Source: Strigamia acuminata
Taxonomy: Eukaryota; Arthropoda; Chilopoda; Geophilomorpha; Linotaeniidae
Reading direction: 5' to 3'
Assembly: GCA_949358305.1 (NCBI GenBank)
Contig: OX442319.1
Location: forward strand, 9,362,001 to 9,426,000
DNA length: 64,000 bases
This document shows positions 1-64,000 of this stretch, one piece after another; the stretch's first letter is position 1; each line of letters begins with the position of its first letter. Under the pieces are notes generated by a model, which made no database searches, had not been told where the DNA came from, and saw only the letters and a list, made by a program, of their open reading frames with translations. The position numbers and the translations under genes are program-made.

Positions 1-1045
1 AGTATAAGTGGAAGCTGCACGTTGCCGTTGACGACGATCTCGTTTCCGTTTGTGTATGCCGGCCGGCTTTAGAGCGCCATTGGAACAACGATCGAGTTTT
101 ACATTAAACTTTGAGATTAGGTTTATTTCATGCAGAATTTAACGCTTTTATCAATTTTATTTTTATTTTTTATTTCCCAAATAAAACAATAAAAAGGATG
201 TGTTGGTAAACAGTATTTGTCCTTGTAATTTGTAGGCGTGACAAGGTGAAAAAGCGTCGTTAAAACTCGGCTCTCGACCCATCGCGACGGGGAGTTGCGT
301 CATAAAACTTTAGTTTATTGATTTAAAAACAGATGGCGATGAACAAAATAAACGCGAATTAAACAAATGTGGGTGGTCGCTTCGTTTATTCGAAATTATA
401 AGACAAAAGAAAATAAAGATTATAATGAAAATAAAAATACTCAATTCAAATTTAATTTATCTAGCGAGTAATGGTTTTGAGACGATAAGAAGATCATTTA
501 AGGAAATAGTTTGCTTTATCTAATTTCCGCTTTTGTGGTGCATGACGGCGCTTCACCATTATAATTACGTCATAAAAACATCAGTTTTTCGAAAGGTTAC
601 TGTTTTTTTTTTTTTTTTTTTTTTTTTTGTGTATCGGTTTAATGATAAACAATCGACATTTTGAATATGTTTGATCAGACTTTTTCATGGCGTTTTATTC
701 GAATTTAATGTGGGGGTTGATAAACCTGTTGAGAGAATTTGGAAGTATAAATCGATTGATGCTGATAGAATTAATCTTTGTTCTAACTTGTAGTTTGGGA
801 AAGAAAATAGTTTTTTTTAATTCATGATCTATTGATTTTATACGTAATTTGTGGATTGGAACTAAAAGTTGTAGTACGGGAAATGGTTTCCGCTTGGCGG
901 ACTTAGGCTCATCTTGTGCGGCAGGGCAGAAAGTCATTTCCCCGTACTGTACCTTGTTTATTCCAAACGTAATAAATATTCAGTTTATACTAAAATGTAT
1001 ATTCCAAATCAATAAATAAGTCTTTATTTACATAAAAGCACTTAT
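1..1045. other. AT-rich non-coding stretch at left edge
   Basis: No gene can be supported. On the minus strand the first ~75 bases have an open frame after a possible acceptor (ctctaaag). It reads ...NGNEIVVNGNVQLPLIL, which could be the end of an exon lying to the left of the window, but 25 residues are too few to judge. A 26-base T run lies at 603-628. Nothing else is recognised. Confidence 0.4.
603..628 (+). repeat. poly(T) run
   Basis: 26 consecutive T. It could be the antisense poly(A) tail of an old retroposed sequence or a plain mononucleotide microsatellite. No coding remnant was seen next to it. Confidence 0.9.
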
Positions 1046-1049
1046 CTAT

Positions 1050-1455
1050 AGGTCAAAATTGACTTTTATATGCCAAAATTGACTTTTATGGATGAAAATT
1101 AAAAATTATTTTCGAAATCAATAAGATCATTCTAAAAAATTACCATTGTGCCCCAGAATTAACTTTTGTGAACCATAATTAACTTTTGTGAACCAAAATT
1201 AAATTTTATAAAATAAAATTGACTTTTACAGACCAAAAATGACTTTTATGGACCAAAAATGGCTTTTATGGACCAAAAATGACTTTTATGTACAAAAATT
1301 AATATTTAAAACCTAAAATTAATATTTAAAACCTAAAATTAATATTTAAAACCTAAAATGACCTTTTAAAGATCAAAATTGACCTTTTAAAGATCAAAAT
1401 TGACTTTTTAGGGATTAAAACTGACCTTTGGATGCTGAAACTGATTTTTCATAGA
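1050..1455. repeat. degenerate ~20-bp minisatellite
   Basis: About 20 tandem units of roughly 20 bp, with a core like gacttttatggaccaaaaat. Near 1300-1350 three copies of a variant (aatatttaaaacctaaaatt) are identical. The units diverge at both ends, as expected of a slippage-grown array. Confidence 0.9.
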
Positions 1456-2359
1456 CAAACTTCCCTTCTGGGAGGAAAATAAAATAAAATAAAATAAATT
1501 AAACAAACAAACAACACAAAAGTTGACAAATTAGTTGCATCAAGTCTCCGCTTGGCGTCCAATTGGCCTTTTACGTGCTGGTCGGTTCTTTGTCGCGCCC
1601 GCCTCAGCTATAAAAGACTGATTTTATTGATCGTAAAGCGAGTCCGATATATTGGCCCGATCAAAGTGTATCCACGACTTGCAAACACGAAAAACACTTG
1701 ACCTCCGACGGCCGCATACATATGTATACACGCAACTCTAGCGGCGTGTGTTGAAACTAAACCAACATGGAGATTCGCTTTAAATCAAATCCAAAACCCA
1801 AAACAAATGCAAATTAATCCAGTCATGTGTGTGCACAATTGAAACCAAATCCTTTCATTTCCTCGTAAATCGGATTAAAATCACGGCTTAAAATCGAATT
1901 ATCGAAGCAAACTACGCGCACACGTTCGATTTCGCTTCTTTTCGGGCGCATGCGCAGAATGACAAACAACGAAGGGCGATCTAGGAAGAGAGAGAAAAGA
2001 AAAGAAAATGGAGACAATGAATGATCGTGGATTATTGCTATTAGGTGCGACGGAAATGCGGTTGTTTGGCGCATGACTGGTGGTCGAGTGGAAATTAATT
2101 CAGCGTGTGTTTGTCCACCCGAGGGAACTGTCGCTTATTGCTCGCGAAACGACGTCTGGTGTGAAAGGTGGCAACGAGCAACGACTTTGTCAAAATTGCA
2201 CTCGCTACTTAACTGGCCTTTTCTACTGACCACTCACTCGATTATAGTTTTAAAATGGGCGGTAATAAGACAAAAGGTTTTTGTCTTAGTCCATTCTGCT
2301 GGAATTTGTGGGATTAAATAAAAGTTATTAATAAAAGTTGATGATTTATGGATTTTTTT
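1456..2359. other. non-coding stretch with a possible core promoter
   Basis: No exon is recognised. A TATAAAAG box at 1609-1616 follows a GC-richer patch (gcgcccgcctcagc). The first downstream ATG (1768) opens only a 16-codon frame, so no gene can be attached. Small ORFs here show no family resemblance. Confidence 0.35.
1609..1616 (+). promoter_or_regulatory. TATA-box candidate
   Basis: TATAAAAG matches the metazoan TATA consensus and sits just downstream of a locally GC-rich segment. It has no convincing ORF behind it and could be chance in AT-rich DNA. Confidence 0.25.
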
Positions 2360-3010
2360 TTGTATCGACGGTGGTCGGAAGTGGCAGGCGGGATGTAGTG
2401 GAGTTGGTGCGGCCGCATGGATTGAGAATTGCCGTCGGTTTTAGATTTTTTGAAAATAAATTTAAATTATATAAAATAATTTTTTTTTTTACGTTTGGTT
2501 ATTGATTAACGATTGATTAATGTGAAAGAGTGTCGTTAATAACGTTTTGTTTAATGGATTTTGAGTATTGACAGTTTTTGGTTACGCGACGGTGATTGTG
2601 TTTGGCATGCCGCAAATGGTTGAGTCGATGCGGCAGTGGGGATTGGAAATATGGGGCGAATTTAAATTTTTAAAGAAAAAAAATTATGAATGGGGCAATT
2701 TGGGATTAATGGTTTTTTTTCCTTGAAATCTGGTTATTGATTAACAATTTATCATGGGGGAAAAGTGTCATTAATAACGTTAAATTGAATGAATTTCAAA
2801 AATTGACGTTTACGATTCGACGGCGGTAATCGCGTTAGGCATGCGGCAAATGGTTGACTTGCTGCGGCGAGTAAAATTGAAAATACCGTCGATTAAAATT
2901 TTTTTTCTTGAAATGGATGAATTTCAGATTGATGGCTCTCTCACACAAATTCATCGATTAACGATTAATCACTAGGACAAACTGTCACCAATAAAAGTTT
3001 ATTTTCGTTT
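2360..3010. repeat. ~220-240-bp tandem repeat, about three degenerate units
   Basis: The sequence (g)tgtcgttaataacg with its flank ttgattaacgattgatta recurs near 2503, 2740 and 2955. The first two units also share a downstream segment with ggcatgc.gcaaatggttga. Similarity is roughly 70% by eye. No ORF runs through the units. Confidence 0.65.
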
Positions 3011-3595
3011 CCAAAATATCTAATTATCTCACAAAACACTTAGAAATCAGTTTCCATACCTTCAAAATCGATCAAAAATCAATGCAAGTTCGTAAAAAAA
3101 AAAAAATCCATTTTCTCACGTCAAATATTTTATAATACTCGAAATGAATAAATATTAATAAATCGGCAGCGAAAACATTTTTTCTGCACTTCTACCAGCA
3201 GCTGGCAATGAATTTTAGAGAGCAGCGGCCAAAAATGGTGTTTACTTGGCAATCCGCGGAACAAATTCAGCTTTTACGAGCAACTCTTGTGTGTAAACAT
3301 CCACAAATCTTGAAATTGCATATTATTATTTTATATGATCTAGTAGAGTGTGTTTCAATATATAGTAAATGTAAATTAAACGTGTAAGTGACCAGACATC
3401 ACTGATTGTAATCTGTGCAAACATCATGGTATTTTGGGGCCCAGGACACGACTACAAATTGGAAGCCCCAAATTTATGTTAATAAAATTAAAATAATAAA
3501 CCAATATGAGCATAAAAAAAATTATTTTGTTTTATCTAATTTAATTTTTATATTTTTGGATTTTTTTGGTGTAAAAAAGTTTCTTTTATGTAAAA
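3011..3595. other. non-coding stretch
   Basis: AT-rich. The 72-aa open frame at 3415-3633 ends inside the adjoining minisatellite and has no recognisable domain. I see nothing else. Confidence 0.5.
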
Positions 3596-3775
3596 TTGAA
3601 TTTTTTGGCTTAAAATTAGATTTTTTGGCTTAAAAGTAGATTTTTTGGCTTAAAAGTAGATTTTTTGGCTTAAAAGTAGATTTTTTGGCTTAATAAAGAT
3701 TTTTTGGCTTAAAAGTAGATTATTTGGCTCAAAAGTAGGTTTCTTTTACCTAAAATTGAATTATTTGGTGTAATT
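3596..3775. repeat. 20-bp minisatellite (TTTTTTGGCTTAAAAGTAGA)
   Basis: About seven head-to-tail 20-bp units; several central units are identical. The sequence theme (TTTTGGC then TAAAA) is close to the array in the receptor intron at 26.7 kb, although the unit length differs. Confidence 0.92.
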
Positions 3776-5217
3776 GTGATTTCGCGTGGGTTGGGCGCCA
3801 ATCCAGATTTACTCCAGATGATCAACAGGAAACAGCTAATCTTTATTACAGCAGTAGAATCCCAAAATTACATCTCAAACATTTAAATAAATCCAACCCA
3901 ACTTGGCGCTCTCACTCAACAATTCTCTCGAGACTCATGCAAAACACCAATTATTACATAATAATCAATTTTAGTGCCTAAAATTAATTTTGGCACATAA
4001 GATTTGTTTTAACTGTTCAAATTGTATCGCACAGAATCTGACAAAACTCAAGCTGCCCAACCAGAGTTCACTCACAGGCAGTGTGTGCGAAACTAGATCT
4101 CTCTCAATGTCATCACGTTGAAAAAGATGCAATAACACACATGGCCAAGCTGCCACTTGTTGAGCTAAATGCCTGGCCAAACATCACAAAAGACAGCACG
4201 AGAGAGACAGCCACAAACACATTAAGTGTGATCAAATATGACGACCCGCATTTCTCGGTGGACTGCTACTGTTTGATCTTAAAGACGATGACACTGATCA
4301 AACAAATGGCGTTTATTGGTATTCCTCAAGGCTCATCGATTATGTGTGGGCAGTTTGTCAAATTCATCTTTAAAATTAGTCAAATTCATCTTTAAAATTA
4401 GTCTAATTCATCTTTTAAATCAAATAAATTCACCCATTTGTAGTCATCATTCAAATAATATAATTGTGGTGAGCACTGAGCAGATACTAGACGAATCCCA
4501 CTTTGCATTTTAGCTTCCCATCGCTTTAATTTTACCATTTCCAATAATTAAACTGACACAAATGTCATTCCACATTGGATACTCATACATGAGTATCCAA
4601 AACTGAAATTAAAAGCTATAATGACACGATATAAACAACATGTAACAAATAAATTCAAAACGAGAAACAACTAACACGGGAAGTAAATGTTTTTCAATCA
4701 TTAATAACTCTTGTCGGATGTTCGTCAAAATCGCTGGGAACAAAAGAAAGACACATTAATTTCACAAAAAAAATTCTTTTTTTTCTTCTTTTATATTCCA
4801 ATGTCAGGACTCAGGAGAGAGAAGCGATTTTCGTCCGCTTCGATGAATCAAACGTCGGGAAATGACAAGCCCCTTTCATAAACTCATCTATTTCGTTTGG
4901 GAAAAAATGCAAGGTTTTTTCAATAGCATACAGAAGTTATTGCGCATATTCACAAAGCAGAAACGATTTATTTAACAATTATTTATTCGCCACTGATTGG
5001 ATTGTGAGCTAACAGACAGACATCTATCTCTACGTAACGAGGAAATGATTAGGGATCAATATTGACAGCATATAAGTACGCGAAATCGATATGTTTGTAT
5101 CAATTTGGAACTGTGAGCAAAGAGATTTCTTCTGTCGGAAAATTGGTTTTGCAGAATCCCGCTGACCCAGCAGAGCAGTCTGACAGCACTGGTGTGTATT
5201 AATTATGCTAGGAGATT
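3776..5217. other. non-coding stretch
   Basis: Contains a 104-aa plus-strand open frame at 4081-4395 with no recognisable domain, and a short direct repeat (gtcaaattcatctttaaaatta) near 4355-4410. There is no splice-supported gene. The segment at 4560-4610 has a small inverted repeat (ggatactcatac/atgagtatcc). Confidence 0.45.
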
Positions 5218-5560
5218 ATTATTTCATTTAATGTGGAGAAATTTGTAAATTCTGGAAAAATTCAGGATAATGTGCAGCAATCTGCAAATTCTGGATTAAA
5301 TTCTGGCTAATGTGCAGAAATTCTGGGTAAAATTCTGGCTAATGTGCAGAAATGTGCAAAAATGTGCAAATTCTGGATAATGTGCAGAAATGTGCAAAAA
5401 TGTGCAAATTCTGGATAAAATTCTGGAAAATGTGCAGAAATGTGCAAATTCTGGATAAAATTCTGGATAATGTGCAGGAATTTGCAAATTCTGGATAAAA
5501 TTCTGGATAATGTGCAGAAATTTGCAAATTCTGGATAATGTGCAAAAAGTTGTAGGATAT
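5218..5560. repeat. minisatellite of tgtgcagaaatgtgcaaa / ttctggataa modules
   Basis: Irregular tandem array of two alternating modules. It produces long open frames on the minus strand (133, 97 and 68 aa) that merely translate the repeat and are not genes. Confidence 0.9.
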
Positions 5561-5866
5561 TTTTGCAAGGTTCTTTGACGTAATTGATAAAATCGTGCAA
5601 AATTCTGCAGATTCCGTAGAATTATGTCAGGTAATTCCTGCAGAATTTTTTGAAAATTTTGTGCAACTGTGCTTAATAATATGTGCGTAATCTGCAAGAT
5701 TTAAGAAGTTATAAGATATTTGGATATTTATTTTTTTGCAGTTTGGAATTAATGCAGAAAAATTTATGCAGATTGGTTATGCAGATTTAGTATAAAAATG
5801 CAACGTATTTCTACAGAAAGCAGAGACATTTGTGACAATCAAATCAAGAATAAATGTGCAGGTTTA
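5561..5866. other. spacer between two TGCAG-rich arrays
   Basis: Sequence with scattered tgcag/gtgcaa words related to both neighbouring arrays, probably a decayed part of one original array. No gene seen. Confidence 0.5.
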
Positions 5867-6080
5867 TGCTGATTATGCAGAGTTGTGCGACAAAGCAACA
5901 GAAAACCTGCAGATTCTGCAAAATTGTGCAGCAAAACAGAAAACCTGCAGATTCTGCAAAATTGTGCAGCAAAACAACAAAAAACCTGCAGGTTCTGCAG
6001 AGTTGTATAATAAAACAATAAAACCTGCATACCCTGCTTATAGTTGTGCACAATAAATCCTATATATTCTGCAATTTGTG
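5867..6080. repeat. minisatellite rich in CTGCAG
   Basis: About four copies of a ~36-bp unit containing aaaacctgcagattctgcaa and attgtgcagcaaaac. All three overlapping open frames (69-74 aa) are repeat translations. Confidence 0.88.
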
Positions 6081-7374
6081 CAATTTGTGCATAAAAACTT
6101 AGCAGTAAACTCCTCTTTTTGCATACTTATTTAACCCTAATAAACGTATCAGATAAGTAAGCAATTTTTTTGTCAAAAAATAAATAAATAAATAAATAGC
6201 AAATAAATAAAAGGTTAGACGTAAAAACTGACTAAATCGTAAAACCACTTTTAAGTACAAGTTAATAAAAGGGCTTTCAATGTTGCGTGCAACTCTTTTC
6301 CCCCATTTCTCTGATCATTAAAAGTCAGTTTCCGTCTCAACTCCAACAAACTGCTATCGAGGAACAAACTTTTTTAATCACGTCGTTTCTCATTTCATCT
6401 GCTCAGAATTTTCTCTTTCTAATGAGTAATTTTTCACTTTTTATTCACTTTTTATCGACACACACACACACAAAAAAAACACTCGATCGACTGCAAAAGA
6501 TATACACACGAGTAGACATTTATAAACAGACCTCGTGTGTACATTGGCCACAAAATTTGTGCGATGACATTCGCATCGTACGCCATTTTTCCTCCCCACA
6601 CCATCGCCATTTTACGATCGACCGAAGAGATGCAAAATGGAGAAACTCGTCATCTACACACTTTATAGACGTGCCCCGAGAGAGATTAAGTCGTCAAGTT
6701 GCTTTTTTTTCCTTCGCCCAATCTCCATTTACCATTTTTTTACACAAAAAAAAAGATCATGGCTGACGCTATAAATTTGCATTAAAAATCCATTTTTTAA
6801 TAAAATTCGTACGTAAATGTGTAAATAATGTAAAATTACTTTAATGTTGTATTGATTTTGGTGTTATTGAAAGATGGCGGTGATTGTACACCGAAGCGCT
6901 GTTGAAAATAGTTTAGCAAGATAGCCCGCGCTTTGTGCACCGTGGTGTTGTTGTTGACATCTGACGAGAACCTTTACATGTCGTTCTGACTTCTCAGGAA
7001 ATTAAATAGGAAGGCCATGTTGTTTCTGAATGGCTTGGTACAAGTCGTGGACTTGTGGGTGCACTTTAAAGATGACTTTTAAAGTGCAGATTTATCTATT
7101 TATTGAATATGGTGACTGTAACTGCTTTTCTCTAGGGATGACAACTAAAATGCTTTGGAAAGTGTCTTACAAGTTTTCCAATTCCAAAAACGACGCTAGA
7201 CAGACAAGTGTGTACCTTACCCATTGAACATTTAATTTTAAGTTTGACTCAGCCAGACTTATTGATTAAAAAAATCGACGAACTGTCGACTAAACAGTTG
7301 CGAAATTGCCTTGATTTATAAAGTAAAAAAATTGAAATGACATTTCTTATTAAAGTTTACCTTTTTGAATAGAA
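6081..7374. other. non-coding stretch
   Basis: A 159-aa plus-strand open frame at 6287-6766 is compositionally ordinary but shows no domain, and it spans CA and A runs. A (aataaata)n patch lies at 6178-6210. ATGGCGG at 6873 resembles a YY1-type start region, but its frame is only 16 codons. No gene is supported. Confidence 0.4.
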
Positions 7375-7935
7375 TTGTGCTTTTCAAGCATAAAATGCAC
7401 TTTTTCAGACAATATGCACTTTTTCAGACAATATGCACATTTTCGCGCAAAAATGCATATTTTCGCGCAAAAAATGCACATTTTCGCGCAAAAAATGCAC
7501 ATTTTCACACAAAAAATGCACATTTTCATTCATAAAATGCACATTTTCATTCATAAAATGCATTTTTCAAGCATAAAATGCACATTTTCATTCATAAAAT
7601 GCATTTTTCAAGCATAAAATGCATTTTTTCATACAAAAAAAGCATTTTTCAAGCATAAAATGCACTTTTTCACGCATAAAATGCACTTTTCCACGCATAA
7701 AATGCACTTTTTCACGCATAAAATGCACTTTTTCACGCATAAAATGCACTTTTCCACGCATAAAATGCACTTTTTCACGCACAAAATACACTTTTTAAAG
7801 CTGAAAATGCACTTTTTCACGCATAAAATGCACTTTTCCACGCATAAAATGCACTTTTTCACGCACAAAATACACTTTTTAAAGCTGAAAATGCACTTTT
7901 TAAAGCAAAAAATGGCACTTTTTCAAATAAAAAAT
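7375..7935. repeat. 21-bp minisatellite (GCATAAAATGCACTTTTTCAC family)
   Basis: About 26 head-to-tail units of 20-21 bp, with variant blocks: tttcgcgcaaaaaatgcaca on the left, tttccacgcataaaatgcac in the middle, tttttaaagctgaaaatgc on the right. Because 21 is a multiple of three, both strands give repeat-coded ORFs (for example plus-strand MHFFTHK repeats). These are shadows of the array. Confidence 0.95.
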
Positions 7936-9639
7936 GTATGTCTTCATCTCCCGTGCAATCTCGTCTAAACTCACGCATTGCAAATCTGATCTCAAACAAT
8001 CTCACCTCAAATCTCGCGAAATCCCTTATCAACCTCGTAAAAAAAAAACAAAAAAAAAAAAAAAAAAAACCTGCCTTTTTCTTGACGTGTGAACAAATTT
8101 TAAATAATCCAGCTCTGTAATTGGCTCCTTGCAATGCAACTCGAATAAAACTCCCATTTGCACTTGCACACATCAAGAGTAATTCCTCCCACCGCTCCGC
8201 TTCTGCCATCTGACGGAATCAGCGTGTAACACATCTCCACGGTCAAACGTGTGACCTCGAACAAGCCAAAGTGAATGTTTATACACATTTTATTCCATCG
8301 TAAATCGGAATATGAAGGCGTCAATAGCGAAATTGGGAATGAAAATGAGATCGCAGCACATTCATTCAGTCATTTGGGAGCTAATTAAATGAAGAAAACG
8401 CTCGCAAATTATCCACTCACCTGAATTAGAATTTAAAAAACGACTTTTATGTATATTCGCAACTCCGTTTATCGTGCATAAGTAAGTAGTTTTGCCCGTT
8501 CCGCCCGGCGTTAAGCGCAAGAAGCAATTAATTGCAACAAATTCAATCCTGCGATTAAAAGCGTTTTATTTATATGGATTTCCATTAACTTAGCAAAACA
8601 CACCACACACACACGAGTTGGCAAAGCCGTTAGGCCCGTTAGTTGTGCACTTTTCACTGCCGTGCAAGCCGAAGTCGAAACGTGTGGGCTAGAACAAAGT
8701 CGAAAACCAATCATTAGGTAGTAGCGCGGCCCGTTAAACCAATTCAATGGGCATTTACGTGCGACGTTTTAATAGGACGAATGATTTATTGCGTCGTCAA
8801 ATGTTTGTCTTGTCTCGACTTGATTTGATTATTTTTTTTTACCTTTCGAGTTTTTTTATTTTATTTTTTATTTTCTTTATTTTTTTTTATTTTTTTTAAT
8901 AAAAGAATTTACGACTGTCGTAAAAGTTTTGTTTATCAATTCGGAGTAAGTAGCAAGTAAACACGTGAATGATGCGGGTGCTATTCTCGGTCACGCCAAA
9001 CTCCATCGATTGGAATCGCCCAGGAAGTGGATTGGGTCATGAGTGAGTGTGAAAAAGAGATTAAAGAGGGCGCTGTATCCTGCTTTGGGTTGTTGTTCGA
9101 AGAGATGGGGTAATATATTAACTCTTAACATCGCAGTGGCGGCCCCTGTCCTGTGGTGCCTCTGTGTTTTACACACTATGAACAATCTAGTAAGTTCAGC
9201 TTTATGTATATGAACACTCACTAAGACTATCGTAGTATAGGCTTCTAATTTTTTAACGCTTCACAGTTTTTAACTTTGTGTTAGGCTTAGCATTTTCCAA
9301 ATCAGTTGTGATGTGGTTAGATTATTCTTTTTATGGTTTTTTGATAGTAAAGCCGGTGTGTTGCATGCGTTTCATTTTAATAATAATAACTTCAGATTGG
9401 GGAAAATTACCAGACTTCTCAGCTACTGAAATTAATTTTTATTGCTTGGCAGCCGTCAAATAATTGACACAAAATCCTTAAACTGTGTAATTAAGGGGCT
9501 GCTGTATGGCTTGAGATCTTGGAAATTTGAATTAAAACTTGTTATAGTAAAGAAAAAAGGAAAAACTTGTATACCTTGAAAAACCTAAATTATTTCCTAT
9601 GCTTTGCAGTTGGCTTGAATATTGTAAAGTTTATATGGT
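7936..9639. other. non-coding stretch
   Basis: A/T homopolymer patches at 8040-8070 and 8830-8900. Several 60-80-aa open frames have no recognisable features. A CA run lies at 8600-8616. No gene is supported. Confidence 0.45.
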
Positions 9640-10475
9640 AGCACACTTAGAAAAACAATACAAATAGTTTGTAGGCGTACTTAATAAATAAGCCATCATG
9701 TCAAGACTTTCAGAATTGTTTATAAACATGTTAGTCACTGCTATAGACGTTATGCAAAAACAACAAGTACACCAACCGCTCTAACTTTTCTATCTTCTAT
9801 GAACGACTGTGTCAAGTGTTTGTTCCTGATTGGCCCTCAGATCCTCTGGTAGATAAAGTAAGGTTTGCAGAAACCTCTTCGATTGGGGTGATCCTCATGT
9901 GTATTTTTATATATTTGTTGTCAACCACTTAGAAATATTTATTATTTTTTTAGAAGTTAGATCTACAATTAACCAACCCAACGGGAGGGATGGGGTGTAT
10001 TATTAAATCTCTGGACGAAAGAGCAAACTTTCTTCCCGTATAATGGCTCGAATTAGAGTTCCTCAACGTCTGCAGACTATAAAGTTAGCGACCGAACCTC
10101 AATTTTCCATCACCGACGTCATATAGTGTTCGATCATGGCCTATAATGTATTTAAATATTTTTTTGCTGTTAATTTGAGGAAATTTTGGAATTTCGCTTT
10201 GCCCCATCAAAGGATGATTAGAGCAGAATTTACTGTGGATTACATTGTGCAAGTGACTACTTACTCATGTTCGTGGTCTATACAGTGTGACATATACTGC
10301 CGATTGTTATGATACTTGAAGATCTAAACCAAGTCTCTACTGCAACACAATGTTTGGTGCAACAGCAAAGCGGCTGATCACTAGACTTGAAAATTTTCAG
10401 TAAGAAACGGAAATCTCCAAGAGCACTAGAAATAAAATAATAGAGGAATGTTTTGTAATTGTTATTTATTTCCAG
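9640..10475 (+). repeat. decayed dispersed-repeat modules
   Basis: 9805-9885 is a diverged copy of the module at 15525-15590 and 19440-19520 (gaacgactgt.tcaagtgttt). 10230-10400 is a copy of a ~180-bp module also present at 11470-11650 and 17945-18115 (agcggctgatcactagactt). These modules recur in the same order as in the larger duplicated block of 11.4-20 kb. Confidence 0.6.
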
Positions 10476-10750
10476 GCTGGCCACCACAACGGAAAAGTGA
10501 CATCGATTGTGTGGAATGTAGAACGCAATTGCATATACAGTCTGTGAAATTGTGATTGGTACATTCTTGAATGGGATACACAGAGTGGAAAAATGAAGCA
10601 GATGTGGTTATACGAAACTCCTGACACCAGTATGCTGCGTGCTTGCTGTCTGATCAGTATTTACTGTGTTAATTTTTTTGTCTCTGCTTTAGAAGCTTGT
10701 TTAAGCCACAACAGAAACAGAACCAGATGCTCAGGCCTATATAGAACTTA
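10476..10750 (+). pseudogene. WD40-repeat exon fragment with an in-frame stop
   Basis: Behind a good acceptor (gttatttatttccag, exon from 10476) the frame reads AGHHNGKVTSIVWNVERN, then YILEWDTQSGKMK. That is the GH...V..W......S...D..I..WD pattern of one WD40 blade, closest in my judgement to the UTP5/WDR43 group of nucleolar WD proteins. A TGA at 10545-10547 interrupts the blade in the D-strand turn. After residue ~55 the frame stays open but loses WD character. No neighbouring blade was found. It is probably a pseudogene exon captured in the repeat block. A sequencing error at one base is the alternative. Confidence 0.5.
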
Positions 10751-10833
10751 GAGCTCATTTACACCTTGATAGTGTAAGTTTATTCCAGACACCACCGTCG
10801 CTAACCCTAATCTTACTAGTATAGTTACAGGAC

Positions 10834-11053
10834 CAGGGGCGGATCTAGCTTTTCGGGGGCCCGGGGCTTGAGGTTTTTTCGGGGCCCCTTTCTCAAAATT
10901 TTTAACAGCGACCTTTCTTCTTTTTTTTTTTAGCGACCTTTTCTTTTTCTTTTTCTTTTTAGTACATGGCCCAGAGTCTCGGAGGCCCCCTAGAATTTGG
11001 GGGCCCGGGGCTCAAGCCCCAATAGCCCGGTGCTACCGGTAGATCCGCCCCTG
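10834..11053. mobile_element. hAT-type MITE (220 bp)
   Basis: Terminal inverted repeats CAGGGGCGGATCTAG / TAGATCCGCCCCTG, of the classic hAT form. It is flanked by 8-bp TSDs tacaggac (10826-10833) and tacaggat (11054-11061), 7 of 8 matching. The interior is G/C-rich at both ends and has no transposase. Confidence 0.9.
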
Positions 11054-11459
11054 TACAGGATTCTAACCTATAAACATACTTGAATTATAAGTAGCTTGCT
11101 CGGCCAGTAAATTCACTGGAACGAAATTTTATCGCTAAGTAGAGATTGAAGGTGAAAGTGACCCAATCAATGTAAGGAAGGCCATCACTAGCCACTGGAC
11201 CACACCTTAACATGTATTAAAATTAGACGTGGGAAACAAATGGACCAAAATCAAAATTATTAAAATCACAATTCATAGCGAGATAAACTAACGCAACAAT
11301 AAATTTTGCAAATCCTTTTGAAGAGGGATTTTGCCAATGAAATAGTTTGTTTCCCATCAGAATTTTGTAAATGCCACAAGTATTCGTAGGTGTGGTCTTA
11401 CAATATTAAATTCTCGTCACTGGCAATTTTTGGAGAAAAAAATAAAAATATTTCAGACT
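11054..11459. other. non-coding stretch
   Basis: Ordinary AT-rich sequence between the hAT insertion and the start of the duplicated block. No gene recognised. Confidence 0.5.
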
Positions 11460-11909
11460 TTACTCTGTCTTTGGATTACATTGTGCAAGTGACTACTTAC
11501 TCATATTTGTGGTCTGTACAGTGTGACATATATTGCTTCTTGTTACGATACTTGAAGATCTACACCAGTCTCTACTGCAACACAATGTTTGATGCAACTG
11601 CAAAGCGGCTGATCACTAGACTTGAAAATCTCCAGTAAGAAATAGGAAATCTGCAACTGATAGATTGTATATAAAATCATCTTTGATTGTGTTGGTTTAA
11701 ATTGCCAAATTTCTAAATTATTTTCCTTGGCAATTTTTATTTCCTTCAAATCGACGATTTGGATAATGAGGAAACGAAAAACTTAGCGAGACTATATTTG
11801 ATTCTGATGCCGCGCGCGGGGCGAATTCTGCAGAGAAAGGAATTTGCGGAAGGCGTCAGCAAAAGATTCTACTAAGACGCGCCCAGCAACAAACAAAAAA
11901 AGAAATTAG

Positions 11910-12094
11910 TAATGTGTTTCTTGGTTTGATATTGTTGATTACAAAGTGGATTATTACGGAGTCGTGAATAAAGCAGACATCTTGGTTAGTTGAATTAACA
12001 TAAGACATTTATTTGCATGTTTTTACACAGGTGGCGCTGACAGTTGACCAGCGTCACAAATTAACATATTGAAAGATGGAGTGCGGACACTCCA
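11910..12094 (-). repeat. 3' LTR of compact element
   Basis: 185-bp direct repeat of 14350-14534 with one substitution. It contains aataaa on the plus strand and ttatttgcatgt. On the element strand it is preceded by the polypurine tract. Confidence 0.93.
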
Positions 12095-12097
12095 GTA

Positions 12098-12104
12098 CCC
12101 CCTT
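12098..12104 (-). other. polypurine tract (plus-strand primer) of compact element
   Basis: On the minus strand AAGGGGG lies 3 nt before the 3' LTR start (TGGAGTG), the expected place for second-strand priming. Confidence 0.75.
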
Positions 12105-12235
12105 AATTGGGATCCAAAAGGGAGCAATTTAAACAATGAAATATTAAAACATTAAATTTAAATGTAAATAACGAATAAAATGACATACAATTACAAAGTT
12201 GAATTGGCTCATTAATTTGATGGGAAACCATAAAA

Positions 12236-14170
12236 TTACGTCAGTTTCTTGTTGCGAACATGTCGGGGACTGCGTACGGAATTCGGAGGCTGTCCAGGCG
12301 GTGACACAGGAGCAACAGGCGGCGTAGAAGGCAGCAGCGGTGTCGACGGTTTTGCAGGTGTGGTTGCAGTCCGAGTTGCGGTTACCGCTGGAGGAACTGG
12401 TTGAGCAAGTGTCGGGGAAGCAATTGCACTCTGAGGGCTCACAAACGGACCAATGTGCCAATCATCCCCCTTAATTGGAAGTGGCGTTCCAATTGATAAG
12501 TCGTTTTGCAATTGGTCGGTGTGTCGTGACCAAATGACGGCGGAAGTCTTGCGCAACGAACGAAATGAAACCAAGAATTGGTCCATAGAATCTGCCAAAG
12601 AGAGTTGAAATTTGGATAATTTCTCCATTTCGTCATGGAAAAAGTTGGGGTGCTGCAACAATAACGTGTGGAACGGGTCGAGCGCGTCAGTGCTTGCCAA
12701 GCAGTGCGTGGAAGCCGGCGCCGTCGCTGCAGCAGCAACAATCAAGTTTGGAGTAGACTCGTTCGGCGAGGAAGCTTCCACATCCAGTCTGGGGGCGGTG
12801 AACTCAGCGGTCGTGCTTTTTGGCGGTTGAGTGCGCTTTCGAGCGGCGCGTCTGCGTGCAGACTTTGAAGTGGTCATGGCGGCGGCTGAATTCACGACAG
12901 CACCCATCGAAATACCAGCAAGGGACAACAAATTGAAGGCGTCCAACCAATTGCGACCCATGACTGGAACTGACCCAGTCGCAGCAACACAGAGCGGTAG
13001 GACGTATTTGCGGCGATCGTGCTGTACCGGCACGTGGCAAACCCCGTCCATCGGCAGGACGTGTCCGTCGTAAGTTGACATCTGCGAATCAAGCGGCTGC
13101 AACTGAAATCGAGAAAAATTTTGGTTATACATCTCGCGACTGATGGTTGTCGCTTCAGCGCCTGTGTCGATCTGCATGAGCAGCAATGTGTCCGCTACTC
13201 GCATTTCCCGAACCAACGGTTTGGTCGGTTTGATGCTGATCGAATTCATCGCTTTTCCGGCCTGTCGAGGTGTCGTACGAATCGAGTAGAAGGTGAGCTT
13301 CCGAGGCGCTGGAATTACAGCGTGGTGGGGAGCAGTTGCAGCGGTTGACATGCAGGCCGATTGTGTGTGCCCGACGAGGCCACAGCCCTGGCACTTGGTG
13401 CGACGATGTTCGCAATCGTCTCTGCGGTGTCCAGTCTGTCCGCACGATCTGCATTTTCCATTGACATGACGTGGCTGGTGACCGGTGCCGTTGCACGATT
13501 TGCACTTGGTGGTATCGTGCTGTTGCAATGGCTGGTCTTGTTGTTGATCGGTGGTGCCCCTCGAGGAGCGTTTGCCACCTTCGTGCGAGTTCGCATTGGA
13601 TCGTGAGGAGTTTCCGCCGTTCTGAAGTTGGTGCACTGACTGCTGGGTGTCGAGAAAACTGGAAACGTCCGCTCCGGCGATCTCGGCGGAGGTGGCTGCC
13701 TCGAGAGCCAATGCAAAAGTAAGATTTTTTTGCGTGTAGAGCGTCTCTTGGACGTGACGCATGTTAAGACCAATGACGAACTGGTTCCGCATCTCGTTGT
13801 CTTGCGAATCACCAAAGTCGCAATATTTCGTCAGCGAGTGCAAAGCGGACGCAAAATCGCTCACCGACTCGCCCTTATTGCGTTTACGAGCACGAAAGCG
13901 CACGATTTCACCCTGCTTGACCGGCTTTGGCTTTTGATTTTTCACCATTAAGTCGGTTAGTTGCTTGAATGTCAATTTCGTCGGCTTTTTAGGTCGGGCC
14001 AGATCCACAAATTTGGCAAAAGTTGCCATTCCCACGCAGGCCAAAAGCGTATTTACTTTTTCTGCGTCCGCGACGATTTTGTTGCATGAGAAGACGCATT
14101 CCATCTGGAGGATGTAGGTTTCCCAATCGTCGAGCGGGTTGTATTTTTCCGGAGCCGCAACCAAAGGCAT
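12236..14170 (-). CDS. gag-pro: Gag-protease polyprotein of compact LTR element
   Basis: Intact 644 codons. Residues ~1-170 are a Gag capsid-like region (WETYILQMECVF..., FRARKRNKGESVSDFASAL), typical of Ty3/Gypsy Gag. Residues ~220-275 hold zinc knuckles; two fit CX2CX4HX4C exactly (CRSCGQTGHRRDDC, CQGCGLVGHTQSAC). A retropepsin follows at ~335-430 with LLLMQIDTGAEATTIS; DTGA is the catalytic triad and VMGRNWLDAF fits the usual C-terminal segment. The last ~200 residues (Ala/Thr/Pro-rich, ending RSPRHVRNKKLT) look like the basic tail usually found after integrase. The ORF may therefore be a full element from which RT to integrase was deleted in frame. It is GC-richer than its surroundings. 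Transcription is expected from the 5' LTR at 14350-14534. Confidence 0.9.
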   Translation of the reverse strand: MPLVAAPEKYNPLDDWETYILQMECVFSCNKIVADAEKVNTLLACVGMATFAKFVDLARPKKPTKLTFKQLTDLMVKNQKPKPVKQGEIVRFRARKRNKGESVSDFASALHSLTKYCDFGDSQDNEMRNQFVIGLNMRHVQETLYTQKNLTFALALEAATSAEIAGADVSSFLDTQQSVHQLQNGGNSSRSNANSHEGGKRSSRGTTDQQQDQPLQQHDTTKCKSCNGTGHQPRHVNGKCRSCGQTGHRRDDCEHRRTKCQGCGLVGHTQSACMSTAATAPHHAVIPAPRKLTFYSIRTTPRQAGKAMNSISIKPTKPLVREMRVADTLLLMQIDTGAEATTISREMYNQNFSRFQLQPLDSQMSTYDGHVLPMDGVCHVPVQHDRRKYVLPLCVAATGSVPVMGRNWLDAFNLLSLAGISMGAVVNSAAAMTTSKSARRRAARKRTQPPKSTTAEFTAPRLDVEASSPNESTPNLIVAAAATAPASTHCLASTDALDPFHTLLLQHPNFFHDEMEKLSKFQLSLADSMDQFLVSFRSLRKTSAVIWSRHTDQLQNDLSIGTPLPIKGDDWHIGPFVSPQSAIASPTLAQPVPPAVTATRTATTPAKPSTPLLPSTPPVAPVSPPGQPPNSVRSPRHVRNKKLT

Positions 14171-14333
14171 ATTTGAACGATGGAATTGATGAATTTAAGG
14201 CAAAACTTACAGGTGAAAATTCGGGCCTAACGGTCAACGCGTGGTCACGAGCGTAGGGTCAGTGGCGATAATCTCATCAAAACGACAAGAAAACACACAA
14301 AAGTTCAATAGTAGTTGATGGTTCGATTATCCT

Positions 14334-14348
14334 CATCCCTCGTCGCCA
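14334..14348 (-). other. primer-binding site of compact element
   Basis: One base inside the 5' LTR the minus strand reads TGGCGACGAGGGATG, complementary to a tRNA 3' end of form ...CGTCGCCA. That is the TGGCGAC type used by many Gypsy elements (often tRNA-Arg). The tRNA itself is not in the window. Confidence 0.75.
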
Positions 14349-14349
14349 A

Positions 14350-14534
14350 TAATGTGTTTCTTGGTTTGATATTGTTGATTACAAAGTGGATTATTACGGA
14401 GTCGTGAATAAAGCAGACATCTTGGTTAGTTGAATTAACATAAGACATTTATTTGCATGTTTTTACACAGGTGGCGCTGACAGTTGACTAGCGTCACAAA
14501 TTAACATATTGAAAGATGGAGTGCGGACACTCCA
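14350..14534 (-). repeat. 5' LTR of compact element
   Basis: 185 bp; expected promoter of the gag-pro transcript. The left boundary is set by the ATTAG duplication and by comparison with the empty site in copy B. Confidence 0.93.
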
Positions 14535-16000
14535 ATTAGCTTAGGGTTGTCCGGAAGAGTGGGACGTGTCATTACTCTGACAAATCTTTCTGAAATGTGA
14601 TCGGTTTGATTTCGCCTTAGCTGATGACGAGGCTACCAGCCCAGCCATGGTAAAATCTGGTAATAGATTTTCTCGGACCTTAACCGGATGCTCATTGATG
14701 AATACTCAAGATTTCCTTTGGTGTACGTAATTTCGTCAAATACTGCCAGTGGGTGTATAGATTGTATAGATTAGTGATTTCTTTTTTAGAGAATTAAGAC
14801 TGCAAAATCCAACCAGAATCCTGCACCCTCATTGGGTCCGACTGTGATTGTGGACATTTGGGCTGACCACTGGGTATTAATACGAATTTTCCTAACGTTT
14901 TTGAATAAATTATTAATTTTTTTAATTTTTTTTATTTAGGTTTACTGGACTATTAAAACTATTAGGACCTATTTTAAGCAGTATTTTAAGACCTTCATAG
15001 GCTCTATCCAGAGACAGTTTGATTTCTAGTGCACTCCTTGTCAAGATGAACTCAACCAAAGGTAGAGGAACAAAACATTAATTTTATTTTATATATTTGA
15101 TTGTTTTTTACAGTTTTCTTGTATTTTTTTTAACTTTAAGTTTATTGCATTATTGTGTAGTGGGAATAATCTCAAAATTCCTTCCAAAAATAAGCAGCAT
15201 CTTCATCTTCGACAGCTGCATGGATGAGTGAATTCTTTAATTTATACCCATAGCGCCCGTGTCTTTTCTTTACAAGCGGTTTAGAAAGAAGATAATGCCT
15301 TTCTGATTTGTGCTGTTGCTCTTCGGCGCATATCTGCAGGTGGTTTTGTTTGTCACGTGCCCATTTTCTGTAAAATGTGTAAAATGTGTAAGATCTGTCT
15401 CTAACATTCTAACATTGTGGTGATTTCTGAAGTGTTTTTTGCAAATGTGTTTGGTCCATTTCCTGTTCCAGCAGTGATGTCGTAGTGATCCAACCTCCAA
15501 TATTTGCAAATAACATATACGAACGACTGTTTCAAGTGTTTGTTCCCTCAAATCATTCACTAAATAAAATAAGATAGTTTGTAAAAACCAAAAACCTATG
15601 ACCTTTGTAAATACATAAGTTGTCTAGAATTAAGACATCTAGATTTGTTTTTGCGAAGCTATTGTGAGAAAATAAAGTGACAACACTGATACAGGTTTTC
15701 AAGTGTTTTTGTTTTAAGATTGGCTTTATTTGTATTTTATTTCTTCATTTCGTCATGTATTCTTGATCTCTGGCTTTTCCGACCTTGTATAAGTTTGCTT
15801 GTTGCATTATAAATTTGATGCGAGTTTTATATATTTATATTTTTATGTACCGTATATTTTTTATATTTTTGGAGTACTTGCCCCACCATTCCCCTGGGAA
15901 CGCAAGTCTGGTACCGTTCTTTTACTGCTAATACTCCAAAGTGGCTCATTGCCCGAGTGTTATCCAGATCAGGGCAGGTAACCAACCAGCTCTGAATCCC

Positions 16001-17939
16001 TACTAGATGCGCCGATTCTCTCTACTTTTATTCTCATGCGAAATTCAACAAATATCAAGACTTGCACTGGATACGGAAGATGAAATAAGAATCGATAACA
16101 GTTAGCACTTGTCGAACTACACTATTTCCGCAAACACATTCGATTTCTATACAATTCGCATTTTTCCCTTATTTTGCTCCACGATACTATTTAGGTACCA
16201 TATCGTAAGGGAAACACCTTTAGTTAAACAATCCTGTAGGAAATTATTTCCAACGGTTTAGCTACACCTCAGCTTGTTAACCGATTGCATTTTTAGGTGC
16301 GCTGCATGTGGCGATCACCCAGCTAGTTCTTCATGCCAAAGCCAGCGACCTTTCATCTTAACTGACAACTTCACGCAACATTGTGCCTCATTTTACATGT
16401 CTGATGCACATCCTCTGCCCATTTGCTAAGTATTAAAATCTGTACGTGGAGCTGATTACAAATGACTGGAGAACACCACGCCATCACAACTGTCGACCAG
16501 TCTTAGAATAAACTACTGCACAAATTTTAGGTTCTAGACATAAAAAAAAAATTTGAATTAAAAATATTTAAAAATACTCAAGATTTCCTTTGGTGTACGT
16601 AATTTCATCAAATGCAGCCAGTGGGTGTATAGGTTGAATAGATTAGTTATTTCTTTTTAGAGAATTGAGACTGCAAAATCCAACCAGACCTAAGTTTAAA
16701 GCCACCTGCAAAGAAAGGTGTACTCCCTCCATTCAAAATTTTTTCACTTTTTATGCCAATATTTTTTATTATTTTTTTTATACTGGATGCAGCAAGAATC
16801 CTGCACCCTCATTGGGTCCGACCACTGGGTATTAATATGAATTTTCCTAATGTTTTTGAATAAATTATTAAATTTTTTAAATTTTTTTATCTAGGTTTAC
16901 CGGACTGGACCAAACAGCATGTCAAGCCGAACCTATTTTAAGCTGTATTTTAAGACATTCGTATGCTCCATCTAGAGGCGGTTTAATTTCTAGAAAACTT
17001 TTATGAAAATTATTGCACTCCTTGTCAAGATGAACTAACCATTATATTTGATTGATGTTTGTAGTTTTTTTGTAGTTTTTTTTAACTTTAATTTTATATG
17101 TAGTGGGAATAACCTGAAAATCGCACTCATAAAATAAGCAGCAAATTCATCTTTGACAGCTGCATGGGTGAGTGAATTCTTTAATTCAGACCCATGATGC
17201 CTTGAGTTAGTTTTGTTTTGTTTACAAGCCGTTTAGAAAGATGATAATGCCTTTCTTATTTGTACATATCTGCAGGTGGTTGTTTGTCAAATACCCACTT
17301 TCTGTAAAAATGCTGTAATCTCTAAGCGTGTGAAAAATGTGTAAGATCTATCTAATATATTTTTATGTTTATTTTTCACAGCTTTGTGTTCAAACTGTCA
17401 GAATAATTTAATGCTTAGTGTTTTCATTCTAAGGATTTTTTTATAAAGATTTCTGTAGTATACATTTTTTTTAGGTCTCATAGGTACAGTTTGTAATTCC
17501 AGGAAAACAATGAACGACCACAAACAATTGACTGCAAAAACGAGCCCCTGAAATTTTATCTGCAATACCAAAGCAAGATCATAGCAACATCATAGAAACA
17601 ATGGTCAACAGCAACAGTTGAACAGTTTTCCTGGACAGAACCACCTGTCCGATCGCCATCCGAGGATTTGAGCGCAAAACTACCCAACAATGGAGTCTAG
17701 CTAGATCATTGTCTAACAGCTTAATTAATGACTACGTCAACGTCTAACTACCATAATTTTGTCCAGAATTAAGACATAGCCATAAACTTGTTTTTTGCTA
17801 GGCTATTGTGGCAACACTTGATACAGACTAAAAATCATAGGGAACTACTTTTCATAGTAGCAGAAGTTCAACTACACTTCTGAGTAATCAGACTAGGCCA
17901 ATGGGAGCCAAGATTTCAGGGCTCCTTTTGAGTGTGGAA
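16001..17939. repeat. repeat-derived stretch with partial block copy
   Basis: 16180-16440 matches 23215-23475 closely. 16566-17370 is a partial copy of the duplicated block. In both 16.3 and 23.3 kb copies an open segment after ttttag reads CAACGDHPASSSCQSQRPFI, a CX2C...H....C arrangement reminiscent of a zinc knuckle, but it stops soon after. The rest is unassigned. Confidence 0.55.
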
Positions 17940-19950
17940 AGAGTATACTTACTCATATTCGTGGTCTATATACGGTGTGACATATACCGCTTATTGTTAT
18001 GATACTTGAAGATCTACACCAGTCTTTACTCCAAACCAATGTTTGGTGCAACAGCAAAGCGGCTGATCACTAGACTTGAAAATCTCCAGTAAGAAATGGA
18101 AATCTCCAACCTTAGGTAGATTGAATGAGTCAATTTTTTTTCTGAATTTATCTGTAACTGATAAATTGTATATAAAATCATCTTTGATTGTGTTGGGTTA
18201 AAAATTGCCAAATTTGTAAATTATTTTCGTTGGCAATTTTTATTTCCTTTAAATTGACGATTTGGTTAATGAGGAAATGAAAAACGTCGCGAGACTGTAT
18301 TTGATTCCGATTGTGCCGAGTTCCGCAGGACAATTAATTTGCGGAAGGCGTCAGCAAAAGATTCTACTAAGACGCGCCCAACAAACAAAAAGAGAAATTA
18401 GCTTTGGGTTGTCCGGAAGAGTGGGACGTGTCATTGCTCTGACAAATCTTTCTGAAATGTGATCAGTTTCATTTCGCCTTAGCTGATGACGAGGCTACCA
18501 GCCCAGCCATGGTAAAATCTGGTAATAGATTTTCTCGGACCTTAACCGGATGCTCATTGATGAATACTCAAGATTTCCTTTGGTGTAATTAATTTTGTCA
18601 AATACTGCCAGTGAGTGTATAGATTGTATGGATTATTGATTTCTTTTTTAGAGAATTGAAACTGCAAAATCCAACCAGATCTATGTTTAAAGCCACCTGT
18701 AAAGAAAGGTCTACTCCATGCACTCAAAATCCTATCACTTTTTATGCCAATTTTTTTTGCTTTTTTTTTTTTTTTATACTGGATGCAGCAAGAATCCTGC
18801 ACCCTTATTGGGTCCGACTGTGATTGTGGACATTTGGGCTGACCACTGGGTATTGATAAAAATTTTCCTAATGTTTTTGAATAAATTATTAATATTTTTA
18901 TTTTTTTTATCTAGGTTTACTGGACTGGACCTAGGTTAGGTTAGGACCTATTTTAAGCAGTATTTTAAGACCTTCGTAAGCTCTATTCAGAGGCAGTTTG
19001 AACTCAACCATAAATTAATTTTATTTTATACATATATTTGATTGTTTTTTGTAGTTTTCTTGTATTTTTTTTAACTTTAATTTTATTGCATTATTGTGTA
19101 GTGGGAATAATCTCAAAATCCCCCCCAAAAATAAGCAGCATTTTCATCTTCGACAGCTGCATGGATGAGTGATTTCTTTAATTCAGACCCATAGCGCCCG
19201 TGTCTTTTCTTTACAAGCGGTTTAGAAAGAAGATAATGCCTTTCTTATTTGTGCTGTTGCTCTTCGGCGCATATCTGCAGGTGGTTTTGTTTGTCAAGTG
19301 CCCATTTTCTGTAAAATGTGTAAAATGTGTAAGATCTGTCTCTAACATACTAACATATTGTGGTGATTCTGAAGTGTTTTTTGCAAATGTGTTTGGTTCA
19401 TTTCCTGTAGTAGTGACCCAACCGGCAATATTTGCAAATAACATATACGAACGACTGTTTCAAGTGTTTGTTCCCTCAAATCATTTACTAAATAAAATAA
19501 GACAGTTTGTAAAAACCAAAAACCTATGACATTTGTAAATATATAAGTTGTCTAGAATTAAGACGTCTAGACTTGTTTTTTACGAAGCTATTGCGAGAAA
19601 ATAGTGACAACACTGATACAGGTTTCCAAGTGTTTTTGTTTTAAGATTGGCTTTATTTGTATTTTATTTCTTCATTTCGTCATGTATTCTTGATCTCTGG
19701 CTTTTCCGACCTTGTATAAGTTTGCTTGTTGCTTTATAAATTTGATGCAAGTTGTATATATTTATATTTTTATGTACCGTATATTTTTTATATTTTTGGA
19801 GTATTTGCCCCACCATTCCCCTGGGAACGCAAATCTGGTACCGTTCTTTTACTGCTAACACTCCAAAGTGGCTCATTGCCCGAGTGTTATCCAGATCAGG
19901 GCAGGTAACCAACCACAACCAGCTCTCAGTCGATATTCAATAAATATCAA
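17940..19950 (+). repeat. segmental duplication, copy B (uninterrupted)
   Basis: Collinear with copy A without the LTR element. It gives the empty target site gaaattag/ctttggg near 18390-18403. It contains a 109-codon open frame that copy A has lost to stops, so B is the less decayed copy. Confidence 0.8.
19200..19529 (+). pseudogene. coding-like fragment in copy B, unrecognised
   Basis: Open for 109 codons. The part from ~19365 (VFFANVFGSFPVV...IYERLFQVFVPSNHLL) is recognisable in copy A, with frame breaks. It is also faintly visible at 9805-9885, where the frame reads YERLCQVFVPDWPSDPLVDK. Three diverged copies keeping YERL.QVFVP suggest descent from a coding exon. No domain is recognised. 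It may be a relic of the same gene as the WD40 fragment, but that link is only positional. Confidence 0.3.
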
Positions 19951-20140
19951 GTTCTTGCAACTGGATATGGAAGATGAAATAAGAAACAATGTTCAGCAAA
20001 TTTTAGACCACTTGTTCGAACAATGGATGCTCCGCGGAGCTTTGCTTCCTGTCCCGTGTAATCCACACAGAAACGCGTTGGAAAACATAAGTCAACAGTT
20101 GGAATATGACGAGCTACATATTTCCGCGAACATATAAGAT
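19951..20140 (+). other. short coding-like frame, unrecognised
   Basis: From ATG 19967 a frame of 56 codons (MEDEIRNNVQQILDHLFEQ ... LEYDELHISANI) ends in TAA at 20135-20137. It has non-repetitive, helix-compatible composition. A decayed relative at 16075-16140 keeps only the beginning and end. Could be a terminal exon or a relic. No family recognised. Confidence 0.25.
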
Positions 20141-20226
20141 TTATGTACAATTCATTCACTTGCGCAAATATGGAGGGGAGGGAGCTTTTGCCCAATCAAG
20201 CAGTCAAATCATCCCTCATTAATAAG

Positions 20227-20773
20227 TAGAGACCGGATAAATGCATAAATGCATGCAATATATTTTTATTCAATATAAAGCCAAAATCGACTATAAATGC
20301 ATATTTTCCAAAAACCGGAAATAAATGCATATTTTGCCGTTTTTCCGAAAATAAATGGCGATTTGTGTCACTTTTTTACAATACGTAACGTGTACGTATC
20401 AATTTCTCCCTTTTTTAAGAAAAATATTGCGTACGTTTTGTGTATGTTTCATGTATCGTTGGATACGTATGATTTGCGTTCGGAAGTGAGGACTTCGCCA
20501 AAAACAGAAACCAGGGGAAATCACTAAATGTGTAAAATAAACAAATAAAAAAATAAAAAAAATAGAAAAGAATGAATTGTAATTACTAATTACAATTCAT
20601 TTACATCATGAACACTTAAAAATGGTATTAAGTTGTTATTTAACACCTGATTTCAATCGTATAAATTATTTTATTTTGCATATTTTTATTTTTATTTTGC
20701 ATAAAATGGAATTTTTAGTGCGTATTTTATGCACATAAAACAAATTTTATTTTGCATAAATATCCGTTCTCTA
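20227..20773. mobile_element. hAT-type non-autonomous transposon (547 bp)
   Basis: Imperfect terminal inverted repeats TAGAGACCGGATAAATGCA / TGCATAAATATCCGTTCTCTA with exact 8-bp TSDs ttaataag (20219-20226 and 20774-20781). TAGAGA ends and 8-bp duplications are diagnostic of hAT. The interior repeats ataaatgcatattttgcc-like words and holds a hairpin at ~20571-20602 (aatgaattgtaatta/taattacaattcatt). No transposase. Confidence 0.85.
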
Positions 20774-20781
20774 TTAATAAG

Positions 20782-21529
20782 GAACTCAGTAGCAACCAAC
20801 AAAACGCAAATAAAACATATTCCCTTAGTTATACTTACGTACAACTTAGCCTGTTGCTGGGTCTTCCTTCACGCTCTGCGACGGTCAACCGTGCAATTTC
20901 CACACGACGCTCCGTTGCAAGAAACGAGGTTGCGTCAAGTCATCACCCGCACACCCAGAAGTAACTCAGCATCTGGTAACGATTTCTAATTACCCACAAT
21001 CCAATGCATTGTCACGTGCTCAACTCAGTTGTTAGAGAAATGGCGAACAACAGCAGAGTAAAAAGGCATAAACTGAAATAAACAGAATCTTGCAAGGTGT
21101 ATTGAGTCACACTCGATGAGAGTTGTCTCATTTGACTCAACTGCGCCTTTTGAAAGTATGTTGGAATTCCTGAGCTGCTAGAGGACATTCAAGGTTAATT
21201 TCTTTCTATGTGCTTGCTTGATGTTTAAATATTTTGTAAATGCAGAAGACCTATAGCAATCAGTGAAAAATTGTGAATTAAAAGGCAGCGCCTCAAACTA
21301 ATTCGTTTGCACAAACATTACTGAATTTTTATTAATTATTCATGCTTCCTTTTATCCCGTCACAAAGTTAATTATAAGAACTGAAGAAAGCTAACGAACG
21401 TATACGAGTAATTGATCTAGAGCTACAAGTGGCTATTGATACACATTAGTTTGTTAAGTTCTTAATTTGTATTTGAAATGCCGCCACTGCCATTGGCGTG
21501 TTCGTCGCCCGTCGGTTCCAACTATTCAC
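20782..21529. other. non-coding stretch
   Basis: No gene recognised. The right end (gtcgcccgtcggttccaact, to 21529) matches the reverse complement of 62380-62430, so it belongs to the dispersed repeat network of the right half of the window. Confidence 0.5.
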
Positions 21530-21890
21530 TTACAAGGGGAGAGCACCAATAAGCTATCACAGATTGTTGTAATATTAAACAAGAAGGATTGTTATATCAT
21601 GCTGAATGAGACCCTAAAATAATTTCATTCCATAAACAGCCAACAATGCAAACAATGAGCTGAAAGTTGGCACTATTTTGTCTGTGTATACATCAAATCT
21701 GAGCAATCAGGCCTAGTGTATGAATACTGTAAACAACAGTTGCTAGGTAAAAAATAGTTCCAAGATCCAAGTTCAATTTTACCATTTGAGATTCAATGAT
21801 GTCATTTCCTCTTTTGATATCACATGACATATGACATCAGAACTTCGTTCACCAACATGACTGTCTTCATGAAGACAATAATAGTTTATA

Positions 21891-21958
21891 GTGGTGGTTC
21901 AGTGGTTAAGGCAATGGACCAGGAATCTTTCCACACAGGTTCAAATCCTGTTGGGTGT
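21891..21958 (+). ncRNA. tRNA-Ser-derived sequence (left arm)
   Basis: TGGTTCAGTGG (A box) and GGTTCAAATCC (B box) are spaced as in tRNA genes. The sequence between them (ttaaggcaatgga) matches the D-arm of eukaryotic tRNA-Ser. D- and T-stems can form; the acceptor ends do not pair and the variable arm is missing, so this is not a functional tRNA. The intact internal RNA polymerase III promoter could transcribe into the hairpin. Confidence 0.7.
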
Positions 21959-22132
21959 AAAAATTTTTACATTTATTTTTTGTTAAATTTTAGCAGTTAT
22001 TTTAATGTTTGTAATTTTATATTTGTTTTCAGAAAATTTTAATTTGGTTAATTTTAATTTTTTAACAAATATAAAATTACAAACATTAAAATAACTGCTA
22101 AAATTTAACAAAAAATAAATGTAAAAATTTTC

Positions 22133-22200
22133 ACACCCAACAGGATTTGAACCTGTGTGGAAAGATTCCTGGTCCATTGCCTTAACCACTGAACCACCAC
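22133..22200 (-). ncRNA. tRNA-Ser-derived sequence (right arm)
   Basis: Inverted copy of 21891-21958 with B box at 22143-22153 and the A box toward 22196. The two copies converge on the palindrome centre. Confidence 0.7.
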
Positions 22201-22656
22201 TACAAACTATTATTGTCTTCATGAAGACAGTCATGTTGGTGAACAAAGTTCTGATGTCATATGTCATGTGATATCAAAAGAGGAAATGACATCATTGAAT
22301 CTTAAATGGTAAAATTGAACTTGGATCTTGGAACTATTTTTTACCTAGCAACTGTTGTTTACAGTATTCATACACTAGGCCTGATTGCTCAGATTTGATG
22401 TATACACAGACAAAATAGTGCCAACTTTCAGCTCATTGTTTGCATTGTTGGCTGTTTATGGAATGAAATTATTTTAGGGTCTCATTCAGCATGATATAAC
22501 AATCCTTCTTGTTTAATATCACAACAATCTGTGATAGCTTATTGGTGCTCTCCCCTTGTTAGTTCCGGTATTTCGAACATTTCAACCATTTCGTTAAATT
22601 ATGAATATTAGGATAACATGGATGGATTATGGACCCAGCAAGCTTCCACTGCGGTG

Positions 22657-22835
22657 CAGGGCCGTGCCGATCTATGAGGCAAAGAGGCGGCCACCTCAGG
22701 ACGGCGCACTAACAGGGACGGCAATTTTGGCCCAAAATTTTTTATTTTAATTTTTTTTTTTGGGGGGGGGGGGGATGAAGGGAGCGGCATTAATAATGCT
22801 CGCCTCACCATAGATATTTCCTAGGAACGGCCCTG
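22657..22835. mobile_element. hAT-type MITE (179 bp)
   Basis: Ends CAGGGCCGTGCC / GGAACGGCCCTG, with exact 8-bp TSDs CTGCGGTG (22649-22656 and 22836-22843). The interior includes a T/G homopolymer. No coding capacity. Confidence 0.9.
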
Positions 22836-23569
22836 CTGCGGTGTAAATCCCAGGGAATCTGTTTTGCCGGGATTAGAACATTTGGGATATCCCGCCCTAA
22901 ATATGTTGTTACTGGCCCTCTGGTATGTGTTGAGGGCCCGTTATTACGCCACTCGTTATTTATGTAGCCGAGTTGCCTGACCGCATCCATTTATGAATGG
23001 CGATGCCGAATTGTTGCTGGGACACATGGCGTTATTGTATTCGATCGATTTATCTTTGCTGTAACTTATTAGTATTGATACAGTAAAGTTGAGTGCAATT
23101 ACACTCTATCAATTTTACTTTCTAACTTTGTTTTTTTGTATTTAATCTGAAATTCCATTAACACAATTGTTTAAGGTGAACGTTGACATTAGAGTTTGCG
23201 GGATGCATTTTTCCCTTATTTTGCTCCACGATACACTATTTAAGTACCATATCGTAAGGAAAACACCTTTAGTTAAACAATCCTGTAGGAAATTATTTCC
23301 AACGGTTTAGCTACACCTCAGCTCGTTTACAGATTTTATTTTTAGGTGCGCTGCATGTGGCGATCACCCAGCTAGTTCTTCATGCCAAAGCCGGCGACCT
23401 TTCATCTTAACTGACAACTTCACGCAACATTGTGCCTCATTTTACATGTCTGATGCACATCCTCTGCCCATTATTACAAATGAGTGGAAATCACCACGCC
23501 ATCATAACTGTGGTCCAGTCTTAGAATAAACTACTGCACAAACTGCAGAAGAATGTCCAATGATATTGA
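22836..23569. repeat. dispersed-repeat sequence
   Basis: 22845-23045 is the reverse complement of modules at 33175-33400, 37130-37260 and 59810-59960 (tttgccgggattagaacatt). 23215-23475 repeats 16180-16440. No intact gene. Confidence 0.6.
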
Positions 23570-24440
23570 TAATGCTTGAATTTGTTATCAGGTGTTTTCT
23601 TTTCAAGTGTTTTGACAATGTTTTACAAGAAGCTCTACTAAATTACTTCAAACATAAAACAAAGTGCTCAAGCTGTACTCCCAGCTGGCATTTCTGGCAT
23701 TTCTGACCTTGTTAATTCGTTTGTTGCATTATATCAAGCTCAAACTGTACTCCCACAGCCTAAATAAATTCTATTTAACATTTGTGGTCAATTGCTTCGA
23801 CAAGTGATACACACATTCAGATTCAACAATGCATGCAAAATAATGTGAGTGCCTTGATGTTTGCTGGCCGTTGTCTAGTCCACAGGAGGCCCAACAAAAT
23901 AGTAATTTTAAATAAAATAAAATTAAAGTGTCCAATTAATGGAGTTCGTGTGAATTCTACTCATTTCCAAAGTGTGAACTTGCGATACCAATTCATGCAA
24001 ATGCCACACTTATTTCTGAAGTGTGGTCTTACAATAGAATTTCAAGTAAATGCCACACTTATTTCTGAAGTGTGGTCTTAAAATACAAAAATAATACACA
24101 TTCAACACAATGGAACCAAAAATGTAATGAAATGTACCGCGTAATTTACAGTTCGGCCATTTAAAATTGCAATTTTTTCTGCAAATGGTGAAAAAATGAC
24201 GCTAATGTTCAACGAGAATTCGATAACATAAAAAGAGCGTTTCTAATTTCAACTGTACTTGAATTTTCCGAAGGATTTGCCGAATTGTAGCCCTTAAAAC
24301 CAAACCTAACGAAGTGACATGCATACGTGGCATCCCAAATCAATGTGCCGACTCATGGCGACTATTTTCCGGAAGTACCGAAATGAGAAAAGCCTCGACA
24401 CCACAGAATAAATAGTAACAAGCGCGGTCTAGTGTGTGAC
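23570..24440 (-). repeat. ~870-bp repeat flanking the innexin, minus copy
   Basis: Same repeat as 30575-31290, 43185-44167 continuing at 53180-53310, and 61978-62360 (plus orientation there). Marker words are agcgcggtctagtg, the aagtgtggcatttgcatgaa doublet and gatacacacattcag. It borders both innexin copies on their 3' side and so may have mediated the inverted duplication. Confidence 0.75.
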
Positions 24441-24618
24441 TAAAAAATAAAACATCAAACCTTAATAAATAAAATTTTAGATGGAAAAAAACTAAAAATT
24501 AATGAAGTAAATAAAAATGAATTATTTGGTTCTTGACTCTTGAGGAATGAATTACATCAATTTCGAAAATTTTATTTTATTTTTTTAAGAGAACAATTTG
24601 ACAATTTATTTTGAAAAT
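24441..24618 (-). other. innexin A 3' flank with poly(A) signal
   Basis: AATAAA on the minus strand at 24610-24605, about 9 nt past the stop, and the same signal in the second copy (42966-42971). Confidence 0.55.
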
Positions 24619-25671
24619 TTATACTCCAGTCGGCGATTTTCCTACATCCAATTCGTCTAACAACATATCGAAAGCAAACGCATCGACATTTTTAGCCAAC
24701 AAATTCAAAATCAACCAATCTCCAATTTTCCCACCAAGGAGCAAATCATTCCTACTTTCGCTGCTTACGCAACCAAACTGCCAATGCAAAGCCTTAACCC
24801 TAAGCTTAGGCCAACTCAAAAGGAAAATCCTGTAAACCAAAACGAGACCCGTAGGAACGGCCAAAACGACCAACCAAAACCAAAGAAACACGTAGATCTT
24901 TTCGTTTATGACATTCATCGGCAGAACACAAATCGCATCGAGGGTCTGTACGTCTCCACTCGGTCCAAAATTGCGAAAAGCGCATTTGGTCAATCGCGGA
25001 AAAATGGCCGCTATCGTATCGTTTCGCTGCTCCTGGTCCAACAACCCGTATTTGATGACGCGTGTCCCGTAAGTCGTAAAAACTCCCCCCAAAAAACGGT
25101 CGATTATATAAATCTGCGCAATTACATTCACGAAATTCATCAGCTCGCACATAAAATAACCCAACGCCCACTTGTTGAGGTTATTCCAATTCCTCAACAC
25201 GTATTGTCCCAACGACGAAACCCGCTTTTCGCACAAAGGTTCTCCCAAACCTTTCACGAGACGAGACACGCGTCCATTATCAATCTTCTTCCAAATGTAC
25301 CGCGGAAAATAGAACATGGCCGATTGTAAAGTGAGGACTAGCCAAACCCATTGGTAATAAGTGTGGTGGAAGATCGTGTCGCCTTCTTTAGCGGTGTTGA
25401 TTCCCGGATACGGATCGTTGTTTGCCGAACCCACTAGAGAGAAAGTGGATCTCGTCCAACAGTAGTTCTCCAAAAGTTCAGTGCTTAGGGAGGGCGGAGG
25501 TGGACCGCAAGAGATTGGTTTGCCGAAGTGTTCCTTGCTCGTGACTAAAATGGCGGCGGCAGCCAAGATTAGTGCAGTTACGCGGTAGTGGAGGTGGAAT
25601 ACGAAATTGTCGATTCGGGCGGAAGCGTGCGGCTTGATAATGGCGGAGGAAAAAGCTTTGAGAACTGACAT
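24619..25671 (-). CDS. innexin (gap-junction/hemichannel protein), copy A
   Basis: 350 codons in one exon. Innexins form plasma-membrane gap junctions and hemichannels in protostomes. The order is canonical: TM1 at ~31-45 followed by LVTSKEHFGKPISC; extracellular loop 1 with C55 and C71 in YCWTRSTF; the innexin signature YYQWV at 105-109 leading into TM2 (~110-126); TM3 ~170-190; loop 2 with C230 and C248 in FPRLTKCAFRNFGPSGD and DAICVLPMNVINEKIYVFLW; TM4 ~259-283. Two Cys per loop is the family rule. At 350 aa it is slightly short, mainly in the cytoplasmic tail. ATG 25671 is preceded by caaaccacc, identical in both copies. A TATTTAAA box lies ~50 bp upstream. It sits ~410 bp downstream of the receptor-like gene on the same strand. 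Intron absence is unusual and could mean origin by retroposition. Confidence 0.97.
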   Translation of the reverse strand: MSVLKAFSSAIIKPHASARIDNFVFHLHYRVTALILAAAAILVTSKEHFGKPISCGPPPPSLSTELLENYCWTRSTFSLVGSANNDPYPGINTAKEGDTIFHHTYYQWVWLVLTLQSAMFYFPRYIWKKIDNGRVSRLVKGLGEPLCEKRVSSLGQYVLRNWNNLNKWALGYFMCELMNFVNVIAQIYIIDRFLGGVFTTYGTRVIKYGLLDQEQRNDTIAAIFPRLTKCAFRNFGPSGDVQTLDAICVLPMNVINEKIYVFLWFWLVVLAVPTGLVLVYRIFLLSWPKLRVKALHWQFGCVSSESRNDLLLGGKIGDWLILNLLAKNVDAFAFDMLLDELDVGKSPTGV

Positions 25672-25721
25672 GGTGGTTTGTTGACAGTCAATGAATTAAG
25701 TGTGTAGATAGGAAAGGAGTG

Positions 25722-25729
25722 TTTAAATA
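25722..25729 (-). promoter_or_regulatory. TATA-like box of innexin A
   Basis: TATTTAAA on the minus strand ~50 bp before the ATG, inside a ~120-bp block (ccccactttcccc, cacacgtctcctcaacgttc) that is almost unchanged in copy B. The conservation relative to the flanks suggests promoter function. Confidence 0.5.
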
Positions 25730-26082
25730 GGGGAAAGTGGGGAACGTTGAGGAGACGTGTGTGGGTCCTAAAACGCGATGTATGGAAAACGAAACGTATT
25801 AGGAATGTGACAAAAAGTCAAATTGTACAAATTTTGTGATTTTTTTGTTGTTAAAAATGATATTAAATTGAGATTTTGTATTTAAATATTGATTTTGTGT
25901 TTAAAATGATGAATGATCTTTTAGAAAAAGTTTATTTATCGACTGTAACGTTTATAAAACGTACAAAATTTCCAGAGCAATTACAGAGTGATTCATTTTA
26001 TACAAAAATATTTTGCGAAAGATAATTTTATTTTTTTAACAAAACAAAACAAAAAAAAGACCAATATTGACATAAACTTCAT
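25730..26082 (-). other. receptor-innexin intergenic region
   Basis: Carries the rest of the innexin 5' region, then the 3' end of the receptor gene. AATAAA on the minus strand at ~26027-26032 can serve as the receptor poly(A) signal. In the inverted copy most of the receptor-side half is deleted. Confidence 0.5.
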
Positions 26083-28144
26083 TTAAATTCTGTCGTAAGA
26101 CGCATCTGCTTTGCATCCGTTCAGCATGAACACAATTCCATCCTAGAAAATAAATAAATAATGAATAAATGCAAGAAAAGAGAATAAATCGATCTAAATA
26201 CACGAAACAAACAAATTAAAACAATAAAAGTAAACAAACTTTAATCAAAACTGGCAAATCTATCCAAAACTCGTAATGGGGAATCATTTCGAGGCCATTT
26301 GCACCCTTGAAGAAGTGCAAGAAAATCATGCCACCGACAAAATAAACCATTACAACGACCGCCAGTCTAGTAAAATTAAATAAAAACGTAAAATGTAAAT
26401 AATAAACTTAAAATGGATAAATAAAATCGTGAATAAATCGGCGGGAAGACGAATAGATTACATGATGACTAAAATAGCTCCGGTAGAGAGACCTGAGGAC
26501 GAATGTGACGGTGACGGTGTGCGCTCGCACTTGTCGGCGCAACAACATTTGGAAGACAAAGTCAAAGCCTGAAAAATAACAATTTGTTTGATTAAATGAT
26601 TAATTACGTAATTAAAATATAAATTACAGTATTTTAGCAATTGAATGATTAAAAATTGATTTTATTGGAAAATTTGGCTAAATTTGTTTTTAAAAAGTCG
26701 TTTTTTCTTAAAAAATTATCAAATTTTGGCCTAAAAATGCAATATTTTGTCTAAAATTGATCAAATTTTGGCCTAAAAATGCAATATTTTGTCAAAATAA
26801 ATCACATTTTGGCCTAAAAATGCAATATTTTGTCAAAATAAATCACATTTTGGCCTAAAAATGCAATATTTTGTCTAAAATTGATCAAATTTTGGCCTAA
26901 AAATGCAATATTTTGTCAAAATAAATCACATTTTGGCTTAAAAATGCAATATTTTGTCAAAATAAATCACATTTTGGCCTAAAAATGCAATATTTTGTCA
27001 AAATAAATCACATTTTGGCCTAAAAATGCAATATTTTGTCAAAACAAATCGCATTTCGGGCTAACGGTTCAATTTTTTGACAAAATAAATGACATTTTGG
27101 GCTAAAAGTGCAGTATAATGTCAAAAACGTTCACATTTTAGCCAAAAGGTCAATATTTGCACTTCAAGATGCATTTTGAGCAGGTTAAAAATGCAATAAT
27201 TTTGTAAAACAAGTCAATTTTTGTCAATTTTGTCAATTTCAGACCAAAATATTTCAATTTTTGCTTAAAACGGCACTTTTCTGTCTAAGGATGCATTTAT
27301 TCGAGTAAAAATGTCGCACCAGTCACCAACTGAGCTTGCAACAAATCGCAAAAACTAAAAAATCAATTTTCTTTCAATATCGCAAAATCAAAAACCAACG
27401 CACGAATTCCGTCACATTTTTACTATCCAATGTCAATTTCGCATCGTTTTCACCCGAACAGAGTAATTTGACAGTAAGATGAGTATTTCTAAATAAAAAA
27501 AATAATAATAATTAAAAACCACAATTTTAAAATCAATTTAAATTCTCCTTTACTGTTCTTGTGATGTGTACGTTAAATAAAGTTGGTTATCCAATTCGTT
27601 CAATTTGAATTGTCCATTTTTCACGTCGCCAAAACCGACATAAGACGAAATATTCTTCGAATCGTAACTGAAACACCCCTAAAAACAAACAAAACATTAA
27701 TTTCTCAATTATTTCTCAATTATTTGTCAACATTTTTATTTTTTTTAATTTTTTCAGAATTTTTCAGAATTTTTTTTTAATTTAAAATTTAATAAAATCC
27801 TTACGACGAGGTCCTTGCAGTTTGCATTCACATCAATATTTCGACAGGGATTGTAGAAAAGGAGCAACGAACCGTCGGCGATGGAAAATCTACGAGTAAT
27901 TACGTATAAATTAAGTTGGAGAGGAATTGATTATCTTATCTTGCGATTTACTCATTTACCTGTCGTTTTGCAACGTCTCTATCGTCTGTTGCAAGTCTAC
28001 AACTGACCCGTTCGGGAAGGTGTGACGACAGGGAGTTGATTGGCCACTCGCACTCGCACTGAGCGCCAAGTTAATTGTTAATATTAAAGTTATTGGAGTA
28101 ATTAACTGTGGGAAGAGGGACGAAACATGCCAGCGGGTCGCCAT
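26083..28144 (-). CDS. cation-dependent mannose-6-phosphate-receptor-like protein, 7 exons
   Basis: Exons (minus): 28144-27960, 27889-27805, 27678-27572, 27488-27404, 26568-26462, 26366-26240, 26142-26083. All introns are GT-AG and all phases agree, giving 251 codons and a TAA stop. Product: signal peptide (~1-34); a lumenal MRH/P-type lectin domain with Cys at 39, 77, 86, 92, 136 and 162-168 (CRHTFPNGSVVDL, LFYNPCRNI); possible N-glycosylation at N45, N99 and N150; one TM helix (~184-206, GAILVI...YFVGGMIFL). The tail has the family hallmark KGANGLEMIPHYEFWIDLPV and ends YDRI, a YxxI-type sorting motif. Such proteins cycle between Golgi and endosome carrying lysosomal cargo; Atg27-like proteins are close relatives with the same architecture. 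The exon 4 donor GTGCGT is weak. I did not establish whether the mannose-6-phosphate-binding residues are kept. Confidence 0.88.
26695..27120. repeat. 41-bp minisatellite in receptor intron 4
   Basis: About ten units built from cacattttggcctaaaaatg, caatattttgtcaaaataaa and t; two sub-types differ in gtctaaaattgat versus gtcaaaataaat. It fills most of the 835-bp intron between exons 4 and 5. The inverted copy (41210-41450) keeps only about three to four units. Confidence 0.93.
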
Positions 28145-28754
28145 TTTGGATCTCCGCGAATCATATGATTCGTTCTCCTCGTCACATCAATGGGTTAAAA
28201 TTTGATGTTTCGTATTATTGTCGTATTAATATTGAATTTTAATTTCTTTTATGAATAGGGAATTTTTGTTTAACTTAAGAGTGGGAATTATTTTTTCGAA
28301 AGATGTTTGTTTGTGTTCCAGTTCGTGCACTAAATCTTGATCCAGATCAGATACATTTGTCACATGACATGACGATGTAAAGCGGGAAATTCGAAAGTCA
28401 TAAAAAACAAAAATAAAATATAAAATTATCATTAAGGGAAATTTTCGCTTACAAACTGATTCGTGGAATTAAATCCTGCGGGAATTTTGTGGTTAAAATC
28501 ATTCATCAAACGCAAAACTGAAAGTTATTGCAAATGTTTTGTTGTAATCATTAAAAATAATGCGAAAAAATCAACCAAGACATCATTTTTCGTTTCTTTT
28601 TCGTTTATTTTAGTAGGTTTCTCCCTTTTTTCTTTAAATTTTTATCAACTTTGGAATCGGAATTTTTCAAATGTTTATAGTAAAAAAAAATACGGAATAA
28701 TTCGTAAGTTTAATTATTTACCGTTTTTACACATTATTTTATACGTTTTTACAT
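28145..28754. other. upstream region of receptor-like gene
   Basis: The minus-strand start is in gatccaaaATGGCG, preceded by a short GC-richer segment with an inverted repeat gaatcatatgattc at 28158-28171. Beyond it is AT-rich sequence without a recognised gene. The 174-codon plus frame at 28463-28987 runs into a minisatellite and is not a gene. Confidence 0.5.
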
Positions 28755-28985
28755 TTTTTGAACCAGATTTCACACTTGTTGAACCAGATTTTACACTTTT
28801 TGAACCAGATTTTACACTTTTTGAACCAGATTTCACATTTTTTGAACCAGATTTCATATTTTTCGAACCAAATTTAACAAGATTACAACCGTTTTTACAC
28901 GATTTCAACAGTTTTTACACGATTTCAACAGTTTTTACACGATTTCAACAGTTTTTACACTATTACAACCGTTTTTACACATTTT
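28755..28985. repeat. 21-bp minisatellite, two unit types
   Basis: Five units of ~21 bp around gaaccagattttacactttt, followed by about six units around acgatttcaacagtttttac. The 21-bp period makes repeat-coded ORFs on both strands. Confidence 0.92.
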
Positions 28986-29164
28986 AATCGTTTCTTTTTC
29001 TTTAATACATTTAATAAATTCACATTCAAACTACTCATGAAAGAAACATTCACAGAACGTTGAAAAATCGAAAAAATAAATTTGAAAACTGTTATTTTCA
29101 TTTCACTATTCAAATCAAGAGCAAGAAAATAACAACATTTATTCATTCGAATCTCAGGAATGAC

Positions 29165-29520
29165 ACTCAAAAAGCAGTTTGCAAACTAGCGGATGCTTTT
29201 GTCATTCCGAACAAGTTAAAACCAATGTTGAGCTCATTGGTTAGGCATGTCGGAAGACAGCTGTGGGATTTACTTCATTCTTAGTGGTCCCAGCTTTTAA
29301 CATAGCACCAGCATTCCCCATTTCAATTCATCCAATGAACAATACACGGACAATTAGATGTGACTAAAACAGCACGAGTTCTTTCGCAATTACAAGATTG
29401 GACAATTATATACAGATCAAACATTTCCATTGTGTGTTGCATCACGGATGTCGTCGAGGACATTTAGAACGAATACGACCATATTTTGAAAAAACGTTAT
29501 GACAAACAAAAACAAATCGT
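29165..29520 (+). pseudogene. coding-like fragment, copy 1 of an inverted pair
   Basis: Frames read KAVCKLADAFVIPNKLKPML SSL, then QLWDLL, and after a frame change RVLSQLQDWTI..., VCCITDVVEDI. The same residues occur in the opposite orientation at 29870-30190. This copy has stops and frame changes. No domain recognised. Confidence 0.35.
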
Positions 29521-29869
29521 ACTTGAAAATTATTACACAATAAATATCTCAGAAATTAGATAAAAACTATCCAACACTGCTCTTGTTCCGTCTCCTACAC
29601 TTGATCGACACCAGACGACACTGCGCACAATCACGACGCTCGGTCTTTCGGACGTGGAAAGCCGATTCCGAAATCTCGTGATAAACTAGGAAAAAAAATC
29701 AATTTATTTTTTTAGAAAATGGTTCATAACATTTGCATTTGAAAAATAAAAACTCAAACATCTGTTGAGACTCACCGCAAGGTGGCCAAGGCGGCCATTT
29801 CTTCGTCCGCCATCTTTGGCAAATAATTTTCAAGTTCGAATCCGTTTATTTATTTTACCAAAACGCGTT
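29521..29869. other. spacer of the inverted pair
   Basis: Holds two minus-strand exon-like pieces: ATGGCGGACGAAGAAATGGC with a following donor GGTGAGT near 29775, and an open segment after tttttcctag near 29690. Their phases do not join into an open frame, so no gene is called. Confidence 0.3.
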
Positions 29870-30190
29870 TTTTTTTCTAAATATGATCAAGATCGTTCCG
29901 AACATCCTCGACGATATCCGCGATGCAACACCCGATGGTAATGCCCGATCTGGATTTAATCGTCCAGCCTTGTAATTGTGAAAGAACTCGTGCTGTTTTT
30001 GACACGTCTGTTCGCGTATTGTCCATTTTGGATTTTGCAGTCCACCATTCCAGTTAATACTTGGGCTACTAAGAAGTGAAGGAAATCCCACAGCCGCCTT
30101 TCAATGTGCCTCGCCAATGAGCTCAACATTGGTTTTAACTCGTTCGGAATAAAAAACGCATCGTGTAGTTGACAAACTGCTTTTCTAGCG
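29870..30190 (-). pseudogene. coding-like fragment, copy 2 of an inverted pair
   Basis: On the minus strand KAVCQLHDAFFIPNELKPML is continuous for ~77 codons through RRLWDFLHFLVAQVL to a stop. A second frame reads RVLSQLQGWTIKSRSGITIG and CCIADIVEDVRNDLDHI. The substitutions relative to copy 1 (K/Q, V/F, K/E, V/I) are largely conservative, which argues for a once-coding ancestor. Family unknown. Confidence 0.38.
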
Positions 30191-30574
30191 ACTTCTCATC
30201 GCTACGAATGACTTGTTGCGATTCACTCGCAACTAATTTGAATAATAAAATTGTTTTTCCATAGCGAAACCGCAGTTTTCGTTAGTGAAATAAGGTTTAG
30301 ATTCGACGACTTCAAAATGGTCTCCGTGGTTTGAAATGTGGAAGTTGTTTCAGCTTCTTGTTCTATTTCCAACAATGCATCGCACACGATTGTTGCATGC
30401 GCTGTGCTACGTTTGTTGCTAGATGAAATAAGTTTAACATAATAGACGAACAAATTAATTTAACATTTTTAATATTTTTAAATATTTTTAATTCAATATT
30501 TTTTTTTGTCTAGAACATAAAATTCTAAGCAAATTATGGTTTGATGGATAATTTTTGTAGTCAAACATTGCCAC
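30191..30574. other. non-coding stretch
   Basis: No gene recognised. The 76-codon minus frame at 30223-30453 has no known domain. Confidence 0.45.
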
Positions 30575-31290
30575 TAGACCGCGCTTGTTACTATTTATTC
30601 TGTGGTGTCGAGGCTTTTCTCATTTCGGTACTTCCGGAAAATGGTCGCCATGAGTCGGCACATTGATTTGGGATGCCACGTATGCATGTCACTTCGTTAG
30701 CGTTTGGTTTTAAGGGCTACAATTCGGCAAATCCTTCGGAAAATTCACTTATGAACAAGTACAGTTGAAATTAGAAACGCTCTTTTTATGTTATCGAATT
30801 CTCGTTGAACATTAGCGTCATTTTTTCAGCATTTGCAGAAAAAATTGCAATTTTAAATGGCCGAACTGTAAACTACGCGGTACATTTCATTACATTTTTG
30901 GTTCCATTGTGTTGAATGTGTATTATTTTTGTATTGTAATTAGACCAAACTTCAGAAATAAGTGTGGCATTTACTTGAAATTTTATTGTAAGACCACACT
31001 TTAGAAATAAGTGTGGCATTTGCATGAATTTGTATCGTAAGTTCACACTTTGCAAATGAGTGGAATTCACACGAACCTTCATTTTATTTTATTTTAAATT
31101 AATATTTTGTTGGGCCGACTGTGGACTAGACAAAGGCCAGCAAACATCTGGGCAATCACATTATTTTACCTGCATTTCGACTTGAATGCATTGTTGAATC
31201 TGAATGTGTATATCACTTGTCGAAGCAATTGATCACAAATGTTAATTATAATTTATTTAGGCTGTGGGAGTACAGTTGTGCAAAAGGACA
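30575..31290 (+). repeat. innexin-flank repeat, solitary copy
   Basis: Same ~700-bp repeat that borders both innexins (see 23570-24440), here without an innexin. It starts ccactagaccgcgcttgtta and passes through gaatgtgtatatcacttgtc, the unbroken version of the Gypsy insertion site. Confidence 0.75.
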
Positions 31291-31559
31291 AGTCGAGGTG
31301 CTTCATTAATGGAAATTTTTTAACTGATTGCAGCTAGCTCTTCTGTATTTACAAAATATACATAATAAGTCGTGTTATAAAAGTTATGAAAGTTAGTTGC
31401 AGATAGGATTTCTGTAATGCAATAATCTATATGCAGTGCTTATAAAAATATATACAACTCCCATCAAATATAATGCAACAAGCAAATTAACAAGGTCAGA
31501 AATGCCAGAGATCAAGAATAAATAAATTTTATTTAAAATTAATATTTTGTTGGTCCAAT

Positions 31560-31625
31560 TAGTTTGAGGATAGACCTTGCTCCTTGTAGACATTTTCGAT
31601 CAGAAAAACAAGTGTATGCCACAAA
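31560..31625 (-). pseudogene. Cys-rich terminal-exon relic, copy g
   Basis: Minus-strand frame keeps CFSDRKCLQGARS of the repeated Cys-rich exon (see 58360-58503) but has lost the CxxCG part and the usual end. Confidence 0.35.
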
Positions 31626-32349
31626 TTTTCACCAACCCCTTCAGTCTCTTCACCAGTAGCAAATCCTTGAATTCCCGTCCGCCATAAGCTGCACCAAGAA
31701 GGCTTCGCACGCCTCCTGCGTTGGTGTAACTTTCAAAGGGTGAAAGGGTTTGATATGGTTCGATTTGACTAAGGTAGTTGTCATTTGACATTCGATTGTA
31801 TGTCCCATAGAAATGATCTTCTACGCATAGAATTATCCAAAAGCTGAAGATGATGTTGAAAATTAACGTGCTGCGGTATGCAGGTTATAGTTTGGGCTAT
31901 AAGCAGCATTCTATCAGTACAGCTCTTGAAAGCTTAAAACATTATCAAAATACTTGAAATGAAAAAACATGAAATGAAAACACTTGAAGTGAAAAAAGTT
32001 GAAAAAATGAAAAAAAACCTAAAAACACTTGAAATCATGTTTGGACATTCTGCAGTTTCTGCAGTAGTTTATCCTAAGACGTTTCCCACAAAAATTCTGT
32101 TTCCTTTGTACTGTAATGGACACATGCAGTGCACCTAAAAATACAAAAAATTAACGAGGGTAAAAAAAACCAGAGCTCAAGAATAAAATTTATAAGTTAC
32201 ATCCTTTCTATGAAAAAAGTAAAAAGTAAAGTCCAAGTTAAACTATTGGAGGTAATGGAATAAACATTAAACTTCCATTAATTGGGCACTTTTCTGTTCA
32301 ATAAAATTTTTATTTCATTTTATTTAAAATTAATATTTTGTTGGACCAA

Positions 32350-32432
32350 TTAGTTAAGGTTCCACATTGCTCCTTGTAGGCATCCTCTATCCGAAAAGCA
32401 AATGCTCCTTCCACATGCTGGACAAAATGCTT
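32350..32432 (-). pseudogene. Cys-rich terminal-exon relic, copy c
   Basis: Reads FCPACGRSICFSDRGCLQGA then MWNLN and stop. A one-base insertion just upstream (gttgacaccc instead of gtgacacc) breaks the frame seen in better copies. Confidence 0.4.
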
Positions 32433-32689
32433 TTGGGTGTCAACATCGATAAAGTGAAACGTAGCAAATAGTGGTTGGTTTGGTTCGATTTGCCTAATGC
32501 AATTGTCATTTTCACACTCGATTATGTCCCAGGAGGAATGATCTTGACTGCATAGAATCATCCAAAAACTGAAGATGATGTTGAAAATAAATAAGTTGCG
32601 GTATTGGCGAAACTATTCTATCATGAAAATGTAGCATAGGCCATCCGTGCCAGTGTTGCCAAGAATCATGTTAATTTCATTCATTATGC

Positions 32690-32976
32690 AACAACCATTA
32701 CGGAATTCTACCACTCTGATGTGGATACCCGGACGTCTCGCCGCCACAAGTTCGAGATCACGGTGGAGCGAACGACCTATCTACGCAAGACATTCCCACA
32801 TAGATGCACGTCACTCTGGAACGATCTTCCCATCGACCTCCGCATTACGGTCTTCGACTGTGCTGCCTCAAAGTGTCGTTTCCACTGCCGCCACCTTCAT
32901 AAGCGTATAGGCAAACACCTATTAGACCAACAAGCTCTTTCATAATTACCTGTATCTTACTCCATTGGAGTGTATA

Positions 32977-33008
<32 letters not shown>

Positions 33009-33010
33009 AC
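32690..33010 (+). mobile_element. 5'-truncated non-LTR retrotransposon (LINE) tail
   Basis: An open frame ending at 32945 reads RTSRRHKFEITVERTTYLRK, then FPHRCTSLWNDLPIDLRI. The spacing to SLWN.LP..LR is the familiar end of LINE reverse-transcriptase ORF2 proteins. A short 3' UTR and a (aaat)n tail at ~32977-33008 follow. The left junction interrupts the repeat module that is continuous at 36560 (catgttaatttcattcatta). No TSD could be fixed. Confidence 0.75.
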
Positions 33011-33983
33011 TTAACGAGGGTAAAAAAAAAGCCAGAGCTCAAGAATAAAATTTCTATATCCTTTTCATGAAAAAAGTAAAAAAAATAAAGTCCAAGTTAA
33101 ACTATTGGCGGTAAACAAAGTGAGAAAGTAACGTTTGAAGAGTGTAATTGATTTTTCCTCGCTATATTAATACAATAACGTTGACAGAGCAATCAAATAC
33201 GATAACGCAGTGCAGCCTAATCTGCCATGTGCCCCAGCATCAATTCGGCATCCCATCCATAAATGGATGTGGTCAAGTAACTCGGTTACGTTAATTTCGA
33301 TGGTGTAATAACTGGCCTTCAACACATGCCAGCGGGCCAGTAACAACATATTTAGTGCGGGATATCACAAATGTTCTAATCCGGCAAAACACGGGATAGT
33401 TATCACAGTATGAATGAAATATATTAAGGAACACATGAATTGAATACACTTATCATGAACAAATATCACATTAATTATAAAAAATAATGAATATCACAAA
33501 AAATATCACACTATTTCGTTCCAGAAAAATCAGATATAAATTAAGAAAACTTAAAATTAAAATAAGAATAAAGAGAATCTCTGATTCTGAATGTAATTGG
33601 GAAATAGCAACCATTCGAATGTATGGCGGTATGGCTATACTGTGGGCTACAAGCAGCATTCTATCAGTAGAGCTTCTTGTTAAATATTGTCAAAATACTT
33701 GAAATGAAAAAACATAAAATGAAAACACTTAAAATAAATTCACTTGAAAACTTGAAAAAAAAAAAACACTTGGAATCATGTTTGGACACTCTGCTGTTTA
33801 TTAGTAGTTTATTCTAGTAGTTTATTCTAAGACACCACCCACAAAAAATTCTGTCCCCTTCATATTGGTATATCGTGGCCACATGTTGTTGCACCTAAAA
33901 ATGCAGCAAATTAACGAGGGTCAAAAAAGCCAGAGGTCAAGAATAAATAAATTTTATTTAAAATTAATATTTTGTTGGGTCAA

Positions 33984-34064
33984 TTAGTTGAGGATCCACG
34001 TTGCTCTTTGTAGACATCCTCGATCACAAAAGCAAATGTCCATTCCGCAATCTGGGCAAAAAGC
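33984..34064 (-). pseudogene. Cys-rich terminal exon, copy a
   Basis: Reads FCPDCGMDICFCDRGCLQRA then TWILN and TAA (33986-33984). The end of the frame is intact; upstream sequence diverges from the other copies. Confidence 0.42.
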
Positions 34065-35109
34065 ATGCATTACTCAGACTGCATCCGTAATGTTTGTCGT
34101 TTTTCAACAAAAAAGACGCGTTTATACAAGAGGGAAACGTGAACGCACTTTCGATGTAGCTAAAAACGGAAAGAAAAATTTAAAAATTAACACTTTGAAC
34201 CGAAAAATAACGAGGAAAAATGGGACAAAAAACGAAAAAACGTGGAAAAAAACAGGAAAAAAAAACAAAAACGACGGAAAAAAACTGAAAAAACGGAAAA
34301 TCTGAAGAAAAAATGAATAAAAATAAAAAAGAACGGAAAAAAACGGAAAAAAATAAAAAAAATACTCCAAAAATAAAAAGATAAAACGGAAAAACCGAGG
34401 TAAAATGGATAAAAATGTGAAATAACAAAAATAAAAACGGAGAAATTGGAAAAAAAATAGAAATAAAAACGGGAATGGAACTGGCCCTCGCCGCATGCCA
34501 GCCGACCAGTAACAACATATTGAGGGCGGGATGTCCCAAATGTTCAAACCCCAGCGAAGCAAATTCCCAGGGATTTTCGCTGCGCAGGAAACCGTTAAAG
34601 TTTGGATTAAGGATGTCCACTCCACAAGTTTTAGACCGCGTCGAAATCCTCATCTTTTGACTCGTCAAAATCGCAAAGAACCTACAAGGCTGACTAATCC
34701 ATCATCGTCTTGGTTTTTCAGAAATGACTAATGAAACGTCAGATGACGCAGATGAAATGGTTGAATTGTGCCGAAAAATCCAGAACTTACAAGTTAGTAA
34801 ATAGTTGGAATCGCGAAGCGTTGGGAACGCACCGATGGCAGTGGCGGTATTTTGAATACAAATAAAGCCAATGTTAAAATGAAAACACCTGAACTTTAGT
34901 TTCCTGCAAGAGCTTAACGAACTAATCCAATCTTCAGTAATGTTTGAGCAAAAGGACAATTTGAGGTGCTCTATTAACGGACAATTTTTACCTGATTTGC
35001 AGCTAACTCTTCTATATTTACAAAATATTTAAGCATCAAGAAAGCACACAGAAAAAAAATTAACTTTTGTTAAATCTGATAGATTTAGAGAAAGAGGCGT
35101 GTAAACTAT

Positions 35110-35918
35110 GGGGGTTTCATTATATGAATGATTTTGTAATTTTATGATTTTGCATTAATCACAAAATCATTATTTTTTGATGCCTCCAAAAATGGGATTA
35201 CATTGAATTAACCCAGTCAATTTTGCAATTGTGTGATCTGGACAATTTTGTGATTTTTGAGTATTACCATGTGATATCTGTTCTACCAATCACATTCACA
35301 TTCACTAAAGTACAAAAGAGCTAAAACACACAATCCCAAAATCATCTAAAAGGTAGTTTTTGTGATTTTGATAAGAAGTGATTTTGAGGCTTGTGAAACT
35401 CAAAACAAAATGGAGGCATCCAAGCTCTATCTAAGTGGCCAACTTGTATCCTTGTATATCATCAATATGCTGATGCATCCATGACTGTATAACAGCTAGG
35501 AAACTCAATTAATGGCTCTGGTGCAATCTGTGAAACTTATATTTATTAAAATGCACCTTATTAAAAAAAATTTTGTTCCATCACACAAATAGAACTAGTT
35601 ATTTTGCATCACATTTTAAAATTGGTTGGATATAACTAAAACCCAATGGTGGATAGGAAGTCATGTGACTATTTAAATAATTGTTTTTGCACCTAATTGT
35701 TAATCACAATTTGTGATGGCCACTTGGATTGAGCTTAGCTGCTGTCATTTTGTCAAAATAGCAAAACTACCTTTGATTTTGTGTTTTGTGTATTTTTTCT
35801 GTTTTGTGTTTTTGCAATTATGCACATGATTGGTGGAACTGATACCATGTGACAAATCCAAAAGTGCAAAATTGCTAAAGTTGCAAAATTACAAAATTGC
35901 TTAATTAATGAAACCCCC
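35110..35918. mobile_element. 809-bp non-autonomous TIR element (GGGGGTTTCATTA ends)
   Basis: Ends GGGGGTTTCATTA / TAATGAAACCCCC with a 3-bp TAT duplication (35107-35109, 35919-35921; 2-bp TA is the alternative). Absent from the X2 duplicate at ~57965 (gtgtaaactgattagatctt). The interior is a loose palindrome with many ttttgtgattttg / caaaattgc words. No transposase. Superfamily not assigned. Confidence 0.8.
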
Positions 35919-36161
35919 TATTGATTACGGTAGATCTTGGGTGTCAACTGATTAGATCTTGGGTGTCAACTGTTTTATTACAAAAAGAGAAAGGCGAGTT
36001 GCTAGGCACTAATATGGATTGCGAATTCCATGTCATCAATCCCCTGGTATGGTTAGGTTTGCGGGGGGTCAGGCATTCTTAGGAATTCAGTGTTTTCGGT
36101 GTGGATGGTCGTGGTGGAGCGGAGAGTTGCGTTCCTCTCTTGAACGAAGAGAGGAAAGGAA

Positions 36162-36305
36162 TTAGTTGATGATCCATCGTGCTCTTCGGAGATCTCCTCT
36201 ATCTGTAAAACAAATGTTCCCGCCACAATTTGAGCAAAATGTTCTTGGTGTCACATTGATAGGGTGAAATGTAGCAAATATAGTTGTTGGTTTGGTTCGA
36301 TTTGC
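36162..36305 (-). CDS. Cys-rich terminal exon in X1, unrecognised gene
   Basis: Counterpart of 58360-58503: 144 nt, open from the acceptor ttgccttag to TAA. It reads NRTKPTTIF..., HPINVTPRTFCSNCGGNICF, then TDRGDLRRARWIIN. See the X2 copy for reasoning. Whether this copy is expressed cannot be told. Confidence 0.42.
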   Translation of the reverse strand, partial: ANRTKPTTIFATFHPINVTPRTFCSNCGGNICFTDRGDLRRARWIIN

Positions 36306-36595
36306 CTAAGGCAATTTTCATTTTCATACTCTATTGTATGTACCAGGTGGAATGATCTTGTCCGCATAGAATCATCCAAAAACTGAAGATGATGTTGAAA
36401 ATTAACGAGCTGCGGTGTATGGCTAAACTGTGGGTTAAAAGTAGCATTGTATCATAAAAATGTATAGCCATAAAAGGCCAGTGGCTAGTGTTACCATTCG
36501 TCGTGGTGGGTTGTAGCTAAGCCATTTGTTACAGAAAGCGGCAAGAATCATGTTAATTTCATTCATTATTAAATTTCTTTCTAGTGGCATATCCA

Positions 36596-36838
36596 TTATT
36601 TAAGTTTGTTTTTCTTCTCGTTGAGAGAAAACAGTAACAAGTTGTTGGAGTCGAATTGATGGAGTCGCGCAGGTGTGGATGAGATTGAAAGCTGCAGCAA
36701 AGCCCACATCTCATTTCTCAAGATCCAAATAAGAAACATCGCCAGTAGTGCTTTCCGCTTGCAAATGTATGTCGGGGAATTAAAATACAACCGGCGCTCA
36801 AATGCAGCCAAAAAATAGAGATTTTCCCTTTCAGACAC
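36596..36838 (-). other. 80-codon frame conserved in both duplicates
   Basis: Minus-strand frame FNSPTYICKRKALLAMFLIW is kept in X2 (59232-59486), but the ends differ and a length change shifts the C-terminal part. No domain is recognised. It could be another exon of the unrecognised gene or just shared sequence. Confidence 0.25.
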
Positions 36839-37315
36839 ATGGGTCTAACATATATATATTATTTTCATTTGTAACATACAGCAAGTCGTCGCCCACAAAA
36901 AATTCTGTCCCCTTTCATTTGTACTGTAATGGCCACTTGCAGTGCACCGAAAAATGCAACAAATTAACGAGGGTCAAGAAAGCCAGAGCTCACGAATAAA
37001 ATTTCTATATCCTTTTTATGAAAAAAGTAAAAAGTAAAGTCCTAGTTAAACGATTGGAGGTAATGGAATAAAGATTAAACAAAAACAAAGTTAGAAAGTA
37101 AAGTTTAAAGAGTGTAATTGCTCTTTCAACGTTATTACATTAATACAGCAAAGAAAAATCAATCAAATACAATAACTCAATGGAGCCTAATCTACCATAG
37201 ATGCGGTCCAGCAACTTGTGACTGATAACCGGCCCCTGCAACACCATTCCCACATGGCCCAGTCCAACCCCATCCGCCAATAAATTTTGCATTACGAAAT
37301 GTTTTGCTGGCTTAC

Positions 37316-37452
37316 AATGCACCTGGATACCCGCCAAACGCATCAATATCGCCGCAAATAAACAATTCACTGCAGAAAAGACACTTAGCGGTTTTAAGGT
37401 CATAAACGATATGAAATGCTCCGCAAATCATTTCAGGACCAGGAAAATTTGC
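37316..37452 (-). CDS. exon-like segment conserved in both duplicates (X1)
   Basis: 137 nt between an acceptor (ctttgaaag) and a donor (GTAAGC). It reads ANFPGPEMICGAFHIVYDLK then TAKCLFCSELFICGDIDAFG and GYPGA+2 nt. The X2 copy (60008-60144) has the same length and splice sites with three replacements (H/Y, C/F, I/L) and silent changes such as TAT/TAC and GGC/GGT. That is the pattern of a coding exon. It lies upstream, in gene direction, of the Cys-rich terminal exon, so the two may be parts of one gene. Product unknown. Confidence 0.45.
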
Positions 37453-38039
37453 CTTTCAAAGTATTTTTTGACTTAAAACTTGTTTTATGGCACTCGGACC
37501 ATGTGGATAAACACCGCAAAGTATTGAATATTGTCAAGTAAAACAAATTTTACATAAAAAACACGTTTATCTAGCGAAAAATAATGAAAACCTAGTTTAA
37601 ACCCTTTTTCTGTATCAGCTGATAATCGGAGCATGGCACCTGATGTACCCGATATACCATTAAATCATCGAAAATGGATGCGGTTGCAGGCCTCATTACT
37701 AAGTAAAGAAAAGAAAATATAAAGTTTAAGTTTGTATTACACAAACTACACACTAGTATAACCTAATGATTAATCCATCTTGGTTTACCATGTTTTGATG
37801 ACAAAAAATCGACAGTCAAATGGTAAAAACTAAGAAAGGACAAAGTTTAGACAGTGAAGAATAAATCCAAATTGGAATACGTTGCCTTTTCAAACAGAAT
37901 AACCTTGTTCTTAACAAACAACCACTGATTTATATAGTTACCACACGGTTGGCGCCAATAAATCTAACAATTTGAAGGGCAAAACAATTCACGTTTCACA
38001 CAGAAACCAGAATTAAACCTCGGTAATTAATTTTCAATC

Positions 38040-38400
38040 GCTAAAAATTGGTTTCTATGGAAACGGGCGAGGCAACGGGTGGGCGGAGCTTACTCTAAAA
38101 GTTGCCGTTCCGGTCCTACGCCTGGCAGAACCTTGTTTCCAGCAGTCCTGTGTGATCGTGGGGGCTGGCAAACAATCGTGTAATGAAGACGAGTGCCAAG
38201 CCAATGGCCGCTTTTTTGGGCCTAAACCGCGACAGTGTAAAGGAGAGAGTTGCGCTCTCCTTTCCCTGGAATCTGGTGGTGGCTTCAGTCTTTCCCGATC
38301 GTTTTGCACAGCTCACTTGTTGCCTGGCTGCTTGCATCATCCTCATGAAGCAGTAAGACCAAGGAAAAAGGCTTAGCACCAAAACAAAACCGTTTTTATT
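38040..38400. promoter_or_regulatory. GC-rich segment with GC box, conserved in duplicates
   Basis: Locally GC-rich, with gggtgggcggagc at 38079-38091 (GC-box-like). Present also at 61055-61090 in X2. It lies upstream, in minus-strand direction, of the exon-like segments, so it could be the promoter of that gene. This is inference only. Confidence 0.3.
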
Positions 38401-38675
38401 CACGGAAGAGAAAACATAACAACAAACTTAATGGATAAAATCTTAATAACAACTGCCGTAGCAACGGCACAACAACAAAGGCACGTGGGAACACGTGTCA
38501 AATACAATAAGCGGAACTATAATGGTAATTGTTGCCACACTTAGGCCTAAAAATGTAATACAGTGCCAAATCAAGGGGCACAAGAGCTTCACTGCTCAGC
38601 AGGTAATCAATTACAAGCTGTCACATAATAAACTTGAACATAATACACGAAAATACATCAGAGAATAATAAAGAC

Positions 38676-41044
38676 AGTAGTTTGATTACAAGTTGTAAAG
38701 ATAGGATTTGTGTAATGCAATGTCTACATGCAGTGCAACTAAAAATAAATACAGTATAACTTACATCAAATTGAATGAGACAAAGCAACGAACAAGGTCG
38801 GAAAAGCCAGATATCAAGAATAAATAAATAAATGAAAAAATAAAGTACAAATAAAGCCAATCTTCAAACGAAAACACTTAAAAACTTTTGTCAAGCATTA
38901 TTAGTTTAGTTTCCTACAATAGCTTAACCAACCAATCCCAACATGAGTAATATTTGTGCAAAAAAAAGTCTAGATGTCATAGGTTTTTAGAAATTTTGCT
39001 TATTTAATTTAGCAAAGGATTTGAGGGAACAAATACTTGAAAAAGTCGTTCGTATATATTATTGGTAAATATTGCCTCTTGCTGCACGTATATTAGTCTT
39101 TGCATAGTGTCTACGTGAATGCCCAACCTTGTCACAAAGTGACTTAAACTCAAACCTCGCCTTGGTTTTAGAATCATTTACAGTATACAAGTCGTTTCAG
39201 AAATGACTAATGAAACGCATAACGAGACATGAAATGGTTGAATTGTGCCGGTAAATCCAGAACATACAAATTAGAACACACCAATGGGGGTGGCGGCATT
39301 TTGAATACAAATAAAGCCAATGTTAAAATGAAAACACCTGAACTTTAGTTTCCTGCAAGAGCTTAACGAACTAATCCAATCTTCAGTAATGTTTGTGCAA
39401 AAGGACAAGTCGAGATGCTCCATTAATGGACAATTTTTAACTGCTTGCTGATTGCACTGCACGTGATTGTGAAATGGCCTTTAACGCTAAAATTGTGGAA
39501 GATGTTCCAGAAGTTTGATTACAAGTTGTGAAGATAGGATTTGTGTAATGCAATGTCTACATGCAGTGCAACTAAAAATATATACAGTACAACTTACATG
39601 AAATTGAATGAGACAAAGAAATTAACAAAGTCGGAAAAGCCAGATATCAAAAATAAATAAATACAAGTAAATGAAAAAATAAAGTACAAATAAAGCCAAT
39701 CTTCAAACAAAAACATTTAAAAACCTGTGTCAAGCATTATTAGTTTAGTTTCCTAATATAGCTTAACACTACGGTAGAAAGGCCGAAAGCGGTCAAAATG
39801 ACGGCTCGAAATAACGTGCACAAGACGTGCACGAATCGTGCAAAATACAAGGCATCAAATTGATTCAGTATCACGATCGAAGAAAATCGCAAAACAAAAA
39901 TTGATGGTTTTTATAAAATTAAATTTCCGTTTTTAATTTTATCAGGTCAAAATGGATCGCTCTGGCCTTTCTAGTGTAAACAAACCAAGCCCAACATCAG
40001 TAATATTTGTGCAAACAAACAAATCTAGATGTCATTCTGGTCCCTGCAGTTTCTGCAGTAGTATCGATTATGGTGCCGGATGTGGCGTCTGTATTATTCT
40101 GGCAGGGTTGTGAAGCGCAGACTCAAAAATGAAGAGGCATGAAATACTGGCAGGAACTAATTGTGAAGAAAAACAATCAGTTGAACACTTTAATGTTTAT
40201 GACACCAAAAGGACAAGAAGCGTTCTCTATATACATAAAGGGAAAATAACAGCAGCACGACTTACAAGCAAATAGGAGGCATGCTAACAACGATGCGAAC
40301 TTTTGTAAAAACTGTAAATTATTTACATGGGTTTTGACTAATAAGTCAATCTTAAAAGTTAAAAAGTCAAACAAGCTACATGTACAAACGCTTCAACCGT
40401 CCTGCAAGTCTGCGTTTGTCTGCTCAAAGCTTTTCGGTTGAAAGTTTCTTCGTGCATTTCCATCCATGATTAAGAGAAGAAAAAAGGAGGCATGCTAACA
40501 ACGATAATAATACATAGAAAAAGTTACAAATAATACCAAGCAACACTAATAATAACTAATAATAAATCGCAATATGAAATAATTAATACTATACACTTAA
40601 TACACTTAAATACTCAAATAATAAATATCGGACTATGTCGGACGTGGCGAGGGACGTAGTGTCGGACTGGTTAATGTGGATATTGTGTTGCAGCGGCTGA
40701 GAATCGGTTACAAAGCACTATTCTAAACAAAGGGGGTCCACAAGGCAAGGCACACTTGCCATCGGCACGATGACTGTTGTGTTTGCACGACAACAGATTG
40801 TAATCACATGAGTAAATGTGCCATCATTGTTCCGCTTGGTTGTTAAGAAGTTAGGAAAGCTTCAGTTGAAATTAAGAAATCGTGTGCCTCATTTTGGTCG
40901 TTCCGACATGGAACGACCATTCCATACACATTATATTGGACTTAATAATGACACTGGCCAATCCACCACTGTCCAAAATAATCTATATTACATATGGATG
41001 GCCACTTTACACCGCACATAGCTGCAGTGTTCATCATTCGTCAT
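38676..41044. repeat. dispersed-repeat stretch
   Basis: 38690-38950 and 39510-39770 are two copies of one ~260-bp module (gatttgtgtaatgcaatgtc). 38945-39090 is the reverse complement of the YERL-containing module. 39190-39460 repeats 34725-34990. 40380-41044 is unassigned AT-rich sequence; its 67-codon frame at 40818-41021 shows no domain. Confidence 0.55.
39767..39976. mobile_element. piggyBac-like MITE (210 bp)
   Basis: Ends CACTACGGTAGAAAGGCC / GGCCTTTCTAGTG with an internal palindromic match (gcggtcaaaatga / tcaaaatggatcgc). Inserted at TTAA (39763-39766); the other side reads taaa (one mismatch). The same module without insertion is at ~38930 (tagcttaaccaacc). Confidence 0.65.
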
Positions 41045-41577
41045 TTGGTGACTGGTGCGACATTTTTACTCGAATAAATTCATCCTTAGACAGAAAAGTG
41101 CCGTTTTAAGCAAAAATTGAAATATTTTGGTCTGAAAATGACAAAATTGACAAAAATTGACTTCTTTAAAAAATTATTGCATTATTAACCTCCTCAAAAT
41201 GCATCTTGACGTGCAAATATTGAACTTTTGGCTAAAATGTGAACGTTTTTGACATAATACTGCACTTTTAGCCCAAAATGTCATTTATTTTGACAAAAAA
41301 TTGAACTGTTAGCCCGAAATGCGATTTGTTTGGACAAAATATTGCATTTTTAAGCTTAAATTTTGCATTTTTAGGCCAAAATTTGATCAATTTTGACAAA
41401 ATATTGCATTTTTAGGCCAAAATTTGATAATTTTTTAAGAAAAAACGACTTTTTAAAAACAAATTTAGACAAATTTTCCAATAAAATCAATTTTTAATCA
41501 TTCAATTGCTAAAATACTTTAATTTATATTTTAAGTACGTCATTAATCATTTAATCAAACAAATTGTTATTTTTCAG
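41045..41577 (+). repeat. contracted receptor-intron sequence in inverted copy
   Basis: Reverse-complement counterpart of ~27325-26570. The breakpoint is at about ggtgactggtgcgacatttt (27325/41045). The 41-bp array is reduced from ~10 units to a few (41210-41450), with otherwise recognisable flanks. Confidence 0.8.
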
Positions 41578-41653
41578 GCTTTGACTTTGTCTTCCAAATG
41601 TTGTTGCGCCGACAAGTGCGAGCGCGCACCGTCACCGTCACATTCGTCCTCAG
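41578..41653 (+). pseudogene. orphan exon 5 of receptor-like gene
   Basis: After the preserved acceptor (ttatttttcag) it reads ALTLSSKCCCADKCER then APSPSHSSSG (one change, T/A, from the intact gene). It then joins directly to innexin upstream sequence (ttattattattattatttta). Exons 1-4, 6 and 7 have no counterpart here. The deletion corresponds to ~26515-25907 of the intact locus. Confidence 0.88.
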
Positions 41654-41845
41654 GTTATTATTATTATTATTTTAAACACAAAATCAATATTTGAATACAA
41701 AATCTCCATTTAATATCATTTTTAACAACAAAAAAATCACAAAATTCGTAAAATTTGACTTTTGTCACATTCCTAATACGTTTCGTTTTCCATACATCGC
41801 GTTTTCGGACCCACACACGTCTCCTCAACGTTCCCCACTTTCCCC

Positions 41846-41853
41846 TATTTAAA
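41846..41853 (+). promoter_or_regulatory. TATA-like box of innexin B
   Basis: TATTTAAA 51 bp before the ATG, within the same conserved upstream block as copy A. Confidence 0.5.
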
Positions 41854-41903
41854 CACTCCTTTCCTATCTACACACTTAATTCATTGACTGCCAACAAACC
41901 ACC

Positions 41904-42956
41904 ATGTCAGTTCTTAAAGCTTTTTCCTCCGCCATTATCAAGCCGCACTCTTCCGCCCGAATCGACAATTTCGTATTCCACCTCCACTACCGCGTAACTG
42001 CACTAATCTTGGCTGCCGCTGCCATTTTAGTCACGAGCAAGGAACACTTCGGCAAACCAATCTCTTGCGGTCCACCTCCGCCCTCCCTAAGCACGGAACT
42101 TTTAGAGAACTACTGTTGGACGAGATCCACCTTTTCCCTAGTGGGTCCGGCAAACAACGATCCGTATCCGGGAATTAACACCGCTAAAGACGGCGACACG
42201 ATCTTCCACCACACTTATTACCAATGGGTTTGGCTAGTCCTCACTTTACAATCGGCCATGTTCTATTTTCCGCGGTACATTTGGAAGAAGATTGATAATG
42301 GACGCGTGTCTCGTCTCGTGAAGGGTTTGGGAGAACCTTTGTGCGAAATGCGGGTTTCGTCGTTGGGACAATACGTGTTGAGAAATTGGAATAACCTCAA
42401 CAAGTGGGCGTTGGGTTATTTTATGTGCGAGCTGATGAATTTCGTGAATGTAATTGCGCAGATTTATATAATCAACAGTTTTTTGGGGGGAGTTTTTACG
42501 ACTTACGGGACACGCGTGATCAGATACGGGTTGTTGGACCAGGAGCAGCGAAACGATACGATGGCGGCCATTTTTCCGCGATTGACCAAATGCGCTTTTC
42601 GCAATTTTGGACCGAGTGGAGACGTACAGACTCTCGATGCGATTTGTGTTCTGCCGATGAATGTCGTAAACGAAAAGATCTACGTGTTTCTTTGGTTTTG
42701 GTTGGTCGTTTTGGCCGTTCCTACGGGACTCGTTTTGGTTTACAGGATTTTCCTTTTGAGTTGGCCTAAGCTTAGGGTTAAGGCTTTGCATTGGCAGTTT
42801 GGTTGCGTAAACAGCGAAAGTAGGAATGAGTTGCTCCTTGGTGGGAAAATTGGAGATTGGTTGATTTTGAATTTGTTGGCTAAAAATGTCGATGCGTTTG
42901 CTTTCGATATGTTGTTAGACAAATTGGATGTAGGGAAATCGCCGACTGGAGTATAA
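41904..42956 (+). CDS. innexin, copy B
   Basis: 350 codons, one exon, inverted paralogue of 24619-25671 with 12 replacements by my count: A16S, S82P, E96D, K149M, D191N, R192S, K207R, I220M, I255V, S303N, D309E, E340K (96.6% identity). All four loop cysteines (55, 71, 230, 248), YCWTRSTF and YYQWV are unchanged. Most replacements lie in the cytoplasmic loop, extracellular loop 2 or the tail. No stop or indel, so both copies appear functional. AATAAA at 42966-42971. The upstream region is shortened by deletion of the receptor 3' end, so the regulatory context differs from copy A beyond ~250 bp. Confidence 0.97.
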   Translation: MSVLKAFSSAIIKPHSSARIDNFVFHLHYRVTALILAAAAILVTSKEHFGKPISCGPPPPSLSTELLENYCWTRSTFSLVGPANNDPYPGINTAKDGDTIFHHTYYQWVWLVLTLQSAMFYFPRYIWKKIDNGRVSRLVKGLGEPLCEMRVSSLGQYVLRNWNNLNKWALGYFMCELMNFVNVIAQIYIINSFLGGVFTTYGTRVIRYGLLDQEQRNDTMAAIFPRLTKCAFRNFGPSGDVQTLDAICVLPMNVVNEKIYVFLWFWLVVLAVPTGLVLVYRIFLLSWPKLRVKALHWQFGCVNSESRNELLLGGKIGDWLILNLLAKNVDAFAFDMLLDKLDVGKSPTGV

Positions 42957-43772
42957 ATTTTTCAAAATAAATCGTCAAGTTGTTTTCTTAAAAAAATAAA
43001 ATAAAATTTTCGAAATTAATATAATTCATTCCTCAAGAGTCAAGAACCAAATAATTCATTTTTATTTACTTCATTAAATTTTATTTTTTGAGTGTTATTT
43101 TATTTTTTTTCTATCTAAAATTCTATTTATAATCATTTTAATGCAAATTAAGGTTTAATGTTTCATTTTTTAGTCACACACTAGACCGCGCTTGTTACTA
43201 TTTATTCCGTGGTGTCGAGGCTTTTCTCATTTCGGTACTTCCGGAAAATAGTCGCCATGAGTCGGCACATTGATTTGGGATGCCACGTATGCATGTCACT
43301 TCGTTAGGTTTGGTTTTAAGGGCTACAATTCGGCAAATCCTTCGGAAAATTCAAGTACAGTTGAAATTAGAAACGCTCTTTTTATGTTATCGAATTCTCG
43401 TTGAACATTAGCGTCATTTTTTCACCATTTGCAGAAAAAATTGCAATTTTAAATGGCCGAACTGTAAACTACTCGCTACATTTCATTACATTTTTGGTTC
43501 CATTGTGTTGAATGTTTATTATTTTTGTATTGTAAGACCACCTTCAGAAATAAGTGTGGCATTTACTTGAAATTCTATTGTAAGACCACACTTCAGAGAT
43601 AAGTGTGGCATTTGCATGAATTTGTATCGTAAGTTCACACTTAGCAAATGAGTGGAATTCACAGGAACCTTCATTAATTGGACACACTTCTAACCAATAC
43701 AATTTTTATTTTATTTTAAATTAATATTTTGTTGGGCCTCCTGTGGACTAGACGACGGCCTGCAAACATCTA
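42957..43772 (+). repeat. 3' flank of innexin B and innexin-flank repeat
   Basis: Mirrors 24618-23870 and continues into the dispersed repeat (cactagaccgcgcttgttac from ~43186). The repeat is then broken by a mariner-type MITE and by the Gypsy element, and resumes at 53180. Confidence 0.75.
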
Positions 43773-44101
43773 CAGTCAGTGCACGGTATCTTGATGCTAA
43801 ATTCGTACTGCGCATCCCATTCTGCGCAGACAATTTTCTAATTCCAGTTGTTATTTAGCAGTATTAAGCCTAATATTAGGCCTATCAATGCTAAAATAAA
43901 GTAAATAAACACAAATATTTTGGTTATACTGTGAGAATTACTTTTAATGATTAGTTTTTTGTTGTTTATTTACTTTATTTTAGCATTATTAGGCCTAATA
44001 ATAGGCTTAATACTGCTAAATAACAACTGGAATTAGAAAATCGTCTGCGCAGAATGGGATGCGCAGTACGAATTTAGCATCAAGATACCGTGTGCTGACT
44101 G
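43773..44101. mobile_element. Tc1/mariner-type fold-back MITE (329 bp)
   Basis: Palindrome with ends CAGTCAGTGCACGGTATCTT / AAGATACCGTGTGCTGACTG, flanked by TA (43771-43772, 44102-44103). Arms are ~140 bp each with a short centre near 43937. CAGT ends plus TA duplication are typical of Tc1/mariner. The empty site is at 31147 (aacatctgggcaatcac). No transposase. Confidence 0.88.
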
Positions 44102-44167
44102 TAGGCAACCACATTATTTTGCCCGTATTTTGACTTGAATGCATTGTTGAATCTGAATGTGTAATAT

Positions 44168-44660
44168 TGTTACGTGGCTAAATGGGGATTGATTTAGTCC
44201 TACGTGACATGAATTCACTCAAGAATGACACAGGGTTTTATATGTAAAATGCCTGTTGGCTTTATTGTTCAAAGTCGGACATTTACTAATGTAAATGTTC
44301 GGTCATCAGCTCTTATTACATTTGTTCATTTATTAAACCTAAAACACATAAATGGTTCATTCAAATCAAATAAGGATGATGCTGTTGTTTATTCAATTCA
44401 ATTCAGGAAACCTAGTCCTGCCTGACCGTCAACCGGCTGGCAGTAGTAGGTGAAGGTAATAGTTTGAGAATCAAAAGAGATCTGAGCTCTCTGGCTTAAT
44501 CAACTCACTAAGTAAACTCCTATTCCCCCTATTAACTAAGTTGAACGGTCTGTGCATCTAATTAGGTGCACAGCGCCGTCTAGTGAGAATTCATTGCATT
44601 AAATGCCTAAACAGAGCGAGCAGAGCCAGCCGATACACGGTACGGCTCTACCGCGTAACA
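44168..44660 (-). repeat. 3' LTR of Gypsy element
   Basis: 493 bp, TGTTACGTGG...CGCGTAACA on the plus strand (TG...CA ends on either strand). No base differs from 52687-53179 by eye. Confidence 0.97.
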
Positions 44661-44674
44661 GCCCCCCCCTTTAA
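44661..44674 (-). other. polypurine tract of Gypsy element
   Basis: On the minus strand AATTAAAGGGGGGGGC abuts the 3' LTR. Confidence 0.8.
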
Positions 44675-45076
44675 TTTTTTCGGTCTCTCGAAAAACAATG
44701 AATTGTTCTAACTAACGCATCTCCTTTCACATTAAAAAAAAAATTCAAATCATAAACTCAATTTTACAATTTTGAGAATCTCTTTTCATCATCCTTATTT
44801 TTACAAAAATATAATATGATACACTTTTCAATGTTTATAAATGTCATAGTCACTTTTTATTACATTTTTACATTGGAAACAATTTTCAAAGTTTAAAATT
44901 AAATAAAATTAACACTTTTCATCAATAATAACACTTTTTGGTTTTTTGTTTTATATTACTTTTTTTTTTCAAGTTTTCAATTTTCTATAAAATAAAAAAA
45001 AACACACACACAAAAAAAAATGTTCAAAGTTCGTGTTGATTTTACACTTATTCACTTAAAGAAGTTAAAGTTCACT
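44675..45076 (-). other. 3' untranslated part of Gypsy element
   Basis: AT-rich, non-coding, between the ORF3 stop and the PPT; contains A/T runs and a CA stretch (45002-45012). Confidence 0.6.
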
Positions 45077-46450
45077 TCACTCTCCTCCTTCCGCTTGATC
45101 CTTCTTATCTTCTTCCTTGATCAACTCGAATGGGAGAATTTCACGATTTGCAATCTCGTACACAAATCGTAAGCGTAACTCACACGGCTCCCCAAACTGC
45201 ATTAAGTCACGGTCTTCAACGTATCTTCTAGTGAAGTAGAGTATGGTTGGGCCACAGCTGTCATTATCCAATTGGTGCATACGTGGCGGGTCCCAACGTA
45301 TGAATTTGTTTGGAAACTTTACTCCTGCATCCATCAACGAGTATCTTAAAGATTCCCACTTTGGATATGTGCGCTCTATTGGTCCGCTTGGGTCATAAAG
45401 CACGTATTGGGTTGGCTTTTTCCGCCAATCCACTATGAAAAGCTGCCAATGCTCTTCAATAGGAACTGGAAACACCCAAATCTTCTTTTGAGCACTTGGA
45501 AGTCTCTTCATTAGCCAATAGATCGCTTCTTTTCGTTTAGCTGGGTCTACCATTTTGAAGACCCACTCAGATTGAATTGGTGCCAATATGGGATATCGTT
45601 CTTCTAACAGTTGGAGGTAGTGATCAACGACGCTGTCATACGTCCAGCTCTGTCGTCCCGGCGTTAGATCGCCTAATGCTGCCATCTGATAGTTCATGAC
45701 TTTAATCGGCGGACAACCCACGGCGTCGAATGCTAAGTCATATTTTGGCGCATTACTATAGTCTAATGCAAGTCCGAGAGCCTGGACCTGTCGTGCAGCG
45801 TCCAACTCCACACGGTATACCCGTATAGGAGTAGGAAATACTACACTAGGGTCCTGGAAGGACTCTCTTCTCGCTAGGGCGATGGCTTTTAAAATGTTTT
45901 TCCTTATCTTCGCCTCCTGGATCAGCAAAGCATTCGCCCCTGTTCTCCACAACTGATAGTCGGGCAATCCCATCACTCCTTTTAATTTCCTGGCTCTAAT
46001 GGCGTTGACCATATTCCGGTGCTCCATTCGCAAATCATTTAATCGGCGTTTGTTTCGATCAACGGTGTGACGCATTTCTTCTTCCCGGATTCTTTTTGAT
46101 TGCTCGTCAAACACTTTCTTCTTTTGTGCTTTCTTATCTCGTTTCAATTGTCGATTCTTACGACGACGACGCAATAAGCCTTCTTCACCCTTTGTTAATG
46201 GTCCTGCATATTTCTTTTTGTCTTCCTCCGCCTTTTGTTTTCCTTCTGTAAACGGGCGTGGGCAGTTAACCAATTCGTCCAAAGTTTTACTTGTGCTCGG
46301 CTTATTTGCTAAATAAATTTCCAAGTCATCGCCTTTCTTAAGTTGACGTTCCAAAAGATCGCCCACTTGCATCGAGCAAACCGAATTCGCATCGCTGTCA
46401 CTGTCACTACGCACATCCATCCGATCAAATTTGCTTGCCATTTCGTCCAT
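45077..46450 (-). CDS. ORF3: Ulp1/adenain-like (C48-type) cysteine protease of Gypsy element
   Basis: 457 codons. The C-terminal ~165 residues have the Ulp1/SENP/adenain fold signature. There is an entry segment at ~269-285 (WTYDSVVDHYLQLLEER), catalytic H334 in EEHWQLFIVDW, D353 in VLYDPSG, oxyanion Q393 and nucleophile C399 in HQLDNDSCGP. Every catalytic position is filled. The N-terminal half is charged, with a strongly basic stretch at 93-112 (RRRRKNRQLKRDKKAQKKK) that could direct nuclear entry or bind nucleic acid. There is no signal peptide or membrane segment, so it is not an Env. Known relatives cleave SUMO/ubiquitin-like conjugates or, in adenoviruses and Polinton-type elements, virion proteins; the target here is unknown. 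ATG 46450 lies 7 nt after a good splice acceptor. The ORF starts 416 nt past the pol stop, so a separate spliced mRNA is likely. Confidence 0.88.
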   Translation of the reverse strand: MDEMASKFDRMDVRSDSDSDANSVCSMQVGDLLERQLKKGDDLEIYLANKPSTSKTLDELVNCPRPFTEGKQKAEEDKKKYAGPLTKGEEGLLRRRRKNRQLKRDKKAQKKKVFDEQSKRIREEEMRHTVDRNKRRLNDLRMEHRNMVNAIRARKLKGVMGLPDYQLWRTGANALLIQEAKIRKNILKAIALARRESFQDPSVVFPTPIRVYRVELDAARQVQALGLALDYSNAPKYDLAFDAVGCPPIKVMNYQMAALGDLTPGRQSWTYDSVVDHYLQLLEERYPILAPIQSEWVFKMVDPAKRKEAIYWLMKRLPSAQKKIWVFPVPIEEHWQLFIVDWRKKPTQYVLYDPSGPIERTYPKWESLRYSLMDAGVKFPNKFIRWDPPRMHQLDNDSCGPTILYFTRRYVEDRDLMQFGEPCELRLRFVYEIANREILPFELIKEEDKKDQAEGGE

Positions 46451-46456
46451 TCGGAT

Positions 46457-46475
46457 TCTAATATATTATTTGAAA
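46457..46475 (-). other. splice acceptor for ORF3 mRNA (candidate)
   Basis: Minus strand reads ...tcaaataatatattag before AATCCGA and the ORF3 ATG, with a T-rich tract (tttattttattttcttttc) just upstream. AG is at 46459-46458. Confidence 0.55.
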
Positions 46476-46865
46476 AGAAAATAAAATAAATTAATTCATT
46501 AATTCAAAATATTCACAAAATTATTCCAATTTTCATTCACTATTTCATTTAACATTTCATGTTGCACTAAATTACACTAAATTTAACAATTCTTCAACTA
46601 ATTAGTCACTTGATAATATATGCACACACTAAAATTTCATTTCGAAGATTTAACACAATTATTTAAGTTTAAATTTCCATTTCGCGATGTTATTTTCTCA
46701 CAAAATTCGCGATAAATTCGTTTCGTTTTTAAGCTATTTGTTCGCCAAATTCGTTCAAAATCCACTCTTTTCACTTACGGAATCACACACAAATCAACTG
46801 CTGCTGTTATTAATGCTTTAGGTTTCTTTGAGTCACACAGTAAACCCGGTTCGTCTCAGAAAACC
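46476..46865 (-). other. pol-ORF3 intergenic region
   Basis: Non-coding, AT-rich, T-rich toward the acceptor on the minus strand. No ORF continues pol. Confidence 0.6.
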
Positions 46866-49800
46866 TTAACACAATCCACTGTAGTCACGACGAGCCTGTT
46901 TGCGAAGGCGACGTGACCGGAAACTCTCGATTTCAGGTGGCGACGCGTCATCGACTGCGTCAGCGACACCTGTCGGCGGTTTTCGCAATTGATTTTCTTT
47001 GTTTTTCCGTTCGTCTTCGTTTTGCCATCTTTCCATAATTTCTTTCGGTCCATAGAGCGCTTTTAATCGCTCTTTTTCGCTTGGAATTGGGAAATTTGAC
47101 ACTTTTATTGTATTTTCTTCAGGTTCAAAGAGTGTTTTTAACGAAATTTGATCGTCATCGCTAATGAATCGTTCTTTAGCGATCGGAATTGGCGAAATTG
47201 ACGTGTTTTCTTCAATTTCTTGCTGTTTTTCACTTTGTGTTGCAATTTCATCAGCAAATGTGACTTTTTTAGCCGTCAATTCTTCTAATATCTCCGCTGG
47301 AATTTCTTCTCTGGGTTTATACGGTTTTAATCGTTCAATATTAACAATATCTGTTTTCTTTCCATTTGAGCTTCTAATTTCATAGTCATTTGGCGCGGTT
47401 CTTCTTACTATTTCGTATGGGCCTGAGAACTGTGGTAGGAGTTTTTCACTTAACCCAACTTTTCTATTGGGTGTTTTGAGATATACTAATTCTCCTGGGT
47501 CAAATTCCACATGGACTCGGCCTTGATCGAATCTTTTTCTGCTTTTTTCTCCTTGCCACTCCAACCTTTCATTTGCTATCTTCCTAGCTTCTCTGATGAA
47601 TTTTGAGGTTCGCAAGGTAAATTCTTTTTGAGGTAAGTTGAGGTTTACGTCCACGTTCAAATCAACTTCATATCCTTTCAAAAGATAATAAGGTGTATAT
47701 CCTGTCGTTTCATGCACACCGGTATTATACGAGAAAAGCAAAAATGGCAAAAAATCATCCCAGTCCCTCTGGTCCTTATCAACGTAAATTTGCAACATTT
47801 TTGCAAACGTCGCATTAAAACGCTCAGTAAGTCCATTGGTCCTTGGATGGTACCCTGAAGTGGTTTTGTGTAGGGCTTTAAACATATTTGATACTTCTTC
47901 CACCATTTTGTTTCTGTATTCTGTGCCTCTATCGCTCAGGATTTCTCTCGGACTGCCTTCCTTCAACATTAACTCATAAAGCAAGGTTCTAGCTGCTTCC
48001 AACGCTGTTGATGCTGGAGCTGCTCTAGCAATCACTGTCCGCGACAAATAATCTGTCATTACGAAAACATACTTGTTGCCCTTATCGGAGGTTGGAAAAC
48101 TTCCCAGTGTGTCGATTCCAATCCTCTCGAAAGGCTTAGATATCGTAGACCACGGCTGCATTAAACCTTTTGGCGCTGTCGTCATTGATTTCGAGCTCGC
48201 GCAATGTGGACAAGAAAGTACGTAATTTCTAACGTCTTTATATATCCGGGGCCAGAAGAATCTTGTTCTCATTCTCTTCCATGTTTTGTTTAGGCCCAAG
48301 TGAGCACCCGTCAGTCCATCATGCATTTCTTCAAGAACGGCCGTTTTCAAATGCTGTGGAACGTATAACAGATTTACTTCCGTGTCTAGGGAATTCAGAG
48401 AATTTTTCTTCCTAAACAACACGTTATCGAGAAGGACGAACTGCTTTAGAGGACGTCTTCTCTTCTTCGGAAGTTGCTCTACTTGATTCATTGCGGTGAT
48501 CAATTCCAGTAGCTTCTTGTCCTTACGCTGCTCAGCAGGAAGGTCGAGCTGTTCGAGTAAAAGTGAGGGAACTATTTCGTTTTCTTCCTCGCTTAAATCT
48601 TCTGGAATTCTGCTCAAGGCGTCGGCATCTTTGTGCGCTTTTCCGCTCTTGTAGATCACATCGAAATCAAAATCTACTAGCTGTAGGCTCCATCTAGCTA
48701 GTCTGCCATTGGGGTTTTTGACTGATTTTAGCCATTGGAGTGCCGAATGGTCTGTAATTATCTGGAACTTCTTACCATACAGATAAGGTCGGTACTTTTC
48801 AATTCCAAACAGAATGGCCAGACATTCCCTTTCTGTGGCTGTGTAATTCTGTTCTGCTTGGCTGAGAAGTCTACTGGCATAAGCTATCACATGTTCTTGT
48901 TTGTTTATCTTCTGTTTCAACACTGCTCCAAGACCATATGCGCTCGCGTCAGTCGATACCATGAAGGGTTCTTCAAAATTAGGGTGCGCAAGCACTGGCA
49001 CGGTGATAAGGGCGGTCCTTAATGTTTTAAAGGCCTTGTCATGAGGTGGGCCCCAATCGAATTTCTCGTCCTTCTTCGTCAAATTGACTAAGGGCTTGGA
49101 TATGTCCGCAAAACCTGGAATAAACTTCCTGTAATACGAACAGAGCCCTATGAATCCTCGAAGAAGTTTGAGGTTAGTAGGAACTGGAAACTTTGCGACC
49201 GATTCCAAGTTCCTAGGGTCTGGTGATATACCCTCAGAGTCCACGACATGTCCCAAATACTTAATGGTGTTTGTCCCAAATGTGCACTTGCTCAACTTCA
49301 CCTTTAAGTTAGATTGTCTAAGCTTATTGAAAACGTTGTCTAGATCTTTCAAATGCTGATCGAATGTTTTAGAGAAAATGATAAGGTCGTCAATGTACGC
49401 TATACAGACTTTGCCTAGGAGGTTGCCTAAAACTTTATTCATTAACTTTTGAAAAGCCGCTGGACTATTGCATAATCCCATTCCTAGGACGTTAAACTCA
49501 AAATGTCCGCTTGAAGTGGTAAATGCTGTTTTTTCGCGATCTTGTTCATCTATTTCGACTTGATAATATCCTTGAATAAGATCCATCATGGAGAAGAACT
49601 GTGCACCTGCCAGCTGATCTAAAGTGTCATCTATTCTTGGCAATGGGTACACCATTTTCTTTGTTATCGCATTCAAACGTCTCCAGTCGACACAAAATCT
49701 CCACTTACCATCTCTTTTCTTTATTAGCAATACAGGCGCGCTCCAGGGACTTTCTGATTCCCTTATCACTCCCATATCAAGCAATTTCTTTGTTTCCTCA

Positions 49801-50810
49801 GCTTCGACTTCTTTTTCCTTCATAGAACGACGATACGGTTGCAAATGTATTGGTTCATGGTCTCCAGTATCGATTTTATGCTTATACACTTGAACTCTTC
49901 CCAAATCCTTGTCAGAAACAGCAAATCTGTCTTGATTCTTTTGAAGAAGTTGTCGCATTTGCTCTTGTTGGTCTTTATTCATTTTGTCTTTTGCTATTGA
50001 GGCGTCAAAGTCAAAACAGTGTACCTGTTTTTCATCAAACACCCCAACATCAACCACATAATAAGCTTTTGCGATTGCTGACTTCTCCTTCAGAAAGACT
50101 GTCTTCTTGGTTGGGTTAGCCACTCGAATGATGCCTTTTCCGTTCTTGAAATCTGTTAAAGTTTTACAACCTATCACAGCAAATCTATCAGTAACATTAT
50201 GCAATGGTTGCACAAACATGTCCAATGTTATTGCTTTATTCAAATAGATGGGAACAATGCATTCGTGCATTGGTGGTATAGTGATGTTTTTCATTACCCT
50301 CGCAACATAATTCTGATCAACAAAAGTTTTATTCATTGGAAATGACACTTCCTTTCCACTAGTTCGGCCCACAAAGATTTTTTGTTTGTCGTAGTCTAAC
50401 ACACACTTCGCGAACAGCATGAATGGGTCACTTAGCAGTAATTCATAATGAAATCCTTTAACAATCAGGACCTCGATCCTGTATGTTAATTCACCAATTG
50501 TTATGTTCATCTTGGTTTTTCCTATTGGAGTCACAAGTTCTCCGCTTACCCCTTGCAATCGAATGTTTGGGCTGGGCGGGTACTTCAACTGTAGAGCTTC
50601 AGCAAGCTCTTCGCTGATAACATTGCGTTTTCCTCCAGTGTCCATAACTGCCTTGACTTCCATGTTGTTCACTATTACTGGAATTTCCAATAGAGATTCT
50701 GAAATGTTCATATTGACTACGATTATCTTTTCTTTTCTACTTTTTCTTTTCTTCTTTGGATGACAACATCTTCCTTGTTGATGGTGACATCTTCTTTGTG
50801 GCCGACCCAC
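46866..50810 (-). CDS. pol: Pol polyprotein (PR-RT-RNase H-INT) of Gypsy element
   Basis: 1314 codons in the -1 frame relative to gag, counted from the GTG at 50810. Retropepsin with D57-T-G (VMDTGGKRNVI). Reverse transcriptase with D410 and YIDD 472-475 (AYIDDLIIFS) plus LGMGLCNSPAAFQKLM. RNase H from ~617 (STDASAYG, D621; TATERECLAI; TDHSALQWL). Integrase with H829, H836, C866 and C869 (HHCC zinc finger) and catalytic D899, D959, E995 with the canonical D-35-E spacing. A chromatin/GPY-type segment (QFSGPYEIVRR) follows, then a ~130-residue charged tail. All catalytic residues are present and there is no internal stop. Processing by its own protease and cDNA insertion by INT are inferred from the family. 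Confidence 0.96.
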   Translation of the reverse strand: MGRPQRRCHHQQGRCCHPKKKRKSRKEKIIVVNMNISESLLEIPVIVNNMEVKAVMDTGGKRNVISEELAEALQLKYPPSPNIRLQGVSGELVTPIGKTKMNITIGELTYRIEVLIVKGFHYELLLSDPFMLFAKCVLDYDKQKIFVGRTSGKEVSFPMNKTFVDQNYVARVMKNITIPPMHECIVPIYLNKAITLDMFVQPLHNVTDRFAVIGCKTLTDFKNGKGIIRVANPTKKTVFLKEKSAIAKAYYVVDVGVFDEKQVHCFDFDASIAKDKMNKDQQEQMRQLLQKNQDRFAVSDKDLGRVQVYKHKIDTGDHEPIHLQPYRRSMKEKEVEAEETKKLLDMGVIRESESPWSAPVLLIKKRDGKWRFCVDWRRLNAITKKMVYPLPRIDDTLDQLAGAQFFSMMDLIQGYYQVEIDEQDREKTAFTTSSGHFEFNVLGMGLCNSPAAFQKLMNKVLGNLLGKVCIAYIDDLIIFSKTFDQHLKDLDNVFNKLRQSNLKVKLSKCTFGTNTIKYLGHVVDSEGISPDPRNLESVAKFPVPTNLKLLRGFIGLCSYYRKFIPGFADISKPLVNLTKKDEKFDWGPPHDKAFKTLRTALITVPVLAHPNFEEPFMVSTDASAYGLGAVLKQKINKQEHVIAYASRLLSQAEQNYTATERECLAILFGIEKYRPYLYGKKFQIITDHSALQWLKSVKNPNGRLARWSLQLVDFDFDVIYKSGKAHKDADALSRIPEDLSEEENEIVPSLLLEQLDLPAEQRKDKKLLELITAMNQVEQLPKKRRRPLKQFVLLDNVLFRKKNSLNSLDTEVNLLYVPQHLKTAVLEEMHDGLTGAHLGLNKTWKRMRTRFFWPRIYKDVRNYVLSCPHCASSKSMTTAPKGLMQPWSTISKPFERIGIDTLGSFPTSDKGNKYVFVMTDYLSRTVIARAAPASTALEAARTLLYELMLKEGSPREILSDRGTEYRNKMVEEVSNMFKALHKTTSGYHPRTNGLTERFNATFAKMLQIYVDKDQRDWDDFLPFLLFSYNTGVHETTGYTPYYLLKGYEVDLNVDVNLNLPQKEFTLRTSKFIREARKIANERLEWQGEKSRKRFDQGRVHVEFDPGELVYLKTPNRKVGLSEKLLPQFSGPYEIVRRTAPNDYEIRSSNGKKTDIVNIERLKPYKPREEIPAEILEELTAKKVTFADEIATQSEKQQEIEENTSISPIPIAKERFISDDDQISLKTLFEPEENTIKVSNFPIPSEKERLKALYGPKEIMERWQNEDERKNKENQLRKPPTGVADAVDDASPPEIESFRSRRLRKQARRDYSGLC

Positions 50811-50860
50811 TAGTTTTCCTCTTCTTGTTGACCTTGTTGTGGGTTCTGCTTAGGATTAGG
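50795..50860 (-). other. gag-pol -1 frameshift region
   Basis: The pol frame is open only for about the last 15 codons before the gag TAG (50812-50810); earlier it is closed by several TAA triplets. The shift must therefore occur in this short window. GAGGAAAAC directly before TAG is the most slippery-looking run, but it does not fit the classical X-XXY-YYZ rule exactly. Confidence 0.6.
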
Positions 50861-52141
50861 GTTAGTTTTACCACCCCCTTGTGTCCTTTTCTTCTTAAAC
50901 CACCTTTTGTTGTTTGGGTTCCCTCTATTCTCTTGAGGTTGTTGCTCCTGTGGCGCTGATGTGTTATGTTCACAACCATAACGATGCCAACATCCACATG
51001 AACGCGTTGTTGTCGGACTGCTATTTGACCGTTGTCTACCTCTGTTATATCTACCTCTAAAGTTCTGTCCGCGCTGCGATGCTGGAATATACCACTCGCC
51101 TTGTATGAATAATGGAACCGATTGTTGTGGCTCTACTGACTCACTTACGAGCTTTTGCTGTTTTAATTTAATATTTTCAGCTAATAACTCGGCGTAGCTT
51201 ACTGGGGATCCCCCTATTCCAGACAGTATACCTGTTGTCGTAGGGTTCACCTTTTCATCTACAACTTTTTTGAACATTGTGAGCAGTAGATCCGCTGGTT
51301 CTTCTGTTTTGTGACTTTCATACAATTTAAGTCTCTGTTCCATTTCTTCTAACGTCGATGGAAATACTGTTATCATCATCTTCTGCATTGCAGGCTTCAA
51401 ACCTTGGTAAACATAATTTATTTTCTGAATTTCAGTCATTTCTGGTAGAATAAACGCACATTCGGCCAAGACTTTCTTCATGAAGGCATCTGCTGTACCC
51501 TCTTTATGTTTCATGAAGTGGAGAGTATTATAAACATTTTCTTGGCTTCTTCTAAATTTTTTCTCGATCTGTGGTTTCCAATCCGTCCATTTCCATGTCG
51601 GATTCTTCTTTAGTTGTTCCACAAACCATGCCAATCCATCAGTCTTTAAGGCTAATGCTAGATGTTTTACTCTCTCATCATCTGTTCCTATTGTAGCTTC
51701 ATATGCCACAAGCCATTGGTCGATGTTGCCCTTTTCTGTATCATAAGTGACAACAGGTCGCTTCTGCACTACCAAACTCTTCAATAAGTCGGTCAATACG
51801 TCCGTTGGAGTCTGTGGTGATGTCATTTTTGGAAAATTTGGTTCAATTGGTGTTGGAACTGGTTTAGTCTTTACTGGTGTAAATGTCTTTATTATTTCTT
51901 CTAAACCTTTTTGTGGAATTAATTTTATTAACGGAGTAGCGAAATCCAACTTCTGTAGGATTGATTGAGGTTGAGATCGGACTTCTTTATCTTCCTTCTG
52001 AGGTTCAGTGTCAGATTCGGATCCAGTGTTCCTTTTCTTTCTAGTAGCGATAAATTTCAAATCCGGTTCGGGCAATTCCCAATTTTGTAAATCTTGAAGA
52101 TTATCCGTATTAAACTGCGACAATTTTATTGGCTTAGCCAC
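50810..52141 (-). CDS. gag: Gag of Gypsy element
   Basis: 443 codons. Residues ~120-285 have the Ty3/Gypsy Gag capsid pattern (WLVAYEATIGTDDERVKHLA, FVEQLKKNPTWKWTDWKPQI, FRRSQENVYNTLHFMKHKEG). The C-terminal ~90 residues are Arg/Asn/Gln-rich (RGQNFRGRYNRGRQRSNSS) with a degenerate Cys-His cluster (CGCWHRYGCEH) in place of a regular CCHC knuckle. It would assemble the particle and bind the RNA. The start at 52141 follows the leader; the upstream donor at 52230/52229 would remove gag from spliced mRNA. Confidence 0.92.
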   Translation of the reverse strand: MAKPIKLSQFNTDNLQDLQNWELPEPDLKFIATRKKRNTGSESDTEPQKEDKEVRSQPQSILQKLDFATPLIKLIPQKGLEEIIKTFTPVKTKPVPTPIEPNFPKMTSPQTPTDVLTDLLKSLVVQKRPVVTYDTEKGNIDQWLVAYEATIGTDDERVKHLALALKTDGLAWFVEQLKKNPTWKWTDWKPQIEKKFRRSQENVYNTLHFMKHKEGTADAFMKKVLAECAFILPEMTEIQKINYVYQGLKPAMQKMMITVFPSTLEEMEQRLKLYESHKTEEPADLLLTMFKKVVDEKVNPTTTGILSGIGGSPVSYAELLAENIKLKQQKLVSESVEPQQSVPLFIQGEWYIPASQRGQNFRGRYNRGRQRSNSSPTTTRSCGCWHRYGCEHNTSAPQEQQPQENRGNPNNKRWFKKKRTQGGGKTNPNPKQNPQQGQQEEEN

Positions 52142-52223
52142 ACTAAAGCCTTTATATTGCGCTTTTTATCACTTTCACTAGCACTGATTCACTTTCTAAA
52201 CACTGAATACACTAACACGAATT

Positions 52224-52233
52224 CATTACCTGA
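52224..52233 (-). other. splice donor in Gypsy leader (candidate)
   Basis: Minus strand ttttCAG|GTAATG with the junction at 52230/52229, 88 nt before the gag ATG. It matches the metazoan donor consensus and would pair naturally with the acceptor before ORF3. Confidence 0.55.
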
Positions 52234-52670
52234 AAACTTAAAGTGTTATTAGCATATAATACATAAATATTACACTCAAAATTACAAAGAAAATAATCCA
52301 TCAATAACATTTCAAAACAATTTTTTCAATTCCTATAAATTCACAAAATTTCCTGTAAATAAATATCAAAATTAGTATTTATACACTATATATTTTATTT
52401 ATTCCAATTATAACAATTGTAAATCAATTTATTAATCCCTAATAAACAATTAAACCCTTTATTCATTTCCAAAATGCAAATTTTTTCACACAATGACATT
52501 AAATATTCAAGCTGTGACTTCACTTATCTTTACCAACTCTGAGTCATTCAAGATAATTGCTATAAAATCAGCAATTTTCAAGTTTTTATTTCTAGATTTT
52601 TATTAAATTATTTTGGCAATTTTAATCCAATTTTAATGGGATTTTAAATCTAAACGGGCTACAATCGAGA

Positions 52671-52684
52671 CCGCATCTCCACCA
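52671..52684 (-). other. primer-binding site of Gypsy element
   Basis: Two bases after the 5' LTR the minus strand reads TGGTGGAGATGCGG, complementary to a tRNA 3' end ...CATCTCCACCA. The tRNA species was not identified. Confidence 0.75.
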
Positions 52685-52686
52685 GT

Positions 52687-53179
52687 TGTTACGTGGCTAA
52701 ATGGGGATTGATTTAGTCCTACGTGACATGAATTCACTCAAGAATGACACAGGGTTTTATATGTAAAATGCCTGTTGGCTTTATTGTTCAAAGTCGGACA
52801 TTTACTAATGTAAATGTTCGGTCATCAGCTCTTATTACATTTGTTCATTTATTAAACCTAAAACACATAAATGGTTCATTCAAATCAAATAAGGATGATG
52901 CTGTTGTTTATTCAATTCAATTCAGGAAACCTAGTCCTGCCTGACCGTCAACCGGCTGGCAGTAGTAGGTGAAGGTAATAGTTTGAGAATCAAAAGAGAT
53001 CTGAGCTCTCTGGCTTAATCAACTCACTAAGTAAACTCCTATTCCCCCTATTAACTAAGTTGAACGGTCTGTGCATCTAATTAGGTGCACAGCGCCGTCT
53101 AGTGAGAATTCATTGCATTAAATGCCTAAACAGAGCGAGCAGAGCCAGCCGATACACGGTACGGCTCTACCGCGTAACA
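52687..53179 (-). repeat. 5' LTR of Gypsy element
   Basis: 493 bp, same sequence as the 3' LTR; expected promoter for genomic and spliced transcripts. Confidence 0.97.
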
Positions 53180-53890
53180 ATATCACTTGTCGAAGCAATT
53201 TACCACAAATGTTAAATAGGATTTATTTCGGCTCTGGGAGTACAGTTTGAGCACTTTGTTTTATGTTTGAAGTAATTCAGCATAGCTTCTTGTAAAATGA
53301 AAACACTTGAAATGAAAACACTTGAAAACTTGAAAACACTTGAAAACACTTGAAATCACGTTTGGACATTCTGCAGTTTCTAAGACATCGCACACAAACA
53401 ATTATGTCCATTTTGAATCGCGTTGAATCATGCAGAAATTCCCGTCTTCTAAGAACTGCATCAAGAAGGCTTCGCTCGCCTCCTGCGCTGGTGTACGGTA
53501 ACTTTCAAAGGGGTTTGATACGGTTCGATTTGGCTAAGGCAATTGTCGTTTTCTTTCACACTGATCTTATCCGCAAAGAATCATCCAAAAACGGAAGATG
53601 ATGTTGAAAACTAAATACTTGAAATGAAAACACTTGAAGTGAAAACAGTTGAAAAAATGAAAAAAAAAAACCTAAAAACACTTGAAATCATGTTTGGACA
53701 TTCTGCAGTTTCTGCAGTAGTTTATTCTAAGACGTTTTCCATAAAAATTCTGTTTCGTTTGTACTGTAATGGTCACATACAGTCCACCTAAAAATGCAAC
53801 AAATTAACGAGAGTAAAAAAAACCAGAGCTCAAGAATAAATTTTCTATATCCTTTTTATAAAAAAAGTAAAAAGTAAAGTCCAAGTTAAA
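53180..53890 (+). repeat. innexin-flank repeat (continuation) and dispersed modules
   Basis: Resumes the interrupted repeat at atatcacttgtcgaagcaat, then carries modules shared with 31.9-32.2 and 63.0-63.3 kb (cttgaaatgaaaacacttga). No gene recognised. Confidence 0.7.
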
Positions 53891-54029
53891 CCAAGGAGGT
53901 GAGAAGGAGATGTAACTCCACACAAAACTCGGGTTCCATGCGCAGACTAGTTGGTATGCGCATGCGCAACGAGTGCATTGCATGATGGGATACTTGACTG
54001 CCATTTTGCACACAACCTAGTAACTAAAT

Positions 54030-55085
54030 AACTGATTTTCATTGATTTTAAGTCGATTTTTATTGGTTTTGGATCAATTTTTATTGGTTTTATCGATTTT
54101 TATTAGTTTAATGTCACTTTTTATTGGTTTTGTATCGATTTTTATTAGTTTAATGTCACTTTTTATTGGTTTTGTATCGATTTTTATGGGTTTTATCAAT
54201 TTATATTGTTTTTTTTTTGTTGATTTTTATTTCTTTTAGTTGCGTTGAGTCGATTGTTTATTGATTTTATCGATTTTTATTAGTTTAATTTCACTTTTTA
54301 TCAGTGCTGGACTGGCCCGTGGCCGCTGTGGTCTGTCGCAGCCTGCTGTGACCTGTTCCGACTTCATTAATTGTGGCCCGGACACCCAGATTTCCCGGCA
54401 ATAAATTTGTTCCCAGTCCAGCCCTGCTTTTTATTGGTTTTGTATCGATTTTTATGGGTTTTATCAATTCATATTGTTTTTTTTTGTTGATTTTTATTTC
54501 TTTTAGTTGCGTTGAGTCGATTGCTTATTGATTTTATCGATATTTATAAGTTTAATGTCACTTTTTATTGGTTTTCGTATCGATTTTTATGGGTTTTATC
54601 AATTTATATTGTTTTTTTTGTTGATTTTTATTTCTTTTAGTTGCGTTGAGTCGATTGTTTATTGATTTTAGTTGATTACTTATCGATTTTATTGATTTCT
54701 ACTTGATTATCTATTGATTTTATTGATTTCTACTTGATTATCTAATTACTAAAATCATTAAAATCAAGAAAAATTCAATCAAAAATCAATAAAATTGATA
54801 AAAAATCAACTAAAAATCAATAAAATCGATTAGTAATCAACTAAAAATCAATAAAATCGATAAGTAATCAACTAAAATCAAGAAAAAATCAACTGAAAGC
54901 AACTAAAAGAAATAAAAATCGACAAAAAAAAAACAATAAAAATTGAGAACACCAATAAAAATCGGTAAAACCAATAAAAATCGGTAAAACCAATAAAAAT
55001 CGATACAAAACCAATAACAATCGACATAAAACTAAGAAAAATCGACATAAAACCGATAAAATTCGACATAACCAATAAAAATTGT
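54030..55085. repeat. inverted minisatellite arrays inside the fold-back element
   Basis: 54030-54720 repeats units with tttttattggttttgtatcg; 54750-55085 has the reverse-complement units (cgatacaaaaccaataa, aatcgacataaaac). Unit spacing is irregular, ~20 to 55 bp. Confidence 0.85.
54302..54426. mobile_element. hAT-type MITE nested in the array (125 bp)
   Basis: Ends CAGTGCTGGACTGG / CCAGTCCAGCCCTG with exact 8-bp TSDs CTTTTTAT (54294-54301, 54427-54434). GC-rich island in the AT-rich array. Confidence 0.92.
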
Positions 55086-55329
55086 TATCACCGTAACAGT
55101 AGTGTTTACTAGGTTGTATGCAAAATGGCGACTTGAGATTTAGTGACGTCATCTCACAGAAGGTGAGCATTGTGGCGGAAGTGGTTATTGAGTTACATCT
55201 CCTTCTCACCTCCTTGGTTAAACTATTGGAGGTAATTGAATAAAGATTAAACCTCCATTAATTGGACACTTTTCTGTCCAATAAAATTTTTATTTCATTT
55301 TATTTAAAATTAATTTTTTGTTGGGCCAA

Positions 55330-55410
55330 TTAGTTAAGGTTCCACCTTGCTCCTTGTAGGCATCCTCGATCACTAAAGCAAATGTCCATTCTGCAATCTG
55401 AGCAAAAAGC
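55330..55410 (-). pseudogene. Cys-rich terminal exon, copy b
   Basis: Reads FCSDCRMDICFSDRGCLQGA then RWNLN and TAA (55332-55330). CxxC is kept while the following Gly is Arg. It lies just right of the fold-back element. Confidence 0.42.
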
Positions 55411-56261
55411 ATGCATTACTCAGACTACATCCGTAATGTTCGTCGCTTTTCAACAAAAAAGACGCGTTTATACAAAATGGAAACGTGAACGCACTTTCGA
55501 TGTAGCTATAAACGGAAAGAAAAACTTAAAAATTAACACTTTGAACCGAAAAATAACGAGGAAAAATGGGACGAAAAACGAAAAAACGAGGGAAAAACAG
55601 GGAAAAAAAACCAAAACGATGAAAAAAAAATGAAAAAACGGAAAATCTGAGGAAAGAAATGACTAATGAAACGTCAGATGAGGCAGATGAAATGGTTGAA
55701 TTGTGCCGAAAAATCTAGAACTTACAAGTCAGTAAATAGTTGGAATCGCGAAGCGTCTGGAACGCACCAAGGCCAGTGGCGGCATTTTGAATACAAATAA
55801 AGCCAATAGGTGCATTCAAAGTTAAAATTTAAATTTGACTTATCATAATCTGAATTATCAATAATTCACGTAAGTCATTTGGTTAAACTCCATACAAAGT
55901 GAACAATTATTTGGCTGATGTGGCTGAAATATCTTACCAGTCACAGGAAATGATGTAATTTACATCACTGAAAAGATAATTCAATTGCAATAAGTGGCCT
56001 ATTGATAAGTCACTCCAATCATGACTTATCAATAAGTGGCTGATGGAAAAATTCCTCCAATCATGGCTGAGCACATGAATTATTTGGCCACTGGAATAAG
56101 TCATTCAAGATGGATGCCCCCAGTCAGTCTATCATGAAAAGAGGAATCCAGCAAGAAACTGGTCAAGGACTCAAGAAATGAGCAGTGCTCATTACCTAGC
56201 TGAACAGCCATACTTAGGCAAAAGCAAGGTTAGTAATTGCTGACATTTTAAAAAACAAATT

Positions 56262-56735
56262 TATGTTTTCGAGCGCACGTCGATCGTACGATTGCCAGGG
56301 CCGCACATTTCCGACACGTTCGCGGCGTCGACCGCTAATCGACGAGGAACGTTGCACAGACGTTCGCGGACAACGAGGAACGTCGCACGGACGTTCGCGA
56401 ACAACGAGGAACGTCGCCGAAACGTTCGCGAAGGACGTGCCGTGCAGCACAGAAAGCGCCCAGACGACGATTTGTACTATTTGGACTCGTGCGAGGCATT
56501 TTTGAACGTTTTGCATGTTTTTGGACGTTTTTTGGACCCAAATTTCGAGAGGAAAACACACGTGAAGTGTGGGAATCGATTTGGACACCATAGACCAGCG
56601 AAAATTGCGAATTTCGGACATTTTGACCAGAAAAATACACGTGAAGTGTGTGGATTGTTTCGGATATTTCAACCAGTAGAATTATGGATATTTTGGACCA
56701 GATTTCCAAGGAAAAGCACGTGAAGTGCACCAGAT
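56262..56735 (+). other. CpG-rich cargo with coding-like and E-box repeats
   Basis: 56262-56480 is dense in CpG and contains three imperfect ~27-30-bp repeats (gaacgtcgcacggacgttcg). 56555-56735 has three ~78-bp units, each with CACGTGAAGTG (E-box CACGTG). A 143-codon plus frame (56292-56723) is open across both; its C-terminal part (DLYYLDSCEAFLNVLHVFGR) is not repeat-like. A captured host exon is possible. No family recognised. Confidence 0.4.
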
Positions 56736-57294
56736 GACTTCACAAACCTTTCAACTTCTTGAAAACATCATTTTTGAAGATTTTCTTGATTTATTTGAAT
56801 TTTTGAATTTTTTTTTGAATTTATTCATTGAATATTATTGTAAACTAGCTTAGTGTTCTGTTAGCATTTTACTCACCTAATTGTAAGAGCGCTACTAACC
56901 TGCAAACATTGAACCTCGTTTGCATGTAATTTATGTTTTGAGCATTTCCACTGGGCAGTGGATTTTTTTTTAGTGAAAATAGTACTTTTTCAACATTAAT
57001 ATTTTTATTTTTATAAAGAGTTAATTTTTTAGTAAATATATTGGATTAAATTAAATTAAATTAAATAAATTAAATAAAATATGTTTTTTTTTTGTGAATA
57101 TATTAAAGTAAGTTAATTTTTTTTTGAACATATTAAATTAATATTTTTTAAATAAATGAATGTTTTTCTGTAAATATCAAAAAATACATGAGTGTTATTT
57201 AGTAAATATTTTTTTAAAAAAATGCATGCTTTTTAACAGATTTTAAAACATTTTTTATATATGTAAAAATGGATAAAATAAATCATTAAAAACT
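56736..57294. other. AT-rich interior of the 1934-bp element
   Basis: Long A/T runs and attaaat-type simple sequence. No gene. Confidence 0.6.
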
Positions 57295-57560
57295 AGGTAA
57301 AAATCATGAAAAACTGGGTGAAAATCGTAAAAAATCGTGTAAAACAAGATAAAAATTGTGAAAACCTCGGTAAATATCGTGTAAAATCGTGAAAAACGAT
57401 AAAAATCATGTAAAATCGTGAAAAACTGGGTAAAAATCGTGTAAAATAATGAAAAACTGGGTAAAAAGGGTAAAAATCGTGACAAACTGGGTAAAAATCG
57501 TGAAAGCCTCGGTAAAAATCGTCAAAAACTGTAAAAATCGTCAAAAATCGTCAAAAACTG
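57295..57560. repeat. ~20-bp minisatellite (GGTAAAAATCGTGAAAAACT)
   Basis: About 13 degenerate head-to-tail units inside the 1934-bp element. The minus-strand open frames of 76-83 aa are repeat translations. Confidence 0.9.
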
Positions 57561-58359
57561 GGTGAAAAGTCTTGAAAAGCTTGTAAAAAATCATGAAAAT
57601 AAGCAGATTATGATTTTTCAAATTTCGATTATCATCTGATGATGTAAATTGCATCATTTCCTGTGACTGTTAAGTCAAATCAGTCAAATCAGTCAAATCA
57701 GTCATTTCAGTCAAATAATTCATTTGACTTTGAATGCACCTAATGTTAAAATGAAAACACCTGAACTTTAGAGCTTAACGAACTAATCCAAACTTCAGTA
57801 ATGTTTGTGCAAAAGGACAATTTGAGGTGCTCATTAACGGACAATTTTTAACTGATTGCAGCTACCTCTTCTATATTTACAAAATATTTAAACATCAAGA
57901 AAGCACACAGAAAAAAATTTAACTTTTGTTAAATCTGTGACAGATTTAGAGAATGAGGCGTGTAAACTGATTAGATCTTGGGTGTCAACTGTTTTATTAC
58001 AAAAAGAGAAAGGCGAGTTGCTAGGCACTAATATGGATTGCGAATTCCATGTCGTCATCAATCCCTGGCTACCAATGGTCGGCGAACGCAATCGGTCTCC
58101 TCAATCCATTCTTGTCGCTGTGTCAACACGGCACCAAAACCCACAGGTGAAGCGTCAACAATTAGTTGTTTCAGCATCCTTTTGAAAGAATGCCCTTCAT
58201 TTTGTCGCCAAACATTACTCCCTGGAGGAAGATTTGATTAAGAAGACTGGTTTGGTTAGGTTTGTGGGGGGTCAGACATTCTTAGGAATTCGATGTTTTC
58301 GGTTTGGATGGTCGTGATGGAGCGGAGAGTTGCATTCCTCTCTCGAACGAGGAGAGGAA

Positions 58360-58503
58360 TTAGTTGATGATCCATCGTGCTCCACGGAGGTCTCCTCGGT
58401 CTGTAAAACAAATGTTCCCGCCACAATTTGAGCAAAATGTTCTTGGTGTCACATTGATAGGGTGAAATGTAGCAAATATAGTTGTTGGTTTGGTTCGATT
58501 TGC
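58360..58503 (-). CDS. Cys-rich terminal exon in X2, unrecognised gene
   Basis: 144 nt from an acceptor (acaattgccttag) to TAA: 47 residues beginning ANRTKPTTIF, through HPINVTPRTFCSNCGGNICF, to TDRGDLRGARWIIN. At least seven copies of this exon are scattered over 31.5-62.9 kb on the minus strand, varying as FC(S/P)(N/D/A)CG..ICF.DRG(D/C)L..A(R/T)W..N-stop. The amino-acid pattern and the stop position are kept although the DNA differs, so the ancestor was coding. The Cx2C...C arrangement could bind a metal. No family recognised. Upstream exons may include 60008-60144. Confidence 0.48.
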   Translation of the reverse strand, partial: ANRTKPTTIFATFHPINVTPRTFCSNCGGNICFTDRGDLRGARWIIN

Positions 58504-58759
58504 CTAAGGCAATTGTCATTTTCATACTCTACTGTCTGTCGCAGGTGGAATGATCTTGTCCGCATAGAATCATCTAAAAACTGAAGATGATGTTGAAAAT
58601 TAACGAGCTGCGGTGTATGGCTAAACTGGGTTAAAAGTAGCATTTTATTATAAAAACGTATAGCCATAAAGGCCAGTGGCTAGTGTTACCATTCGTTGTG
58701 GTGGGTTGTAGCCAAGGCAAGAATCATGTTGATTTCATTCATTATTAAATTTCTTTCTA

Positions 58760-59217
58760 TACTCAAACTCACCATAAGAGACACACCAGTAACAACAGTT
58801 CCTATTGGCCGCCTATTCACTGGTGTAGGGCTACATAAAAGTAGGCCAAAATACAAACGCTTGAGTTACGAGAAGCCATTTTGTGTCCAGACATAACAAT
58901 CAATCTTACATTTGAAAACCAGCTGGAGAAAGCAACCGATAAATTTAACGAACTAAACAATCATGTAATTTGAAGAAGTTAAAACATAACACATTGCTTT
59001 CAGACTTTTTACAATATTTTATTACTACATATAAGTCAATTTACACCATTTCAAATACCGAAAATAAACAAAGTAATAAAAATCACAAGAAACCTACTTT
59101 TCCTGGTAGAATAATACAGGCAGCAGTAAGGAGTAAATAGGCTCGGCCACAGTTTCCGGTGGGCTCGGCCAATAGGAACTGTTGTTAGTGGTGTGTCTCT
59201 TATGGTGAGTTTGAGTA
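58760..59217. mobile_element. mariner-type MITE (458 bp)
   Basis: Inverted repeats of about 50 bp (TACTCAAACTCACCATAAGA / TCTTATGGTGAGTTTGAGTA), extending through ccaataggaactgttgtta, flanked by TA (58758-58759, 59218-59219). The empty site in X1 is at 36582 (ttctttctagtggcat). No transposase. Confidence 0.88.
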
Positions 59218-60007
59218 TAGTGGCATATCCATCATTTAAGTTTGTTTTTCTTGTCGTTGAGAGAAAACAGTTGTACGGAAGTAACAAGTTGTTGGAGTCG
59301 ACTTGATGGAGTCGGCGTAGGTGTGGATGAGATTGAAAGGTGCAGCAAAGCCCACATCTCATTTCTCAATATCCAAATAAGAAACATCGCCAGTAGTGCT
59401 TTCCGCTTGCAAATGTATGTCGGGGAATTAAAATACAACCGGCGCTCAAATGCAGCCAAAAAATAGAGATTTTCCCTTTCAGACACATGGGTCTAACATA
59501 TATATATTATTTTCATTTGTAACATACAGTAAGTCGTCGCCCACAAAAAATTTTGTCCCCTTTGTACTGTAATGGCCACTTGCAGTGCAGTGCACCGAAA
59601 AATGCAACAAATTAACGAGGGTAAAAAAAAGCCAGAGCTCACGAATAAAATTTCTACATCCTTTTTATGAAAAAAGTAAAAAGTAAAGTCCTAGTTAAAC
59701 GATTGAAGGTAATGGAATAAAGATTAAACAAAAACAAAATTAGAAAGTACTTGTAAAGTTTAAAGAGTGTAATTGCTCTTTCAACGTTATTGTATTTGAT
59801 TGATTTTTCTTTGCTGTATTAATACAATAACTCAATGGAGCCTAATCTACCAAGTGTCCCAGCGACAATTCAGTATCGCCATCCATAAATGGATGCGGTC
59901 CAGCAACTTGTGACCGATAACCGGCCACTGCAACACCATTCCCACATGGCCCAGTCCAACCCTACCCGCCAATAAATTTTGCATTACGAATTGTTTTGCT
60001 GGCTTAC

Positions 60008-60144
60008 AATGCACCTGGATACCCACCAAACGCATCAAGATCGCCGAAAATAAACAATTCACTGCAGAAAAGACACTTAGCGGTTTTAAGGTCGTAAACG
60101 ATATAAAATGCTCCGCAAATCATTTCAGGACCAGGAAAATTTGC
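60008..60144 (-). CDS. exon-like segment conserved in both duplicates (X2)
   Basis: 137 nt, same splice sites as 37316-37452. Reads ANFPGPEMICGAFYIVYDLK, TAKCLFCSELFIFGDLDAFG, GYPGA+2 nt. Together with X1 it shows mainly conservative or silent change. Product unknown. Confidence 0.45.
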
Positions 60145-60610
60145 CTTTCAAAATCTTTTTTGACTTGAGACTTGTTTTATGGCACTCGGACCATGTGGAT
60201 GAACACCACAAAGTATTGAATATTGTCAAGTTAAACAAATTTCACATAAAAAAAATACGTTTAACTAGCGAACAAGTAATGAAAACCTAGTTTAAACCCT
60301 TTTTCTGTGTCAGCTGATAATGGGAGCATGGCACTTGATGTACCCGATATACCATTAAATCATCTAAAATGGATACGGTTGCAGTCCTCATTACTAAGTA
60401 AAGAAAAGAAAATATAAAGTTTAAGTTTGTATTACACAAACTACACACTAGTATAACCTAATGATTAATCCATCTTGGTTTATCATGTTTTGATGACGAA
60501 AAATTCGACGGCCACATGGTAAAAACCAAGAAAGGACAAACTTTAGACGGTGCAGAATAAATCCAAATTGGAATATGATGCCTTTTCAAACAGAACAACC
60601 TTGGTTTTAA

Positions 60611-60894
60611 CAGAAGCGGATGGCGACAGAAAAGCTCCTCAGCCAGGAGACCAATGAAATTAAAGACACAAACCAGGAATGACTAACGCGTAATACCATA
60701 TCCCCACTAAATAAGTGCCCATTTTTCCACCACATTAGAAAAACCAGGTAAGGTGAGGTTCGCGGGGGGTCAAGGGGGGCGCTAGCCCCCCCTTGTTAGG
60801 AAAAAAAAGAAAAAAAACCTAGAACACGCGAAAAACCAAGAAACGGCATTAGTCACTCCTGGCTGAGGAGCTTTTCTGTCGCCAGGCGCTACTG
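60611..60894. mobile_element. 284-bp TIR element (CAGNAGCG..TGGCGACAG ends)
   Basis: Inverted repeats CAGAAGCGGATGGCGACAGA / TCTGTCGCCAGGCGCTACTG continuing through aaaagctcctcagccaggag. Flanks (g)gttttaa and gtcttaac suggest an imperfect 7-8-bp duplication. The empty counterpart in X1 is at ~37915 (ttgttcttaacaaacaacc). Probably hAT-like. Confidence 0.7.
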
Positions 60895-61648
60895 GTCTTA
60901 ACAAACAATCACTGATTTATATAGATAACACACGGTTGGCACCAATAAATCTAACAATTGGAAGGGCAAAACAATTCAAGTTGCACACAGAAACCAGAAT
61001 TAAGTCCCAGTAATTAATTTTCAATTGTTAAAAATTGGTTTCTATGGAAACGGGCGTGGCAACGGGTGGGCGGAGCTTACTCTAAAAGTTGCTGTTTCGG
61101 TCCTACGCCTGGCAGAACCTTGTTTCCAGCAGTCCTGTGTGATCGTGGGGGCTGGCAAACAATCGTGTAATGAAGGACGAGTGCAAATGGCCGTTTTTTG
61201 GGCCTAAACCGCGACACTGTCAAGGAGAGAGTTGCGCTCTCCTTTCCCTGGAATCTGGTGGTGGCTTCAGTCTTTCCCGGTCGTTTTGCAAAGCTCACTT
61301 GTTGCCTGGTTGAAGCAGTAAGACCAAAGAAAAAGCCTTAGCACCAAAACAAAACCGTTTTTATTCACGGAACAGAAAACATAACGACAAACTTAATGGA
61401 TAAAATCTTAATAACAACTGCCGTAGCAACGGCACAAAAACAAAGGCACGTGGGAGCACGTGTCAAATACAATAGGCGGAAATATAATGGTAATTGTTGC
61501 CACTTAGGCCTAAAAATGTAATACAGTGCCAAATCAAGGGGCATAAGAGCTTCACTGCTCAGCAGTGCCAACTAAAGTAAACAATTACAAGCTTTCACAT
61601 AATAAACTTGAACATAATACACGAAAATACATCAGAGAAATAAAGACA

Positions 61649-61977
61649 TTAATCCTCGTAAAATAGCTAAAATTAATTACCCCGAAAAATAATGAAATTG
61701 AAAACCCAAATTCCTACTTAACACCGAGCGATCAGAAACGATAGGACGTGCCGATGAGCGAGGCTGCGAACGTCCAACCATCCGAGGACGAAACAAAACA
61801 ACAGGTATGAATTGTAAAAACAATTCCAAATACTAAGATATTAAAACCCCGCGTCCCGCAACTACATCGAGCTTTAATAACAACAAGCGCAGGGGCGGAA
61901 AAACAAACCGAATTGGGCGTAAGTTTGACTTATAATTATCATGGGACAAAGAACAAGGCAATAAACATCTCTTTTTC
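61649..61977 (+). other. possible first exon(s) of an unidentified gene
   Basis: 61754-61804 reads MSEAANVQPSEDETKQQ from an ATG in good context (gtgccgatgag) and ends exactly at a donor (CAG|GTATGA). A second small candidate, 61893-61918, lies between gcgcag and GTAAGT. The segment is single-copy in the window and ends abruptly at a repeat (61978). It could be the 5' end of a gene running to the right. Low support. Confidence 0.3.
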
Positions 61978-63310
61978 AACTACTCGCTACATTTCATTAC
62001 ATTTTTGGTTCCATTGTGTTGAATGTGTATTATTTTTGTATTGTAAGACCACACTTCAGAAATAAGTGTGGCATTTGCATGAATTTGTATCGTAAGTTCA
62101 CACTTTGCAAATGAGTGGAATTCACACAAACCTTTATGAATTGGAAACTTTAATTTTATTTGATTTAAAATTAATATTTTGTTGGGCCTCATGTGGACTA
62201 GACAACGGCCAGCAAACACATTATTTTGCATGCATTGTTGAATCTGAATGTGTATATCACTTGTCGAAGCAATTGACCACAAATGTTAAATAGGATTTAT
62301 TTCGGCTCTGGAAGTAGTTTGAGCACTTTGTTTTATGTTTGAAGTAATTTAGTAGAGCTTCTTGTAAATGTGGGAAATACCGGAACTAAGTGAATAGTTG
62401 GAACCGACGGGCGATAAACACGCCAATTTAAGATCTAATCCCAACTTCCGTAATGTTTGTGCAAAAGGACAAGTCGAGGTGCTTCATTAATGGAAATTTT
62501 TTAACTGATTGCAGCTAGCTCTTCTGTATTTACAAAATATACATAAGTCGTGTTATAAAAGTTATGAAAGTTAGTTGCAGATAGGATTTTTGTGATGCAA
62601 TAATCTATATGCAGTGATTATAAAAATATATACAACTCTCATCAAATATAATGCAACAAGCAAATTAACAGAGATCAAGAATAAATAAATTTTATTTAAA
62701 ATTAATATTTTGTTGGGACAATTAGTTGAGGATCCACCTTGCTCCTTGTATAGACATCCTCGATTGGAAAAATTAATGTCTTTGCCACAATCTGCGCAAT
62801 GAGCTGTTGGTGTCACATTGATAGGGTAAAAGGGTTTGATACGGTTCGATTTGGCTAAAGCAATTGTCATTTTCACATTCGATTGTATTTCCAAGGAGGA
62901 ATCATCTTGTCCACAAAGAATCATCCAAAAACTGAAGATGATTATGAAAACTAAACAGCTGCGGTATGGTTAAAGTTTGGGCTATAAGCAGCATTCTATC
63001 GGTAAAGCTTCTTGTAAGCTTAAAACATTATCAAAATACTTGAAATGAAAAAACATGAAATGAAAACACTTGAAGTGAAAACAGTTGAAAAATTGAAAAA
63101 AAACTTGAAAATACTTGAAATCATATTTGGATGATTTTGCAGTTTCTGCAGTAGTTTATTCTACAACGTTTCCCACAAAAGTTCTGTTTCCTTTGTACTG
63201 TAATGGCCACATGCAGTTCACCTAAAAATGCAACCAATTAACGAGTGTAAAAAAACCAGAGCTCAAGAATAAAATTTTTATATCCTTTTTATGAAAAAAA
63301 AGTAAAAAGT
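61978..63310 (+). repeat. innexin-flank repeat and dispersed modules, copy P2
   Basis: 61978-62360 repeats 30880-31285. 62380-62430 holds the empty site of the fold-back element. 62440-63310 repeats 31285-32230. A relic of the Cys-rich exon lies within. Confidence 0.75.
62720..62862 (-). pseudogene. Cys-rich terminal exon, copy f
   Basis: After acceptor acaattgctttag it reads NRIKPFYPINVTPTAHCADC then GKDINFSNRGCLYKEQGG. The frame then shifts so the usual RW..N stop is lost. The CxxCG core is retained. Confidence 0.42.
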
Positions 63311-64000
63311 TGTCACGTCGTAGTCGACTTTTTAACAATGGTTTCGGAAATTTAAGAATTTCCAGGGATTGTAATAACCAGAAAATTTAGGTTCGCAGGC
63401 GCTGCAACTCTTAAAACTTTGCCGGGGGTGGTAGCTAGGTTAAGACAGCGTCTATTCGTGAAATCTGTATTTTATGGGTGCAGGATTCAATTCGGGCGCC
63501 GTACAAAATGGCGAACGTTGATACTTCGAATTTAAGACCAAAATATCGCTCTTCACTAGGGAAAATGTCGTCATATGCTAGGCGTACTTACGAAGAGTAT
63601 GTTTCTTCTCCTGGACACGCGCAAACGTTGGGTGAACGCGCAAACAGGTACCAAACCGCAGACAACGTCGTCGAACCGTCGATAATGAAATGAATACGCA
63701 ATTGAGACGAGTATGAGTTCAAAATGTCTAGGCTGAGGAGGAAGTCACAGTCGTGGCATAAAATGTATTGACGAATTGAGACCGTCGAATACGCCTTTTT
63801 TCCAGTAATTTGTACGCAAATAATGGGCAAATAATAAATGTTGTGGTTAGTTAGACTAACATGAGAATTCGGGCTGCAATGTGACCGTATGCGTTGAGAC
63901 GCAACATAATCGCACTTGGAAATCTTCCAGTTTGAGACAGAAGATGTTGACTAGTCGAAGGCGAAAATTATTCTCTCTGTCAAAAATGTCTTGACAGAAC
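63311..64000. mobile_element. partial unknown insertion at right edge, possibly an LTR element
   Basis: The P2 module breaks at 63310 (gtaaaaagt) where copies at 32220 and 53870 continue. The new sequence starts TGTCACGTCGTAGTCGAC, a plausible LTR start, and is less AT-rich than its surroundings. It has a 71-codon plus frame (63478-63693) that includes MSSYARRTYEEYVSSPGHAQ, of unknown family. The other end lies outside the window, so the class cannot be decided. Confidence 0.4.

What the first reader, a model, noticed from the sequence alone, without database searches (positions are those of the whole stretch)
44168..53179. Intact Ty3/Gypsy element carrying a Ulp1/adenain-like cysteine protease in the env position
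Seen: identical-looking 493-bp LTRs, 4-bp TSD, open gag and pol, and a third ORF of 457 codons on the same strand. ORF3 has the complete H334-D353-Q393-C399 arrangement of C48/Ulp1-type proteases and a basic N-terminal half. Known: metavirids normally carry either nothing or an env here; Ulp1/adenain-type proteases are known from adenoviruses, Polintons/Mavericks and some DNA transposons. I do not know of it as an established component of animal Gypsy elements. Inference: it may deconjugate SUMO/ubiquitin-like modifiers from host silencing or integration factors, or mature the particle.
Basis: partly seen in the sequence, partly recalled or inferred. Interest (0 to 1): 0.88.

Follow-up and report, generated by a model that had tools for sequence, protein, structure and literature searches.

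The report
Retrotransposon carrying a SUMO-protease-like gene
An animal jumping element related to retroviruses carries, where its relatives keep an envelope gene, an intact gene that looks like an enzyme that strips the small protein tag SUMO off other proteins, which may be how it interferes with the host's silencing machinery.

Summary

It is no one-off. The 237.5-Mb host genome lists 94 ORF3 match rows (92 places, a lower bound) at 33-100% identity. ORF3 is under purifying selection (dN/dS 0.05-0.13, 8 of 8 usable pairs). It behaves as a module: exchanged between elements with similar pol, and deleted with different breakpoints in five lineages whose pol stayed open. A pol-less element with identical LTRs keeps it.

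Best reading: a nuclear, trans-acting deSUMOylase, most likely countering SUMO-dependent silencing. Fold, conservation, selection and modularity are shown; SUMO cleavage and anti-silencing are inferred. Enzymatic ORF3s in LTR elements and Ulp1 domains in DNA transposons are known; I found no report of this combination.

The parts
44164..44167 (.). target site duplication ATAT, left copy
44168..44660 (-). 3' LTR (493 bp, TGTTACG...CGTAACA)
   Evidence: identical to 52687-53179
44661..44680 (-). polypurine tract (AAAAAATTAAAGGGGGGGGC) directly before the 3' LTR
45077..46450 (-). ORF3, 457 codons, SENP/Ulp1-type protease, 415 nt after the pol stop
45134..45817 (-). C48 catalytic domain, residues 212-439
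45254..45256 (-). catalytic Cys399 codon (QLDxDSCGP)
   Evidence: invariant in 14 of 14
45272..45274 (-). Gln393 codon (oxyanion-hole position; role recalled)
45392..45394 (-). catalytic Asp353 codon
45446..45451 (-). catalytic His334 and tunnel Trp335 (aligned with SENP1 His533, Trp534)
   Evidence: role of Trp534 in PMC5030089
45644..45646 (-). tunnel Trp269 (aligned with SENP1 Trp465)
   Evidence: role in PMC5030089
46115..46177 (-). basic patch, residues 92-112, NLS-like (inference)
   Evidence: residues 88-115 hold 10-15 K/R of 28 in all 14 aligned copies
46458..46490 (-). pyrimidine-rich stretch ending in AG, 7 nt before the ORF3 ATG, like a 3' splice site (inference)
46866..50810 (-). 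pol: PR-RT-RNaseH-IN, GPY/F type; in the -1 frame relative to gag
50810..52141 (-). gag (weak Ty3_capsid match, E 0.0022, below Pfam's cut-off)
52671..52684 (-). primer binding site TGGTGGAGATGCGG, 2 nt after the 5' LTR (by position and its TGG start; no tRNA matched)
52687..53179 (-). 5' LTR (493 bp)
53180..53183 (.). target site duplication ATAT, right copy

Best explanation
ORF3 is a SENP/Ulp1-type cysteine protease that an animal Ty3/Gypsy lineage took up in the env slot. It is made as a separate protein, probably from a spliced subgenomic RNA, and probably enters the nucleus through its conserved basic region. There it most likely cuts SUMO (less likely another ubiquitin-like protein) off host proteins that hold the element silent, such as SUMO-dependent piRNA/heterochromatin co-repressors. 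It acts in trans, so copies that have lost ORF3 can ride on copies that keep it, and the gene is passed around the lineage as a cassette. Shown: the element, the predicted fold, the invariant catalytic and tunnel residues, purifying selection, a mosaic pol/ORF3 history, and repeated loss with spread. Inferred: splicing, nuclear entry, trans-action, SUMO as substrate, anti-silencing as purpose.
Against: No activity or substrate has been measured; C48 relatives also cut NEDD8 or ubiquitin. ORF3 is absent downstream of many open pol frames (60 of 150 scored RT places have a listed ORF3), so it is not needed in cis and may bring only a conditional benefit. The acceptor test failed in 3 of 14 copies, and its control pieces overlap one another. 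The NLS is read from composition only. The SUMO-piRNA link is established in Drosophila and C. elegans, not in this host, whose identity is itself inferred.
Confidence: 0.5

Rival explanations
1. ORF3 removes SUMO or ubiquitin from the element's own Gag, integrase or RT (or from host integration and repair factors), helping particle entry to the nucleus or integration rather than relieving silencing.
For: Same fold and tunnel evidence; the Ginger paper proposes that Ulp1/OTU domains of transposases act during transposition or repair (PMC2836005, passages). Trans-complementation of ORF3-less copies would fit as well.
Against: Nothing here points to Gag or integrase as substrate. The integrase part stays 81-84% identical to the window's in the subfamilies compared while ORF3 drops to 32-46% in L033-L050, which weakly suits a partner outside the element better.
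Confidence: 0.25
2. ORF3 is a particle-maturation protease, like adenain or ASFV pS273R, cutting element polyproteins.
Against: Pol has its own aspartic protease; the fold matches SENP1/2/Ulp1 far better; open pol frames persist without ORF3 and one deleted form sits at three places.
Confidence: 0.08
3. ORF3 is a passenger: a captured C48 gene that hitch-hikes without helping the element.
For: Loss in five lineages.
Against: dN/dS 0.05-0.13, invariant active site over deep divergence, retention in a pol-less derivative with identical LTRs.
Confidence: 0.05
4. ORF3 acts on another ubiquitin-like protein (NEDD8 or ubiquitin), for example stabilising element proteins against the proteasome.
Against: SENP1, SENP2 and Ulp1 rank 3-5 Z units above NEDP1.
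Confidence: 0.12

Closest known systems
Bdelloid rotifer LTR retrotransposons with enzymatic ORF3 (Rodriguez et al. 2017, PMC5408684, abstract and passages)
   Same: Captured enzyme gene downstream of pol, family-specific, acquired more than once, shared between retroelement classes; a derivative (TelKA2n, there with an env-like ORF3) lacks most of pol
   Different: There the enzymes are GDSL esterase/lipase and DEDDy exonuclease; words starting with Ulp or SUMO occur 0 times in the main text
Ginger1 DNA transposons with Ulp1 or OTU domains (PMC2836005, passages)
   Same: Gypsy-like integrase together with a C48/Ulp1 domain in animals
   Different: Cut-and-paste DNA transposon with terminal inverted repeats; the Ulp1 domain is part of the transposase
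Mutator-like transposons with Ulp1 (PMC2836005, passages); possible examples in this genome: L051, L052 (calling L051 Mutator-like with a PHD-like end and L052 a transposase is my reading, no search behind it)
   Same: Mobile element carrying a C48 domain
   Different: DNA transposons, C48 fused to the transposase
SENP1/SENP2/Ulp1 SUMO proteases
   Same: Fold, catalytic residues, both tunnel tryptophans
   Different: Encoded by an LTR retrotransposon; 13-21% identity; an N-terminal half of about 205 residues that was not searched by itself
Errantiviruses (env-bearing insect Gypsy; recalled)
   Same: gag-pol-third ORF layout
   Different: ORF3 shows no membrane-like hydrophobic stretch

Membership tests
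Ty3/Gypsy (Metaviridae) | LTRs, short target duplication, PBS, PPT | tested here: met
   (PBS by position only)
Ty3/Gypsy (Metaviridae) | PR-RT-RNaseH-IN order with Gypsy-type integrase | tested here: met
   in the 120 listed pol relatives those with an organism name are arthropods, the rest mostly unnamed contigs
Env-bearing Gypsy (errantivirus type) | ORF3 is a membrane fusion protein | tested here: not met
   highest 19-residue hydropathy 0.69-1.43 and N-terminal 12-residue maximum -0.62 to 1.09 in 14 copies (no signal-peptide program run); C48 fold instead
C48 (SENP/Ulp1) proteases | C48 fold | tested here: met
   (predicted model)
C48 (SENP/Ulp1) proteases | His-Asp-Gln-Cys active site and tunnel tryptophans | tested here: met
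   14 of 14
C48 (SENP/Ulp1) proteases | cleavage of SUMO conjugates or precursors | not testable with these tools
   needs an enzyme assay
Adenain (C5) proteases | closest fold match among adenoviral proteases | tested here: inconclusive
   none in the 50 rows shown; weak adintovirus adenain hit, E 0.096
Ginger1 DNA transposons | terminal inverted repeats, transposase without RT | tested here: not met
   LTRs and RT present
LTR elements with a captured enzymatic ORF3 | enzyme gene after pol, under selection, with lineage-specific presence | tested here: met

The most novel reading that the evidence does not exclude
An LTR retrotransposon lineage carries its own trans-acting deSUMOylase as an anti-silencing factor against SUMO-dependent transposon repression, and the genome holds both providers (ORF3 kept) and freeloaders (ORF3 deleted), with the protease cassette swapped between elements.
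Probability: 0.35. Interest if true: 0.87.

Novelty: new variant of a known kind. Interest (0 to 1): 0.73.

Why it matters
SUMO is a hub of transposon silencing in animals. A retroelement with a conserved SUMO-protease-like gene gives a testable case of a transposon attacking that hub directly. Providers and freeloaders living in one genome also make it possible to ask how a public-good anti-silencing gene survives among selfish copies.

Tried and rejected
Envelope protein: rejected, no membrane-like stretch. One-off host gene capture: rejected by 92 listed places in several subfamilies. Direct adenain descent: not supported (absent from the 50 rows, which does not exclude it). ORF3 loss by splicing or by conserved flanking direct repeats: the four junctions printed, in three families (L060, L062, L063, L064), show short local similarity, no GT-AG pattern and no shared long repeat. 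Domesticated host copy: in the C1:48.0-Mb cluster the one copy read (L053) is a degraded ORF3; the others were not read. Nematode host: no SL1 RNA match (where the control genomes also gave nothing, so it proves little), one TTAGGC match, against 18,704 TTAGG matches. Relatives outside this genome: none at E <= 1 (7997 candidates scored) or E <= 10 (3110 candidates) in the 5.8-billion-protein set; none in viral contigs or prokaryote contigs. Named animal genomes could not be searched. Origin of the protease: a profile of the catalytic domain scores four of the eight C48 loci given to it at 17-25 bits (L052, L066, L067, L068) and the other four not at all, so no source can be named. Folding ORF3 alone failed (pLDDT 44.7). 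The N-terminal half was not folded or searched separately. Papers: searches showed no Gypsy element with a Ulp1/C48 gene, judged from titles, abstract starts and the papers of which I read passages; the other listed papers were not opened. Searches timed out.

Full report
What is there. The element at 44168-53179 is a complete Ty3/Gypsy retrotransposon on the minus strand. Its two 493-bp LTRs are identical, the insertion is flanked by ATAT, a primer-binding-site-like stretch follows the 5' LTR and a polypurine tract precedes the 3' LTR. Gag, pol and ORF3 are open; pol is in the -1 frame relative to gag and has aspartic protease, RT, RNase H, integrase and a GPY/F-type domain. Gag has no ATG before codon 106 of the open frame.

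It is a family trait. The host genome (237.5 Mb, 157 contigs) has 94 listed ORF3 match rows, 92 places since two copies fill two rows each, from 33 to 100% identity, with 93 of 509 candidates scored, so this is a lower bound. A query from another subfamily lists 103 rows, some of them pieces of one copy, and adds further groups at 51-54% identity to that query. In the 91-100% group, 37 of 45 rows are full length without a stop (my count). All 30 near copies L001-L030 have the pol C-terminus upstream on the same strand; of the 20 diverged loci, 15 have pol sequence upstream on the same strand within the piece fetched and five do not (L032, L040, L043, L048, L050), though L040 and L048 keep a remnant of the pol C-terminus. 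In the RT survey (150 of 3617 candidates scored), 36 of 41 places at 99-100% identity have an ORF3 match downstream on the same strand.

It is under selection. NG86 dN/dS for ORF3 is 0.052-0.126 in all 8 pairs that passed the filter (dS below 1.5, more than 15 differences). Among 27 distinct near copies compared with the window's, 396 synonymous against 81 nonsynonymous differences were summed, with 284 synonymous and 1087 nonsynonymous sites (the comparisons are not independent). For pol the ratio is 0.01-0.18 in pairs with dS below 1.

It has a mosaic history. Pol and ORF3 trees share the main groups, but not the depths. L044 and L046 differ at pol by dS 0.28 while their ORF3 synonymous sites are saturated (pS 0.83, dN 0.29); L036 and L039 show the same (pol dS 0.54, ORF3 pS 0.81). 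Along L044 and L046 identity is 83-92% in the last kilobase of pol, 33-67% in the spacer and ORF3, and 89% in the 200-nt bin that starts about 160 nt after ORF3 (the outermost bin of the piece is an end effect). Recombination that exchanges the ORF3 segment is the simplest account; it is an inference from these depths.

It is often lost. Nine pol places, chosen because no ORF3 was listed there, were read directly. Six have no ORF3 match (L054, L056, L057, L060, L061, L062) and three keep only the last 44, 48 or 23 residues (L058, L063, L064). Breakpoints against the nearest ORF3-bearing relative differ: family A (L064), B (L060-L062, the same in all three), C (L063), Cx (L058) and E (L054, from 124 nt before the ORF3 start to just after its stop, at 92-94% identity to L047 on both sides). 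So at least five deletions occurred, and the B form sits at three chromosomal places, so it spread. The ORF3-less 1270-codon pol family lies inside the D/E pol clade (support 94/83 for that clade), so it lost ORF3 rather than never had it. The printed junctions are not intron-like. Over all 150 scored RT places 60 have a listed ORF3 downstream (36 of 41 and 24 of 109); the ORF3 lists are capped, so 60 is a minimum. Conversely L048, a 5.3-kb element with identical 573-bp LTRs, has lost most of gag-pol but keeps ORF3 open. Both kinds of derivative are what a trans-acting product would allow.

How it may work. There is no membrane-like stretch, so it is probably not an envelope protein. A basic patch around residues 92-112 recurs in all 14 copies and could serve nuclear import (inference). 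An AG preceded by a pyrimidine-rich stretch lies within 100 nt before the ORF3 start in 11 of 14 copies, 5-7 nt before it in six and 46-48 nt in five; the same test hits 167 of 700 pieces taken 110-400 nt upstream in the same spacers, and three copies fail it. A spliced subgenomic message would need such a site (inference); bdelloid LTR ORF3s are said to be expressed from spliced messages (PMC5408684, passage). The host carries an innexin gene and TTAGG repeats at a contig end, which I read as an arthropod (TTAGG as the arthropod telomere motif is recalled). [quoted passage not shown] in C. elegans SUMOylation of HDAC1 promotes piRNA silencing (PMC8131101, passages). A deSUMOylase made by the element could counter this for all copies at once. 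That step is inference.

Novelty. Enzymatic ORF3s are known from bdelloid LTR elements (PMC5408684), and capture of ORFs downstream of pol is reviewed (PMC6431247, passages). Ulp1 domains are known in Ginger1 and Mutator DNA transposons (PMC2836005, passages), and two C48-bearing transposase-like proteins occur in this genome too (their class is my reading). A Gypsy retrotransposon with a SENP-type ORF3 was not found in the searches named under Tried and rejected; most subscription papers and Repbase are not held, so a description may exist there.

Noticed in passing
window 23856-25910 and 41666-43770: A 2.1-kb inverted duplication at 94% identity; each copy holds an intronless 350-codon innexin-like gene (24619-25671 minus, 41904-42956 plus; only the second was run against Pfam).
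   Followed up: no
window 21528-22563: A stretch of about 1 kb matches its own reverse complement at 97% (long palindrome).
   Followed up: no
window 43770-44104: Inverted repeat with 142-nt arms (96% complementary, 51 nt apart) ending about 60 bp before the element's insertion site.
   Followed up: no
window 12236-14170, minus strand: 644-codon ORF with zinc-knuckle-like motifs and an aspartic-protease-like stretch: perhaps Gag-protease of another retroelement (by eye, no search).
   Followed up: no
L051 (C1:47.59 Mb) and L052 (C1:22.25 Mb): Transposase-like proteins with a C48 domain (L051 also with a PHD-like end); six and two places with equal open frames in the C48 survey.
   Followed up: partly
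L048, C13:8192000-8197900: 5.3-kb element with identical 573-bp LTRs that lost most of gag-pol and keeps ORF3 intact.
   Followed up: yes
L060, L061, L062: The same ORF3 deletion at three chromosomal places, downstream of 1360-codon pol frames: an ORF3-less form that spread.
   Followed up: yes
L053 and neighbours, C1:47.99-48.10 Mb: Cluster of diverged ORF3 fragments; in L053, the one read, residues next to the catalytic Cys are lost.
   Followed up: partly
window 50810-52141: The gag frame has no ATG before codon 106; it starts at GTG in the mechanical list, so the true start (spliced or non-ATG) is unclear.
   Followed up: partly
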